Assembly (NCBI GenBank): GCA_003451675.1
Contig: DMCY01000075.1
Location: 1-55,659 of the forward strand
Source of the DNA: Candidatus Atribacteria bacterium
GTDB lineage: Bacteria; Atribacterota; JS1; SB-45; 34-128
DNA length: 55,659 nt
Reading direction: 5' to 3'
Both the position numbers and the translations under genes were made by a program. The notes below the pieces were generated by a model. The model searched no databases, was not told the origin of the DNA, and was given only the letters and a program-made list of their open reading frames with translations. Below, one piece after another: positions 1 to 55,659 of the stretch. Positions within the stretch are counted from its first letter, which is position 1. Each line of letters begins with the position of its first letter.

Positions 1-49
1 AGAGTTTTCTGAAAGGCACAATTTACTAGTTTTATGAGGTGATTTAAAG

Positions 50-1123
50 ATGGCAAAGGATTATAAAATATTAGTGATAAATCCCGGTTCTACTTCCACT
101 AAAGTAGCATTATTTTCTAATAAACAATTACTATTTGATAAAAAGATCGAGCATAGTAGCGAGGAATTATCCGTTTTTCATAAAATTATTGACCAATATG
201 AATTTCGATTAGATATAATTTTAAGTTTTTTAAAAGAAAAAGGAATTGACCATTCTGTTCTCGATGCGGTAGTGGGTAGGGGAGGATTATTAAAACCTAT
301 TGCTAGTGGTACTTACCGAGTGAATGACAAAATGTTAGAGGATCTTCGTAAGGGAGTAAGCGGAGAACATGCCGCTAATTTAGGGGGATTACTTGCCCAT
401 GGAATTACTGAGAGGCTATCTATCCCTTCTTATATAGTTGATCCGGTAGTAATTGATGAGATGAAACCTGTTGCCAGGGTTTCAGGTATGCCGGAGATTC
501 CGCGAATTAGTATACTCCATGCCTTAAATCAGAAAGCAGTTGCGCGAAAAGCAGCATTAGATTTAGGTAAAGATTATGAGAAAGTAAATTTTATTATAGC
601 CCATTTAGGTGGAGGAATTTCGGTAGGAGTTCATTGTAAAGGAAATGTTATTGATGTCAATAATGCTCTTAATGGAGAAGGACCTTTTACCCCGGAAAGA
701 AGCGGCGGAGTGCCTGTAGGTGCCCTGGTAGAGCTTTGTTTTTCCGGTAAATTTACCAAAAATGAGATTATGAAAAGGATAAAAGGTAAAGGTGGATTGG
801 TAGCTTATTTAAACACTAATGATGTCAGAGAAGTAGTGAAGAGGATTAAGCAGGGAGATAAAAAAGCAAAATTAATTTTAGAGGCCATGGCTTACCAAGT
901 AGCCAAAGAGATTGGAGCAGGAGCTACGGTATTAAAAGGTCAAATAGATGCTATTATTTTAACCGGGGGGATAGCCTATGATAATGAATTTGTTAATATG
1001 GTAAAAGATAGGGTAAGTTTTATATCTTTAGTTATGATCTATCCGGGTGAAGAGGAGATGCTGGCTTTATGCGATGGTGCTTTAAGAGTTCTAAAGGGAG
1101 AAGAGGCGGAAAAAGTATATTGA
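50..1123 (+). CDS. buk: Butyrate kinase
   Basis: A 357-aa acetate/butyrate kinase-family protein that makes ATP from an acyl phosphate (butyryl- or branched acyl-phosphate) in the cytoplasm. Seen: the ASKHA phosphate-1 motif INPGSTSTKVALF at residues 10-22, an HLGGGISVG phosphate-2 segment near residues 184-192, and a C-terminal LTGGIAYD adenosine-site motif. The length is normal for Buk. The start is ATG with GAGGTG seven bases upstream. It is the first complete gene of a run that continues with an NTPase and a 2-oxoacid:ferredoxin oxidoreductase, so it probably recovers ATP from the acyl-CoA produced by that oxidoreductase through a phosphotransacylase outside the window. Substrate chain length cannot be read from the sequence; a branched-chain carboxylate kinase is the alternative. 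Confidence 0.93.
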   Translation: MAKDYKILVINPGSTSTKVALFSNKQLLFDKKIEHSSEELSVFHKIIDQYEFRLDIILSFLKEKGIDHSVLDAVVGRGGLLKPIASGTYRVNDKMLEDLRKGVSGEHAANLGGLLAHGITERLSIPSYIVDPVVIDEMKPVARVSGMPEIPRISILHALNQKAVARKAALDLGKDYEKVNFIIAHLGGGISVGVHCKGNVIDVNNALNGEGPFTPERSGGVPVGALVELCFSGKFTKNEIMKRIKGKGGLVAYLNTNDVREVVKRIKQGDKKAKLILEAMAYQVAKEIGAGATVLKGQIDAIILTGGIAYDNEFVNMVKDRVSFISLVMIYPGEEEMLALCDGALRVLKGEEAEKVY

Positions 1124-1788
1124 ACAAACAGATAAAGATATTTGTAGGAGGTTTTGGAAGCGGAAAAACAGAAGTTGCTATTAATTATTCAATATATTGT
1201 AGAAAAAGTCACACCAAAGTTGCTATTGTAGATTTAGATATTGTCAATCCTTATTTTAGGACTCGAGAAACAAGAAATGCTTTAAATCTCAAAGGCGTGA
1301 AAGTAATTTCTCCTGAAGGAAAGATGGCTTATGCTGATTTACCTCTAATTTCTCCAGAGATAAAAGGTTTAATCCAGAATTCTAACTATCATTTGATTCT
1401 TGATGTGGGTGGGGATGATATAGGGTCTGTTGTTTTAGGTAATTTTAGAAATATTATTCAAAATTATGACTATGAAATGTTATTGGTAGTAAATTCTTAT
1501 CGTCCTTTTACCCAAAGTGTACATCAAATTGAACAGATGGCCCAAGAAATAAAAAATACATCTCGATTAAAAATTAGCGGAATTGTGAGTAATCCGAATT
1601 TAAGCAGCCAAACCGATGAAGAAACAATTAAAAAAGGACACATTGTGATAAAACAGGCAGCACTAAAGCTAAACCTACCTATTAGATTTATCTGTATAGA
1701 TAAACGATTCTCTCAAAAAATTAAATCGGCAAATTTAGATGAACCAGTATTTTATATAGAGCGGTTTATGCACTTACCGTGGAATTAA
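1120..1788 (+). CDS. P-loop NTPase (CobQ/MinD-like)
   Basis: A 222-aa cytoplasmic P-loop protein. Seen: Walker A GGFGSGKTEVA at residues 10-20, then VAIVDLDIVNPYF (residues about 31-43), a MinD/CobQ-like 'DxDxxNP' element, and ILDVGGDD later on. I choose TTG at 1120, which overlaps the buk stop (TTGA) and follows a GGGAG-type ribosome site; a longer frame from 1069 would run 50 bases into buk. The overlap implies translational coupling with buk. Family knowledge: such NTPases handle carboxylates or metal centres. The position between buk and the ferredoxin oxidoreductase suggests a role in maturing or supporting that enzyme (inference). The exact function is unknown. Confidence 0.75.
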   Translation: MNKQIKIFVGGFGSGKTEVAINYSIYCRKSHTKVAIVDLDIVNPYFRTRETRNALNLKGVKVISPEGKMAYADLPLISPEIKGLIQNSNYHLILDVGGDDIGSVVLGNFRNIIQNYDYEMLLVVNSYRPFTQSVHQIEQMAQEIKNTSRLKISGIVSNPNLSSQTDEETIKKGHIVIKQAALKLNLPIRFICIDKRFSQKIKSANLDEPVFYIERFMHLPWN

Positions 1789-1816
1789 TTTTAAAAAGGA
1801 GGAAGACGCAAAAAAT

Positions 1817-2020
1817 ATGGCAAAAATTGTTATAGATGAAGAAAGATGTAAAGGATGCGAATTATGCCTGGCAGCTTGTCCTAAACATATTATTGTTATG
1901 GCCGAACATTTTAATAAAAAAGGCTATCATCCAGCTAAACAGATTAATCCAGAACAATGTACCGGTTGTGCTTTTTGTGCTATGACCTGTCCGGATGTTG
2001 CCATTGAAGTATTTAAATAA
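1817..2020 (+). CDS. 2-oxoacid:ferredoxin oxidoreductase, delta (ferredoxin) subunit
   Basis: A 67-aa 2[4Fe-4S] ferredoxin. Two CxxCxxCxxxCP clusters are visible: CKGCELCLAACP at residues 11-22 and CTGCAFCAMTCP at 48-59. A strong AAAAGGAGGAAG site precedes the ATG. It takes electrons from the thiamine-diphosphate catalytic subunits and passes them to free ferredoxin. Gene order delta-alpha-beta-gamma with the three following genes matches Vor/Kor-type enzymes, although a 213-bp gap containing a palindromic repeat separates it from the alpha gene. Confidence 0.9.
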   Translation: MAKIVIDEERCKGCELCLAACPKHIIVMAEHFNKKGYHPAKQINPEQCTGCAFCAMTCPDVAIEVFK

Positions 2021-2071
2021 ATTAGTCGTTAGTGGATAAACCTAGCGTGGAGCGTATATATTGGTTATATG

Positions 2072-2194
2072 GTTAGTTGGTTAATTAGTTACCTGGTTAG
2101 CTGGTTAAAAAATGCAAGAGATAGTAAAGAAGGGGTACGGATGCATCGTTCCCTATTTCTTTCTTTCGTTTTCTGAACTAATTAACCAACTAAC
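2072..2194. repeat. Palindromic (MITE-like) intergenic insertion
   Basis: A perfect 19-bp inverted repeat (2072-2090 with 2176-2194, GTTAGTTGGTTAATTAGTT) encloses about 85 bp with a second, imperfect inverted repeat around GATGCATCG near 2150. It lies in the 213-bp gap between the ferredoxin gene and vorB and carries no gene. The same GGTTAGYTRGTTAA words recur near 6671. It looks like a small non-autonomous palindromic element; it could alternatively act as an RNA-processing or partial-termination hairpin within the operon. Confidence 0.6.
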
Positions 2195-2233
2195 TATTCT
2201 ATACAATTAAATTATTATTAAGGAGGCTGAAAA

Positions 2234-3298
2234 ATGGGAAAAAAAGTATTGATGAAGGGAAATGAGGCTATCGGAGAAGCGGCAATCCGTGCTGGTTGTC
2301 GATTTTATTTCGGTTATCCGATAACTCCCCAAAGTGAGCTAACTGCCTATATGGCTAAGAAGCTATTAAAGATGAAAGAAGCTGCTTTCGTACAAGCCGA
2401 AAGTGAAATTGCAGCTATTAATATGGTCTATGGAGCTGCTGCTACCGGAGCAAGAGCTATGACCTCTTCCTCAAGTCCGGGAATAAGTTTAAAACAAGAG
2501 GGAATTTCATATATTACTCTTGCAGAATTACCTTGTGTAGTGGTTAATATTCAAAGAGGAGGACCTGGTCTGGGAACTATTCAACCTGCTCAAGGTGATT
2601 ACTTTCAGGCAACTAAAGGAGGAGGACACGGTGATTATCATTTAATAGTATTAGCTCCTTCCTCAGTACAGGAATTAGTTGACTTAACCATAGATGCTTT
2701 TGATTTAGCGGATAAATATCGTAATCCGGCAATGATATTAGGTGACGGACTTTTGGGTCAGATGATGGAAGCAGTGGAATTTAAAGGACGTCCTAAAGTT
2801 GATCTTCCGGATAAAAGTGGCTGGGCCATAACTGGAAATAAAGGTAGGAAATCCCGCCATATTGTTCCCTTCGATTTAGATCCCTTTGTTTTGGAAAAAT
2901 GGAACAATAATTTAGGTGAAAAATATAAAAAGCTTAAAGAAAAAGAGGTTCGATACGAAGCGGTAAGTACGGAAAATGCTGAATTGATAATAGTTGCTTA
3001 CGGGACAGTTGCCCGAATTGTAAAAACTGTAATTGATAAAGCCAAAAAAGAGGGGATTAATATTGGATTGATTAGACCAATTACCTTATTCCCCTTCCCG
3101 GAAAAGATAATAGCTGAGACTGCCGAGAAGACAAAGAAATTTTTAACAGTGGAAATGAGTATGGGACAGATGGTAGAAGATGTTAAATTAGCAGCAAATG
3201 GAAAAGCAGAAGTCAATTTCTATGGCCGAACTGGTGGAGTGATACCTTCTCCAGTAGAAATTTTAGAAGAAGTAAAAAATATTTGTAAGATTAACTAA
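2234..3298 (+). CDS. vorB: 2-oxoacid:ferredoxin oxidoreductase alpha subunit (VorB-type)
   Basis: A 354-aa alpha subunit of a 2-ketoisovalerate/2-oxoglutarate:ferredoxin oxidoreductase, which converts 2-oxoacid + CoA to acyl-CoA + CO2 + reduced ferredoxin. Seen: the pyrimidine-binding N-terminal domain with AGCRFYFGYPITPQSE near residues 21-36, QRGGPGLGT near residue 111, and a C-terminal transketolase-like domain beginning around residue 250 (LIIVAYGTVARIV). AAGGAGGCTGAAAA precedes the ATG. It is followed by beta and gamma subunits. Substrate preference (branched chain versus 2-oxoglutarate) is inferred from neighbouring buk and is not certain. Confidence 0.88.
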   Translation: MGKKVLMKGNEAIGEAAIRAGCRFYFGYPITPQSELTAYMAKKLLKMKEAAFVQAESEIAAINMVYGAAATGARAMTSSSSPGISLKQEGISYITLAELPCVVVNIQRGGPGLGTIQPAQGDYFQATKGGGHGDYHLIVLAPSSVQELVDLTIDAFDLADKYRNPAMILGDGLLGQMMEAVEFKGRPKVDLPDKSGWAITGNKGRKSRHIVPFDLDPFVLEKWNNNLGEKYKKLKEKEVRYEAVSTENAELIIVAYGTVARIVKTVIDKAKKEGINIGLIRPITLFPFPEKIIAETAEKTKKFLTVEMSMGQMVEDVKLAANGKAEVNFYGRTGGVIPSPVEILEEVKNICKIN

Positions 3299-3334
3299 TC
3301 ATATTTATAGTTTTTTGGAGGTGTATTAGATATC

Positions 3335-4081
3335 ATGAAGAAAGTATTTGGACGACCAGCATCCTTAACTAATCTTCCTTTTACATATTGTCCTGGATGT
3401 CACCATGGTATTGCTCATCGATTGGTAGCTGAGGTTTTAGATGAATTTGGGGTTAAAGAAAATACTATAGGAATTTGTCCGGTAGGATGTTCAGTCTTTG
3501 CTTACCTATTCTTTGATGTTGATATGGTATGTGCAGCACACGGAAGAGCTCCGGCGACTGCTACGGGGGTTAAAAGGTCAAGACCAGATTCAATTGTATT
3601 TACTTATCAAGGTGACGGAGATTTGGCTTCGATTGGTACCGCAGAAATAGTACATGCTGCTAACCGGGGTGAAAATATTACTGTTATTTTTATAAACAAT
3701 GCTATTTACGGGATGACCGGGGGGCAGATGGCCCCCACTACTTTAGTCGGTCAAATAACCCAAACCTCTCCCTACGGAAGAGACCCCAAGACTATGGGTT
3801 ATCCCATTAAAATGGCTGAAATGTTATCTACCCTTAAGAGGGCTGCTTATATTTCTCGAGTAGCTTTAAACAAACCGGCAAATATAATAAAAGCCAAAAA
3901 ATCAATCAAAAAAGCATTCCAAGTTCAATTAGATAAAAAAGGCTTCTCTCTAGTAGAGGTTTTATCTACCTGTCCTACCAATTGGGGTTTAAGTCCGGTT
4001 GAAGCTTCAAAATGGTTAGAAGAAAATATGATTCCTTATTATCCTTTAGGTGAATTTAAAGTTCCTGAGGAGGTGGCATAG
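3335..4081 (+). CDS. 2-oxoacid:ferredoxin oxidoreductase beta subunit (TPP-binding)
   Basis: A 248-aa catalytic subunit that binds thiamine diphosphate and a proximal Fe-S cluster. Seen: CPGCHHG at residues 19-25, a further pair of cysteines near residues 47-52 (CPVGCS), the TPP/Mg motif GDGDLASIG around residues 92-100 and NNAIYGMTGGQ around residue 121. A TTTTTTGGAGGTG site lies upstream. The stop codon TAG abuts the ATG of the gamma gene with no spacing, so the two are translationally coupled. The length is typical for KorB/VorA-type subunits. Confidence 0.9.
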   Translation: MKKVFGRPASLTNLPFTYCPGCHHGIAHRLVAEVLDEFGVKENTIGICPVGCSVFAYLFFDVDMVCAAHGRAPATATGVKRSRPDSIVFTYQGDGDLASIGTAEIVHAANRGENITVIFINNAIYGMTGGQMAPTTLVGQITQTSPYGRDPKTMGYPIKMAEMLSTLKRAAYISRVALNKPANIIKAKKSIKKAFQVQLDKKGFSLVEVLSTCPTNWGLSPVEASKWLEENMIPYYPLGEFKVPEEVA

Positions 4082-4621
4082 ATGTTAGAAGAAGTTGTCA
4101 TTGCTGGATTTGGCGGACAAGGAGTAATGTTGATGGGTAGATTGTTAGCTTATGCTGGAATGTTAGAAGGGAAAAAAGTTGCCTGGATGCCTTCCTATGG
4201 TCCAGAGATGAGAGGGGGCACAGCTAATTGTACAGTAATAATTTCTTCAGAAGAAATTGCTTCTCCGGTTGTACCACATCCTAAATCTATTATTGCCATG
4301 AATAAGCCCTCTTTAGATAAATTTGAAGAGACTGTTCAGAAAGACGGCTTGATTGTGGTAAACAGTTCTTTGATAGAGCAGAAGGTAAACAGAGATGATG
4401 TTTCTATAGTTAAAGTTCCCTCAAATGATATTGCGAATGAGTTAGGAAATACTAAAGTAGCCAATATGGTGGTTTTAGGTGCTTATGTTAAAAAAACAGG
4501 AGTAGTAAAACTAGAAACCATATTTAAGGTTTTAGAGAAAACTCTAACCGGGCCCAAACAAAAATTGATAGATTTAAATAAGAAAGCTTTGAAACAAGGG
4601 GCAGAATTAGTAAAAGAGTGA
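4082..4621 (+). CDS. 2-oxoacid:ferredoxin oxidoreductase gamma subunit
   Basis: A 179-aa gamma subunit. Seen: the N-terminal nucleotide-fold motif [14 protein letters not shown] at residues 7-20 and the family signature [14 protein letters not shown] around residues 38-51. It starts directly after the beta stop codon; the ribosome site GAGGTGG lies inside the end of the beta gene. It completes the delta-alpha-beta-gamma set. It is probably the last gene of the operon, since a hairpin with a T run follows in the next intergenic region. Confidence 0.9.
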
Positions 4622-4771
4622 TAAAAATAGTTTAATAGTGTATGGACGATGTGTATTAACTATTCTGGATAGAAGTGCATCGCCCCTGTTAAAACTAAAA
4701 ACCTTGAGCGAAAAACGAAAAGCCATAATTTAAAACTCAAAACTTTTTAATAAAGGATTGCTATTAATGTA

Positions 4772-4800
4772 GGGGGCGGATTTATCCTCCCCGTATTTTT
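4772..4800 (+). terminator. Rho-independent terminator of the vor operon
   Basis: A GGGG/GGAT stem (4773-4781 with 4784-4792, one unpaired C/T position) with a two-base loop, followed by GTATTTTTTTCTT. It lies 150 bp after the gamma-subunit stop and 75 bp before the next gene. The preceding part of this 254-bp gap holds an imperfect repeat with GATG...CATCGCCCC and nothing coding. Confidence 0.65.
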
Positions 4801-4875
4801 TTCTTGCATGATAAACGCTACCTGTTATATACTAAAATACGCAATATGATATACCAAAAAGAAAGGGGATAATTA

Positions 4876-6003
4876 ATGGTTAATAAAAAAAGATTGATAG
4901 AAAGTTTTATGGAATTAGTTAAAATAGACAGCATTTCCAGGGAGGAGAGGAATCTGGCTGACTTTTTAGTAGAAAAATTAGAAGATTTAGGATTAGAGGT
5001 TATGGTTGATCAAGCTGGTGAAAAGGTAAAATCTAATAGCGGTAATATAATAGCTCGTTTAAAGGGAAGTACAGATAAAGCTATTCCTATTATGTTTTCC
5101 GCTCATATGGATACAGTTGTCCCGGGGGAAAACATTAATCCCCTTTGCGATGGAGAAAAGATAGTAAGCGATGGAAAAACAATTTTAGGAGCAGACGATA
5201 AGGCAGCAATTGCCGCTTTATTAGAATCACTGCATATTATTAAGGAAGAAAATATTTCACACGGTGACATAGAGATTGTATTTACTATCTGTGAAGAAGT
5301 AGGTTTACATGGAGCAAAGAATTTAGATATTTCCGATTTAAATGCCCAGATGGCTTTTGTTTTAGATTGCGGAGGACAGGTAGGAGAGATTATTAGTGCA
5401 GCCCCCTCTCAGAATTCTCTGAAAATTATTATTTATGGAAAATCTGCCCATGCAGGTTCAAATCCCGAAGAAGGGATTAATGCTATTCAGGTAGCCGGAT
5501 TTGTCCTTTCCCGGATGAAGTTAGGTCGAATAGATGAAGAGACTACGGCTAATATTGGAGTTATTTCCGGTGGCAAAGCTACTAATATTGTTCCTGATAA
5601 GGTAACATTAGAAGGAGAAGTTAGAAGCAGAAACGAAGAAAAATTAGAAAAATATACTAAGAAATTAAAACAGATAGCCGAAGATACTGCTCAGGAATTT
5701 AAAGCAAAAGCAGAAGTAAAAATTAATAGGGAGTACTATTGCTACAATTTATCTACCGATGACCAGGTAGTTAAAATAGCGATAAAAGCGGCAAAAGATA
5801 TGGGATTAGAACCGCTATTATATCCCAGTGGAGGGGGGAGTGATGCCAACGTATTTAATAAAAAAGGTTTCCTCTCAGTCAATTTAGCTATAGGGATGGA
5901 GAAGGTTCATACGGTTGATGAATATATTCTTGTTGAAAATTTAAGAAATACAGTGGAATATGTTTTATCTATTATAAATACTGTAGCCTCAGGAGAAAAT
6001 TAA
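4876..6003 (+). CDS. M20/M25/M40 family metallopeptidase (PepT-like)
   Basis: A 375-aa cytosolic di-zinc aminopeptidase-like enzyme. Seen: FSAHMDTVVPG near residue 74 (first metal ligand region), ADDKAAIAAL near 112 (bridging Asp), CEEVGLHGAKN near 139 (catalytic Glu), the dimerisation-domain motif HAGSNPEEGINAI near 192, and the C-terminal GGGSDANVF with a metal-binding His in EKVHTVDEY near 346. AGAAAGGGGATAATTA precedes the ATG. It resembles the 'peptidase T-like' subgroup by length and motif set; the natural peptide substrate is unknown. The next gene starts immediately after the stop, so the two are probably cotranscribed. Confidence 0.88.
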   Translation: MVNKKRLIESFMELVKIDSISREERNLADFLVEKLEDLGLEVMVDQAGEKVKSNSGNIIARLKGSTDKAIPIMFSAHMDTVVPGENINPLCDGEKIVSDGKTILGADDKAAIAALLESLHIIKEENISHGDIEIVFTICEEVGLHGAKNLDISDLNAQMAFVLDCGGQVGEIISAAPSQNSLKIIIYGKSAHAGSNPEEGINAIQVAGFVLSRMKLGRIDEETTANIGVISGGKATNIVPDKVTLEGEVRSRNEEKLEKYTKKLKQIAEDTAQEFKAKAEVKINREYYCYNLSTDDQVVKIAIKAAKDMGLEPLLYPSGGGSDANVFNKKGFLSVNLAIGMEKVHTVDEYILVENLRNTVEYVLSIINTVASGEN

Positions 6004-6549
6004 ATGGCTGAAGAAGATTTTTTAAAAGAAAAAATCTTATCTTCTACTTATATCTATCAGGGGAAAATTATCAATCTTCGTCAGGATAAAGTAAAACTCC
6101 CTGATGGCAGGGAGACTGTCAGAGAAATAGTTGAACATCCCGGGGCAGTAGTTATTTTAGCTATAACAGAAAAAAAAGAGATAGTAATGATCAGACAGTT
6201 CAGAAAACCGGCAGATGAAGTTTTATGGGAACTGCCAGCAGGGAAAGTTGAACCAGGAGAAGATCTGAAAAACTGTGCCCTAAGAGAATTAGAAGAGGAG
6301 ACCGGTCATTATCCCCGGAAGATTAAAAAGCTGATAACTTTTTTCTCGTCCCCCGGTTTTTGTAATGAAAGGCTTACACTCTTTTTAGCGGAAGATTTAG
6401 AGAAAAGAAATAAGAACGAAGATGATGATGAATTTATTCAAGTTAAGAATTTAAAAATAACTGAAGTTTTAAAAATGATAAAGGGAAATATTATCAAAGA
6501 TGCCAAGACTATTATTGGAATATTATTTTTCGTATCTTGTATCTCGTGA
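6004..6549 (+). CDS. NUDIX hydrolase, ADP-ribose pyrophosphatase-like
   Basis: A 181-aa NUDIX enzyme that would hydrolyse ADP-ribose to AMP and ribose 5-phosphate. Seen: a Nudix box beginning GKVEPGEDLKNCALREL and continuing EEETGH (about residues 80-102), preceded by LWELPAG, the usual ADP-ribose subgroup context. The ATG follows the previous stop with no gap. Odd point: the last ~10 residues (GILFFVSCIS) read into a CGTATCTTGTATCTCG repeat that belongs to the intergenic region, so the natural C-terminus appears to have been replaced by a repeat insertion. Confidence 0.88.
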   Translation: MAEEDFLKEKILSSTYIYQGKIINLRQDKVKLPDGRETVREIVEHPGAVVILAITEKKEIVMIRQFRKPADEVLWELPAGKVEPGEDLKNCALRELEEETGHYPRKIKKLITFFSSPGFCNERLTLFLAEDLEKRNKNEDDDEFIQVKNLKITEVLKMIKGNIIKDAKTIIGILFFVSCIS

Positions 6550-6881
6550 ATTGTATCTCGAATAAAATACAGTAACAAGCAATATGTAATGAGTATTAAG
6601 ATTAAATTTCTGAAATTATAAAAACAGGTACTTATTACAGGTTACTTATCACCTGTTACACATTACTTCACTTGCTGGTTAGCTAGTTAAGAAAATAAAA
6701 GATAAAAGTCAGTAGTAAGAAGTCAGGAGTCAGTATTCAGGAATCAGAAACAGTTCTGTCATTGCGAGGAACAAAGTAAGCCTGCCCCGGCGAAGGCAGG
6801 GGAAGCAATCTAAAAATACAACATATAGAGTTTGGCGAATAATGTGCGGGCACGATACATTGCGCCCATAGGGGACAAAAT
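6550..6881. repeat. Intergenic REP/MITE-type repeats
   Basis: A 332-bp gap with no credible gene. It holds direct GTTACTTATTACAGGTTACT-like words (near 6628-6666), the GGTTAGCTAGTTAA word shared with 2072-2194, short AGTCAG-type repeats (6707-6735), and at about 6757-6812 a palindromic REP-like unit beginning GTCATTGCGAGGAAC and ending GAAGCAATCT with an internal CCTGCC...GGCAGG hairpin. A related GTCATTGCGAGGAGC unit is at 17946. The first ~25 bases are CGTATCTTGTATCTCG-type repeat overlapping the NUDIX 3' end. Confidence 0.6.
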
Positions 6882-8105
6882 ATGAAGAAATATTTTATGG
6901 ATTTACATGTGCATATTGGTAGAAGCAATAACGGTGCTCCGGTAAAAATAACTGCTTCCAGAGATTTGACTTTTGCCAACATTGCCCAGGAATGTAAATA
7001 TAGAAAAGGGATTGACATTGTAGGCATTGTTGATTGCGCTTCACCTGAAGTCATCGACGACATTTTCCAATTAATCAACAGTGGAGAAATGAAACCTTTA
7101 AAAGAAGGTGGCTTAATTTATCAGGATAAAGTTACCATTATTTTAGGCTCAGAAATTGAAACTAAAGAAGAAGGTGGAGGACATTCCCATCAGATAGCCT
7201 ACTTTCCCTATTTTGAGGATATAAAGGAATTTAGCAAGGCATTATCTCTACTGGTTACCAATGTGAGTTTAAGCAGTCAAAATTGTAAAATTAGTGCCCA
7301 GGAAGCCTTTCAAATTATAAATAAAATTGGAGGGATTTTAATCCCCGCCCATGCCTTTACTCCCCATAAAAGTGTCTATGGGAATTGTGTCAGAAGATTA
7401 CCGGAGATATTTAGTAGATCTGTTTTAAAAAAGATTCCAGCTATAGAATTGGGATTAAGTGCTGATACAGAAATTGCCGACCATTTAAAGGAGTTAGCCG
7501 AGTACACCTTTTTAACTAATTCGGATGCTCATTCTTTACCTAAAATTGGTAGGGAATATAATATAATAGAACTGGAGAAGGCAAATTTCAAAGAGATACT
7601 TTTAGCCTTGCAGAGAAAAGAAGGAAGAAAGATAACTGCCAATTACGGTCTTGACCCTAAACTGGGTAAATACCATCGGACTTTTTGTGAAATCTGTAAT
7701 TATACTAGCACCAACAATCCCCCAGTTTATAAGTGCGAAAAATGCGGGAGTGACAAAATAGTAAAAGGCGTTTTTGATCGGATTGTGGAAATCGGTGATT
7801 ACCAACAGTCTATTTCTCCTTCTCATCGTCCGCCTTATTATCACCAGGTTCCTTTAGAATTTGTACCCGGTGTAGGTAAAAAGACCCTGAATAAATTGTT
7901 TGGTTATTTTGGCACTGAAATGAATATACTACACAAAGCTTCTTATCAGGAAATTAGCCAGGTAGTAGGATTTGAGATTGCCCAAAATATAATTTTAGCC
8001 AGAAAGGGGCTTTTAAAATTGAGTCCGGGTGGCGGTGGAAAGTATGGAAAGGTCAAAAAGAAAGAAAAAATCTCCGGGGGTAAAAATTTACAGCTAAATT
8101 TTTAG
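6882..8105 (+). CDS. Endonuclease Q homologue (PHP domain, TIGR00375 family)
   Basis: A 407-aa protein. Seen: an N-terminal PHP phosphoesterase domain with DLHVHIG at residues 7-13, GSEIET near 85, PAHAFTP near 158 and LTNSDAHS near 211; a zinc-binding segment with CEIC and CEKCGSDK between about residues 263 and 288; then FVPGVGKKTLNKL near 329, a helix-hairpin-helix. This order matches EndoQ, which nicks DNA 5' of deaminated or abasic bases. A GGGGACAAAAT site precedes the ATG. EndoQ is common in Thermococcales but patchy in bacteria. A stem-loop with a T run follows. Its role in base repair is known for the family, not shown here. Confidence 0.85.
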   Translation: MKKYFMDLHVHIGRSNNGAPVKITASRDLTFANIAQECKYRKGIDIVGIVDCASPEVIDDIFQLINSGEMKPLKEGGLIYQDKVTIILGSEIETKEEGGGHSHQIAYFPYFEDIKEFSKALSLLVTNVSLSSQNCKISAQEAFQIINKIGGILIPAHAFTPHKSVYGNCVRRLPEIFSRSVLKKIPAIELGLSADTEIADHLKELAEYTFLTNSDAHSLPKIGREYNIIELEKANFKEILLALQRKEGRKITANYGLDPKLGKYHRTFCEICNYTSTNNPPVYKCEKCGSDKIVKGVFDRIVEIGDYQQSISPSHRPPYYHQVPLEFVPGVGKKTLNKLFGYFGTEMNILHKASYQEISQVVGFEIAQNIILARKGLLKLSPGGGGKYGKVKKKEKISGGKNLQLNF

Positions 8106-8154
8106 TTTTATTTTCTGATTTTTTCCCAAAAAAAAATAAAACAAGTTATCTTAA

Positions 8155-8198
8155 ACTAGTTGATTTATATTAAAAATAGTCAACTAGTATTTTTTTTA
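8155..8198 (+). terminator. Rho-independent terminator after EndoQ
   Basis: A perfect 9-bp stem ACTAGTTGA/TCAACTAGT (8155-8163 with 8180-8188) with an A-rich loop, followed by A and eight Ts. It lies 50 bp after the EndoQ stop and before dnaG. Confidence 0.8.
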
Positions 8199-8333
8199 AA
8201 ATATTTTTAAAAAAAAAGAGGAAAATTAAAACTTTTGTAGAATATATTAATACGAAGACAAATTTAGGAGTTTTAAAAAAGAAAATATTTAATCGATTAT
8301 ACCGAACGATAATAATTTGTAGGTGATTTATAT

Positions 8334-10109
8334 TTGAGATTTTCATCTGATTTACTAGAAGAAATAAGGAATCGTTGTGACATTGTAGATATTATTTCAG
8401 AGTATGTACATCTAAAACCAGCAGGAAAAGGATTTAAAGGATTATGTCCTTTTCATGGAGAGAAGACCCCTTCTTTTATGGTTAGTCCGGAAAAGCAGTT
8501 ATTTCATTGTTTTGGATGTGGAGAAGGGGGCAATGTTTTTAATTTCCTTATGAAATATGAGAAAATTAGCTTTTTTGAAGCAGTGAAGATGTTAGCTAAA
8601 AAATCAGGCGTATCTATCCCCGTAGATGAAGGAAAAGAAAATTTTCTTAACAAACAAAAAGAAAGACTATATAAATTAAATAATCTAGCCGCAAATTATT
8701 ACCGAGAATGTCTATTTAGGACCAATCAAGGAAAAAAAATAATAAATTATTTAAAAAAAAGAGGAATTAACGATACTAGTGTCGAAAAGTATAGATTGGG
8801 TTATGCTCCTTCCGGCTGGGACACATTAACTAACTTTTTAAAGAAAAAAGGATATTCTTACGAAGAGCCATTCAAGGCCGGATTAATAAAAAAGAGCAAA
8901 ATAGAAGGGAAATATATTGACTATTTCAGAGACAGGATAATTTTCCCTATCTTTCACTTATCAGGGAAGGTAATAGGCTTTGGGGGCAGGGTTTTAGATG
9001 ATTCTTTGCCCAAGTATATAAATTCTCCGGAAACGTTGGTTTATAATAAAGGGCGCAATTTATACAATTTAAACTTTGCCAAAGAAGATATTCGAAAAAA
9101 GAATTGCATAATTATTGTAGAAGGCTATACTGATGTTTTAATAACTCAACAAAACGAATTTTATAATGTAGCAGCGTCTCTGGGAACAGCTTTAACCACT
9201 AAACAGATAGACTTAATAAAACGGTTTACTGATACGGTTTTAATCGCTTATGATGCAGATTCTGCCGGTAATATGGCGACCTTAAGAAGTTTGGATTTGC
9301 TGGTAAAAGCTGGTCTTGAAGTTAACGTAATAGATTTACCTTCAAGTTATGACCCAGCTGATTTTTTAATTAAAAATGGAAGAAAACCTTTTCAAAATTT
9401 AATTGATAGGTCGCTTTCCTTAATAGATTATAAGTTAAAACTTTTATATTCCAATTATAGTATTAAAACTATAGAAGGAAAAGTAAAAATTATTAAAGGG
9501 ATTTTACCTACCCTGAGCGTAATAGGTAATGAGGTTGAGCTGAGAGCTCAGACAAAAAAGATATCTGAAGAATTAAAATTATCCGAAGAAGCGATCTTAA
9601 TCGAACTAAAAAGATATAAAAGAGGATTAAAAGATTCCTCCCACAATTTTATTAAATTAAATTCTGAGCCTGGGAATATTAAAGCGGAAAAAATTCTCAT
9701 CGGATGTATGCTGGAAAATGAAAAAATTGCCCAGGACATTTTAAAAAAGTTGGAAGCAAAAGATTTTTCAGTTCTGCTACATCGTCAAATTGTAACAGCC
9801 ATTGAAAAAAATTTAACAGATGATAAAGTGGTAGATTCTCAAAAAGTTATTGACTATTTAAATGATGATGAGGCAGTAAAATTAATTTCTAAAATTTTGA
9901 TGGAAGAAACTATAACTTTTGATGAGAAGATAATCTCCGGATATGTAGATACAATAAATAATTTTAAGTTGAATCAAGAGAGAAAAAATCTCGAAAAAAG
10001 AGCAAAAATTCTTGATGAAAAGATAAAAAAATCTGAAAAGATAGAAGAAGATGATTTAAAAGAATTGCGAGAAATTGTTCGACAACTAAAAAGTCAAAAT
10101 ATTAATTAA
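8334..10109 (+). CDS. dnaG: DNA primase
   Basis: A 591-aa replicative primase. Seen: the CHC2 zinc finger with C38, H41, C59 and C62; the TOPRIM catalytic core with IIVEGYTDV around residues 261-269 and an AYDADSAG segment around 303-310; and a C-terminal DnaB-interacting helical region from about residue 450. The start is TTG at 8334 after GTAGGTGATTTATA; no ATG gives a better N-terminus, and the first residues FSSDLLEEIRNRCDIVDIIS are typical. It is directly followed by rpoD, the common bacterial dnaG-rpoD arrangement. It is the host enzyme and is distinct from the two element-borne primases downstream. Confidence 0.96.
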   Translation: MRFSSDLLEEIRNRCDIVDIISEYVHLKPAGKGFKGLCPFHGEKTPSFMVSPEKQLFHCFGCGEGGNVFNFLMKYEKISFFEAVKMLAKKSGVSIPVDEGKENFLNKQKERLYKLNNLAANYYRECLFRTNQGKKIINYLKKRGINDTSVEKYRLGYAPSGWDTLTNFLKKKGYSYEEPFKAGLIKKSKIEGKYIDYFRDRIIFPIFHLSGKVIGFGGRVLDDSLPKYINSPETLVYNKGRNLYNLNFAKEDIRKKNCIIIVEGYTDVLITQQNEFYNVAASLGTALTTKQIDLIKRFTDTVLIAYDADSAGNMATLRSLDLLVKAGLEVNVIDLPSSYDPADFLIKNGRKPFQNLIDRSLSLIDYKLKLLYSNYSIKTIEGKVKIIKGILPTLSVIGNEVELRAQTKKISEELKLSEEAILIELKRYKRGLKDSSHNFIKLNSEPGNIKAEKILIGCMLENEKIAQDILKKLEAKDFSVLLHRQIVTAIEKNLTDDKVVDSQKVIDYLNDDEAVKLISKILMEETITFDEKIISGYVDTINNFKLNQERKNLEKRAKILDEKIKKSEKIEEDDLKELREIVRQLKSQNIN

Positions 10110-10169
10110 TATTTTATATTTATAATTTATAGAAATATAAAATTTACTGTTAAGAAGGAAGGCTTGGTA

Positions 10170-11276
10170 ATGGGGAAAAAGAAAATAATCGAAGAATTAA
10201 TTAAAGAAGGTAAAGAGCAAGGCTACTTAACTTACAAAGAATTAGAGGAATATTTAGCAGATGATATTTTAGATCTGAGTAAAGTAGAAGATTTATATGA
10301 TATTCTAAGTGAATCTGGAATTGATTTAGTTGAGAGCGAGGAAGAAGGTAATTTACTAGCCAAGGATAAAGGCATAGGCGAAAAAGCCAAGAAAATCCAC
10401 CCTTCTAAAGAGAAATTAGATTTAGAAATAGAATTGGCGAAACAATTAGAATTAGATGATCCTGTAAAAATGTACTTAAAGGAAATAGGGCGGATAAAAT
10501 TATTAACTGCCAAACAAGAGGTAGAATTAGCTAAAAGAATGCAAAAAGGAGATCACGAAGCCAAGAAGAAATTAGTAGAGTCAAATTTAAGATTAGTAGT
10601 AAGTATTGCCAAAAGATATGTGGGTAGAGGAATGCTATTTTTAGACCTGATCCAGGAAGGTAATATGGGTCTAATCAGGGCAGTAGAGAAGTTTGACTAC
10701 AAAAAGGGATATAAATTTAGTACCTATGCTACCTGGTGGATAAGACAGGCAATTACCAGAGCTATAGCAGATCAAGCCAGGACTATTCGCGTTCCTGTTC
10801 ATATGGTAGAGACTATTAATAAATTAATAAGGGTGTCACGCCATCTCTTGCAGGAATTAGGACGAGAACCGACCGTTAAGGAAATAGCCAAAAATATGGA
10901 AATTACTGAAGATAAAGTAAGGGAGATATTAAAAACTGCCCAGGAGCCTGTTTCTTTAGAAACTCCAATCGGGAAAGAAGAAGACAGTCACTTAGGAGAT
11001 TTTATAGAAGATAAAGATTCACCTGCTCCTCCTAAAATTGCTACTTACACACTTTTGAAAGAGCAATTGGACGATGTCTTGGAGACTTTAACTTATCGAG
11101 AGAAGAGGGTCTTAGAATTAAGATTCGGAATCGCCGGTGGTCATCCTCATACTTTAGAAGAAGTTGGCAAAGAGTTTGGAGTAACCAGAGAAAGAATTCG
11201 TCAGATTGAAGCAAAAGCATTAAGAAAATTAAGACATCCCAGTAGAAGCAAAAGATTGAAAGACTATTTAGAATAA
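10170..11276 (+). CDS. rpoD: RNA polymerase sigma-70 factor RpoD (SigA)
   Basis: A 368-aa vegetative sigma factor. Seen: a short region 1.1, then region 1.2/2.1 ([16 protein letters not shown]), region 2.4 ([17 protein letters not shown]), region 3 and the region 4.2 helix-turn-helix ([18 protein letters not shown]). I place the start at ATG 10170, eight bases after AAGAAGGAAGG; an upstream in-frame TTG at 10164 sits too close to that site. It is transcribed with dnaG. In the 290 bp after it I see a CCAC/GTGG hairpin near 11308-11325, a MITE-like repeat and then tRNA-Asn. Confidence 0.96.
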
Positions 11277-11344
11277 CGCAAGTGTAATTAAAATTAGAAA
11301 TCCACCGTCTATAACAGTGGTAATGTAATTTTTGCTTTGCCATA

Positions 11345-11473
11345 TCATTCCCGATCCACTTATGTCATTCCCACGAAAGTGGGAATCTATCCTATCTTGC
11401 CTTCTAGTATTTGTGGGCGTATGAAATATGACCCTATTTATAGATTCTACATCAAGTGCGGAACGACAAAAAT
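11345..11473. repeat. MITE-like palindromic repeat
   Basis: A compact repeat containing the hairpin ATTCCCACGAAAGTGGGAAT near 11365-11384. Imperfect terminal inverted repeats are GTCATTCCCGATCCACTTA on the left and the complement of AAGTGCGGAACGAC on the right. This 'TCATTCCCACGAAAGTGGGAAT' unit is a familiar intergenic repeat in environmental bacterial genomes. It carries no gene. Confidence 0.65.
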
Positions 11474-11564
11474 AATATTTATTTTTATAAATAAAAAATT
11501 CTATTTTTGATTCTATAAATTATTGACTCGGATAGAGTTTTGGGCTATAATTACATGGTAATAT

Positions 11565-11639
11565 TCCTCGGTAGCTCAACGGTGGAGCATCCGGCTGTTA
11601 ACCGGAGGGTTGTAGGTTCGAATCCTACCCGGGGAGCCA
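11565..11639 (+). tRNA. tRNA-Asn (GTT)
   Basis: A full cloverleaf with encoded CCA. The acceptor stem is TCCTCGG/CCGGGGA, the D stem GCTC/GAGC, and the anticodon stem TCCGG/CCGGA with loop CTGTTAA, giving anticodon GTT. The T stem is GTAGG/CCTAC with loop TTCGAAT, followed by discriminator G and CCA. The 3' acceptor strand is also the element insertion site: the minus-strand recombinase reading frame ends inside this tRNA (stop at 11625-11627), and the GGGGAGC core overlaps the acceptor stem, so the tRNA is intact after insertion. Confidence 0.97.
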
Positions 11640-13091
11640 GACAGAACGCGTAAGCCCTTTGGCAAGCAAGTCGAAGGGCTTACGATAAATAGGATAAAGG
11701 TTTCCAGCGTTTAGAGAGCAGTTCGATAGTATAATATTTAAGATCTCCCGTTTCCCTTCATTATTTCTCTCTAAATAAGTAGAATAAAGCTTTTTCGAGA
11801 GTTCTAAAATCTTTATTCCCATTTCGAAGTAATTCACATTTGCCTTCTTATGTTTTTCAATCTGCTTTAATATTTTATCTTGTTCTTCTTTCCATTGGTT
11901 GGTCATTTTTTGGTAGAATTTAGACGTAACAATTTCATCTAATTTATCAATGTAGATTTTATCAATTCTACGTTGAAGTTTATCATACTGTTCCTGCAAT
12001 AGTTTACATTGATGGTTGTGATATTCTTTTTCGTCCTGGTGATTTAAATTTAAAGCTTCCCGAACCCAGTCGATTATATTGTTATCTATCTGTATTTTAT
12101 TGACTAGCTCTCCCAATTTTTGGATTAAGTTTTCCTCTCTTATTGCTGTATTCCCACATTTTCCTTTATAGCTGGTACAGTGATAATAAATGTATTTTTC
12201 TTTTTTTATCTCAGAAGTTATTGCACAGCCACATATACCGCAGGTTAATAACCCGGTAAATGCAAATTTATGCTTCTTGATTTGTTTTGGCCGATTGTAA
12301 TTGCCGAATCGTTCTTGTACTAGCTCGAAAAGTTCTTTGCTGATAATGGGATGATGATTACCTTTACAGAGTTCACCTCTCCAGGTGAAATTACCATAAT
12401 AAATTGGATCTCGTAAGATTTTATGAATGGTGCTTTTATAGATTTTATAACCTTTACGACTCCTTAATCCCTCTTGATTTGCATATTCTGTAATTTGCTG
12501 GAGATTATGATTTCCATTAGCATAGAGTTCAAATATTTTTTTAATAATATAAGAGCGAGATTTATCGATACTTATTGCTTTAATTTTTCTACCATTGATA
12601 TTTTTTTCTACATTAAAATATCCTAAAGGAGCGAAAGAGGGATAGTAGCCTTCATGGGCTTTTTGAAGCATGCCTTTTTTTGTCTCTTCGGATAAGTTAT
12701 CGATATAATTTTTAGCCATTAAGACTTTAATACCGTGGATGAATTTTTGATGGGATTTGGATTCTTTTGATAAAATTTCATTTTCTTTAACTAAGTGAAT
12801 AGTCAGATTAAACTCTTCCAGATTGACATAATCTTTAAAGTTTCTATATAAACGGTCTGTCTTTTCGCAAAGAAGGAATCTGATATCTTTATTTAATTGA
12901 AAGAATTCAATCATTTGATTAAAATTAGTCCTACCAGCTCGTTTTGCAGTTTCAACGTCAATAAATTCTTGGACTATCTTGAAATTGTTCTTTCGGGCAT
13001 ACTCTTTCAGGAGCTTTAATTGTGCAGGGACAGAGTAGCCTTCTTCTTCCTGTTCTTTACTTGAAACTCGTGCATATAATACTGCTTTCAT
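11625..13091 (-). CDS. Large serine recombinase (integrase of element A)
   Basis: A 488-aa large serine integrase. Seen: a resolvase domain starting KAVLYARVSSKEQ with catalytic Ser10; a Recombinase domain (about residues 160-265) with LGYFNVEKN and ILRDPIYYGNFTW; a zinc ribbon with CGICGCAIT and a later YYHCTSYKGKCG; and a coiled-coil-rich C-terminal part. An AAGGCGGA site precedes the start. The last codons, WLPG-stop, lie inside tRNA-Asn, so the natural tail has been cut off by integration. The homologue at 41.0 kb continues after WLP for ~29 more residues. Serine integrases rarely use tRNA genes. It probably sits in one transcript behind the XRE gene. Confidence 0.93.
   Translation of the reverse strand: MKAVLYARVSSKEQEEEGYSVPAQLKLLKEYARKNNFKIVQEFIDVETAKRAGRTNFNQMIEFFQLNKDIRFLLCEKTDRLYRNFKDYVNLEEFNLTIHLVKENEILSKESKSHQKFIHGIKVLMAKNYIDNLSEETKKGMLQKAHEGYYPSFAPLGYFNVEKNINGRKIKAISIDKSRSYIIKKIFELYANGNHNLQQITEYANQEGLRSRKGYKIYKSTIHKILRDPIYYGNFTWRGELCKGNHHPIISKELFELVQERFGNYNRPKQIKKHKFAFTGLLTCGICGCAITSEIKKEKYIYYHCTSYKGKCGNTAIREENLIQKLGELVNKIQIDNNIIDWVREALNLNHQDEKEYHNHQCKLLQEQYDKLQRRIDKIYIDKLDEIVTSKFYQKMTNQWKEEQDKILKQIEKHKKANVNYFEMGIKILELSKKLYSTYLERNNEGKREILNIILSNCSLNAGNLYPIYRKPFDLLAKGLTRSVWLPG
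11631..11637. other. Attachment-site core at tRNA-Asn (left end of element A)
   Basis: GGGGAGC, shared with 34871-34877 and 41124-41130. To its left is tRNA-Asn; to its right, element A begins with CAGACAGAACGCG. At the other two copies the left flank is instead a conserved GCGAAARTCGTCCTGTCT, which is the right end of the preceding element. The identity extends to GGGGAGCCAG between this copy and 41124. Confidence 0.75.
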
Positions 13092-13144
13092 TTATACATC
13101 CGCCTTTTTAGAAAATATTAAACTATCAAATATTTTAAAAAGTT

Positions 13145-13333
13145 CTATTCCTGGGAATTGTGCTCTTCAAGTAATTTTTTGATGTGGTATCTCTGAATTT
13201 TGTTGGGTATGTTCCTGTCGTTAAACCAGCGGTTGACGGTTGTGAAGTGGACATTGAGTTGATCAGCAAGTTGTTTTTGGCTGATTCGATTTTCTAATCG
13301 ATAATGATCTAATTTTTCTATTAATTCATCCAT
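13145..13333 (-). CDS. XRE-family helix-turn-helix regulator (leaderless)
   Basis: A ~62-aa DNA-binding protein. Seen: a Cro/CI-type helix-turn-helix (RISQKQLADQLNVHFTTVNR) and then an NxxIPNKIQRYHIKKLLEE tail. I start at ATG 13333, not at the longer frame from 13378: a consensus promoter (TTGAAA-17-TATAAT) lies inside that extension, and six bases separate the -10 box from this ATG, implying a leaderless mRNA. The same layout is seen in the copy at 42815. It probably controls the recombinase 53 bp downstream and/or the adjacent origin and primase. Confidence 0.8.
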   Translation of the reverse strand: MDELIEKLDHYRLENRISQKQLADQLNVHFTTVNRWFNDRNIPNKIQRYHIKKLLEEHNSQE

Positions 13334-13339
13334 ATTAGC

Positions 13340-13368
13340 ATTATATAGCAAAAAAGATTTGTTTTCAA
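13340..13368 (-). promoter_or_regulatory. Promoter of XRE gene, element A
   Basis: On the minus strand: -35 TTGAAA (13363-13368), a 17-bp spacer and -10 TATAAT (13340-13345), then GCTAAT and ATG. The expected transcription start falls at or within a base or two of the ATG. Confidence 0.8.
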
Positions 13369-13467
13369 ATTTTTTCATTGGTTTAATTTTTTCTCCATTA
13401 TTCTACATAAAAATATTTATTGATGATCAATTTATTTTTTAATGAATGCACACATTTTTTAAAGGAT

Positions 13468-13673
13468 GAGTTTTCCACAACCTTTTTCAATTTCCTGAAG
13501 CTTATGAAGCTTATGAAGCTTGTTAAGAGATAGGCGAAGGTTGCCTGCAAAAGTTAAAACTCTTAAAACCCTTGTTCCAAAACAAAAGGGGCGCTTGCGT
13601 TTCAAGTTATCCACAGCTTTAAATTCTTCATCCCGCATTCCATATTAAGCTTCATAAGCTTCAGAAGCTTCAG
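13468..13673. other. Candidate replication origin of element A (iterons and DnaA boxes)
   Basis: Three 9-bp direct repeats of GAAGCTTAT type (13495-13523) face an inverted cluster of three AAGCTTCAK repeats (13647-13673). Between and beside them are a perfect DnaA box TTATCCACA (13607-13615) and a second, TTTTCCACA (13471-13479), near an AT-rich stretch at 13380-13460. The inverted cluster runs into the 3' end of the primase gene and encodes its EASEAYEA tail. The equivalent place in element C has the same 9-bp architecture with a different repeat sequence. Origin function is inferred. Confidence 0.6.
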
Positions 13674-15690
13674 TTTTATCCCCAATCTGATATTTATTTT
13701 TTAAACTGCTCAGCCTTTCCGTATTTATGTAGAAGCCCATTCTACCGTTTCTGAATCTTGCTTTACTAAATCCTAATCTCCTGATCCGATGATTGATTGC
13801 CCGATCGGAAATGGCTTCATTCTCTGATCGGAACTCATTGATGCGTTTTGAGATGGCCTGGGTTAAAAATTGCCTGTCCTGATTCTCCCGGTATTCATCA
13901 TTAATGGCCTTGACAATTTCTGCCTCCAATCCCATGCCTTCTTCATTATTTTTATTTTTTTGGATTTGTTTTACGATATCGATAAACTCGCTTTTTCTCT
14001 CCGGTTCGGTCATCAATAGCGCTTGATACAGAGGAAACATGATTTCATTCAACCTTCCCCGGGCAATATGCTGCGCTTCCGGCAATTCCTGCGACATATA
14101 GTTTGCCCGAAAAACGGTCAGTCTTTCTCTCAAATCATTAGCCCATTTTATATCAATCTTTCTTTCTATTTGAGGATTGCTATTTTTCTGCATGATAAAG
14201 AGGATGCACCGGCTTTCAATAATATCGGGAATGCTTTCGGTAGTGCAGATGACCAGCGGTGTAAAAGTGTCATAATATTCAATCTGATCTTCACCATATT
14301 TATTCAGGTTAATTCTTGATACTTTCAATCCCCGTTTATAGGTAGTCTTTATCAGGTCCGCAAGTCCCTGGTTTCCGCCTTTGCCCAGGAGTTTTATTTC
14401 ATCGATGATGAGAGTGGGTTTAAACAGTTCAACCGAACGAAATAAAGTTGCCTCGGTCAGGGAAGTTAATCTTTGAGCTCGAAAAGCCAGTTCGCTCAAG
14501 ACTTCACCGGCTCTCGATTTCCCCGTTTCCTTGACTCCGTAAAAATAGAGAATAGGGGTGGTGTTGAATTTTTCGATTAAATAAGTGTGAAAAATCCACA
14601 TAGAAAGAACCAGGTAATCTGAATCAAGCGGCATCTCCAAATAACTTTTAATAAAAGCGTCAATTTCAGTAGTAAGCCGTGCGATGTCTAAATTTAAAGA
14701 TCTGTTAATAATATTTGGATTCAGTATTTTAATGGGAAGATTCTGCTTGGGAGAATATCTTTTATCATCTTTAATAAAATATTCCTCGATGATCCATTGT
14801 CCGTTTTTGCAGAATAGATATTTGGTTCTTTCCTGATCCCTTACTAAATGAATAAGGTCAGGAACTATAGACTTTGTCCTGTTTTTTAATATTGGATTAA
14901 CCGACTTTCCAGTTCTTTCTTTTTTATCATATTTTTCAGGAATAAAATCAGGTGCTTCTTTGATCAATTGTAAAAGCTTTTCTTTAGTGTTGCCTTTTTC
15001 TTTTTCGAACCAATCGCTGATATCTTCTTTTTCTTCTAAACCGGGCAGTTTCAACCATTTGATTTTGTTGGCGATCCCCCGGAGAGACTGGCCAATCCTC
15101 TGGCAGTGTTGGTATCCCGGCTGGTCATTATCAGGAATAAGAATGACCTCTTTATCTTTTAGATATTTATTATAAGATGGTTTCCATTTTCCTGCTCCCA
15201 TAGGGCTGGTTGTAGCAGTGAATCCCATTCTTCTTAAGCTTTCGACATCTTTTTCTCCTTCTACAATCAAAACCGGCTCAACGGATTGGATTACTTCGGG
15301 CAGGTGATATGGTACCGGATTGACGCCCTTCATGTTCCAGATCCAATCATCATTTCCGTCCGGCCTTCTCTGGCTGAATCCTTTAGGATTGTATCGGACG
15401 ACCTGATAGAGTAAGTTTCCTTCTTCATCTTTATAATTATAAGTGGCGGCAATATTTCTATGATAGCTGTATTTTAATTTGCGGTATTTTGGATTATAAA
15501 GAAAACCGTTTCTATTACAGGTAAAACAGTGATATTTTTCTTTTACCTCATCAATATACAGATTAGGCCGGTTTTTATCCGGATGAAAAGGACACAGAGC
15601 TATCCAGTTTTTACCTTCTTTTTTAGTCGTTTCAACAGATACAATTCTTCTCGCTTGATTATCCCATAAATGAAAAATCCTACTTTTCAA
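13645..15690 (-). CDS. Element-encoded primase-helicase (CHC2 zinc finger, TOPRIM, P-loop ATPase)
   Basis: A 681-aa replication protein. Seen: a CHC2-type zinc finger with C33, H36, C55 and C58; a TOPRIM domain with VLIVEGEKDVESL near residue 142 and ILIPDNDQPG near 184; and a C-terminal ATPase with Walker A GVKETGKSRAG near residues 385-395 and Walker B TLIIDEIKLLG about 40 residues on. This matches primase-helicase proteins of plasmids, satellites and phages. The gene is very similar along its length to the copy at 43062-45101. AGGAGGGTAAG lies upstream of the ATG. The 3' end overlaps the 9-bp iterons. It implies the element replicates autonomously at some stage. Confidence 0.88.
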   Translation of the reverse strand: MKSRIFHLWDNQARRIVSVETTKKEGKNWIALCPFHPDKNRPNLYIDEVKEKYHCFTCNRNGFLYNPKYRKLKYSYHRNIAATYNYKDEEGNLLYQVVRYNPKGFSQRRPDGNDDWIWNMKGVNPVPYHLPEVIQSVEPVLIVEGEKDVESLRRMGFTATTSPMGAGKWKPSYNKYLKDKEVILIPDNDQPGYQHCQRIGQSLRGIANKIKWLKLPGLEEKEDISDWFEKEKGNTKEKLLQLIKEAPDFIPEKYDKKERTGKSVNPILKNRTKSIVPDLIHLVRDQERTKYLFCKNGQWIIEEYFIKDDKRYSPKQNLPIKILNPNIINRSLNLDIARLTTEIDAFIKSYLEMPLDSDYLVLSMWIFHTYLIEKFNTTPILYFYGVKETGKSRAGEVLSELAFRAQRLTSLTEATLFRSVELFKPTLIIDEIKLLGKGGNQGLADLIKTTYKRGLKVSRINLNKYGEDQIEYYDTFTPLVICTTESIPDIIESRCILFIMQKNSNPQIERKIDIKWANDLRERLTVFRANYMSQELPEAQHIARGRLNEIMFPLYQALLMTEPERKSEFIDIVKQIQKNKNNEEGMGLEAEIVKAINDEYRENQDRQFLTQAISKRINEFRSENEAISDRAINHRIRRLGFSKARFRNGRMGFYINTERLSSLKNKYQIGDKTEASEAYEA

Positions 15691-15740
15691 TGATTCTACT
15701 TACCCTCCTGACAAATGATTTAAGAATTATAAAAAAACAA

Positions 15741-15920
15741 TTACTTGATTTCTTCCGGCTTATCCTCATGAGCTATTAGAAAATTAAACAAGGCAGTCAT
15801 GTTTTGGGTGATTTCCCTGGCATCACGCATAGTGAGGGGAGTAGGGAAATAGGGCTGCCAAACTTGAATGGTCTTTTCCAGAAACTTCCTGGAATATCCG
15901 GGAGATATTTTTTTCGCCAT
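15741..15920 (-). CDS. Conserved 59-aa backbone protein
   Basis: I do not recognise this family. It is a 59-aa protein starting MAKKISPGYSRKF, with a conserved core WQPYFPTPL...DAREITQNMTALFNFLI. The copy at 45151-45330 has the same length and about two-thirds of the same residues, and the conserved reading frame shows that it is a real gene. AGAGGTGAAAACAT precedes the ATG. It is the first gene downstream of the paired palindromes and the start of the primase transcript. A small DNA-binding or primase-accessory protein is possible (inference only). Confidence 0.75.
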   Translation of the reverse strand: MAKKISPGYSRKFLEKTIQVWQPYFPTPLTMRDAREITQNMTALFNFLIAHEDKPEEIK

Positions 15921-15945
15921 ATGTTTTCACCTCTATATATAATTA

Positions 15946-15957
15946 GTGACATGTCAC
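15946..15957. promoter_or_regulatory. Palindromic operator candidate GTGACATGTCAC
   Basis: A perfect 12-bp palindrome followed by AGAGG, 26 bp upstream of the 59-aa gene start. It shares the GTGAC/GTCAC-AGAGG half-site with the 18-bp palindrome at 16029-16046. It is conserved at 45356-45367. Confidence 0.6.
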
Positions 15958-16019
15958 AGAGGACGAAAAAAAAGTGTCAGAAGCGTTGCAAATAAAGGAT
16001 TTTAATTTTAGAAAATAAT

Positions 16020-17795
16020 TTAGAAGGTCTCTGTGACGTCACAGAGGTTTTTAGTATTGAGCGGATCGGGGAGTAAGAAGAACTTGGTTTTATAGGCCTC
16101 ATATTTTACATAATCATAAAACGGAGGCTCGTTGATATTAAAGTAAGCCTTCAAAGATTCGGATAACCTTTGAATCTGTTTTCTTATCTTTGGAGTGGAA
16201 AGGGGGTGGGAGTCAACCTTTTTTCTATAAGTGGTTATTGTCCAGCTTAGATCTCCTCTATATCGCGCAAGATTATAAAATAATTCCCATTGCTTATTTG
16301 GTTTCCCATTCTTTTGGTTTTCAAAACCCATTTTCCGAAAATTTACTACCTTATTAAATTTATTAGGTGCTTGAATTTTAACTTTATCATAATCCAGGAA
16401 TTGTATAGTGATATGTTCCCACTTTGTATCAGGTGGAAGTTTTAATGGAGTTATTCTTTTTTGGGATGGGGTTGGCAATTGGTATAAAAATGGTATACAT
16501 ATTCCAAAGCTTTCTCCTTTTTCAAAGCTTTTAATAAGATTATCTACAAAGGGATAATATTTTTGTTTTAATAAATACTCTACATTCAAATACTCTTTTT
16601 TAATAAAGTCTAAAGTATCAGACATAAATTGTTTATTATTTATTATTTCTTTTTCGATTTTATTAAGTTCATTATTTAATTTATTTTTCATTTTATTAAA
16701 TCGTTTATTCTCATAATTATCTTCTACAAATTGGGCTAATTGATAATACGATCTGAATTTTCTTTGATAATTGAATTTTGATCCTTCTAAAATTGAATTC
16801 ATCGTATTTTTTTCAAGGGTCATTTTCTTAAATTTGCATTCCTCATATAAAAAGAAAATATTTTCTAATAACCCATTTAAGCCCCCATTTAATATATTGT
16901 TAAATAATTTAATTTCATCATATTTTTTTTCAATGGATGTTATAATTTGAAGATCTTTTTGTGAGAAATTGCTAAAAACTATTTTTGCACAATTTTTAAA
17001 CCAAACATCTTTATCGGTTGTTTCCAAAAAAAGATATTGATTAATTTCATTTAAAATCGTTTTTTTTAAGAATAAAAATTTATATCTCATATCTTCAATA
17101 AAACCAAGTTCTTTATAAGAAAATATTTTCGATAATGACACCGTTTTACATTTGCATTTTTTAAATTGATTGGTTTTATTTAAAAAATATTTTTTTAAGA
17201 AAAAATATGGATCACTACTTGGATTTTTTAATTTACTAAAATCTTTAATGTAAATCGGTATTTCTATTGGATAGTTCGGGGCTAATTTATAAAAAAGCCA
17301 TACACTGTCAGTAAAATTGTAATCAGGCCAGCCCGTTTCTATTAAAGATTTGCTATTATCTTCAATATACAAAGCAAAATTTTTATATAAGCAAGATAAT
17401 TCTTTTATTGTAAAATATGGAATAAGCCCGTTGTTTTCTTGATAAATCAGGTGTTCATTAGCATAGATTCCGTTGACATCGTCTAAATATATTTCTTCAA
17501 AAAAACCTAATGCACTTAAAGGGGAGAGATATTTTAGTGATTCTTCAAAATTTGGAGAGAAAAATATATTTGAATCGGCTCCAAAAGTATCGTTGGCAGA
17601 TAAAATATAATTTTTATCTAAATATCTTTTTCTTTTTGGAGTGATTAATGTTTTTTTTAAGATAAAGCAAATTTTATTGACAAAATATGCTTTATTGTTT
17701 ATTTCATTTAATGAAAAGCATGGGTTATTAGAATAATATTTTTCGTAAATATTATTAGCCTTCCTTTTAATTAATTCTTCAATATCTTTTTTCAA
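16020..17795 (-). CDS. Unrecognised 591-aa element backbone protein
   Basis: No family recognised. It is a soluble, lysine-rich 591-aa protein with no clear membrane segment and no Walker motif. A homologue of 603 aa lies at 45430-47241. Conserved blocks are KRKYLDKNYILSA near the N-terminus, LIETGWPDYNFTDSVW around residue 155, and a C-terminal ~110 residues with RGDLSWTITTYRKKVDSHPL and RLSESLKAYFNI that could hold a winged helix. The start is TTG at 17795 behind a promoter at 17831-17858. Position beside palindromes, iteron-like CCTGAT repeats and a primase suggests a replication-initiation or partition role (inference). Confidence 0.7.
   Translation of the reverse strand: MKKDIEELIKRKANNIYEKYYSNNPCFSLNEINNKAYFVNKICFILKKTLITPKRKRYLDKNYILSANDTFGADSNIFFSPNFEESLKYLSPLSALGFFEEIYLDDVNGIYANEHLIYQENNGLIPYFTIKELSCLYKNFALYIEDNSKSLIETGWPDYNFTDSVWLFYKLAPNYPIEIPIYIKDFSKLKNPSSDPYFFLKKYFLNKTNQFKKCKCKTVSLSKIFSYKELGFIEDMRYKFLFLKKTILNEINQYLFLETTDKDVWFKNCAKIVFSNFSQKDLQIITSIEKKYDEIKLFNNILNGGLNGLLENIFFLYEECKFKKMTLEKNTMNSILEGSKFNYQRKFRSYYQLAQFVEDNYENKRFNKMKNKLNNELNKIEKEIINNKQFMSDTLDFIKKEYLNVEYLLKQKYYPFVDNLIKSFEKGESFGICIPFLYQLPTPSQKRITPLKLPPDTKWEHITIQFLDYDKVKIQAPNKFNKVVNFRKMGFENQKNGKPNKQWELFYNLARYRGDLSWTITTYRKKVDSHPLSTPKIRKQIQRLSESLKAYFNINEPPFYDYVKYEAYKTKFFLLPDPLNTKNLCDVTETF
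16029..16046. promoter_or_regulatory. 18-bp palindrome CTCTGTGACGTCACAGAG
   Basis: A perfect palindrome overlapping the last codons (DVTE) of the 591-aa gene and about 100 bp upstream of the 59-aa gene start. Identical at 45439-45456. With the GTGACATGTCAC site it forms a two-site operator-like array in both elements. Confidence 0.6.
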
Positions 17796-17830
17796 TATTT
17801 GATACCTGAATTAAATTTGCAAACATAAAT

Positions 17831-17858
17831 ATTATAAGTCATTAGAATTAAAATTCAA
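17831..17858 (-). promoter_or_regulatory. Promoter of the 591-aa gene
   Basis: Minus strand: -35 TTGAAT (17853-17858), a 16-bp spacer and -10 TATAAT (17831-17836). The same sequence and spacing are kept at 47230-47257 upstream of the 603-aa homologue. Confidence 0.7.
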
Positions 17859-17897
17859 AATAAATAAGTTCATTGCTTATTTATAATCTCAATACTA

Positions 17898-17978
17898 ACC
17901 TGATCCCTGATATCCCCTGATTTATCCGGACATTTTTTACTAAAATGTCATTGCGAGGAGCGCAGCGACGCGGCAATC
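17898..17978. repeat. CCTGAT short repeats and REP-like unit
   Basis: Three closely spaced CCTGAT words (CCTGATCCCTGATATCC and then CCTGATT, about 17898-17921) resemble iterons and are partly kept in element C at 47297-47320. Immediately after, at about 17946-17977, is a REP-like unit GTCATTGCGAGGAGCGCAGC ending CGGCAATCCC. The remaining gap to 18172 has a conserved backbone end (GGAAAGTTTGAAATATATTT, about 18030-18090) shared with 47448-47510. Confidence 0.5.
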
Positions 17979-18172
17979 CCTACCAACCACGTAAACGATA
18001 CAGCGAACTGTTCCCTGTTCTTTTTCCTGGAAAGTTTGAAATATATTTTAAAAAAGAAGGATTTTATAATCTGTTTGTTGTATTATAAAAAGGATAAGGA
18101 TATAGAAAAATTAAAAAAGATTTTTTTACTCCCTAATAGTGATATAGTAAAATAAATAAAGATGTCTGAGAT

Positions 18173-18376
18173 ATGACAAAGAACCATCCCCTGATACGTA
18201 AGAGAATGGGATTGAGAAAAATAGCCCGGGAACTAAATAAAAAAGGTGTACCTACTACAAGGGGCGGCAAGTGGTATGCCGGGACCATTGAATATATATT
18301 GGAAAATCCTCTTTATAAGGGGATAGCTCATTATAAGGAAAATAATGTAAAAAATAAGGATTTAGCTTTATTTTAA
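18173..18376 (+). pseudogene. Serine recombinase fragment
   Basis: A 67-codon frame encoding part of a Recombinase domain: GLRKIARELNKKGVPTT, then W..GTIEYILENPLYKGIAHY. No resolvase catalytic domain or zinc ribbon is present, and the frame ends soon after. The first residues (MTKNHPLIR) come from a TGACAAAGAACC repeat fused to it. It is a relic of another integrase at the backbone/cargo boundary. Confidence 0.75.
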
Positions 18377-18436
18377 TAATATTGGTTTTCTCTCGAAAGA
18401 AGCTTCAATCATCAATATAAAAAGGAGGTGAAATAT

Positions 18437-18633
18437 ATGTCTAATACTTTTGGGGATATAATTGTTTATTCGTTATCAGAACTATCTAATAAGTTGAATG
18501 TTGAACTTTCTTTTTTAAAAAAAGAAATTGATGGGGGTAAATTAAAAGCTAAAAAATTGGCGAAAAGTATTTTGTTACCTCACGAGATTTAGAAAAATAT
18601 TTTAAAAACTCGAAGCCTGGATCTGTTAGATAA
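18437..18633 (+). pseudogene. Small helix-turn-helix / excisionase-like protein, frameshifted
   Basis: A strong AAAGGAGGTGAAAT site precedes ATG 18437. The first frame gives 51 aa (stop at 18590-18592) with LSNKLNVELSFLKKEIDGG and LKAKKLAK, the usual pattern of a MerR/excisionase-like fold. A +1 shift near 18570 restores VTSRDLEKYFKNSKPGSVR to a stop at 18631-18633, which completes the expected 'xxVTxxDLExYF' end. So it is probably a one-base frameshift in a ~65-aa gene, or an assembly error. Confidence 0.55.
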
Positions 18634-18694
18634 GAACTATTATATTTATTGATTTTACAGATTTTTACTATATTTAATTTTTGGATATTTCAAA

Positions 18695-19504
18695 ATGGAT
18701 AAAATAAAAATATTTTTAAAAGGAAATTTTGCATATTTCCTCACATTTCTTATAATTTTAGTTTTTCCTCTAAGCGCTTATTTTCTATTTGTAAAAAAAG
18801 AACTTATAACTGAAAAAGCATTTTTTAGTAATGTGTTAGGCTTTGCGGGCTGGATAATTGCATTACTCATAGCTTGGATTCACATAAGAAAAAACAGAGA
18901 AGATAACTTGGTTATTCAAAATAATGAAATTAGAAAGAGATTAGAAATTGAAGCTTTTAAGGAAGTTAATAAAACGATAGAAGAAATTAACTTAGCCTTG
19001 TCAGAGATGGGGGCCTATTATGGTTACGAATTAATAAAAGAATTATCTTTTAATGAAAGTACATTATTTTTGGATAAATTGCAAAAAACTTACATTCAAT
19101 TAAACAAACAAATGGAAGATAGATTGCTTATGCTTTGGATAAAATATCAACTAAAGATTAGGTCCCATGAAATCGTTTTAATCCGATTTAACGACTTAAA
19201 AAAGAAAGTAGACTTTAAGTTTAAGAAAAGCGTTTTACTTACAAGTGGGTTCGTAAATTATACTCGGGAACTAAAAACAAAGGATACCTTATCAGGCAAT
19301 GAATTTCTTGAGATTAAAAATAAATGTAAAAAAATTGATAAAAGCTTCTCAAGCCTGGGTAAAGGTTTAACAGATTATGGTCTTGAATTACAGAATGAAA
19401 TGTTAGGGGAAATATTTAACTCTAAAATTTCAAAACCGAAAGACAAAGAACCCCGTAGAACGTTTGCTCAAATTATTAGCAATACATGTAAACAAGACAA
19501 GTAG
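18695..19504 (+). CDS. Membrane-anchored helical protein, unknown
   Basis: A 269-aa protein with two N-terminal transmembrane segments (about residues 9-31 and 42-63), then a long charged helical cytoplasmic part with predicted coiled-coil character (residues 70-250). No catalytic motif is recognised. The ATG has only a weak ribosome site. It stands alone in front of the restriction-modification pair, separated from it by a symmetric hairpin. It may be a defence-associated membrane protein, judging only by location. Confidence 0.6.
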   Translation: MDKIKIFLKGNFAYFLTFLIILVFPLSAYFLFVKKELITEKAFFSNVLGFAGWIIALLIAWIHIRKNREDNLVIQNNEIRKRLEIEAFKEVNKTIEEINLALSEMGAYYGYELIKELSFNESTLFLDKLQKTYIQLNKQMEDRLLMLWIKYQLKIRSHEIVLIRFNDLKKKVDFKFKKSVLLTSGFVNYTRELKTKDTLSGNEFLEIKNKCKKIDKSFSSLGKGLTDYGLELQNEMLGEIFNSKISKPKDKEPRRTFAQIISNTCKQDK

Positions 19505-19534
19505 ACACATTAAAATGGGGTTTTATTTTATTAT

Positions 19535-19564
19535 CTGTATAAAAAATATCTATTTTTTATACAG
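19535..19564. terminator. Symmetric hairpin, possible bidirectional terminator
   Basis: A perfect inverted repeat CTGTATAAAAAAT/ATTTTTTATACAG (19535-19547 with 19552-19564) 30 bp after the membrane-protein stop. The T run is within the 3' arm, so termination efficiency is uncertain. Confidence 0.5.
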
Positions 19565-19718
19565 TAGGGCGTATATATAGAGCTTTGCCAAATATACTAA
19601 AAAATCGGGCTGTCATCTAACGAAAGTTAAACAAAATTGTTTCTTGTTTTTACGGGCGGGGCTTAAAAGGAAAAACATTAATAAAGTATTACATTTATTC
19701 ATTTAAGAGGTAACCAAT

Positions 19719-21641
19719 ATGTCCCAGAAAATAACTAAAAATCACGAAGTTGTTACAACGGAACAAGAAAAAAAAGAGGGTTATATTATAGACTTTATTT
19801 CTAGAGAATGGGTTAAAGACAAACCGGAAGAACAGGTTAGACAAACATATTTAAGGAAATTAGTAGAAGAATATGGCTACGACCCTAAAAATATTAAAAC
19901 TGAAGTTTCAATTAAATCAGGACAAACAGAAACAAAAAAACCTGCTGATATTGTTGTTTTTAATGGAAAAGGGTTTGACCCTGGAAGACACGCATATATA
20001 ATTGTTGAAGTTAAGCGGAAAGATAGAAAAGACGGAAAAGAACAATTGATAAGCTATGTCAATTCTACAACCGCCGAATTTGCAGTTTGGTTTAACGGTA
20101 AAGAAATTGCTTATTACCAAAGATTTAGAGAACCAAGACACGAATTTATAGATATTCTAGATATTCCCAAACAAGGGGAAAGTATTGAAGATGTTGGGGA
20201 ATACTACAAAAAACAATTAACTCCCGCTTCTGAACTCAAATCTACTTTTGAAACAATTCATAATTACATATATGCTAACGAAGGGCTTTTGAAAGATAAA
20301 GTCTTTAATGAAATGCTTAAATTAATTTTCATTAAATTGGTTGACGAAAAACTACCAAGCCCCAAATGTGAGTTTAGAATTACAAAAAATGAGATGGAAC
20401 AACTTGAAAGAGGTCAGGGGAAAGAGTTTATCAAAAGAATAGAAAATCTATTTGATGAGGTTAAAAAGCGGTATTCTGATGTTTTTGGAACGAACGAGAA
20501 ATTAAATTTAAAACCTGTAACTGTTGGTTTTGTAGTATCACAGTTACAAAAATATTCTTTAACACAAACGCCAGCAGATGTTAAAGGAACTGCATTTCAA
20601 ACATTTGTTTACGCACATCAAAGAGGAGATAGAGGAGAGTTCTTTACGCCAAAGCCAATTTTAGATTTAACTGTTAAATTTTTGAACCCTAAAGACAACG
20701 AGGACTTAATTGATCCTGCATGTGGCTCTGGGGGTTTTCTTGTTTCTACAATGAATTTTATTAGAGAAAAAATGAGAAAAGAACGACCAGATTTAGATGA
20801 GAAAGATATTGCTATGGCAATAAAGGATTATGCAAGACCTTATATTCATGGTATTGACTTTAATCCCGATTTAGCAAGAGTTACAAAAATGTATATGGTT
20901 TTAAATGATGATGGACATACGGGCGTTTTTAGTGAAAATTCTTTAATTGGTTGGGATATTCTTAATGAAACATCTCTAAAATCACAAGCAGGACTACTAA
21001 AAAAAGCATCATTTGATATTCTGATGACAAATCCCCCATTCGGAAGCAAAGGGAAGGTAACTAGTAAAAAAATACTTGAACAGTTTGAGTTGGGTTATAA
21101 ATGGAAGAAAACAAAGGATGGGGAGTTTAAAAAAGAAACTAAACTGCAAAACGGACAAGTTCCAGACATTTTATTTATAGAGAGGTGTTTAGATTTTATC
21201 AAAGCCAATGGAAGAATGGCAATGGTTCTGCCAGATGGAGATTTAACTAACTTTACTTTAGAATATGTAAGAAATTTCATCGATAAAAAAGCTAGGATTG
21301 TTGCTGTTGTTTCTTTACCGCCAGAAACTTTTACATATAGTGGTGCAGGAGTAAAAGCATCAGTTCTGTTTTTACAAAAGCTTCCAGAGAAAGAATTAAA
21401 AAAATTGAAAGAAGAAAATTATAAAATATTTACTGCTGTTATTGAAAACATAGGGTACGATATAAGGGGCAGAACCTTATTTAAGAAAGATGATGACGGT
21501 AACATTATTAAAAAAGAAGTAGAAGTATTTAATCACGATGAAACCTGGCAAAAACAACTTCTTCCTGTGATTGATACAGATATTCCTGGTATCATTGAAA
21601 AGTTTAACAAATTTAAAAAAGAAGAAAAATTAGGTTGGTAA
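19719..21641 (+). CDS. Restriction-modification fusion: PD-(D/E)xK nuclease domain plus N6-adenine methyltransferase (HsdM-like)
   Basis: A 640-aa protein. N-terminal domain (about residues 30-140) is of the HSDR_N type: ADIVVF supplies the Asp, IIVEVKRK the ExK and EQLISYV the Gln of a PD-(D/E)xK nuclease. It is followed by an HsdM-like methyltransferase with motif I DPACGSGGF near residue 333 and motif IV NPPFG near 437. The following gene is a specificity subunit, and no HsdR helicase is present. This two-gene architecture resembles type IIB BcgI-like enzymes, in which one subunit both cleaves and methylates. A methylation-only orphan type I system is the alternative. AAGAGGTAACC precedes the ATG. 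Confidence 0.85.
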   Translation: MSQKITKNHEVVTTEQEKKEGYIIDFISREWVKDKPEEQVRQTYLRKLVEEYGYDPKNIKTEVSIKSGQTETKKPADIVVFNGKGFDPGRHAYIIVEVKRKDRKDGKEQLISYVNSTTAEFAVWFNGKEIAYYQRFREPRHEFIDILDIPKQGESIEDVGEYYKKQLTPASELKSTFETIHNYIYANEGLLKDKVFNEMLKLIFIKLVDEKLPSPKCEFRITKNEMEQLERGQGKEFIKRIENLFDEVKKRYSDVFGTNEKLNLKPVTVGFVVSQLQKYSLTQTPADVKGTAFQTFVYAHQRGDRGEFFTPKPILDLTVKFLNPKDNEDLIDPACGSGGFLVSTMNFIREKMRKERPDLDEKDIAMAIKDYARPYIHGIDFNPDLARVTKMYMVLNDDGHTGVFSENSLIGWDILNETSLKSQAGLLKKASFDILMTNPPFGSKGKVTSKKILEQFELGYKWKKTKDGEFKKETKLQNGQVPDILFIERCLDFIKANGRMAMVLPDGDLTNFTLEYVRNFIDKKARIVAVVSLPPETFTYSGAGVKASVLFLQKLPEKELKKLKEENYKIFTAVIENIGYDIRGRTLFKKDDDGNIIKKEVEVFNHDETWQKQLLPVIDTDIPGIIEKFNKFKKEEKLGW

Positions 21642-21646
21642 AAAAT

Positions 21647-23032
21647 ATGGCTACTTCAATTGCATCATATCAAGACTTTAAAGAAGACATGAGGTTGGAC
21701 GCAGAATATTATAAAGATGTGTATTTAGAAATATCTAAACAGTTACTCAACAAACCATTTAAATTCTTAAATGAGATAGCCACTTTAAAAGGTGGGGCAA
21801 CCCCATTTATGTTCCAATATTTAGATGAAGGAATCCCTTTTTTTAGAATCCAAAATATTGGTATTTGTTCATTAAAATTACACGGCATTGCTTGCATAAA
21901 TAAAAAAATCCATCAAACTTCACTTAAACGTTCTCAACTTAAAACAAATGATGTTTTATTTACAATAACTGGAAGATTGGGAAGCACTGCGATTATTCCT
22001 GATAATTTTGGAGAAGCTAATATAAATCAACATATGGTTAGGATTCGAGTGATTGACAATAAGATAAATCCTTTTTATTTAATGGTTTTTCTTAGTAGTA
22101 AATTTGGCAAAAACCAATTTTTAAGAAAGAGTTATGGGACAACAAGAGATGCGCTCAACTACACAGATATAAATGATATAAAAGTAGTGGAAATATCAAA
22201 AAATAATCAAAAGAAAATAGAAAAACAAATTAAGAAAAGTTATAAAATGTTTACCGAATCAAAGGATAAAATAAAAGAAGCAGAAAAAATATTAGAAACT
22301 GAACTAAATCTTGATAAAATTCAAACACAAAACAATAATGTAACTCTAATAAACTACAACGATTTTATTTCAGAAATGAGGTTTGATTCTCAATATTTCT
22401 CATCCCAAAACTTAAAATCTATTTTTTCAGGAAAATTCCAGTCAAAGCCTTTAAAACAATTGTGTGAAAAGATAGAAACGGGTTTTACCCCCGCAAAAGA
22501 CTCTTATTGGCATAAAGGATTTCCTGTTTTAAAGATGGGTTGCCTTACAAATACAGGCATTGATTGGTCAAAAATAGAGTTTGCTAACGGGGGCTATTTT
22601 GAAAAAACAAAAATGTATATCGTTGAAGAAGAAGATATTTTTCTAACTTCTTCTGCTCATGCTCTTGAGCATATAGCGAAAAAAGTAGATATTGTTATTG
22701 GAATACCAAAAGAATATCAAAACAAGTTAGTTTTTGTTGGTGAAATTATGAGGCTGCGAGTTAAAAAAGAACTGATAAATTCCTATTACCTTTTACTCTT
22801 TTTAAAAACAGAGTTAGGGTATCGGCTTTTTCAAAATTGTATCAGGGGACAAACAGCACACATTTACCCAAAAGATGTTGAAAATATAATAATTCCATTA
22901 ATCTCAACAAAAAAACAAGAAGAAATTGAAATACTAATAACGGAATCTCGTAAGCTATTAGAAGAATCAACAGGGGTAATCAATAAATCTATAAATGAAG
23001 TTGAGGAGTTAATCGAAAATGAAAGCAAATAA
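21647..23032 (+). CDS. Type I/IIB specificity subunit (HsdS-like)
   Basis: A ~461-aa DNA-recognition subunit with two target-recognition domains in tandem. Each half begins with a similar helix, EDMRLDAEYYKD near the N-terminus and SEMRFDSQYFSS near residue 240, and each ends with a long conserved helix (around residues 185-215 and 425-460). The start is ATG 21647, overlapping no more than a few bases of spacer after the methyltransferase stop; an in-frame TTG at 21635 overlaps the upstream gene. Together with the upstream fusion protein it would recognise a bipartite sequence. It is not closely followed by an hsdR gene. Confidence 0.85.
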   Translation: MATSIASYQDFKEDMRLDAEYYKDVYLEISKQLLNKPFKFLNEIATLKGGATPFMFQYLDEGIPFFRIQNIGICSLKLHGIACINKKIHQTSLKRSQLKTNDVLFTITGRLGSTAIIPDNFGEANINQHMVRIRVIDNKINPFYLMVFLSSKFGKNQFLRKSYGTTRDALNYTDINDIKVVEISKNNQKKIEKQIKKSYKMFTESKDKIKEAEKILETELNLDKIQTQNNNVTLINYNDFISEMRFDSQYFSSQNLKSIFSGKFQSKPLKQLCEKIETGFTPAKDSYWHKGFPVLKMGCLTNTGIDWSKIEFANGGYFEKTKMYIVEEEDIFLTSSAHALEHIAKKVDIVIGIPKEYQNKLVFVGEIMRLRVKKELINSYYLLLFLKTELGYRLFQNCIRGQTAHIYPKDVENIIIPLISTKKQEEIEILITESRKLLEESTGVINKSINEVEELIENESK

Positions 23033-23061
23033 AGATAGCTATCTCCTTTAAAAACTAATGG

Positions 23062-23190
23062 AAGAATTATGACAGGGGACCGTTGTTCTCTGTCACCCTC
23101 TGCCACCGATTTGGAAGAAAAGAGGAGAGAGGTAATAAAAGAGTGGATTAAATCCGGAAGGATTAAAGCGTGACAAAGAACCATTCCTTG
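23062..23190. repeat. Dispersed repeat copy 1 (partial)
   Basis: Begins with GACAGGGGACCGTTGTTCTC and ends with TGACAAAGAACCATTCCTTG, an inverted pair. The middle part (about 23112-23170) matches the 3' half of the long dispersed repeat (GGAAGAAAAGAGGAGAGAG, then a GAGTGGATTAAATCCGG segment). Other copies are at 25062, 26391, 52735 and 55496. Confidence 0.7.
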
Positions 23191-23239
23191 TCACAAATAT
23201 ATTTGTCTAAATTTTAAATATAAGGAAAAGCCGAATATA

Positions 23240-23482
23240 ATGATTATTAAATTAATGATAGATCGTTTTGAAGGTAAATACGCTATATTAGAATCCCAAG
23301 ATAAAAATCCAATGATTTTTAATTTCCCTCGTCATTTATTACCACAAGAAGCTAAAGAAGGAACTGCACTTAATATTAATATTGACATTGATCATGAAGA
23401 AACAAAAAGAAGAAAAGATAAAATACAAAACTTGCTTAATAAGTTAAAGGAGCAGGATAAAGGTGGAGATATTCAATTATGA
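23240..23482 (+). CDS. DUF3006 family small protein
   Basis: An 80-aa soluble protein with the DUF3006 pattern: MIIKLMIDRFEGKYAILE, then FNFPRHLLPQEAKEGTALNI, then a charged helix. The stop overlaps the next ATG (ATGA), so it is translationally coupled to the metallo-beta-lactamase-fold protein. Family knowledge: DUF3006 genes commonly sit beside ComEC-like MBL proteins; their function is unknown. Confidence 0.75.
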   Translation: MIIKLMIDRFEGKYAILESQDKNPMIFNFPRHLLPQEAKEGTALNINIDIDHEETKRRKDKIQNLLNKLKEQDKGGDIQL

Positions 23483-24528
23483 ATAACATAAAAAAATATT
23501 TTTTATCTATTTTTATAATCCTCTTTCTCTTGTCTTTTACTGCCAGTCTCTTTGCTCAGGATACTCTATCAATCTATTTTTTCGATGTGGGACAAGGCGA
23601 TTCCTCTATAATAATTGCTCCTGATAATAAAGTAGTAATGATTGATTCTGGTCCTGATGAAAGTTTAATTCTAAAATACCTGCAAAATCTTGAAATTTCC
23701 CAAATTGATCTTCTAATTGCTACTCATGCACATGCTGACCATATTACCGGCATGAATAAGATTATTGCAAAATATAAACCTAAGGCTTTTATTGATCCAG
23801 GGATACCTCATACTACCGCTACCTATCAGAGGATGATTACCGCTATTGATAAATATAATATTAATTATTATGAAGGCATTTCCCGGAAGATTAATTTGGG
23901 TTCTCTGAGTCTTACCATTCTTCCTCCAGCTACCCCTCTTATCAAAGGTTCCGAACTTAATAATAATTCTGTAGTGGTGCGGTTGGATTACAAAGACTTT
24001 TCCTGTTTATTTACCGGAGATATCGAAAAAGAGAGAGAAGGGCAGCTTTTAGCTGAATCGAGAGGTAATCTCAATGTAGATATTCTAAAAATAGCTCACC
24101 ACGGATCTTCCAGCAGTTCTTCTCCTCTCTTTATTAAATCAGTAGGGCCAAAAATAGCAGTTATCTGTTGTGGTCAAGGTAATAAATACGGACATCCACA
24201 TCAAGAGACCATATCTCTTTTACAAAGTTTGGGGATAGAAATATATCGGACAGATTTAAGTGGAACTATTTTAATAAAAACAGATGGTATAGATTATCAG
24301 ATCTTTACAGAAAAAGAAAGTATCAGAGCACCACCAGTAGTAAAAACCGAAACCAAGACTACCGAAACCCAAGAATATAAATATGCTGCTTCAAAAAAGT
24401 CAGAAGTATTTCATTATATTTATTGCTCTTACGTAAAAAAAATAAAACAAGAAGAGCTTATTTTATTTAAAACCAGAGAAGAGGCGATAGCTTCAGGAAG
24501 AAGACCTTGTAAGAAATGTAAACCATAA
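23479..24528 (+). CDS. Secreted ComEC/Rec2-like metallo-beta-lactamase-fold hydrolase
   Basis: A 349-aa protein. Seen: an N-terminal signal peptide (hydrophobic residues 8-26, ending SLFAQ); an MBL domain with FFDVGQGDSSII near residue 33, the metal motif THAHADHITG near 80-89, FTGDIEKE and IAHHGSSSSSSP near 213; and, after a linker, a C-terminal Ada-like segment with FHYIYCSYV and RPCKKCKP (residues 312-349) that could bind a metal. This resembles the soluble ComEC-type hydrolases thought to act on DNA outside the cytoplasm. The substrate is unproven. It is coupled to the DUF3006 gene. Confidence 0.85.
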   Translation: MNNIKKYFLSIFIILFLLSFTASLFAQDTLSIYFFDVGQGDSSIIIAPDNKVVMIDSGPDESLILKYLQNLEISQIDLLIATHAHADHITGMNKIIAKYKPKAFIDPGIPHTTATYQRMITAIDKYNINYYEGISRKINLGSLSLTILPPATPLIKGSELNNNSVVVRLDYKDFSCLFTGDIEKEREGQLLAESRGNLNVDILKIAHHGSSSSSSPLFIKSVGPKIAVICCGQGNKYGHPHQETISLLQSLGIEIYRTDLSGTILIKTDGIDYQIFTEKESIRAPPVVKTETKTTETQEYKYAASKKSEVFHYIYCSYVKKIKQEELILFKTREEAIASGRRPCKKCKP

Positions 24529-24556
24529 AAAATTATTAATTTGGAGGTTTTAAAGA

Positions 24557-25000
24557 TTGAAAAAAATATTTGTTATATTTACGTTTACAACTTTTATATT
24601 ATTTTTTATAGGTACTCCATGTATGGCCGAGCCTACTGTTAGTCCTGGGATATTTTGGAACTGTCTTGTAGAATTAGATAATGAGTATGGTGTTGAAATA
24701 TCTGAGGTGATTAAATCTTCATATATAAAAGGGATTGCTAAGGGTATTATGCTAACCATGACAATGATTGATTTAAATGAATCAGATCATGAAATAGTAC
24801 TTTTTAACTATAATTTTATAAATTCACATATCATAGAAATCAGTAAAGTTATGGATGATCTATATAAAGATCCAGCTAATGCCCTCATTAAGCTTGATTG
24901 GATGTGCCGAATTGCGTACAGTAAATTAAGAGGTGAGGATGTAGAATCGCTAATAAGAACAGGAAGAGCATTAGGCGAAATATTACCTGATAATTTTTAA
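24557..25000 (+). CDS. Secreted protein, unknown
   Basis: A 147-aa protein with an N-terminal signal peptide (KKIFVIFTFTTFILFF, cleavage likely after CMA at residue 24) and a mature part of mostly helical character with two cysteines. The start is TTG at 24557, nine bases after GGAGG. I recognise no family. It follows the MBL gene by 28 bp and is probably in the same transcript, so it may share an extracytoplasmic role. Confidence 0.6.
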   Translation: MKKIFVIFTFTTFILFFIGTPCMAEPTVSPGIFWNCLVELDNEYGVEISEVIKSSYIKGIAKGIMLTMTMIDLNESDHEIVLFNYNFINSHIIEISKVMDDLYKDPANALIKLDWMCRIAYSKLRGEDVESLIRTGRALGEILPDNF

Positions 25001-25061
25001 GAGATTTTATTTGAAGAATGATTTATCTTAATTACATATCAGGAAGATTTAAAAATAAAAC

Positions 25062-25262
25062 AGGTAAAACAGGGGACAGATAAAACAGGGGACGGTTCTT
25101 TGTTTGATAATACTCTAGTAGATAATTAGGATAATTAGGGACACCCATTTTCTTAAATAGAGAAGGCATGCCAGGTCAATAGTCCGGTAACTTTTAGGTT
25201 GTCCTGGAAGAAAAGAAGAGAGAAATAATAAAAGAGTGGGTTAATTCCGGAAGGACTGATAT
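25062..25262. repeat. Dispersed repeat copy 2
   Basis: Begins with tandem AAACAGGGGACRG words and GGGGACGGTTCTTTGT, then AATTAGGGACACCCATTTTC, GAGAAGGCATGCCAGG, the GTCCTGGAAGAAAAG segment and GAGTGGGTTAATTCCGG. The last third keeps an open frame of the type EEKRREIIKEW. The repeat ends a few bases before the ATG of the next gene. Confidence 0.75.
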
Positions 25263-25270
25263 GAAATAAA

Positions 25271-26038
25271 ATGAAGCAAATATTAGTTAATTTTCTAAAC
25301 TTTATGAACTTATTAAAAGTACAACCAATTACCTTTATTTCACTTTTTACAGCATATTATTTTTATAAAAGAAGTACTCGAAAAAAAGAAATACTTTATA
25401 CTAAAGTAAATGCAAAGATAAATCAAAATCATAGTAAGGGAATATCCGTTTTTACATCTAAATATAAAAATAAACCTGTAGGTAATATTACAGCAACTAG
25501 ATATTTATTGTGGAATAATAGTTCCCAAGCAATTCGTAAAATTGATATTGCACCGAGAGACCCTCTTCAATTCTCCACTGCTAATGGTTATGAAATTTTA
25601 GACGCGAAAATAATTTATCCTAAAAATTCTTTGAATGGCTTTATGTTATCTGAATTAAAAAAAACAAACACTTTTACTAAATTATCATTCGACTTTATTA
25701 ATGAAGATGAAGGAGCAATAATTCAAATAATCCATACTGGGGGAACTAATAATATACGTTTTAATGGAACGATAATTGATTTTAAAAAACCTGTATTTGT
25801 AGAAAAATATGATAATTTTGATCAAATTTTTGCACCCATTCTTGTTATTGGAATGCCAATAGCATTTTTCTTATTTTTGTTTTCTGGTGTATTTTTACAT
25901 ATGGTAAAAATTAGCAGTATTAGCGGATGGATCTTAATTTTAATTATGGCTGTAGGTAGCGTGAATATTTTGATTGCATATATAAGAAGGCTAATTCCGA
26001 AAAAATTTAGATCGACTTTAAATGAAAATTGTAAATGA
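25271..26038 (+). CDS. Membrane protein with central soluble domain, unknown
   Basis: A 255-aa protein. One transmembrane segment lies at residues 15-33, a beta-rich soluble region of ~145 residues follows (FTSKYKNKPVGNITATRY onward), and two transmembrane segments are at about 186-209 and 214-238. A basic tail ends it. No family is recognised. The start ATG lies directly at the end of dispersed repeat copy 2, without a strong ribosome site. Flanked by repeats on both sides, it looks like a self-contained cargo cassette. Confidence 0.6.
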   Translation: MKQILVNFLNFMNLLKVQPITFISLFTAYYFYKRSTRKKEILYTKVNAKINQNHSKGISVFTSKYKNKPVGNITATRYLLWNNSSQAIRKIDIAPRDPLQFSTANGYEILDAKIIYPKNSLNGFMLSELKKTNTFTKLSFDFINEDEGAIIQIIHTGGTNNIRFNGTIIDFKKPVFVEKYDNFDQIFAPILVIGMPIAFFLFLFSGVFLHMVKISSISGWILILIMAVGSVNILIAYIRRLIPKKFRSTLNENCK

Positions 26039-26156
26039 AAAGAGGAATTGGAGGAATTAGGGTTCACAACTTCACAAGATGTAAAACGAAAACAGAAAAT
26101 GGGAAGTTATAAAGTCCCTTTATTTTTAAAAAATAAATAAGAAAGGAGGAAGTAAA

Positions 26157-26366
26157 ATGAGCGGCAGAGATAATATAAGGAAAAAAATATACCAAGAGGA
26201 ACTTAATTTTATAAAAGAGGAACTTAAGAAAATTGATACTAGTATCAAAGAAATAACGTATACTGATACTATGAATATAGTAGAAGCTCAAATGAAATTA
26301 TGGGAACTAAGAGAAGAGATCATAAATAAAATTATAAATTCCGAAGACTTTATAGCTAATCACTAA
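26157..26366 (+). CDS. Small charged helical protein, unknown
   Basis: A 69-aa hydrophilic protein (MSGRDNIRKKIYQEEL..., amphipathic helices throughout) with an excellent AAAGGAGGAAGTAAA ribosome site, which supports it as a real gene. No family is recognised. It lies between the membrane protein and dispersed repeat copy 3. Confidence 0.55.
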   Translation: MSGRDNIRKKIYQEELNFIKEELKKIDTSIKEITYTDTMNIVEAQMKLWELREEIINKIINSEDFIANH

Positions 26367-26390
26367 TAAATAATTTATAAGAATATGATA

Positions 26391-26534
26391 ATTAGGATAA
26401 TTAGGGACACATCCCATTTTCTTAAATAGAGAAGGCATGCCAGGTCAATAATCCGATAACTTTTGGGTTGTCCTGAAAGAAAAGAGAAGAGAAATAATAA
26501 AAGAGTGGATTGATTCCGGAAGGATTGAAGATAT
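26391..26534. repeat. Dispersed repeat copy 3
   Basis: Near-identical in order to copies at 25139 and 52790: AATTAGGGACACATCCC, AATAGAGAAGGCATGCC, TCCGATAACTTTTGGG, GTCCTGAAAGAAAAGAG and GAGTGGATTGATTCCGGAAG. It lies between two cargo genes and carries a short conserved frame but no full gene. Confidence 0.8.
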
Positions 26535-26601
26535 AAATAGTAAATAAAAGAATACTACCAGTAAGTAAATATGCTTTACTAAAATTGAAAGAGGTTTTTG
26601 A

Positions 26602-27753
26602 ATGAAGAGAATTATTTTTATCTTATTGATTATAGTAGCCAGTTTAATCGTTTTTTCAGCTTTGGTTTTTGCTTCAGACACAATTAATGTAACAGAGTAT
26701 ATAAAGGATAAGTTTCCCCCGGCAGTTAGTCTTCATCTTTCTTCCCTTGATAATCTTGATTTATACGAAAAAGAATTTATTGATCTATTGGAGAAATTAC
26801 CAGAAGAAGAACAGGAATGTTATGCTAAAATGATATTTGAATATGGTTTTTCCGGGGAAATACTAGAAATTATTAAAGAGGGTAAACCAATTGCTGTTTA
26901 TGTTGAAGCTTACGACAAGGCATTAAATTTAGCAGAGAAGAGAGAGTATAAGAATGCATTGCCTTATTTAGAGATAGCGGCAGAAACAGATGTATCATCA
27001 TTAAAAGCTGAGGCATATCATGCAATTGGAGTCTGCTACGGGGAACTTAAATCTTATACAAAGGCGATAGAGGCGTACAAGCAGGCAATACTTTTTAAAC
27101 CCAATCACGTACTTGCCCATTACAACTTAGGTATTCTCTATCACAAGCTTGGTTTTTATGAAGATGCAATAGATGCTTTAAAGCAGGCGATCAGTATTAA
27201 TCCTGATTATGCCGATTCTTACTACGGTTTAGGTCTTGTTTATTATACTCTTGGTTTCAATGAAAAGGCAATAGAAGAGTATAAACAGGCAATCCGTATT
27301 AATCCCAATAATGCTAAATTTTATTGCAACTTAGGTGTTTCCTATCACAGTCTTGGTCTATATGAAGATGCAGTAAAAGCGTACAAGCAAGCCCTCAATA
27401 TTAATCCTGATGATATAATTACCTACAGCAATCTAGGTGCCGCCTATTTCAGTCTTGGTTTTTATGAAGATGCAATAGATATTTTAAAACAAGCGGTTAA
27501 TATTAACCCTGGTAATGCTAGGAGCCACTACAACTTGGGTGCTGCCTATTATAATCTTGGTTTCAATAATGACGCAATAGAAGAGTATAAGCAGGCAACA
27601 CTTATTAAAACTGATTATGCTACTGCTCATAAGGCTTTAGGTTTTTCCTATTATAAAATCGGAGATAGAGATTCTGCTTTAAATGAATATAAAATTCTTA
27701 AAGGATTAGATATTAATTTAGCGAATGAGTTATTGGATTTTATCAATAAATAG
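26602..27753 (+). CDS. Exported TPR-repeat protein
   Basis: A 383-aa protein with an N-terminal signal/anchor segment (residues 3-24, IIFILLIIVASLIVFSAL), a linker domain to about residue 110, then tandem 34-residue tetratricopeptide repeats of the form YNLGxxYxxLGxYEDAIxAYKQAIxINPxx to the C-terminus (about eight units). TPR arrays mediate protein contacts; the partner is unknown. A GAAAGAGGTTTTTGA site precedes the ATG. The repeat units are very similar to one another, suggesting recent internal duplication. Confidence 0.85.
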   Translation: MKRIIFILLIIVASLIVFSALVFASDTINVTEYIKDKFPPAVSLHLSSLDNLDLYEKEFIDLLEKLPEEEQECYAKMIFEYGFSGEILEIIKEGKPIAVYVEAYDKALNLAEKREYKNALPYLEIAAETDVSSLKAEAYHAIGVCYGELKSYTKAIEAYKQAILFKPNHVLAHYNLGILYHKLGFYEDAIDALKQAISINPDYADSYYGLGLVYYTLGFNEKAIEEYKQAIRINPNNAKFYCNLGVSYHSLGLYEDAVKAYKQALNINPDDIITYSNLGAAYFSLGFYEDAIDILKQAVNINPGNARSHYNLGAAYYNLGFNNDAIEEYKQATLIKTDYATAHKALGFSYYKIGDRDSALNEYKILKGLDINLANELLDFINK

Positions 27754-27807
27754 AAAATAATATTGAAAATAATAAAAATATATTAAAGGGATAAAGGAGG
27801 GTTTTTT

Positions 27808-28050
27808 ATTATAAAACTATTTAATAAATACATTAAAGATGAAGATAATTCCATACTGGAAGTTTATTGTGATAACATAAATAGAGATGAAATTAAAGGG
27901 CTTTTAGCATTACTCGAAAGAATTACATTTAAATATATCTCCGTTGATCCCAAAAGCATTAAAGCGGTCAAAACGGGCAATAATCGGGAAATATATCAAG
28001 CCCGGAAGAAATTAGAAAAAGAAGGATTTAGTTGGTCGGAAAAACCATGA
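27808..28050 (+). CDS. 80-aa protein with apparent ATT start
   Basis: An open frame of 80 codons ending TGA at 28048-28050. It lacks an ATG, GTG or TTG at its 5' end, but AAAGGAGGG (27793-27801) sits seven bases before an in-frame ATT at 27808 (ATA follows). The product begins IIKLFNKYIKDEDNSILEVY, contains an ISVDPKSIKAVKTG segment and ends KLEKEGFSWSEKP. No family is recognised. It is 55 bp after the TPR gene. Either it uses a rare ATT start, as known for infC, or the first codon has mutated. Confidence 0.55.
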   Translation: MIKLFNKYIKDEDNSILEVYCDNINRDEIKGLLALLERITFKYISVDPKSIKAVKTGNNREIYQARKKLEKEGFSWSEKP

Positions 28051-28115
28051 TTTACTAATAAGAAATAAAACAAAAAATATTGTTATTTTCTTCTGATTTT
28101 TTCTTTTTTTAATGT

Positions 28116-28167
28116 TATAATTATAAGCATAAAAGGGAGTGTGATCTCCGAAATTACACTCCCTTTT
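28116..28167 (+). promoter_or_regulatory. Extended -10 element followed at once by a stem-loop
   Basis: TGTTATAAT (28113-28121, TG-N-TATAAT) is followed ten bases on by a perfect 12-bp stem AAAAGGGAGTGT/ACACTCCCTTTT (28131-28142 with 28156-28167). The stem-loop could be the terminator of the preceding gene or the 5' end of a new transcript; the sequence does not decide between them. Confidence 0.45.
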
Positions 28168-28179
28168 AATATGGCTATG

Positions 28180-28215
28180 CCGAAAGATTTAACATATGTT
28201 TTTTTCGGTTTTTTT
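28180..28215 (+). terminator. Rho-independent terminator-like hairpin
   Basis: CCGAAA (28180-28185) pairs with TTTCGG (28203-28208) around an AT-rich loop, followed directly by seven Ts. It closes the + strand transcript that includes the TPR and 80-aa genes. Confidence 0.6.
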
Positions 28216-28347
28216 ATTAGGCTTAAATATTTTTTCAGTATCTCTTACCCAGTAAATTGAGGATCCTCTCTCTCTCTCTCTCTCTCATTAACCATTACCA
28301 TGCCAGGACGACTTTTCTCTAATATTTCACATTTAATTTAGCCTATA

Positions 28348-28537
28348 GTGGTTTAGTCTTATCCCCGTAAAAGAGAGATAAAAAATAAATGAAAAAATAA
28401 GAGCGGGATTTTTTTATCTCCCTTTTCGGTGGCTATATTTATCTGATTTCGTGCGATTGGCGATAAGTAAAAACATCCATAAATAAAATGTTAAAAGAAA
28501 AGAAACATTTTATTTATGTAGTTATTCACCTATCGCC
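28348..28537. repeat. Structured repeat unit U1
   Basis: Starts GTGGTTTAGTCTTATCCCCG. Hairpin 1: GAGATAAAAAA (28375-28385) with TTTTTTATCTC (28410-28420). Hairpin 2: GGCGATA (28459-28465) with TATCGCC (28531-28537), enclosing CATAAATAAAATGTT (28478-28492) with AACATTTTATTTATG (28504-28518). Related to U2 and U3. Confidence 0.8.
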
Positions 28538-28971
28538 AGAGAGAAGAGAAGAAGAGGAGAAAGAAAAAATCAAAGCAATAATTTAATCCACTCCTGCTAT
28601 CCCTAATTTTACAACTCAAACCACGCGCGGGGCGGGTAACTTTCCTTCCCCCTTCAATCCCCCCTAAGACCCCCCTCTTAACCCCCTTCTTTTTATTTTT
28701 GCTCCTTGGCTCAAAAGCTACGCTCGCAGGGACGCTTCTAAGTATAAATGCAGGTGTAACGCTCTTATGCCCCGCTGTTGCTTCGCTTTATTCACCACCG
28801 CAAAAAAATTAAGGTTAGGTTATCTATAATAGGGGGGAAGCATTAAGGGGGAAGGAAAAACTGCGGTCAATTCACCCCCTACTCTACAAGCATAAGCGTA
28901 GGCATTATCGAGACCCTCTCTCCCTTGCCCCGCCCCTATTTGCGAACCTTTTCGTGATTTTGCTATCGTTT

Positions 28972-29153
28972 GTGGTTTAGTCTTCTCCCCGTAAAAAAAA
29001 GATAAAAAGTAAAAGAGGGTAAATAAGCGGGAACTTTTTATCTTCTTTTCGGTGACTATATCCTTATGATTCTTTGTGTTTACGCGATAAGTAAAAAAGA
29101 CCTCAAAACAAAAAGAAAAACCCTTTTTGATTTAAGATTTTTTTACCTATCGC
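28972..29153. repeat. Structured repeat unit U2
   Basis: Same order as U1 with a different sequence in the stems: hairpin 1 AAGATAAAAAGT (28999-29010) with ACTTTTTATCTT (29033-29044); hairpin 2 GCGATA with TATCGC (29084-29089, 29148-29153) enclosing CAAAAAG/CTTTTTG. Pairing is kept although bases changed. Confidence 0.75.
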
Positions 29154-29439
29154 AAAGAGAAGAGAAGAGAGGAAAAACAAAGAAAGAGCAATACACTCAC
29201 AGGATAAATAGTAATTTACCCGATTAAGAGTATTGCCAGAGAGACCTGTCTGCGTGCGGATACGCACAGGCAGAGAAGCATAACACTCAAAAAATAATTA
29301 AAATTTAGGAAAAAAATTTGAATTATTTTTATCGTGTAATGCATAGATAAGACGAACGCTTAAAAGATATATAAGAAGGGAAAGACACCCCTCTTATATA
29401 TCTTTATTCTGATATAGAGTGTGCAGCAGTTAGCAAGCG

Positions 29440-29630
29440 GTGGTTTAATCTTCTCCCCGTAAAAGAGAGATAAAAAATAAATGAAAGAAATAATAGCAGG
29501 AATTTTTTATCTCCCCTTTCGGTGGCTCTATTTATCGGATTCCTTGCGGTTAAGCGATAAGTAAAAACATCCATAAATAAAATATTAAAAGAAAAGAAAC
29601 ATTTTATTTATGTAGTTTTCACCTATCGCC
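29440..29630. repeat. Structured repeat unit U3
   Basis: Closest to U1. Hairpin 1: GAGATAAAAAA (29467-29477) with TTTTTTATCTC (29503-29513). Hairpin 2: GCGATA with TATCGC around CATAAATAAAATATT and its complement near 29600. Spacing from U2 is shorter than from U1 to U2, so the repeats are not a regular array. Confidence 0.8.
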
Positions 29631-30384
29631 AGGGAAAGCCCATCTTTTTTCTTATCTTTGCAATTTCTTTTCCTGGCGTTTGTAGAAGCCAGTGCCGCAA
29701 AAAATTCTTATGCTTAAATTGTTTGCTTGCATTTTTTGCGGTGCTGAGTCTTCTATAAACGCCCACCATTGTCGCACCTGTAAGCTCTTGGGATAGTTTT
29801 AGTATTTTTTATCTGTTCTTCCCGGAGTGTACGCATGTAGGCAGATAAAAAATATTTAAACGTAGAAGTATAGTGAACAGGAACAGGGAGGGAAGGGAGG
29901 GGAGGCATTCGATTATCAGAAATAGAGATTTAGCCCTACGATAAGAAGTATCTCATTTAGCCCGCCTTTATATTTTTTACCAGGCTGAAAAAGCTTTTAG
30001 CTGGTTAAAAATATAATGCTTTTTTTGCTATACATAACAAAGTTTTATCGGATAAGATAAGCGAGAAATTATTTCTCGTAGAATGTCCGATAGAGTCTTG
30101 TTATGTATTGGCAGACTTTCGAATAAGCTCCTTAGCAAAAAAAGCTCCTGGCGGGCGGTCGTGGGGATGAGATGATCAGAAGTTATTTAACAGGAAGCAA
30201 ATAAAAGCAGGTTAACAGATTATTTTAATAAAATACCGGGGGAGAGAGAAAGAGAGGGCATCTACAATCGATTTTAAGGCACTTGTTTTTTGTTTGTTTA
30301 TGTTTATACCTTATGAAATTTATTACATTCTAGGTGGGGGATTATACCAAAATAGTGAAAACCACCATTTTATATAACATTTTT

Positions 30385-30421
30385 CGGATAAAAGGGAAAG
30401 CCTTGATTTCCCTTTTATCCG
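30385..30421. terminator. Bidirectional terminator-like hairpin
   Basis: A perfect 15-bp stem CGGATAAAAGGGAAA/TTTCCCTTTTATCCG (30385-30399 with 30407-30421), loop GCCTTGA. On the minus strand it is followed by AAAAATG, not a strong T run; it lies 28 bp beyond the GIY-YIG gene's stop and separates that gene from the structured locus. Confidence 0.55.
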
Positions 30422-30448
30422 CTGTTAGGCGAAGTAGCCACACATTAT

Positions 30449-30811
30449 CTAATCGAAGATATCGCATACAGGGCATTTCCAATTAGTTTCATCTGGGCGT
30501 TTAGGATGATACTCATTATCAAGTTTATCGCTTCCTCCGAAATCATGGTAATTTCTGCACTCTTTTTCAAACGCTGCTTTCGGAGAAGTTGCATAGCTAA
30601 ATTTAAAGTGAGTATATCGGTTCGGTTTTTCACCAACCCACTGCTTTAGCCTTCCATTTACATGATCATCAGACCGTCCCATATAGCATACATAAAATGT
30701 GCTATCTTGAACATATCCCAAGGCATAGTTACCAGGAGATATTCTAGTAACCACCTCATCAATTTTTTCTGTGGTAAGCCTGTATGGACCTTCCATATCT
30801 AATGATGTCAT
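30449..30811 (-). CDS. GIY-YIG nuclease-like protein
   Basis: A 120-aa protein with a minimal GIY-YIG pattern: GNYALGYV (residues 27-34, GIY block), YVCYMGRSDD (39-49, YIG block), a conserved Arg in NGRLKQW, KAAFEKEC with the metal-binding Glu near residue 82, and LDNEYHP with a conserved Asn near 99. A CPVC pair lies near the C-terminus. It would cut nucleic acid if active. AAAGGAGG lies inside the 3' end of the upstream beta-flower gene, and one base separates that stop from this ATG, so the two are coupled. Confidence 0.7.
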   Translation of the reverse strand: MTSLDMEGPYRLTTEKIDEVVTRISPGNYALGYVQDSTFYVCYMGRSDDHVNGRLKQWVGEKPNRYTHFKFSYATSPKAAFEKECRNYHDFGGSDKLDNEYHPKRPDETNWKCPVCDIFD

Positions 30812-30812
30812 T

Positions 30813-31172
30813 TCAAAAACCTCCTTTCAGGAATTCTTCCCAACTGATATTTGACCAATTTAATGAATGAATAGGAGAAACTGGTGGCACTGCTGGAATC
30901 GGGGGGATTGGTGGAATAGCTGGAATAGGTGGGACAGGTGCAACTTCAGGAACAGGTGGTATTGGGCCTCCGCTTGCTCCTCGCATGAATGCTACTGCGT
31001 CGCCATTAATATCTCTAAAAAAACCCCGATCCAACCTAGCAAGATAATCTCCTTCATAATTAAAAATATTGTCATTTCTAATGAATGCGCAAGGTGTACC
31101 ATCGATGTTGTAAATTACATCCTCTTTTAACCATCCGACCGTTAAACCTTTCTGGTTATAAATTGGTTCCAT
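30813..31172 (-). CDS. 4-fold beta-flower-like protein with proline-rich linker
   Basis: A 119-aa protein. The first ~65 residues hold short repeating beta motifs (YNQKGLTVGWLKEDVIYNI, GTPCAFIRNDNIFN, GDYLARLDRGFFRD, GDAVAFMRG), the pattern of the 4-fold beta-flower domain. A collagen-like run of PP-I/V repeats follows (residues 70-100), and the protein ends WEEFLKGGF. GGAGGT precedes the ATG. The function of this fold is unknown; coupling to a GIY-YIG nuclease suggests a sensor, targeting or control role (inference). Confidence 0.6.
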   Translation of the reverse strand: MEPIYNQKGLTVGWLKEDVIYNIDGTPCAFIRNDNIFNYEGDYLARLDRGFFRDINGDAVAFMRGASGGPIPPVPEVAPVPPIPAIPPIPPIPAVPPVSPIHSLNWSNISWEEFLKGGF

Positions 31173-31457
31173 TTTTATTTACCTCCATGGCCGTTTCGCC
31201 TAAATTAAAATAATTGAATTATTTTATTTATGCACGACGCTAGGTGAAGTTTCGAAAATTAACCACATAGATTCTTATGCTTATTATAACTAATTTTATT
31301 AATTTTACAAATAGTAGTTTTATATATAGGGTAAGTCAAGGGGCCCTTCTTGTATCGGAAAGGAGCCCTTTATAGTTTTATAGAATAAGGAGCATTTATA
31401 AGGAAATCAAAGAAATAGGAAGCTTTATACATTATAAAGGGCAATAATGTTCTAATA

Positions 31458-31486
31458 TTGACTATTATATGTATATATGATAATAT
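31458..31486 (+). promoter_or_regulatory. Promoter of the DUF1659 cassette with leader hairpin
   Basis: TTGACT (31458-31463), a 17-bp spacer and TAATAT (31481-31486). The ~75-base leader contains a 7-bp stem CCTCGAT/ATCGGGG (31526-31532 with 31536-31542) just before AAAGGAGGTG, which could influence translation. The rest of the 31173-31567 gap holds a GGGGC/GCCCT hairpin near 31340-31370 and no gene. Confidence 0.75.
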
Positions 31487-31567
31487 AAACATATACAGCT
31501 TAGCTTTGCTTGATTTAAAACCCGTCCTCGATCTGATCGGGGATTTAAAAAAAGGAGGTGAAAAATA

Positions 31568-31795
31568 ATGGCAATAGTCGTAACAGTCCCTCGTGATTCA
31601 GCCTTACAGTTAAGACTGGTAGTAGGCACTAATCCGGATACCGGAGCACCTATCATCAACAGCAAGACCTTTAACAAGATCAAATCTACTGCAATAGAAC
31701 AGGATGCCTATGATGTAGCTACCGCTTTAACCGGATTGCAGAAGTATACCGTAGATGAAGTCAGATTCGGAAAAGAATCCGTACTTACTGAATAA
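31568..31795 (+). CDS. DUF1659 family protein
   Basis: A 75-aa protein with the DUF1659 pattern: SALQLRLVVGTNPDTGAPII near residues 11-30, SKTFNKIKSTA, then ALTGLQKYTVDEVRF. A near-consensus AAAGGAGGTGAAAAATA precedes the ATG. Family knowledge: DUF1659 genes commonly sit next to DUF2922 and YvrJ genes in Firmicutes, and their function is unknown. It is the first gene of a five-gene cassette. Confidence 0.85.
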   Translation: MAIVVTVPRDSALQLRLVVGTNPDTGAPIINSKTFNKIKSTAIEQDAYDVATALTGLQKYTVDEVRFGKESVLTE

Positions 31796-31841
31796 TCACT
31801 AATAATTATAAATCACAAATAAAGAAGGAGGTGAAAAAATA

Positions 31842-32120
31842 ATGGCAACCGAATTAGGAGAAGTAACCAGTTATAAGAGACTTTATATGCAGTTTAGAGA
31901 TAGTGTCGGAAAGACTACTAATCTAACTTTAAATAATCCTAAGAATGTAGATGATGGAGACTATGTGGACTTTGCGGCACAGGATGCAGCTATTGAAGGA
32001 GTTATGGATACTATTATCGCCAAAAATATCTTCCATAATAATGGTAATGACTTAGTGGCAAAAGTCAATGCTCGGATACTTGACTATAAATCTACTGATG
32101 TTATGGATGTAGGAGCTTAG
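31842..32120 (+). CDS. DUF2922 family protein
   Basis: A 92-aa protein with the DUF2922 pattern (YMQFRDSVGKTTNLTLNNPK, then AAQDAAIEGVMDTIIAKNIF). AAGGAGGTGAAAAAATA precedes the ATG. Similar in size and style to the DUF1659 product, 46 bp upstream. Between it and the holin gene is a GC-rich stretch with an imperfect hairpin (near 32135-32168). Confidence 0.85.
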   Translation: MATELGEVTSYKRLYMQFRDSVGKTTNLTLNNPKNVDDGDYVDFAAQDAAIEGVMDTIIAKNIFHNNGNDLVAKVNARILDYKSTDVMDVGA

Positions 32121-32186
32121 TATATTATAATATTCTTCCTCGGAGGGGACCGCGGACCTTCCCTGGGGGAGAGAAAGGAGTAATAA

Positions 32187-32549
32187 ATGATAGAAGCATT
32201 TGTCACTAAATATTTATTAGATTTCGCTCTTGTTTTTCTTGTTGGTTTGCTCTCCAAATTTATGATAAACAAGTTTGGCCAGGACAGGGCAGATAAAATA
32301 AAAGAGGCCATACTGGCGGCTATGCTTTGGGCCGAAGAAGAACTGGGGATAGGGAATGGTCCCGAAAAATGGAAAATAGCCTGGGTAAAATTAATTGAAA
32401 TATTAAGGAAACAAAAGGTTACCTTAAAAGAGGGTGAAATTTCCTATGTAAAGGACCTCATGAAAGCCACTGTTCCGGAGATTAACGAAAAGATATATAA
32501 GGCTATGCCGGATGTGGTAAGAAACGGTAGGACCTTAAAGTATAAATAA
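32187..32549 (+). CDS. Phage holin, LLH family
   Basis: A 120-aa protein with one transmembrane segment (residues 10-27, LLDFALVFLVGLLSKFMI) and a cytoplasmic helical part containing AMLWAEEELGIGNGPEKW, typical of the LLH holin family. It would form membrane lesions releasing a murein hydrolase. GAAAGGAGTAATAA precedes the ATG. It is followed by a murein peptidase gene two bases after its stop. Confidence 0.8.
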   Translation: MIEAFVTKYLLDFALVFLVGLLSKFMINKFGQDRADKIKEAILAAMLWAEEELGIGNGPEKWKIAWVKLIEILRKQKVTLKEGEISYVKDLMKATVPEINEKIYKAMPDVVRNGRTLKYK

Positions 32550-32551
32550 TT

Positions 32552-32941
32552 ATGGATATAATTAATGATATAGAATTAACTGAATATTTTTCTTTGCGTG
32601 AGTTTGAATGCCCCTGCTGCAGGCGGGTTATGTTATCACCGGACCTTCTGGTAAGATTAAATCATTTAAGGATGGTGATAAACAAGCCTATATATGTAAA
32701 TTCCGGTTACCGCTGTAAAGAAGAAAACAAGAAGGTCGGGGGAGTTCCCGGCTCTTATCATCTTTTGGGTATGGCGGCAGATATCCACGTAAAGGATTTT
32801 TTACTTTTTGATCTCCTTACTTATGCCCAGGAAATAGGTTTTAAGGGTATCGGATATTATGAAAAGGAAAATTTCTTACACCTGGATATTAGGCCTGGAC
32901 AAAAGCGGGTTTGGAAAGGAAGTCAATTAATTGGATATTGA
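32552..32941 (+). CDS. M15A family peptidase (endolysin-like)
   Basis: A 129-aa zinc D-Ala-D-Ala carboxypeptidase/endopeptidase-like protein. Seen: FECPCCRRV (extra Cys pair), YVNSGYRCKEENKKVGG, SYHLLGMAADIHV with the His and Asp metal ligands (residues about 68-80), and FLHLDIRPG with the third His near residue 110. It has no signal peptide, consistent with export through the preceding holin. The stop overlaps the next gene by 11 bases. Confidence 0.85.
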   Translation: MDIINDIELTEYFSLREFECPCCRRVMLSPDLLVRLNHLRMVINKPIYVNSGYRCKEENKKVGGVPGSYHLLGMAADIHVKDFLLFDLLTYAQEIGFKGIGYYEKENFLHLDIRPGQKRVWKGSQLIGY

Positions 32942-33134
32942 ATATGTACTAAAATTAATAGCAAATAACGGCTTTCCCCTGGTGCTTTCTGTATACCTAG
33001 TGTGGAAATTAGAGTTTTTTATTAACGAAATAATCAAGAATCAAAAGGAATTTTCCCGCAATGTTACTGCTGAAATCAAAGAAATTAAGCATGCAATCAA
33101 TGATCTGCGGGTTGATTTTGCTAAAAATCAATAA
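32931..33134 (+). CDS. YvrJ family small membrane protein
   Basis: A 67-aa protein with the YvrJ pattern: VLKLIANNGFPLVLSVYLVWKLEFF (a transmembrane segment with the GFP motif) and then a charged helix. The start is TTG at 32931, inside the M15 gene and behind GGAAAGGAAG. YvrJ is a frequent partner of DUF1659 and DUF2922; the three together with holin and peptidase make a compact operon. Confidence 0.75.
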   Translation: MDIEYVLKLIANNGFPLVLSVYLVWKLEFFINEIIKNQKEFSRNVTAEIKEIKHAINDLRVDFAKNQ

Positions 33135-33166
33135 AACCCTTGAAATATAAGGGTTTCAGCGTTTTT
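33134..33166 (+). terminator. Terminator-like hairpin after YvrJ
   Basis: AAACCCTT/AAGGGTTT (33134-33141 with 33149-33156) overlapping the YvrJ stop, followed by CAGCGTTTTTG. The T run begins several bases after the stem, so it is an imperfect terminator. The rest of the gap to 33495 shows nothing I can identify. Confidence 0.5.
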
Positions 33167-33495
33167 GAAAAAAGCTTCGTATTTTGCGTATAAGCGACGA
33201 ATTTATCCTAACTTAATGAATCATACCAGCCACTTTAAAAAAAACGCTTAAAACGCGTTTAAATCGATGATATATTTTCGTGACTCCTGTAGTTCCACGT
33301 TGTAGGCCTTCTTTTCTCTGATATACTCTCTAATTCTCCTGAATGCTTTGATTTTTCCACATTTATATACTTTCTAGTGTGCTATCAAAATAATACTAAA
33401 GATGAAAACCTAGAAAATAGGTTTAATTTGCCTTTGGATAATCGTTATGGTAAAATAATTTACAAAGAACTATTAAAGGAGGCGCTACAAGCGCT

Positions 33496-33948
33496 ATGAA
33501 AGCAATAAACGTTGCAAAATATTTTCTTTATAAAGCAAATCAAGACGGTGATTTAATTACAAATTTAAAGATGCAAAAATTGTTATATTATGCTCAAGCA
33601 TGGTATTTGGTAAATTTCGATAAACCATTATTTGAAGATCAAATATTTGCTTGGGATTTTGGGCCAGTTGTAAAAAATGTTTACGATAAATACAAGAAAT
33701 ATAGATATACTCCTATTATACTTGAAGAGAATTTTGAAAGAAATATCAAAAAAATTGATAAAGAGGATAAAAAATATTTGGATGAATTCTATGACCAATT
33801 TATTAATTATTCTGCTCATGATTTAGTAGATTTATCACATAGAGAAGCTCCTTGGAAAAAATCATATAAAACAAGAACTCAAATAATAGGAATCGATTTA
33901 ATGAAAGACTTCTATACAAAACTTTATGGGCAAAGCATTAAAAAATAA
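33496..33948 (+). CDS. Panacea-domain (DUF4065) antitoxin-like protein
   Basis: A 150-aa protein with the SocA/GepA-type Panacea fold: NVAKYFLYKANQDGDLITN, LKMQKLLYYAQAWYLV, then AWDFGPVVKNVYDKYKKY and SAHDLVDLSHREAPWKK. Panacea proteins serve as antitoxins paired with many unrelated toxins, or as ClpXP adaptors. AAAGGAGGCGC precedes the ATG. It is 13 bp upstream of a second small gene, the expected toxin. Confidence 0.85.
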   Translation: MKAINVAKYFLYKANQDGDLITNLKMQKLLYYAQAWYLVNFDKPLFEDQIFAWDFGPVVKNVYDKYKKYRYTPIILEENFERNIKKIDKEDKKYLDEFYDQFINYSAHDLVDLSHREAPWKKSYKTRTQIIGIDLMKDFYTKLYGQSIKK

Positions 33949-33961
33949 GGGATTTTTGTAA

Positions 33962-34438
33962 TTGGCAAAAAGAAAAAATAATCAATATTTTGATTTCGGA
34001 ACAATAAAAACTAAACCCAAAAATCAGAATCTCAAATATAAATTTGTAAAATCTAAACCAGCTTATAGGAGAAAGAGGCCAATTTTTGCTTTCAATTACT
34101 ATTTATGTGATAGTAAAAAATGTTCATTTAAAACAATACAAAACACAAGAAGTTTTTATGTACTTTTTAAAAAATTGAAAGGTTTATCCTCTTTAACGTG
34201 GCAAGAAATAATAGAGAATAAAAGCTATCATGCTCATGACGTAAATTGGAACGAAGAAGAATTACCAAGCGATATTAAAAAATTAAAATATAACAAGGAA
34301 ATAAAAGATTTACCCCTGTTTCAATTTAAGGCTTTTGATATTGAAGAAGCCAGAATATTAGGTTTATTTAACCTTGACAATATATTTGAAGTAATCGGCC
34401 TTGATAGAAAACATAAAACCTATAGTAAAAATAAATGA
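33962..34438 (+). CDS. Candidate toxin partner of the Panacea antitoxin
   Basis: A 158-aa basic protein starting with TTG at 33962. Seen: an N-terminal lysine-rich tail, two cysteines in YLCDSKKCSF, and a C-terminal block FQFKAFDIEEARILGLFNL with GLDRKHKTY, the 'xLDxxHxxY' end seen in several small toxin-like families. I cannot name the family with confidence. The position right after a Panacea gene is the main reason for calling it a toxin. Confidence 0.55.
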   Translation: MAKRKNNQYFDFGTIKTKPKNQNLKYKFVKSKPAYRRKRPIFAFNYYLCDSKKCSFKTIQNTRSFYVLFKKLKGLSSLTWQEIIENKSYHAHDVNWNEEELPSDIKKLKYNKEIKDLPLFQFKAFDIEEARILGLFNLDNIFEVIGLDRKHKTYSKNK

Positions 34439-34783
34439 CAAAAAATAGATCTTACAATTAGTAAGTCTTTCGAAGAAGTATGGTTTTCTCTTCCGGACAC
34501 TCGGTTAAAACATCTTTGAATAAATGTGAATAAATAGAATAAATGAGCATATCCTATTTTCTTTGATAATTAATACTTTACTTTTAAATTAGATAAAGAA
34601 AAAAAACAATAAAGTACTTTATATAGAGTATCTTGAAACATTAATTAATTCTTTTAGTTTATAGGTTTTTTGTAATTCTTCTATAATTTCACCCCAAGAA
34701 AAAGTTCTAAAGATTTCTAATAAGAGGGGCCATACAATAACATAGGCAAAACTTCTTTATTGAGGTTCTGCTCTTTTAAATTC

Positions 34784-34920
34784 TTAACAGACCCCAATTG
34801 CTTCTTCTAATTTTTGATACACTTTTTCAGTCTCCTCCCTCATACAAAAGTTGCGAAAATCGTCCTGTCTGGGGAGCTTGTCAATTTCCAGCCCTTTGGC
34901 ATTTAGCTGAAGGGCTTTTT
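34784..34920 (-). pseudogene. Recombinase C-terminal remnant spanning the second attachment core
   Basis: On the minus strand a ~45-codon frame reads KALQLNAKGLEIDKLPRQDD, continues FRNFCM and ETEKVYQKLEE, and stops at 34784-34786. It matches the last residues of the recombinase at 41.0 kb, and its upstream part (AKGL) resembles the end of the element A recombinase. The part left of the GGGGAGC core is element A's right end; the part right of it is all that remains of element B's recombinase gene. From 34921 to 35209 I see no gene. Confidence 0.75.
34871..34877. other. Attachment-site core between elements A and B
   Basis: GGGGAGC, preceded by GCGAAAATCGTCCTGTCT (right end of A) and followed by TTGTCAATTT (left end of B). 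It encodes part of the LP dipeptide in the recombinase frame. Confidence 0.7.
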
Positions 34921-35209
34921 TATTTTTTTGAATTATTTTCCAGAAAAAGAAGGATTTTTAAATAGAACCGTAGTAAAAAGAAAACAGTCTATTAAAAATA
35001 AATTGAAGAAGTCTATTTTTAATTCAAGCAGAATGTCTATAATATCATTATACTAAGATAAAAAGCTATGTTATCTAAGATTTAGCACAAGAGTAGCATT
35101 CTTTCTCTATCCCAAGAGACCCACTAAGCAACATCCTAATAACTATACTAACCATTTAACCACCAATCTTGTTTATGATCTGTGAAAATATCTAAAGGAG
35201 GGAATTAAT

Positions 35210-36517
35210 ATGTTAGTTTTTATTAGTGATTTGCATTTTATGGATGAGACAGCAGGGCATCACAATATTCCTGCAGATGCTTTCAAAAAATTTTTAGAAA
35301 GCATCAAAGTGCATTCAGATAAAACTAAGAATAAAGACAAAGAGGTAAAAATAGTATTTCTAGGTGACATATTTGATCTCCTTAGAACTGAAGAGTGGTT
35401 TAAAGAAAAAGAAGAAGATAGGCCTTGGGGAAATAATACTAAGAAAATAAAAATGAAGAAAAGAGCAAAGATTATATTAGAAAAAATTGAGAAGAAAAAT
35501 AAAGAGACTCTGAATTTACTTTCAAAGAAAAAATTAGAAAAGCAATTTAAAGATACTAATGTAGAAATAATTTATATTCCCGGAAATCATGATCGACTTT
35601 GTTGGATGATAGATGAGTTGAAAGAAAGAGTAATTGAACTTTTAGATTTGAAAACCAGTAACAACGAAAATTTTAAACATTACTTTTGTGATCTAAAATA
35701 TGGGGTTTATGCCTCACATGGTCATGAAATCGATAGTTTTAATTATGCGGGAGGTTCAGGCTATAGTGATAAAGATTATAAAAAAACTCCAATTGGAGAC
35801 CTCATTGCAACAGAGATAGTAACTAAAATTCCGGGTGAACTAATAAAAAAGGTTAAAATAAAAAAATTAGTAGGGGAAAAGGAATTAAATCAATTGAAAC
35901 AAAATTTTCAAGAAATTGATAACATTCGACCAGTTGAAGCGACATTGGAATGGTTATTTCTACAAATTAAAGAAAACGCCCAATTAGAGCAAATAATCCA
36001 AGATACAATAATTGAGGTAATGCAAGGCTTTGATAAGTTACAGTATGTAAAAGAATATAACAAATGGCATCCACTTGATACTTCTGATGTAGTTCAATAC
36101 CTTAGTATAGGTTTACAAAAAATTAAACTATTTTCTTCGGAAAGTTTATTAAATGTACTTGGTTATCTTTTGAAGATTAGTGCTTCTATTTCTGAGAGGA
36201 TAGGAACGACAAATCTTATTTACAATGTTGTAGATAAGAAACAACTTGATAATATCCGCTATATTATTATGGGCCATACACATGTTCCTCTTCAAGAACC
36301 TCTTTTTTATTTCAATCCTGAAAATAGAAAAAAGTTGAAGGCAATTTATTTTAATACTGGAACATGGCGAAAAACTTATTATAGCTATCAATGTGAAGAA
36401 GGAATTTGTTTTACGGGAAGAAGGAATATGAACTATGTAATTTTATATACCTCAAAAGAGAAACCAAGCAAACATAATATACCAGTATTTGAAACGTGGG
36501 TTGGTAGAGAATTTTAA
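35210..36517 (+). CDS. Calcineurin-like metallophosphoesterase
   Basis: A 435-aa cytosolic protein with the five metallophosphoesterase blocks: FISDLHFMD (residues 4-12), FLGDIFDLL (around 48-56), IPGNHDR (near 123-129), YASHGHEID (near 167) and IMGHTHVPL (near 353). A large insertion (about residues 190-340) with helical character separates the last two blocks and could decide the substrate. AAAGGAGGGAATTAAT precedes the ATG. It stands alone in element B. The substrate is unknown; a nucleic acid or nucleotide target would fit a defence context, but that is inference. Confidence 0.85.
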   Translation: MLVFISDLHFMDETAGHHNIPADAFKKFLESIKVHSDKTKNKDKEVKIVFLGDIFDLLRTEEWFKEKEEDRPWGNNTKKIKMKKRAKIILEKIEKKNKETLNLLSKKKLEKQFKDTNVEIIYIPGNHDRLCWMIDELKERVIELLDLKTSNNENFKHYFCDLKYGVYASHGHEIDSFNYAGGSGYSDKDYKKTPIGDLIATEIVTKIPGELIKKVKIKKLVGEKELNQLKQNFQEIDNIRPVEATLEWLFLQIKENAQLEQIIQDTIIEVMQGFDKLQYVKEYNKWHPLDTSDVVQYLSIGLQKIKLFSSESLLNVLGYLLKISASISERIGTTNLIYNVVDKKQLDNIRYIIMGHTHVPLQEPLFYFNPENRKKLKAIYFNTGTWRKTYYSYQCEEGICFTGRRNMNYVILYTSKEKPSKHNIPVFETWVGREF

Positions 36518-36574
36518 TAAAACAAGAACAGATATTTTTAAAAATTTTAACATTGGAAGCTAATTCACGAATAA

Positions 36575-36690
36575 ATAAGGACACATCCAATTTTGTTGGA
36601 CAATTAATATTTCCCCTTTAAATTAAATAAATAGTACCGGTTATTCCAGCTCAATAATTTGGTAACTTTTTCTAATTTATCTTAAATTGT
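36575..36690. repeat. Dispersed repeat, variant copy
   Basis: AAGGACACATCCAATTTTG followed by a divergent middle and CTCAATAATTTGGTAACTTT. The CAATAATTTGGTAACTTTTT words recur at 40981 and, in changed form, at 52738. Shortened compared with copies at 26391 and 55496. Confidence 0.6.
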
Positions 36691-36727
36691 TATGTAGTTG
36701 GGGATTAAAAAAAATGAGGTGTTATTT

Positions 36728-38005
36728 GTGAAAAGGTTAAATTATTTCATAATATTAACTATCGCTTTCATGATATTTTCTTTATCAATTTATGCAAAAA
36801 TTACTTTAGATGAAACCAAAATGTACATAAAAGTACAACCAATAAATTACATTACTAGCGGAGAGGATTGCACCTATTACGAATGGATTGATAAATATGA
36901 ACAAAAAAGACAAGATTATAAAATAAATACTCCATCAGTAAAAACTAAAGCAATTATTGGAAATATAAAAGAAGATTATATTGAATACGATCCCCAGCAA
37001 GATGTAAAAAATATATCTATTAATTTAGAAAAAGTTAATATAATTCGTAATCAAGGTGACATAATAGGAATATTTGTAGAAAAAGGGAAGCTTTATGTCG
37101 CTATTGAAGAAAAGAAATTATCAAATAAGGAAATTAAATCCATCAGATATCCTGAAGATATTGCTGTTTTAATACGAGGTATTTTTACCAGTCCCGACCA
37201 TTGTATTTGGCAGACCATAGATCCACCACCCAACAAAAATGATATGGATAAATATGGTTTAGTCTATTATGGAGGCATGGCAGAGGATACCCATGTTGGA
37301 ATGGTCATGTTTGAAGCGGATAGAGTAATGAAATGTTTATCAGGTGGTTATGAAAATAGAACGGGTGAACCAATAAATATTCGAGGTAGTTATAAATCTG
37401 AGTGGAATTACATGCCTGAAATTACTTTCGATGACCAGTACTTCGAGGAAGAATGGCATCGTTATTGGTTTACTACAAAAGATACTATCGTACAGTATGA
37501 TCCTGATTTAAAAGTGGTTAAAATTATCGGGGATCCCTTATCAGTTAAAACTGAACGAATGGAAATGATTAATGGAAAATTAGAAAGTACCTTTGATCCT
37601 GATTATGATTCTTGTTCTTATAAATGGACTAAACATTTTGAAAGTAATCTTCTATCATATGCCAAGTATTATCCGGTTTTATATGAATTACACGAACTTT
37701 CTCGCTGGACTTCACTGCTAAATGCACTTTATGAAACAGGATTTATATTTGATGAAATACTTTTACATAACTTCCCTTATGTTTCTACTCCCATTAAAAC
37801 CCCGATAATACAAATAATAAAAGAGCGGACAACTGAAAATACAACCCAAACACATATTGAAACCAGAAGCAGACAAATTAGCTTAACTGGGGGTGTAGGC
37901 CTTGAGCAGGTTACTTTACAAAAAGCAGATTTAAGTGAATTAAAAGAGCAATGGATTACTCAATATAAAAAGGGTGATTTTAAAGTGGCCTGTATTTGTG
38001 ATTAA
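36728..38005 (+). CDS. Secreted protein, unknown
   Basis: A 425-aa protein with a signal peptide (KRLNYFIILTIAFMIFSLSI, cleavage near AYA/K). I start at GTG 36728, eight bases after GAGGTG, in preference to an in-frame TTG at 36698. The mature part is rich in aromatic and acidic residues, with Cys residues in GEDCTYYEW, DHCIWQT, KCLSGG and DSCSYKW that might form disulphides, and a threonine-rich stretch near residue 380. No family is recognised. It could act in the envelope; its 3' end is 95 bp from the DUF4062 gene. Confidence 0.6.
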   Translation: MKRLNYFIILTIAFMIFSLSIYAKITLDETKMYIKVQPINYITSGEDCTYYEWIDKYEQKRQDYKINTPSVKTKAIIGNIKEDYIEYDPQQDVKNISINLEKVNIIRNQGDIIGIFVEKGKLYVAIEEKKLSNKEIKSIRYPEDIAVLIRGIFTSPDHCIWQTIDPPPNKNDMDKYGLVYYGGMAEDTHVGMVMFEADRVMKCLSGGYENRTGEPINIRGSYKSEWNYMPEITFDDQYFEEEWHRYWFTTKDTIVQYDPDLKVVKIIGDPLSVKTERMEMINGKLESTFDPDYDSCSYKWTKHFESNLLSYAKYYPVLYELHELSRWTSLLNALYETGFIFDEILLHNFPYVSTPIKTPIIQIIKERTTENTTQTHIETRSRQISLTGGVGLEQVTLQKADLSELKEQWITQYKKGDFKVACICD

Positions 38006-38100
38006 AATTAGAGGAAAAGCTTATTTAAGACCATAACATCTCTTAATTAAAATAAATAATAATTTAAAAATATTATTTATAATAAGAAGGAGAAAGTAAA

Positions 38101-39255
38101 ATGACTTATAATACTATAGTATATAAGATATTAATTGCATCACCTAGTGATTTAATACATGAAAGAAAAGCAATACCCGAAGCAATTAATTTCTGGAATT
38201 CGTTAAATTCAGAACAATTTAAAGTTTCTCTATTGCCAGTAATGTGGGAAACCCAGTCTACACCAGAAATGGGCAGTAGACCACAGGAAATAATTAATCG
38301 ACAATTAGTTGATACTTGCGATATATTAATTGGGGCTTTTTGGACTCGAATAGGTACATATACTGGTGAAGCTGAATCAGGCACAGTTGAAGAAATAGAA
38401 AAATTTATTGATGCAGGTAAACCCGTGATGTTATATTTTTCTTCAATACCGGTTGTACCAGAGAGCATTGATCAAGAGCAATATAAAAGATTAAAGAATT
38501 TTAAGGCAAAATGTATGAAAAATGGACTTGTTAAAGATTATAGTTCTATAACCGAACTACGTGAAAAAATCATTACTCATTTAACGTTTAAAATCCGAGA
38601 ACTTACAGGAGAAAAAAATATATCTAATAAGGAAATGAGTAAGGATTATTTAAGTCAAGCTTCACTTAAATCATTTATTGAAGATAAGATATTAAAATCA
38701 GAAATTGAATGGAACACTGAGAAAGATAGTGAACCTATTAACATTGAAGAAGCTAAAATTATTTTAGGAAAATTTGTTGATGAATTAATAGATATTAGAA
38801 TTCAACTCGAAAAGAAGGCAGAAAAACATATTTTAACAAAATTCGATATGATTATTTCTAAAATCAAGGAACTTCAAAGGCATAGATTAACAATGGACGG
38901 TGGTAAATCTTTTAAAAGTTTTTGGGATATAGGAGATGAATATTTTACAGAATTAAAACAAATATTAAACGAAATTAAAATAGAAGAAAAAAGTAGTAGA
39001 AGCAAGATTCTTGATGAAAATAAAAATAATATACTTAAAGTTCTAGCTAAAGCCGAAGAAAAAGGTATTGAAGATGTAACAGACAAAAAAATAGCAGAAT
39101 ATCTAAAATTGTCAATTGTAGAAATTAATTATCATTTGGAAGAATTAGAGAAAAAAGAATATATAGGAGTTGGATATTTTATGGGAAGACCTCCAAATTA
39201 CCATCTAAGACCGAAAGGTCGAAAATATTTAATCGAAAATAGTTTTGTTAATTAA
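38101..39255 (+). CDS. DUF4062 domain protein with C-terminal winged helix
   Basis: A 384-aa protein. N-terminal DUF4062 domain: ILIASPSDLIHERKAIPEAI (residues 10-29), LLPVMWETQSTPEMGSRPQE, DILIGAFWTRIG and SGTVEEIEKFIDAGKPVMLY, a Rossmann-like fold related to TIR/nucleotide deoxyribosyltransferase proteins. A central helical region (about 180-310) is followed by a winged helix (VTDKKIAEYLKLSIVEINYH, ending PPNYHLRPKGRKYL). AAGAAGGAGAAAGTAAA precedes the ATG. Proteins with DUF4062 often serve as effectors or sensors in defence islands; the winged helix may mean self-regulation or DNA sensing. Confidence 0.75.
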   Translation: MTYNTIVYKILIASPSDLIHERKAIPEAINFWNSLNSEQFKVSLLPVMWETQSTPEMGSRPQEIINRQLVDTCDILIGAFWTRIGTYTGEAESGTVEEIEKFIDAGKPVMLYFSSIPVVPESIDQEQYKRLKNFKAKCMKNGLVKDYSSITELREKIITHLTFKIRELTGEKNISNKEMSKDYLSQASLKSFIEDKILKSEIEWNTEKDSEPINIEEAKIILGKFVDELIDIRIQLEKKAEKHILTKFDMIISKIKELQRHRLTMDGGKSFKSFWDIGDEYFTELKQILNEIKIEEKSSRSKILDENKNNILKVLAKAEEKGIEDVTDKKIAEYLKLSIVEINYHLEELEKKEYIGVGYFMGRPPNYHLRPKGRKYLIENSFVN

Positions 39256-39347
39256 GCAATTGGTTGTTAGAAAATAATTCTTTTAAGTGAATATAAAATG
39301 TTGGAGGACCGAAACAAAATAAGTTTTCTTGAGGAAAGGTTTCAATT

Positions 39348-39743
39348 ATGATCAAATTAAATAATAAGCAATTGGTTGTGTGTTGGATATTATTATTGTT
39401 AATTTCCTTTTTTATATTAGCCCCAGCAATAAAGATAGATAAACTTTATAAATATGAATCTAAAGATAACTGGGTATGGAGGGGTTTTCATAGTAGACGT
39501 GAAGAGTTAAAGGATGAAGAGGGTAAATATTATCGAATATCTGCTAAAGATTCGGACGGCACAGAGGGAAGGAAATACTATTATGTGGGTAGTTATAATA
39601 AATATTCATTGGATGAAGGAAGTTCCCTGAATCCCACGTACGCATACGAACGTATTATTATTGTTATTATCATAAATGGCCTTTTATTAATTTATACATT
39701 AAGAACAAAAAAGCCGTCCAATATATCAGATAACACAGTATAA
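39348..39743 (+). CDS. Small membrane protein, unknown
   Basis: A 131-aa protein with transmembrane segments at about residues 11-28 and 100-118, and an extracytoplasmic loop of ~70 residues rich in charged and tyrosine residues (WRGFHSRREELKDEEGKYYR). No family is recognised. GGAAAGGTTTCAATT precedes the ATG. Confidence 0.55.
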   Translation: MIKLNNKQLVVCWILLLLISFFILAPAIKIDKLYKYESKDNWVWRGFHSRREELKDEEGKYYRISAKDSDGTEGRKYYYVGSYNKYSLDEGSSLNPTYAYERIIIVIIINGLLLIYTLRTKKPSNISDNTV

Positions 39744-40035
39744 AAGACTAGTTTCCAACGACACTTATTTTATTAATTTTAACTTAATATCGTAACCTGT
39801 ATGAAGGTAACAGGAGAGATTTTTTCTTATTTGGAAAAGGAACCGAAGGGGCAAGATACCAAAAGTATCCAAACTTTCAGGTAAAAGGACTGTTACCGGA
39901 CAGAACTCTGGAGAGCTTTATACAAGAAGCACTGACGATATATTCCTAACTATATATAATAAGATATTTAGGAGAAAATATTTTTCAGGTAAAGGACAGA
40001 GGAAATTGATTTATCATTTTTTGGAGGTGAGAAAT
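39744..40035. other. Gap with a gene relic
   Basis: A 292-bp gap. Near 39813-39948 an open frame without a start codon reads FLFGKGTEGARYQKYPNFQ and then LLPDRTLESFIQEAL before a stop. It may be the 3' remnant of a decayed gene whose family I do not recognise. The end of the gap holds the TTGGAGGTGAGAAAT ribosome site of the protease gene. Confidence 0.4.
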
Positions 40036-40944
40036 ATGCAAATTAAAAAGTATATCCGTAGTTTAATTATTGTAATATTAATTATTTTTATGTTAGGAGG
40101 GATTTCAATGGCAACTCCAATACCATCTGAGGTTAAGTCTGTAGTCGCTTTTATTTTTATTAAAAACGAGAAAGGGGAGCTCAGTGCTAATGGAACAGGT
40201 TTTTTTGTTGGTGTAAAGAATACTTCTGCTCCTGATTTCTTCAGTGTTTATTTGGTTACAGCGAAACACGTTCTATACAAGTCAGACACAACAGATTTTC
40301 TTGATACAGTATTCGTTCGATTGAACAAAAAAGAAGGTGGCTCTCAGATTGGTGTTATTCCTATAATTACTGAAGGCGAAAAACGTAATGTTTTTACACA
40401 CAGTGATTCTTCGGTAGATATAGCTATTATCCCGTTTCTCCCTGATCAAGAGAAGTTTGATTTTAAGTTTCTCCCTGAAGATATGATCATAACAAAAGAG
40501 GCATTTAAAGAACTAAAAATTCGTGAAGGTTCTGATGTATTTTTCACTGGCCTATTTACACCTTATATGGGGTCTGAAAGAAACTACCCTATTGTTAGAT
40601 TTGGCCGCGTTGCTCTTGTAACGGATGAAAAAATTGAATGGCAAAAGAAGCTAATGGATCTTTATCTTATTGAAGCCGGATCATATGGTGGCAACAGCGG
40701 TTCGCCAGTATTTTTCTATTTGGGTAGCGACCGAGAACCGGGAAGCCTCATGGTTGGATCCCCCATAATCAAACTGGCGGGTGTTATGCAGGGTACTTTT
40801 CTCGATGCCCATGAGATTAAGGTTGTCGAAACTAAGGAGATACCAATTGCATTTTCAAATATGGGAATTGCGGCAGTCGTCCCAGGTTATAAACTTCATG
40901 AAATTCTCTTTAGTAATGAACTTAAGAAGAAAAGAGGATTTTAA
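40036..40944 (+). CDS. Exported trypsin-like serine protease
   Basis: A 302-aa protein with a signal peptide (YIRSLIIVILIIFMLGGIS). The S1-type triad is visible: His in TAKHVLY (near residue 78), Asp in SSVDIAIIPF (near 128) and Ser in GGNSGSPVFF (near 221). I start at ATG 40036, which has GGAGGTG at the right distance; an in-frame ATG at 40006 does not. No PDZ domain follows, unlike DegP. It is the last gene of element B, and its targets are unknown. Confidence 0.8.
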   Translation: MQIKKYIRSLIIVILIIFMLGGISMATPIPSEVKSVVAFIFIKNEKGELSANGTGFFVGVKNTSAPDFFSVYLVTAKHVLYKSDTTDFLDTVFVRLNKKEGGSQIGVIPIITEGEKRNVFTHSDSSVDIAIIPFLPDQEKFDFKFLPEDMIITKEAFKELKIREGSDVFFTGLFTPYMGSERNYPIVRFGRVALVTDEKIEWQKKLMDLYLIEAGSYGGNSGSPVFFYLGSDREPGSLMVGSPIIKLAGVMQGTFLDAHEIKVVETKEIPIAFSNMGIAAVVPGYKLHEILFSNELKKKRGF

Positions 40945-40964
40945 GTTTTGTCAATGTAAAAGTT

Positions 40965-41035
40965 AGACAGTTGTACTATCTCAATAATTTGGTAACTTTT
41001 TCCAACTTTTCGTAAGAGAGTTGATAATCAATGAT
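40965..41035. repeat. Short repeat near the right end of element B
   Basis: CTATCTCAATAATTTGGTAA followed by CTTTTTCCAACTTTTCGTAA, shared with 36651 and 52738, then TTGATAATCAATGATAAT with a partial inverted copy near 41025. It lies just inside element B's right end. Confidence 0.5.
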
Positions 41036-41039
41036 AATT

Positions 41040-42598
41040 TCAAGTATTGATTATTTCTTCTAACTTTTGATACACTTTTTCAGTTTCATCAATCATGCAA
41101 AAGTTGCGAAAGTCGTCCTGTCTGGGGAGCCAGTTTTCATTTTGGCCACATTTGGCTATCATATAGAAGGGTGAACGCAAGGAAAATAAAAGCTTTCGCC
41201 CAGAAAGTAAAGGGTTCTGAAGTAATAAATTTATCAGAGCCCTTTTTTCTTTCACTTCAGAACTTTCAAATATCTCCAGAGCTCGATTAGCTAAATTAAG
41301 AATTTTGGGAGCGGTTATGTAAAAATTTTCATCTGCTTTGGTATGATCTTCTATTTGAATTAAAATATCCCTTTGCTTTTCTTTGTATTCTTTTACCTTT
41401 TTTAGATAGAGTTCTTCCGATATCAATCCATCAAGTTTATCATCATACATTTTACTGATACGATCTTCTAAAATATCATAATCTTTTTGTAATTTTTTTA
41501 AATTTTCCTGATGGAATAAACTTTTATTTTCGTGAATTCTTTTTAACTCTTTGGTAAGCCATTCTAAAATATTATTAGGTATCTGAATGCTCTTAAGAAC
41601 TTCATATATAGGTTTTAATAATTCTTCCTCTTTAACATAAATTCTTTTTTTATGAACTTTATGATAATTCGAACAGCTATAATAAGTATATTTGCCCTTT
41701 TTGATTTCAGGAGTAATCATACAGCCACACTCAGCACATTTTATAAGGCCGCGAAAAATGGCAGGTTTGGCAGCATATTGAAAAGGTTTTTTATGCCAAT
41801 TTTTCTTTACTTCCTGCGCTTTATTGAAAAGGTATAGAGATATTAGGGGATCATAGTGATGTTGGTAGAGATTCCCTTTTGCTCTCATTTGTCCGTAATA
41901 GAAGGGGTTTTTTAAGATCCAATCAATTTGACTCGTGGAAACAGGTTTATTTGACTTACTATTATTAGTTAAGCCAAGCTTTTTCATTTCTATTCCGATT
42001 ACACTCATGGAATAATTTCCGGTGGCATACATCTCGAATATCTTCCTAATATAGCGGGCTCTTTCGGGGTCAGGAATAATCGTTTTGTTTCCTTCTTCAT
42101 CCGCAGTATTAATGTATCCGATAGGGCTTTTGTAATCCATTCTCCATTTCTTAATTTTTGTTCAATACTCCGTTTAACATTATCACTTAACTGAAGAACA
42201 TAACTTCTTGCAAACATCACGCCCATATCCCAGCGAATTAAATCATTACTGTTTGAGTTTTGGTTTAGGATTAAATTTTCCCGGAAAAAGTGAAGTTCCA
42301 GTTTTCCTGATTTTCGGAAATCTTCTAAAATAACCGATTCTCGAAAGCTTCTCTGCAATCGGTCTACGGTATCAGTAATTAATGTAATTGGCTCCTTTGA
42401 GTGTCTTATAAGAGTAATAACTTTTTCGAATTCTTTCCGGGTATCTAAACAGGAGGATTCAGTAATTTGAAAAGTTTTATATACTGTTAATTGTTTTTTC
42501 TTAGCATATTCAGTCAGTCGCCTTACTTGAGCTGGAATGGAATAGCCTTCTTCTTGTTGCTCTTTAGTTGAAACCCGGGCTAAAATAATGGCTTTCAT
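41040..42598 (-). pseudogene. Large serine recombinase of element C, frameshifted
   Basis: The N-terminal part (42598 to about 42128) has the resolvase domain starting KAIILARVSTKEQ with catalytic Ser10. A -1 shift around 42124-42133 leads into the second frame (SPIGYIN, Recombinase domain, zinc ribbon CAECGCMIT with YYSCSNY, coiled coil). Joined, the protein would be about 519 aa. One base missing from an A run (ACAAAAGCCC) explains it; a sequencing error or programmed slippage is possible. The tail after WLP (RQDDFRNFC..., 29 residues) is encoded by element B's right end. AGGGGGATTAT precedes the start. Confidence 0.85.
41124..41130. other. Attachment-site core between elements B and C
   Basis: GGGGAGC, preceded by GCGAAAGTCGTCCTGTCT (right end of B) and followed by CAGTTTTCAT (left end of C). 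It encodes the WLP of the recombinase at the same place in the frame as in the tRNA-Asn copy. Confidence 0.75.
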
Positions 42599-42626
42599 AT
42601 AATCCCCCTAATAAAAAAACATTTGC

Positions 42627-42815
42627 TTATGAAGTGTTATCTGAAGTCTCAAGCAATTTTTTAATATGATATTGCTGAATCTTGTTTGGTATGGTCTTGC
42701 CGGTAAACCAGCGGTTAACCGTATTATAGGCAACTCCTAATTTTTCGGCTAATTTTCTTTGGGATATTTTGTTTTTCAATCTATAAATTTCTAATTTTTC
42801 TAATAATTCTATCAT
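42627..42815 (-). CDS. XRE-family helix-turn-helix regulator of element C (leaderless)
   Basis: A ~62-aa homologue of the 13145-13333 protein: KISQRKLAEKLGVAYNTVNR, then TIPNKIQQYHIKKLLE. I start at ATG 42815, six bases after a -10 box, rather than the longer frame from 42833 that overlaps the promoter. It is 28 bp from the recombinase start and probably cotranscribed with it. Confidence 0.8.
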   Translation of the reverse strand: MIELLEKLEIYRLKNKISQRKLAEKLGVAYNTVNRWFTGKTIPNKIQQYHIKKLLETSDNTS

Positions 42816-42821
42816 ATACAC

Positions 42822-42849
42822 ATAATACAACATTAAAAGAAAAAGTCAA
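42822..42849 (-). promoter_or_regulatory. Promoter of XRE gene, element C
   Basis: Minus strand: -35 TTGACT (42844-42849), 16-bp spacer, -10 TATTAT (42822-42827), then GTGTAT and ATG. Same -10-to-ATG distance as element A. Confidence 0.75.
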
Positions 42850-42903
42850 CTATTTTATTTATTTAAAAAGGTCATCTTCTTTTTTTAAAAGCTAATGAAA
42901 TTT

Positions 42904-43091
42904 CTGAAGCTTCTGAAGGTTCTGAAGCTTCTGAAGGATAGAGAAAGGTAAGAGGGCAGGGTATGCAAGAGCATAAACCTTTAAAACCTTTATATAGATA
43001 CCAAAGTTGGGTATATATACATCTTTCAGATTCTTCAGAAGAGTTATACACGCCTTTTATATTATCCTTCAGAACCTTCAGAACCTTCAGG
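42904..43091. other. Candidate replication origin of element C
   Basis: Four 9-bp direct repeats of CTGAAGSTT type (42904-42937) face an inverted cluster of three CTTCAGAAC repeats (43066-43091), with a further CTTCAGA pair near 43023-43041. A near-DnaA box TTATACACG (43044-43052) lies between. The inverted cluster encodes the PEGSEGSEG tail of the primase. The layout equals the element A origin although the repeat sequence differs (GAAGCTTAT there). Confidence 0.55.
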
Positions 43092-45101
43092 ATCACGGGT
43101 AATTTTATAATTAGTTTTCAAGGACTCCAGTCTTTCTTCATCGATACGGAAACCCATTCTTCCATTCTTGAACCTTATTTTGCCAAATCCCAATCTTTTA
43201 ATTCGGCTGCTGACTGCACGATCAGAAATCTTTTCATTTTCCGACCGGATCTCATTTAAGCGTTTAGAAATAACTTGAGTTAAGAATTGCCTATTTTGAT
43301 TCTCCCGACATTCATCATCAATAGCCTTAACAATCTCAGCCTCCAGGCTCATTCCTTCTTCATTCTCTTTATTTTTTTGTATTCGTTTTACTATATCGAT
43401 AAACTCATTTTTTCTTTCCGACCCGACCAACAATAGGGATTGATATAACGGAAACATGATTTCGTTAAGCCTTCCCCGGGCAATATATTGGGCTTCAGGC
43501 AATTCCTTAGCCATATAATTTGCCCGAAAAACGGTTAGTCTTTCTCTCAAATCATTAGCCCATTTTATATCAATCTTTCTTTCTATCTGCGGATTGCTGT
43601 TTTTCTGCATAATAAAGAGAATACACCGGCTTTCAATAATATCCGGAATGGCCTCCGTAGTACAGATGACCAGCGGGGTAAAAGTATCATAATATTCGAT
43701 CTGGTCTTCACCATATTTATTCAGGTTAATTCTCGATACTTTTAATCCCCGTTTATAAGTGGTTTTGATCAGGTCTGCCAGTCCTTGATTCCCTCCTTTT
43801 CCCAGGAGTTTGATTTCATCGATGATGAGAGTGGGTTTAAACAGTTCAACCGAACGAAATAAAGTTGCTTCAGTCAGAGAAGTTAATCTTTGGGCTCGAA
43901 AAGCCAGTTCGCTCAAGACTTCTCCTGCTCTCGATTTTCCTGTTTCCTTGACCCCGTAAAAATAAAGGATAGGGGTTGTGTTAAATTTTTCGATTAAATA
44001 AGTATGAAAAATCCACATAGAAAGAATCATGTAATCGGAATCAAGCGGCATCTCCAGATAACTTTTAATAAAAGCGTCAATTTCAGTAGTAAGCCGTGCG
44101 ATGTCCAAATTTAAGGATCTGTTAATAATATTTGGATTCAGTATTTTAATGGGAAGATTCTGCTTGGGAGAGTATCTTTTATCATCTTTAATAAAATATT
44201 CCTCAATGATCCATTGTCCTTTTTTGCAGAATAGATATTTGGTTCTTTCCTGATCCCTTACTAAATGAATAAGGTCAGGAACAATAGATTTTGTCCTGTC
44301 TTTCAGCATTGAATTAACCGTCTTTCCGGTTCCTTTTCTTTCATCATATTTTTCAGGAATAAAATCAGGTGCTTCTTTGATCAATTGTAAAAGATTTTCT
44401 TTAGTATTGCCTTTTTCTATCCAGTCACTTATATCTTCTTTCTCTTCTAAACCGGGCAGTTTCAACCATTTGATTTTGTTGGCGATCCCCCGGAGAGACT
44501 GTCCAATCCTCTGGCAGTGTTGGTATCCCGGTTGGTCATGATCAGGTATGAGAATAACTTCCTTATCTTTTAGATATCTATTATAAGATGGTTTCCATTT
44601 TCCGGCTCCCATAGGACTGGTGGTAGCAGTGAATCCCATTCTTCTCAAGCTTTCGACATCTTTTTCTCCCTCTACAATCATAACCGGCTCAACGGATTGG
44701 ATTACTTCGGGTAAGTGATATGGCACCGAATTAACACCCTTCATATTCCAGATCCAATCATTATTTCCGTCAGGTCTTCTCTGGCTGAATCCTTTCGGTT
44801 TGTAGCGGACCACCTGGTATAATAAATTTCCTTCTTCATCTTTATAATTATAAGTGGCGGCAATATTTCTATGATAGCTGTATTTTAATTTGCGGTATTT
44901 TGGATTATAAAGAAAACCGTTCTTATTACAGGCAAAGCAGTGATATTTTTCTTTTTCTTCGTCGATATATAAATTAGGCCGACGTTCATCCGGATGAAAA
45001 GGACACAGAGCTATCCAGTTTTTACCCTCTTTTTTAGTCGCTTCAACAGATACAATTCTTCTTTCCTGATTATCCCATAAATGAAAAATCCTACTTTTCA
45101 A
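43062..45101 (-). CDS. Element-encoded primase-helicase, second copy
   Basis: A 679-aa close homologue of the 13645-15690 product; long stretches are identical in protein and nearly so in DNA. It has the CHC2 finger (CPFH, later CFAC), TOPRIM (VMIVEGEKDVESL; ILIPDHDQPG) and the ATPase (GVKETGKSRAG; TLIIDEIK). Differences concentrate in the last ~90 residues, which become element-specific, as expected if the C-terminus contacts element-specific origin DNA (inference). Two residues are missing compared with copy A near residue 230. Confidence 0.88.
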   Translation of the reverse strand: MKSRIFHLWDNQERRIVSVEATKKEGKNWIALCPFHPDERRPNLYIDEEKEKYHCFACNKNGFLYNPKYRKLKYSYHRNIAATYNYKDEEGNLLYQVVRYKPKGFSQRRPDGNNDWIWNMKGVNSVPYHLPEVIQSVEPVMIVEGEKDVESLRRMGFTATTSPMGAGKWKPSYNRYLKDKEVILIPDHDQPGYQHCQRIGQSLRGIANKIKWLKLPGLEEKEDISDWIEKGNTKENLLQLIKEAPDFIPEKYDERKGTGKTVNSMLKDRTKSIVPDLIHLVRDQERTKYLFCKKGQWIIEEYFIKDDKRYSPKQNLPIKILNPNIINRSLNLDIARLTTEIDAFIKSYLEMPLDSDYMILSMWIFHTYLIEKFNTTPILYFYGVKETGKSRAGEVLSELAFRAQRLTSLTEATLFRSVELFKPTLIIDEIKLLGKGGNQGLADLIKTTYKRGLKVSRINLNKYGEDQIEYYDTFTPLVICTTEAIPDIIESRCILFIMQKNSNPQIERKIDIKWANDLRERLTVFRANYMAKELPEAQYIARGRLNEIMFPLYQSLLLVGSERKNEFIDIVKRIQKNKENEEGMSLEAEIVKAIDDECRENQNRQFLTQVISKRLNEIRSENEKISDRAVSSRIKRLGFGKIRFKNGRMGFRIDEERLESLKTNYKITRDPEGSEGSEG

Positions 45102-45150
45102 TGATTCTACTTACCCTCCTAATACTTTAATTAATTTTTTAATAGATCTG

Positions 45151-45330
45151 TTATTTATTCCCATCTGATTTTCTGTCATGCTGGATCAAAAAGCTAAATA
45201 AAGCCGTCATGTTGTCGATGATCTCTCTTGCATCTTTTAAGGACAGCGGAGCAGGGAAGTAGGGTTGCCATACTTTGATGGTCCTATCTAGAAAATCTTT
45301 GGAATATTTGAAAGAATATTTTTTCGCCAT
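45151..45330 (-). CDS. Conserved 59-aa backbone protein, second copy
   Basis: Homologue of the 15741-15920 product: the same length, MAKKYSFKYSKDF, then WQPYFPAPLSLKDAREIIDN and MTALFSFLI. AGAGGTGAAAACAT ribosome site identical to the copy in A. The family is not recognised; substitutions are mainly conservative, so it is under selection. Confidence 0.75.
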   Translation of the reverse strand: MAKKYSFKYSKDFLDRTIKVWQPYFPAPLSLKDAREIIDNMTALFSFLIQHDRKSDGNK

Positions 45331-45355
45331 ATGTTTTCACCTCTATATATAATTA

Positions 45356-45367
45356 GTGACATGTCAC
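45356..45367. promoter_or_regulatory. Palindromic operator candidate GTGACATGTCAC, element C
   Basis: Identical to 15946-15957 in sequence and distance from the 59-aa gene. Confidence 0.6.
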
Positions 45368-45429
45368 AGAGGACGAAAAAAAAGTGTCAGAAGCGTTGCA
45401 AATAAAGGATTTTAATTTTGGAAAATAAT

Positions 45430-47241
45430 TTAGAAGGTCTCTGTGACGTCACAGAGGTTTTTAGTATTGAGCGGATCGGGGAGTAGGAAGAACTTGGTTT
45501 TATAGGCCTCATATTTTACATAATCATAAAACGGAGGCTCGTTGATATTAAAGTAAGCCTTCAAAGATTCGGATAACCTTTGAATCTGTTTTCTTATCTT
45601 GGGAGTGGAAAGGGGGTGGGAGTCAACTTTTTTACGATAGGTTGATATCGTCCAGGATAGATCTCCCCGGTATCGGGAGAGATCATACAGTAGCTCCCAT
45701 TGCTTATTCGGTCTCCCGTTCTTCAGGTTTTCAAAACCCATTTTTCGAAAATCGGCTATCCTTTTAAAATGATTGGGTGCCTGTATTTTCACTTTATCAT
45801 AATCTAAAAATTGTATAGTGATATGTTCCCACTTGGTGCCGGATGGAAGTTTTAAGGGAATGAATTTTTTGTGAGAAGGAGTAGGATATTGTTTTAAGAA
45901 AGGTATGCTTATTTCAAAGCTTTCACCATTTTCAAAACATTCGATAAGACTATGGATAAAGGGGTAATATTTTTTCTTGATCAAACAATTTATATTCAAG
46001 CTTTCTTTTTTCGCATGTTCTATCGTATCGGCAATATACGGTTTGTTTTCTGCTATTTTTTTATCAATTTTACGCAGCTCTTTATCCAATTGATTCCTTA
46101 TATTTTTAAATCGGTTCATTTCCAGTTCATCTTCGGTAAACTGATCCAACTGGTAATAAGAACTGATATTTTTCTGATAGGCAAATTTCGATCCTTTTAA
46201 AAGGGATTTCATCATATTCTTTTCCAGGTTCATCTTCCCGAATTTGTCTTCTTTATAGCAAAATATAATGACATCAATTAAGCTATTCAATCCCCCATTC
46301 AATGAATAATTGAATAACTTTATTTGGTCATATTTATTATCAATGGTTTCAATCATCTGAAGATCCTTTTCTGAGAATCTACTGAAAAGCATTCTCAAAC
46401 AATCCTGAAGCCAGATGTCTTTATCGGTAGATTCCAGAAAAAGGTGCTGTGTGATCTCATACAAGACTGATTTCTTTAAATCCAGGAATTTCTCCCTCAT
46501 TTCCTCGATATATCCAATCTCTTTATGGGACAGTCTTTTGGGTAATGATGTTGTTCTTCCTTTATATTTCTTGAATTGATTGATTTCGTTTAAGAAATAT
46601 TTTTTTACGAAGAAATAGGGATCATTATGAGGATTTTTATTTCGATAAAAATTATTAATATATTTAGGTAGGTTAATGGGATAGTTCGGTGCTAATTTGC
46701 AAAAAAGCCATACACTATCAGTAAAATTATACTCAGGCCAGCCCGTTTCTATTAAAGATTTACTATTATCTTCAATAAACAAAGCAAAATTTTTATATAA
46801 GCAAGATAATTCTTTTACTGTAAAATATGGGATAATCCCGTTGTCTTCTTGGTGAATCAGATGTTCCTTAGCATAAAATCTGTTGACATCGTCTAAATAT
46901 TTTTCTTCAAAAAGATCTAATGCGACCAAAGGTGAGAGATATTTTAGAGATTCTTCAAAATTTGGGGAGAAAAATATATTTGAATCGGCTCCAAAAGTAT
47001 CGGTGGCAGATAAAATATAATTTTTATCTAAATATCTTTTTCTTTTGGGGGTGATCAAGGTTCTTTTTAAGATAAAAGAAATCTCTTTGACTAAATTTGC
47101 TTTATCGTTTATTGCATCATTTACTACATTTTCTGGACTGTCAGAATAATATTTTTCGTAAATATTATTAGCTTTTTCTTTGATTATTTCTTCAATTTTT
47201 TTTTCATATTCACTACCTTTTTTATAAATATTATAAGTCAT
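45430..47241 (-). CDS. Unrecognised ~600-aa element backbone protein, second copy
   Basis: Homologue of the 16020-17795 product. The last ~90 codons and a block near residues 30-190 are almost identical in DNA to copy A, while the middle third is strongly diverged but still alignable, a mosaic pattern. The long frame starts at 47241 but this ATG overlaps the conserved -10 box; a better start is ATG at 47207 with AAGGTAGTG upstream, which would need one more A in a run of nine to stay in frame. So the 5' end may contain a homopolymer error. Function unknown; see copy A. Confidence 0.7.
   Translation of the reverse strand: MTYNIYKKGSEYEKKIEEIIKEKANNIYEKYYSDSPENVVNDAINDKANLVKEISFILKRTLITPKRKRYLDKNYILSATDTFGADSNIFFSPNFEESLKYLSPLVALDLFEEKYLDDVNRFYAKEHLIHQEDNGIIPYFTVKELSCLYKNFALFIEDNSKSLIETGWPEYNFTDSVWLFCKLAPNYPINLPKYINNFYRNKNPHNDPYFFVKKYFLNEINQFKKYKGRTTSLPKRLSHKEIGYIEEMREKFLDLKKSVLYEITQHLFLESTDKDIWLQDCLRMLFSRFSEKDLQMIETIDNKYDQIKLFNYSLNGGLNSLIDVIIFCYKEDKFGKMNLEKNMMKSLLKGSKFAYQKNISSYYQLDQFTEDELEMNRFKNIRNQLDKELRKIDKKIAENKPYIADTIEHAKKESLNINCLIKKKYYPFIHSLIECFENGESFEISIPFLKQYPTPSHKKFIPLKLPSGTKWEHITIQFLDYDKVKIQAPNHFKRIADFRKMGFENLKNGRPNKQWELLYDLSRYRGDLSWTISTYRKKVDSHPLSTPKIRKQIQRLSESLKAYFNINEPPFYDYVKYEAYKTKFFLLPDPLNTKNLCDVTETF
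45439..45456. promoter_or_regulatory. 18-bp palindrome, element C
   Basis: CTCTGTGACGTCACAGAG, identical to 16029-16046 and at the same place in the end of the upstream gene. Confidence 0.6.
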
Positions 47242-47257
47242 TAAAATTGAAATTCAA
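47230..47257 (-). promoter_or_regulatory. Promoter of the ~600-aa gene, element C
   Basis: Minus strand: -35 TTGAAT (47252-47257), 16-bp spacer, -10 TATAAT (47230-47235). Conserved with 17831-17858. Confidence 0.65.
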
Positions 47258-47296
47258 AAGATTAAGTTCATTGCTTATTTATTATTTCAATACTAA

Positions 47297-47510
47297 CCTG
47301 CTCCCTGATATCCCCTTGATTTACCAGGACATTTTCCGCGATATTCCACGATTTATCGCAACCCGCTTTTTGCTATTTTCTGTTATTTCTAACAACCTGC
47401 AACCGTTTTTACCGATTTATCGGTAAATACCAAGAATTACATACTGGAAAGTTTGAAATATATTTTAAAAAAAAGAAGGATTTTATAAACATTTTGTCGT
47501 ATTATAAAAT
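47297..47510. other. Gap between backbone and cargo of element C, with palindrome and GATTTAYC repeats
   Basis: No gene from 47242 to 47666. Seen: CCTGCTCCCTGATATCCCC (counterpart of 17898); three GATTTAYC words near 47318, 47350 and 47413; a perfect palindrome TTTACCGAT-TT-ATCGGTAAA (47408-47427); then the conserved backbone end GGAAAGTTTGAAATATATTT. The palindrome could be an operator for the restriction operon or an origin element. Confidence 0.45.
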
Positions 47511-47666
47511 GGTATTAAAAATACAATATATCACAAATTGTGACCTACTCTTTCATATTTTCAAAGTAAACCGGCATTATACAATTAATAATTTTTTATT
47601 TCCGATTTTAAAAACCAATTATTAAATAATTATCGATAGAAAAGTAAATTTAGAAGGAAGGATAAT

Positions 47667-50096
47667 ATGAAACTTACTGAAGTGGAAAAAAAGAAAATTA
47701 TCGAACTAATTGAGCAGGGGAAAACACTGCCTGCTTTTTATAAGGCAAAGCTATTTGCAAGTGATAATGTGGAGTACATAGAGGCAACGAAGGATTACAA
47801 GCTTGCCTACAAAGGAAAAGCACGAAAAGAGGATATTATTGCCCGTACACCCGTTGCACCTTTTCAAAAAATACGTTCATTTAATAATGATAATTTCTTT
47901 GATGATGGCTGGAGTAATATGCTTGTATTTGGCGATAATCTAATGGCCTTAAAAACTATATACGAAGACCAGCGGGGAGAAAACAGTTTAAAAACTAAAA
48001 ACAAAATAAAACTTATCTATATAGATCCACCATTCGCTACTAAGCAGGATTTTATGAAAGACAGGGAAAAAGCTTATAGGGATAAAATTATAGGAGCTCA
48101 GTTTATTGAGTTTTTAAGAAAAAGATTAATTTTATTGAGAGAAATACTTGCAGATGATGGTTCTATATATATTCATCTTGATTGGAAAAAAGGGCATTAT
48201 ATAAAAGCAATTATGGATGAGATATTTGGAGAATATAATTTTATGAATGAGATAATATTTCAGGCAACCCCTGGACATCATCTCTCTAACGGATTAGACA
48301 ATATGGTTTCGAATATCTATTTATATAAAAAAAGAGAAACCCCTATTTTTAACCAACTATATCAAGGGCTAACAAGAAAAGAATTAGAAAATAAATTCCC
48401 GTATATTGAGTCAGAAACGGGCAGAAGGTTTACACATGAAAAATTAGAACAAACATCTAATTCATATAGTGCAGGAGAAATAAGATATATTCAAGGCAAA
48501 GAAGTGGTTTCAAAAATTGGATGGAGATGGGCACAAGAAACATTTGATAAAAGATTAAAAGAAAATCCTTATTGTATATTTTGGACGGGAAGCGGAAAGC
48601 CAAGGTATAAGAGATATGCGGATGAGTACAAAGGTAGGAAAATTGGTAATTTATGGAATGACTTAGAGCTTATAGGTTCAAATTCAAAAGAAGCTATAGG
48701 ATATCCTACACAAAAACCAGAATCTTTACTTGCAAGAATAATAGAAATGTCTTCCAATGAGCGAGACATTGTTCTTGATGCTTTTGCAGGATCAGGAACC
48801 ACACTTTCGGTTGCAGAAAAACTTGGTAGGCGTTGGATAGGCATTGATTGTGGAAAGTTGGCAATTTATACAATACAAAAAAGAATGCTTAACCTTACTA
48901 CACAAATAGGCTCCGTCCAAAAAGATAACCGAAGGGATTATGAAAGAGTGAGCGATTTTGCAGAACATTCCAAAAATTCAAAAGGGCTTTTCTTTGTAAG
49001 TGAAAAGGCAAAAAAAGGTGATTTGTTAATTACCAATAATTTTCTTAAAAATTTAGCTAAATTAATATCTGAAAAACTATCAGGCAATAAAATAAAAAAT
49101 ATTTCCTTAATTTGTCCCGAAGATAAATTCAAGGTACAAGAACTTGAAGTTTTAGAAAATAAAGATGGTAATACCGAACAAAAAATTATACAGGTAGATA
49201 AAGTTCGATTTTTAATTTCTTTTATAGAACCAAAAGAAAAGACAGAAAAAGTAGAACCACTTAAAGCTAAAGAATTTACCCTTTATTATGCTGGAATATA
49301 TGATAATAAGAAAATCCTTGAATTAACTTGGAAAGAATATAAACCCTTTGTTGCCCAACTTTTTAATGTAAGGCTTCAGCCCCATAAGATTTGTGCGTTT
49401 GAAGCAGATGGATATATAAGCGTTTATTCCGCTTTTATATGGGATTATCCCAACTACAAAAATCTTGTACTGGATAGAGAATATGTAAAGACATTGCATA
49501 ACATATTGGGGGGCAAAGCAGGAGATAGATTTTATGTGATTGCTCCAATTGTTGCCATGGATTTTATGGAAGATGAGATAAAAATCGGTAACACAACTTA
49601 TGTTTTTCTTAAAGTTCCTCTTTCTTTACTTATGGCATTATTAGAAAAAGGAGAGCCTGGGAGCTTAAAGCAGCCTACAAACGAAAATGATATAAATGAA
49701 GTGATTGATGCGGTGGGATTTGATTTTATTTCCCAGCCTTTAATCAATGCAGAGTATAAAAGAAAATGCCCAAAAGAAAGGACAATATTTAATCAAAACA
49801 AAAAAGATTTTGTAATTGAAGTAAATGAATTTAAGTCAAACACACTCATTTATGATCCTGAAGATTTTAAGAATTTTGAAACATTTTCAATGGTACTGAT
49901 TGATACAAACTATAACGATGACTATTTTAACTTTGATAAAGTATTTTGGTCAAATGATATTCTAAATAAAGAGAAGACAAAGGCAGAGATAAGAATTTCA
50001 GAAAATGATTTTAAAGGGAACAAGATGATGATAATCTATATGGATAAATATGGCAATGAACTTAAAATAGTTAAAAGTAAAGGAGATTTTAAATGA
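47667..50096 (+). CDS. mod: Type III restriction-modification methyltransferase subunit (Mod)
   Basis: An 809-aa beta-class N6-adenine DNA methyltransferase. Motif IV (YIDPPFATKQDF, near residue 118) precedes motif I (DAFAGSGTT, near residue 370), as in Mod proteins; the target-recognition region lies between them (about 190-330) and a long C-terminal part (430-809) follows. GAAGGAAGGATAAT precedes the ATG. The stop overlaps the res start (ATGA), giving strict coupling. It methylates one strand of an asymmetric site and directs Res. It is larger than many Mod proteins because of the C-terminal extension. Confidence 0.9.
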   Translation: MKLTEVEKKKIIELIEQGKTLPAFYKAKLFASDNVEYIEATKDYKLAYKGKARKEDIIARTPVAPFQKIRSFNNDNFFDDGWSNMLVFGDNLMALKTIYEDQRGENSLKTKNKIKLIYIDPPFATKQDFMKDREKAYRDKIIGAQFIEFLRKRLILLREILADDGSIYIHLDWKKGHYIKAIMDEIFGEYNFMNEIIFQATPGHHLSNGLDNMVSNIYLYKKRETPIFNQLYQGLTRKELENKFPYIESETGRRFTHEKLEQTSNSYSAGEIRYIQGKEVVSKIGWRWAQETFDKRLKENPYCIFWTGSGKPRYKRYADEYKGRKIGNLWNDLELIGSNSKEAIGYPTQKPESLLARIIEMSSNERDIVLDAFAGSGTTLSVAEKLGRRWIGIDCGKLAIYTIQKRMLNLTTQIGSVQKDNRRDYERVSDFAEHSKNSKGLFFVSEKAKKGDLLITNNFLKNLAKLISEKLSGNKIKNISLICPEDKFKVQELEVLENKDGNTEQKIIQVDKVRFLISFIEPKEKTEKVEPLKAKEFTLYYAGIYDNKKILELTWKEYKPFVAQLFNVRLQPHKICAFEADGYISVYSAFIWDYPNYKNLVLDREYVKTLHNILGGKAGDRFYVIAPIVAMDFMEDEIKIGNTTYVFLKVPLSLLMALLEKGEPGSLKQPTNENDINEVIDAVGFDFISQPLINAEYKRKCPKERTIFNQNKKDFVIEVNEFKSNTLIYDPEDFKNFETFSMVLIDTNYNDDYFNFDKVFWSNDILNKEKTKAEIRISENDFKGNKMMIIYMDKYGNELKIVKSKGDFK

Positions 50097-52684
50097 GTAT
50101 CAAATATAAAAATCAAGATTTTATATTACAAATAAATGATAATTCTCCTGAAACATTGTCAATTGTAGATAAATATGATGCATTTCTTGAAGCTCTTACA
50201 ACGCCGGATTTTGAACATATAAGGGAAGCAATAAAAAAAGCTATTCATTTCTTTATCACAAAAAAATATAATAATACAGAAGAAATTGTTAGATATACTT
50301 ATAATCAGAGTAATAGTCTAAAGAAAAAATATAATAATATCGAACAATATTTATCGCATATACGTATTCAAAATAAAAAATCTTTCAGTATTGATCTTGC
50401 AACTGCTACTGGTAAAAGCTGGGTTATATACGGTGTAGCTCAAATTATGCTTGCAGAGGGCTTTGCTGATAAAGTACTTGTCTTGTGCCCCTCTTTAACA
50501 ATTGAAGAAGAACTTAAGGAAAAATTTAAAAAGTTCAGCGGAGATGTAACACTTGTAAAAATTATGGAAGAATTAGGAACATATTATTCATCTCCTGCAA
50601 TAAAAAGTGCGAATGATCCTATATTAAAAGGCGATATATGTATTGAAAATATCCATGCTGCTTATCAACGTACAGGGTCTTCCATTGAAGATAGTTTTAA
50701 AGGAAAGGGGATGAAAACTTTAGTTGTCAGCGATGAAGCTCATCATATTTATAGTAAGGCTGATGTAAATGTAAAAAAATGGTTTAATTTTTTGATAAAT
50801 AGTGATTACAGTTTTAATTATTTACTCGGAGTTACAGGAACTCCGTATATTGATGACGAGTATTTTCATGATGTCATTTATCGTTATAGTATAAAACAGG
50901 CAATGGAAGATGGAATTATTAAAACAATAGATTATAAGATTGAAGAAGAATCTACAAAAGACAAAGGTTTTGATGAAACATACCAAAATCATCTTGATAA
51001 TTGGAAAAAGTATAGAGACAATCTAAAGCCAATTACCATTGTTATCACAGATAAAATTGTAACCTGTATTCAAGTGTGGGATGAGTTGGTGAAATATATT
51101 TCTGAAAAAGAAAATATCTCATATAAAGAAGCAGTAAAAAAAGTAATATGGGTTACATCCGGGATACCATCAACGCAAAACGAAAAAAGAGCTATAGAAA
51201 GCATAGTAACAAACGCAGAAAAAGTAAGAAAAGAAAACCTTTCCTTGTTAAAAACTGTGGATGATAGAGAAAATTCCGTGGAGTGGATAGTATCAGTAAG
51301 TATGCTAACAGAAGGATGGGACATTAAAAATGTATTTCAAATCGTTCCCCATGAACGGAGGGCATTTAATTCAAAACTATTAATTTCTCAGGTTTTAGGA
51401 AGAGGACTAAGAATACCCAAGGGATTACAACATCCTGTTTATGTAAAAATAAATAATCACGAAAAATGGACTTCAAATATTGTTAATCTTTACAATGAAG
51501 TTCTTGAAATAGAAAATAAACTTTCTTGGGGATATGATAAAAGAAAAAAAGATTATCTTTTCCCGTTATATAACCTTGACTATTCATTTGAGAAGGATAC
51601 GGTTGAGATAAAAAAGGGGAAAGCAAAAGAACCTGAAAATATCAAATTTTCTCCGCAGAGTAAAAATTGGGAAGAGACAAGTAAATATTCAGAAACCGGG
51701 TATTTTAGATTTTCAGTTGAAGCGAAGGATATTGTTCCGATAGAACAGGCAGCAAAAGAAGTAAAGTTATTTTTAAAAGATAAAGATCCTGATATTGCAA
51801 AAGAATGGCCATTTAGAAAGATTAAAAAATTCATTATCAGAAACCTTAAAAAGGATGGATATGATACATCATTTCTTAATAGGGAGAATTTAATAAAGCT
51901 AAAACAATCTTTTGGGCCCATGCTAAGAGAGTTAGGGAAAGAAGCTCCACGTTTAAAAAATAAACCTGATTCTTTAACCGAAGTAAAAATAGAAGAAATG
52001 GTCCCACAATTTTTTAGTGAAAGTGAATTAAGGGATAAGGGAAAACTTTTTTATACGGAACAATCGCCTGAAATTTTACCAGACGAACAGAAAACACTTT
52101 TTTATGATTTTCTTAGAGATAAAGATAATTACGATAGAGTTAGAGAAAGCGTAGAAAAATATGGGGGTAACGAAGAAGAAGTAAACTTTTTAAAAGAAAA
52201 CTTCATTAAATGGGATAGCAATAAATTTAAATCACCTCTTAATATGATTTTTGTTTCTTTTAATCCTGAGTATAGATTTGTTAATTCTGTTTTTAATAAT
52301 ATTAATTTGGTTGATTCTTTTATAAAATCTCCCAATAAAGGATTTTACTATTTTCCATATTCATATAAGCCAACAGAAGAAGGAAGTTCCCATGTAAAAA
52401 GAGAAAATTTTAACCCTGATTTTTTCTTAAAATTAAAAAGTAAAAATGAAGTATTAGTTGTAGAAATAAAAAAAGATGGTGATTTAAGCCAGAGAAATAA
52501 GGCTAAATATCGTGATGGTAAAATACATTTTGAAGAATTAAACAAAAAAGTAGAAGAAAAAAAGTTTAATTGGAAATACTATTTCTATTTCCTTTCGCCA
52601 GAAGATATAACGGAATTCTTTCAAGCTTTGAGAGAGAACAGATATGCTAATTGGAAATCTACATTAATGCAAGAATTGAGCTAA
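50093..52684 (+). CDS. res: Type III restriction enzyme subunit (Res)
   Basis: An 863-aa SF2 helicase-nuclease. Seen: Walker A in LATATGKSWVIYG near residue 103, DEAHHIYSK near 213, the SF2 motif VTGTPY near 243, LTEGWDIKNV near 405 and QVLGRGLRIP near 435, and a C-terminal PD-(D/E)xK nuclease with FNPDFFLKL near 773 and VVEIKKDGD near 790. Coupled to mod by a 4-base overlap. Together they form a complete type III restriction system. Confidence 0.92.
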   Translation: MSIKYKNQDFILQINDNSPETLSIVDKYDAFLEALTTPDFEHIREAIKKAIHFFITKKYNNTEEIVRYTYNQSNSLKKKYNNIEQYLSHIRIQNKKSFSIDLATATGKSWVIYGVAQIMLAEGFADKVLVLCPSLTIEEELKEKFKKFSGDVTLVKIMEELGTYYSSPAIKSANDPILKGDICIENIHAAYQRTGSSIEDSFKGKGMKTLVVSDEAHHIYSKADVNVKKWFNFLINSDYSFNYLLGVTGTPYIDDEYFHDVIYRYSIKQAMEDGIIKTIDYKIEEESTKDKGFDETYQNHLDNWKKYRDNLKPITIVITDKIVTCIQVWDELVKYISEKENISYKEAVKKVIWVTSGIPSTQNEKRAIESIVTNAEKVRKENLSLLKTVDDRENSVEWIVSVSMLTEGWDIKNVFQIVPHERRAFNSKLLISQVLGRGLRIPKGLQHPVYVKINNHEKWTSNIVNLYNEVLEIENKLSWGYDKRKKDYLFPLYNLDYSFEKDTVEIKKGKAKEPENIKFSPQSKNWEETSKYSETGYFRFSVEAKDIVPIEQAAKEVKLFLKDKDPDIAKEWPFRKIKKFIIRNLKKDGYDTSFLNRENLIKLKQSFGPMLRELGKEAPRLKNKPDSLTEVKIEEMVPQFFSESELRDKGKLFYTEQSPEILPDEQKTLFYDFLRDKDNYDRVRESVEKYGGNEEEVNFLKENFIKWDSNKFKSPLNMIFVSFNPEYRFVNSVFNNINLVDSFIKSPNKGFYYFPYSYKPTEEGSSHVKRENFNPDFFLKLKSKNEVLVVEIKKDGDLSQRNKAKYRDGKIHFEELNKKVEEKKFNWKYYFYFLSPEDITEFFQALRENRYANWKSTLMQELS

Positions 52685-52734
52685 GTTTTAATTGCTTGTA
52701 AATATTTTATATCATAGGAGATTTTTATAATAGT

Positions 52735-52940
52735 TCAATAACCCAGTAACTTTTTCTGACTTTTTCGTAAGAACTTTAAATAAATAGACACATCCCATTT
52801 TCTTAAACAGGGAAGGCGTACCAAGTCAATAGTTCGGTAACTTTTAGGTTGTCTTAGAAGAAAAGAGGAGAGAAATAATAAAAGAGTGGAATAATTTCGG
52901 AAGGATTGAAGTTTGGCAAAGAACCGCCCCCTGTCATATT
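52735..52940. repeat. Dispersed repeat copy 4 and flanking relics
   Basis: CAATAACCCAGTAACTTTTT words, then GACACATCCCATTTTC, AGGGAAGGCGTACC, GTTGTCTTAGAAGAAAAG and GAGTGGAATAATTTCGG, ending GCAAAGAACCGCCCCCTGTC. After it (to 53036) a short frame reads MVEALGIIIDRRPKGKPRK, probably the end of a lost mobile gene. The gap to 53145 holds nothing else I can identify. Confidence 0.7.
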
Positions 52941-53145
52941 TAAGATCTAGAAGTTTCTTAACCGGATGGTTGAGGCTTTAGGTATTATTATAGATAGACG
53001 CCCCAAGGGAAAACCTCGTAAAATGGAAAATTAAACCATAGAAAAAATAGGATATATTCCTATTCAAAATAAAAGGGGGTACGAAAGAAAATATTAAAAA
53101 ATCAGAGGAAAATATTCAGTCAACAATTTTTAATATTTACTTATT

Positions 53146-55488
53146 ATGATTACAAAAATCACTAAACTAAAAAATTTCGGAATTTTCCACGATTTTTCGT
53201 GGAATAAAGATATCCCAGAGTTTAAAAGATTTAATCTTATTTATGGTTGGAATAGAAGCGGAAAGACATTACTCTCCAGAATTTTTACTACCTGCGAAAA
53301 GAAATCAACAGCATTTAAAGAGTATCCGAAAAAAGATGGGGTAGATGGAATATTTGAGATAAAAACGGATACCCATTCAACTATCAAAAGCTGGGATATT
53401 GCAAATTTCAATCTTTCTGTAAAAGTTTTCAACCAGGATTTTATCGATGAAAACATTTCTTTTGATCCATCTAACTCAAGTAATCCAATTGTTTATATTA
53501 GTGAAAAAGATATTGAAAGTAAGAAAAAATTAGAAGATTTAAAAGAAGATAACGAAAAGTTGATTAAAGATTTTGGTAGTGCTCAAAAAGAAAAAATAAA
53601 GACTGAAACAGCAGAAGAAAAATTCCGCATAGCGACAGCTCAAAACATAAAAGCAACTGTTGGAAGCATGAAAATGAGAGATAAATATTATGATTATAAT
53701 AGGAGTAGCCTCAAGACCACTTTGAATAATTTTGGTATTGATAACTTTAAAAAACTTTCAGATGAAGATTTTGACGAATATAAAAAAATAATTAGCAGTG
53801 AAGCGAAGAAAAAACAAACTACCTTCCCGAAGTACGAATTAAATATCGTTTTTGATGGTCAAAACATCTCTAGTTTTGATGGTATTTTTAAGATTTTAAG
53901 TCAATTGCTTTCTAAAAAAGTAATTTCGGAAACTCTTGAGCGATTAAAAAATGATCAAGTTTTAAATGCTTGGGTAAAACAAGGTTATGATTTACATAAA
54001 AAGAAAGAAGAGATAAAGAAGTGTCTTTTTTGCCAAAAGCCCCTAGATGATGGCTTCTTGGATTCTTTATCAAAGCATTTTAGCAGAGACTATGAGAATT
54101 TACAAAGCAATACAAAAACCTTTATTTCAAAATTAGAGATTTTGAAAAAAGAAAAAATTACTAAAGAAAACAGTGAGTTGTATTTTGATTTGCAGAGCGA
54201 TTACTATAAGCAAGCAAAAAATTTGAATGATCTGATAGAAAATTTGAATAAATGGATAGACGAGACAATAAAAAAACTACAAGAAAAATTTAAAAATCCG
54301 CTTTCTGTTGTAGATCCTCCGGATAAGCCGGAAGATTTTGAAAATACTTATGGTGAAATTATTAAAGAATTAAACGAAATAGTCCAGCAACATAATGGAA
54401 AAGTTGATAATCACGATGAAGAAGTTAAAACAGCAAAGGAAAAATTGGAGCTTCATCTGATTGATGTTGCCATAGAGGAACAAAACTACAAAAAAACAAA
54501 ACAAGATCTGGAAGATAGTATTGAAGCAGAAAAAACAGCAAAAGAAAAATTGGGTACAAATAATGAAAAAATTAAAGTGTTTGAACGAAAAACTTCAGAT
54601 ATAGCGAAAGCTGTACAAAAAATCAACAACCATCTAAAGGAATTTTTCGGAAGAGAAGAAATTAAACTTGAATTAGATGTTAGTAAAAAAGGTTACATTA
54701 TCAAACGAGAAGGACAACCTGCTAGCAACTTAAGTGAAGGCGAAAAAACAGCTATCGCTTTTTCGTATTTCATTGTTAAAGTTCAAGAAAAAGATTTTAG
54801 GATTAAGGAAGGGATTATTTTTATTGATGATCCGATTTCCAGTTTTGATTCCAATTTCATTTATCATTGTTTTTCCGTAATGAAATATCATTTCGAAGAC
54901 GCTGGGCAGCTTTTTATTACCACTCATAATTTTGAATTGTTTAATTTGGTGAAAGAGTGGTTTTTACGAAAGTGTAAAAAAGTAAGTATTTATAATAAAG
55001 ATAAGAAAGATAGTGAAAAGAAGATTGTCCCTTGTGAATTCACTATGATTGAAAACTTTATAAAAGACAACAAAAGACACGCACAATTGAAGAAACTTGA
55101 AAAAACTTTACTAAAGTTTAAGTCGGAATATCATTTTCTCTTTGCTAGGTTAAATCACTTTCTAGATGATAGTTCTCCAGAATATGCAGATTTTTATACT
55201 ATTGGAAATATAGCAAGAAGGTTTCTAGAGATATTTACAAATTTCAAGATCCCGACAACAGGAGACTTGGCCAGCAAGATAGGGCAATTGGACACCAAAA
55301 AGATAAGTGAAATAGAAAAAGATAAAGTTTATAAGTTAATACAAGAATTTTCTCACGGGTCAGACCCGACAAGTACGATTGAACATAAGGATAAAACCGA
55401 AAGTCATGAAGCAATAAAGGTACTGCTGAATATCGTGGCAGAATCTGATCCGAAACATTTTGAATTATTAAAAAAGAATATATTATAA
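53146..55488 (+). CDS. PrrC/RloC-like AAA ATPase, candidate anticodon nuclease
   Basis: A 780-aa ABC/SMC-type ATPase (AAA_13 class). Seen: Walker A GWNRSGKT at residues 34-41; a central coiled-coil region (about 130-500) carrying CLFC (C293, C296), a possible half zinc hook; signature LSEGEKTAIAF near 529; and Walker B IIFIDDPISSFDSN near 558-571. In the C-terminal part, R691-x3-E695 and H737 (in FSHGSD) match the Arg-Glu-His pattern of PrrC-type tRNA anticodon nucleases. It lies 460 bp after a type III restriction operon; PrrC is classically silenced by a type I enzyme. No strong ribosome site is seen before the ATG. ATPase class is firm, tRNA cleavage is inferred. Confidence 0.75.
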   Translation: MITKITKLKNFGIFHDFSWNKDIPEFKRFNLIYGWNRSGKTLLSRIFTTCEKKSTAFKEYPKKDGVDGIFEIKTDTHSTIKSWDIANFNLSVKVFNQDFIDENISFDPSNSSNPIVYISEKDIESKKKLEDLKEDNEKLIKDFGSAQKEKIKTETAEEKFRIATAQNIKATVGSMKMRDKYYDYNRSSLKTTLNNFGIDNFKKLSDEDFDEYKKIISSEAKKKQTTFPKYELNIVFDGQNISSFDGIFKILSQLLSKKVISETLERLKNDQVLNAWVKQGYDLHKKKEEIKKCLFCQKPLDDGFLDSLSKHFSRDYENLQSNTKTFISKLEILKKEKITKENSELYFDLQSDYYKQAKNLNDLIENLNKWIDETIKKLQEKFKNPLSVVDPPDKPEDFENTYGEIIKELNEIVQQHNGKVDNHDEEVKTAKEKLELHLIDVAIEEQNYKKTKQDLEDSIEAEKTAKEKLGTNNEKIKVFERKTSDIAKAVQKINNHLKEFFGREEIKLELDVSKKGYIIKREGQPASNLSEGEKTAIAFSYFIVKVQEKDFRIKEGIIFIDDPISSFDSNFIYHCFSVMKYHFEDAGQLFITTHNFELFNLVKEWFLRKCKKVSIYNKDKKDSEKKIVPCEFTMIENFIKDNKRHAQLKKLEKTLLKFKSEYHFLFARLNHFLDDSSPEYADFYTIGNIARRFLEIFTNFKIPTTGDLASKIGQLDTKKISEIEKDKVYKLIQEFSHGSDPTSTIEHKDKTESHEAIKVLLNIVAESDPKHFELLKKNIL

Positions 55489-55495
55489 CAAATAG

Positions 55496-55650
55496 GGGCA
55501 CATCCCATTTTCTTAAATAGGGAAGGCATACCAAGTCAATAGTCCAGTAACTTTTGGGTTGTCCTGGAAGAAAAGAGAAGGGAAATAAAAAAAGAGTGGA
55601 TTAGTTCCGGAAGAATTGAAGTGTGATAAAGAACCGCCCCTTGTCATAAT
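55496..55650. repeat. Dispersed repeat copy 5
   Basis: GGGGCACATCCCATTTTC, ATAGGGAAGGCATACC, GTCCAGTAACTTTTGGG, GTCCTGGAAGAAAAGAG, GAGTGGATTAGTTCCGGAAG and a TGATAAAGAACCGCCCCTTG end. It begins 8 bp after the ATPase stop and runs to the window end. Confidence 0.8.
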
Positions 55651-55659
55651 AAAAAATAT

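Follow-up and report, generated by a model that had tools for sequence, protein, structure and literature searches.

A candidate family of large, structured noncoding RNAs from the accessory DNA of Atribacterota

Between positions 27754 and 30444 of the window, by which we mean the whole 55,659-nucleotide stretch of Candidatus Atribacteria DNA analysed here (contig DMCY01000075.1), there is no open reading frame of at least 60 amino acids beginning with ATG, GTG or TTG, which confirms the claim of a first-pass annotation, made from the sequence alone, that the locus is gene-free. An 80-amino-acid gene that this annotation had placed to the left of the locus is absent from the list of open reading frames under those start codons, and the frames of 30–56 amino acids found within the locus cross its hairpins and lie on both strands. 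The raised local GC content and the ten or more stems of 10–15 bp that had been described were likewise recovered: GC is 0.33–0.44 over 28250–30249, against 0.26–0.36 over 24000–28249, and 14 perfect stems of at least 10 bp, with spans of up to 300 nucleotides, lie at 28340–30160, compared with 1.27 ± 1.29 (maximum 11) in 200 dinucleotide shuffles. Segments of the same length tiled over the whole window (n = 30) hold 0–5 such stems each, the exceptions being one with 8 at 16390 and the two that overlap the locus, with 8 and 11.

The structure of the locus is patchy. Windowed folding (40 shuffles per window) gave minus-strand z-scores of −6.9 at 29000–29199 and −7.5 at 29200–29399, where the plus strand reached −2.9 and −6.6, and plus-strand scores of −5.6 at 29600–29799 and −5.9 at 30000–30199; the lowest value among 80 control folds outside the locus was −2.8, and several 200-nucleotide windows of the locus itself (within 28500–28999 and 29700–29999) are at chance. 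Scans of the window region for promoters (10 found, 14.3 expected) and terminators (2 found, 3.1 expected) did not rise above chance. A minus-strand extended −10 element at about 30345 was considered as a promoter and set aside, being missing from the output of the promoter scan.

The first-pass annotation had read the 1.8 kb as a candidate for a single large RNA, a view not supported by the anatomy of the locus, which includes a triplicated unit, an inserted REP, a C-rich inverted repeat and a switch in the strand favoured by wobble pairs at about 29640–29670. Three degenerate copies of one two-hairpin module of about 190 nucleotides had been overlooked; on the minus strand these are unit 1 (28348–28545, 91% identical to unit 3), unit 2 (28972–29162) and unit 3 (29440–29640). 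Between units 2 and 3, also on the minus strand, lie a hairpin GCAATAC...GTATTGC at 29188–29236, kept in the related loci L002, L012 and L044, and two further hairpins at 29278–29342 and 29363–29405. The REP-type palindrome (29245–29273) is absent from L002 and has 15 matching places in genome G002, and the C-rich/G-rich inverted repeat (28641–28858) has arms at 28641–28666 and 28830–28858, of which the left recurs in L045 and the right, together with the block from 28686 on, in L002. To the right of the switch, on the plus strand, a long hairpin at 29675–29763 (3 G.T and no A.C cells in its two helices in the window), whose tip is exchanged in L002 for a different and still complementary sequence, and a second hairpin at 29796–29861 precede a 239-nucleotide domain at 29927–30165, hereafter the 3' domain. 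An attC-like palindrome at 30375–30438 marks the right-hand boundary and is probably not part of the RNA.

The strand assignment rests on mismatched cells in helices that were found without strand preference and counted by hand. Left of the switch A.C cells dominate, with 43 against 9 G.T over six sequences (G.T/A.C: window 2/14, L012 4/11, L002 3/8, L006 0/4, L042 0/4, L043 0/2), and to its right G.T cells dominate, with 37 against 8 A.C over five (window 10/1, L012 10/5, L002 11/1, L006 3/0, L041 3/1), the sequences in both sets being related rather than independent. A G.U cell can pair and an A.C cell cannot, so the left block is read as a minus-strand RNA and the right block as a plus-strand RNA, although neutral strand-biased mutation could mimic such an asymmetry. 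Folding energies run the same way: for the three copies of the unit in the window the minus strand is favoured by 10.6, 14.4 and 17.0 kcal/mol, and for the right part the plus strand is favoured by 16.6 and 14.8 in the window and by 39.9 in L002. The hairpin block at 29188–29236 has 11 G.U and 0 A.C cells on the minus strand, and 2 and 4 on the plus. For the units, 99.1% of cells pair on the minus strand and the fold is −49.9, compared with −34.0 for the plus; both-sided changes affect 6 of 48 pairs there, not clearly above shuffles (55 of 500), and 8 of 49 on the plus strand (0 of 500 shuffles), which is more than on the minus strand.

The 3' domain is a three-way-junction core of nested long-range helices (z −8.35 for 29917–30175), comprising P1 (29934–29942 with about 30157–30165), P2 (29960–29966/30150–30156), P3 (29968–29983/30001–30016), P4a (30018–30030/30133–30145) and P4b (30030–30054/30084–30108). 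R1, a covariance model built from four sequences, matches 4 of 50 Atribacterota genomes, including a new and divergent one (G033; full-length match, 35.4 bits, E 3.3e-6), and R2, built from five, matches 5 of 50, adding G049 at 36.3 bits through the P4 arm only. Folding and inspection by eye give this first G049 copy an outer stem, a hairpin resembling P3 and a P4 whose 3' side bulges by 25 nucleotides, as it does in the window; a second copy in the same genome (G049b) was found via a sequence pattern and scores 19 bits over its full length (E 2.4e-4). Seven copies of the 3' domain are known, in six genomes, the window included: they lie at 29927–30165 of the window, L002 1751–1989, L012 5171–4925 (minus strand), L041 1555–1794, L085 1501–1707, and L091 5924–6159 and 2342–2169 (the latter on the minus strand). 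Folded alone, the cores of G033 (z −6.8 plus, −5.0 minus) and of the first G049 copy (−7.1 plus, −6.0 minus) take the same shape, which is support independent of any alignment. The minus-strand folds are extreme as well, and in the first G049 copy the minus strand is slightly better in energy (−95.3 against −93.9), so that single-sequence folding leaves the strand unsettled.

In a five-sequence alignment, A8, which was fitted to the model and so favours the structure, pairing is kept in 98.6% of 359 cells and both sides are changed in 23 of 75 pairs, including pairs of helices 1, 3 and 5 whose partners lie 113–273 columns apart; none of 500 shuffles has as many (shuffles 4.6; slid versions 2–3). 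Each of the 23 changes is confined to a single sequence, which the pair types indicate to be the divergent G033 in nearly every case, and a plain MAFFT alignment, with one helix misplaced, gives 11 of 74 pairs and an unfavourable covariation term of +3.48. The expectation that homologues would keep the stems is thus upheld by the divergent copies in G033 and G049 with their compensatory changes, less strongly in the unfitted alignment. Compensatory changes in simple hairpins can also come from template switching at the DNA level. P4b is the most sequence-conserved helix, with 16 of its 23 pairs never varying; this points to a surface for binding or, should the domain act as DNA, to a recombinase core. 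The two halves of the core are 94.5% and 89.0% identical between the window and G030, genomes that share 74% in dnaG-rpoD, and the apical loop is 69% identical; as judged from these sequences, the high identity may reflect constraint, transfer or both.

In G033 and G049b the junction ends a colinear gene-free stretch of about 750 nucleotides, which begins right after the same 146-amino-acid small lipoprotein gene and is identical between the two at 551 of 699 aligned bases. Each folds better on the plus strand (−280.9 against −259.5 for G033 and −281.3 against −237.5 for G049b), as does the consensus of the two sequences (−181.3 against −145.9), in which the pairs changed on both sides number 11 for the plus and 5 for the minus strand; the G033 stretch has z −14.4 on the plus and −12.3 on the minus strand (20 shuffles each). 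Compensatory changes in long-range helices, as expected of a structured noncoding RNA, were found both in A8 and in this consensus, and more weakly in the plain MAFFT alignment. A structured 3' UTR or terminator, with the hairpins protecting or ending the mRNA of the preceding gene, would explain why the region begins where the lipoprotein gene ends; the first G049 copy and the window locus do not lie beside that gene in the lists of open reading frames, and with the terminator scan also at chance we regard this as very improbable.

The 5' hairpins of these relatives align to the minus strand of the window from 29422 leftwards, as far as 29274 for G033 and 29180 for G049b (1 and 3 of 400 shuffles as good, respectively), with the window hairpin at 29363–29405 aligned to the first hairpin of the 750-nucleotide stretch and that at 29278–29342 to one within its 5' domain. 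These alignments make it probable, though not certain, that some of the left block of the window is a rearranged 5' domain, and the window seems to carry a rearranged and expanded version with an inserted REP. The 5' part of G049b also aligns to the plus strand of the left block (2 of 400 shuffles as good), which weakens a reading by inversion. In the most far-reaching form of that reading, a long shot in our judgement, an inversion would have put the 5' domain on the minus and the 3' junction on the plus strand, and both would be selected, made divergently and assembled in trans as a split large RNA, perhaps with the multiplied unit building an oligomeric RNA particle.

Some part of the locus is held at E ≤ 1e-8 by 7 of 50 Atribacterota genomes, four of them having only fragments in differing contexts, and by one of seven genomes of another phylum (G002, locus L006). 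The genes flanking L006 match none of the 50 Atribacterota genomes and, among the seven of its own phylum, only itself, results equally compatible with transfer between phyla and with misbinning; several copies lie on contigs under 9 kb, so that binning errors are possible. Over dnaG-rpoD (2943 bases) G003 is 94% identical to the window (1614 bases found), G036 93%, G001 (the Atribacterota genome to which L002 belongs), G037 and G039 90%, and G034 87%. The close relatives G034, G036, G037 and G039 (87–93%) have fragments only, the piece in G036 standing at a contig end, and the locus therefore seems to decay fast. L002 has exchanged whole helix tips with complementarity kept. Eleven pattern hits were made on genome contigs, of which three are real (L002, L006 and L012); the other eight, absent among the best 40 alignment rows to the units, were judged chance. 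A distant blastn search of 50,697 phage records with 28200–30445 gave no match, nor did a search of a plasmid collection with the locus, and six pattern scans of viral contigs yielded nothing beyond one match (L001), judged chance from its sequence. A likeness between the window and L091 in CCCGGAGTGYACG was also judged chance, by hand estimate.

This distribution bears on whether the locus consists of stacked remnants of palindromic mobile DNA, of the MITE or REP type, and is functionless as a whole. Lone blocks do occur elsewhere, namely the unit in G039 (L042), the hairpin block 29276–29436 in G037 (L043) and the left edge in G034 (L045, which is without unit 1 and whose junction is not a clean empty site); a REP is inserted in the locus, and L002 has the start of a presumably transposase-like gene (Pfam gave no match) whose frame enters the block. 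Copy number is low, however: the unit query matches 9 of 50 genomes at E ≤ 0.001 (six only at E ≥ 2e-4, among them the real piece in G036), the 3' domain sequence 3 of 50 and the left block 28579–28970 2 of 50, and many copies per genome were found only for the inserted REP, in G002. The order of shared blocks is, moreover, the same in the window, L002 (which is without one hairpin) and L012 (which begins inside unit 2), the core is 89–94.5% identical to that of G030 despite the divergence in dnaG-rpoD, and A8 has long-range covariation. We consider the remnant reading improbable for the locus as a whole; it is weakened for the 3' domain, likely for the REP and still a candidate for the units.

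The main rival takes the 3' domain to be a folded single-stranded DNA recombination site, in which P4 would present a Xer/dif-like core (TACATAA, a short variable centre, TTATCG) and through which the element would insert or resolve by means of host Xer recombinases. CTX-phi attP and integron attC are sites of this kind and share with P4 a hairpin with conserved arms and a variable centre. TACATAA-N6 to 8-TTATCG with a varying centre was found at seven sites (the window, L002, L012, L041, L085 and both strands of L091), the copies in G033 and G049b carry AGTTTACATAA, which we take to be identical to the XerD arm of dif in B. subtilis, G033 has a gene 5.5 kb from its core whose translation looks like a tyrosine recombinase, and the locus is bordered by attC-like palindromes. 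Unlike those recombination sites, though, the domain has further covarying helices, P1, P2 and P3, which would be superfluous for such a core, and about 520 nucleotides of extra structured sequence are conserved alongside the junction in G033 and G049b. Because of these helices and the strand-specific wobble, RNA is favoured over a DNA site, and we hold the recombination-site reading to be unlikely, if worth keeping in mind.

We therefore propose, with a probability of about 0.6 and from sequence comparison, that the locus is a candidate for a new RNA family of Atribacterota, large, structured and noncoding, that is carried on accessory DNA. The pairing of the 3' domain is conserved, the wobble is strand-specific, there is no match in Rfam and the distribution is patchy; the clearest evidence for RNA comes from the 239-nucleotide 3' domain and the 750-nucleotide version in two relatives. 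The clearest form, in G033 and one of the two G049 copies, would be an RNA of about 750 nucleotides whose 5' domain has some five long hairpins and whose 3' domain is the three-way junction. In the clade of the window the 3' domain and two upstream hairpins would be on the plus strand, next to a putative minus-strand block of hairpin modules, one of them triplicated and part of them related to the 5' domain. The locus would be transcribed and act as RNA, and its gene would be accessory, non-essential and carried by mobile DNA. No single conserved gene was seen downstream of the copies, which makes a cis-regulator unlikely; the most likely role, put forward tentatively, is that of a scaffold which might bind protein or other copies of the RNA via the sequence-conserved P4 arm. 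If the proposal is right, the class of very large bacterial RNAs would gain a further family of similar size, which shows covariation across nested helices and comes from the accessory DNA of a phylum that is largely uncultured; a seed alignment and model are available for finding more members, and the switch of strand and the triplicated module would illustrate the gain and loss of domains in RNAs of this kind.

GOLLD, ROOL and OLE are families in the Rfam library. At gathering scores Rfam gave no match to the locus in the window or in L091, L092, L002, L012 and L041, the covariance models of these three families included, the only matches in the scan of the relatives being c-di-GMP riboswitches in L091; at relaxed E-values nearly all matches were to eukaryotic or viral families, with tmRNA and Phe-leader, and all but a riboswitch were far below threshold. 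OLE RNA is ornate and roughly 600 nucleotides long, and resembles the candidate RNA in ornateness and in length, though its model is unmatched here. GOLLD is encoded by phages or prophages, often near tRNA islands; here there is no phage or viral match, and tRNA-Asn at 11565, some 17 kb away, is the sole tRNA of the window. ROOL is also characterised by a homo-oligomeric nanocage. According to one report (PMC12286853), the very large structured RNAs known from bacteria are few, GOLLD, ROOL and OLE among them, and their functions are poorly understood; GOLLD, a large structured RNA of phages and prophages, has a conserved 3' region and a less conserved 5' region, and the imaged member of ROOL measures 659 nucleotides. 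The candidate RNA shares with GOLLD the large structured form and the contrast between 3' and 5' regions, and with ROOL the similar size and accessory location; it differs from both in matching neither model, from GOLLD in the lack of a match in the phage records and from ROOL in the lack of a tRNA island. The proposal of the first-pass annotation that it is a new member of the GOLLD/ROOL class therefore stands as a likeness of kind (large, structured, on accessory DNA) and falls as family membership. A literature search by title and abstract, which is no proof of absence from print, returned no paper on such an RNA in Atribacterota.

The locus is flanked by two primase modules (13634–17936 and 43051–47335) that share 83% identity across 4.3 kb. 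A serine recombinase gene lies next to each of them (11625–13091 and 41040–42598, of which 41040–42140 was scanned), and these duplicate modules are perhaps tandem integrative elements. A neighbouring cassette, 31568–33134, begins 1.4 kb from the core; of the holin/peptidase label given to it earlier the M15 peptidase is upheld by Pfam, which also identifies DUF1659 and DUF2922 genes, and the holin has no Pfam match. A look-alike, by translation only, was seen in G033 (L092 5810–6983), with apparent counterparts of the DUF2922, M15 and final genes at 2.1 kb from the core and in another relative orientation; the stretches examined of L002, L041 and L012 either lack such a cassette or stop short of it.

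The attC-like palindromes, of the GCCTAAC...GTTAGGY type, occur in the window at 30375–30438 and 31190–31250, in L012 at 2238–2317 and in L017 at 1891–1985, and flank short minus-strand genes, one encoding a Pfam 4-fold beta-flower protein. Beside them a noncoding stretch at 31250–31470, conserved in L002, L041 and L017, has a promoter-like site TTGTAA-16-TATAAT on the minus strand. An integron-like cassette array in Atribacterota is a possible reading of these palindromes and short genes; the idea was set aside, since a strict attC scan of 12 sequences passed only the site at L012 2238–2317 and failed that of the window, and an integron integrase above the curated cut-off was found in one of 50 genomes (G005, with one internal stop). 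Tyrosine recombinases L079 (G039), L080 (G030) and L081 (G045) match both ends of the integron-integrase model and not its middle, and L079 and L081 have a copy of the window's attC-like hairpin sequence nearby.

A sequence of about 60–150 bp is repeated five times in the window (23112–23196, 25131–25259, 26387–26528, 52780–52938 and 55487–55648) and forms the end of an open reading frame in L012 (7306–7932); it may, on this resemblance, be a C-terminal tail common to several genes. Two c-di-GMP-I-type riboswitches lie on the minus strand of L091 (5468–5554 and 1712–1799), on the same 6.2 kb contig as two copies of the RNA, and a glycine riboswitch lies in the window at 39801–39902.
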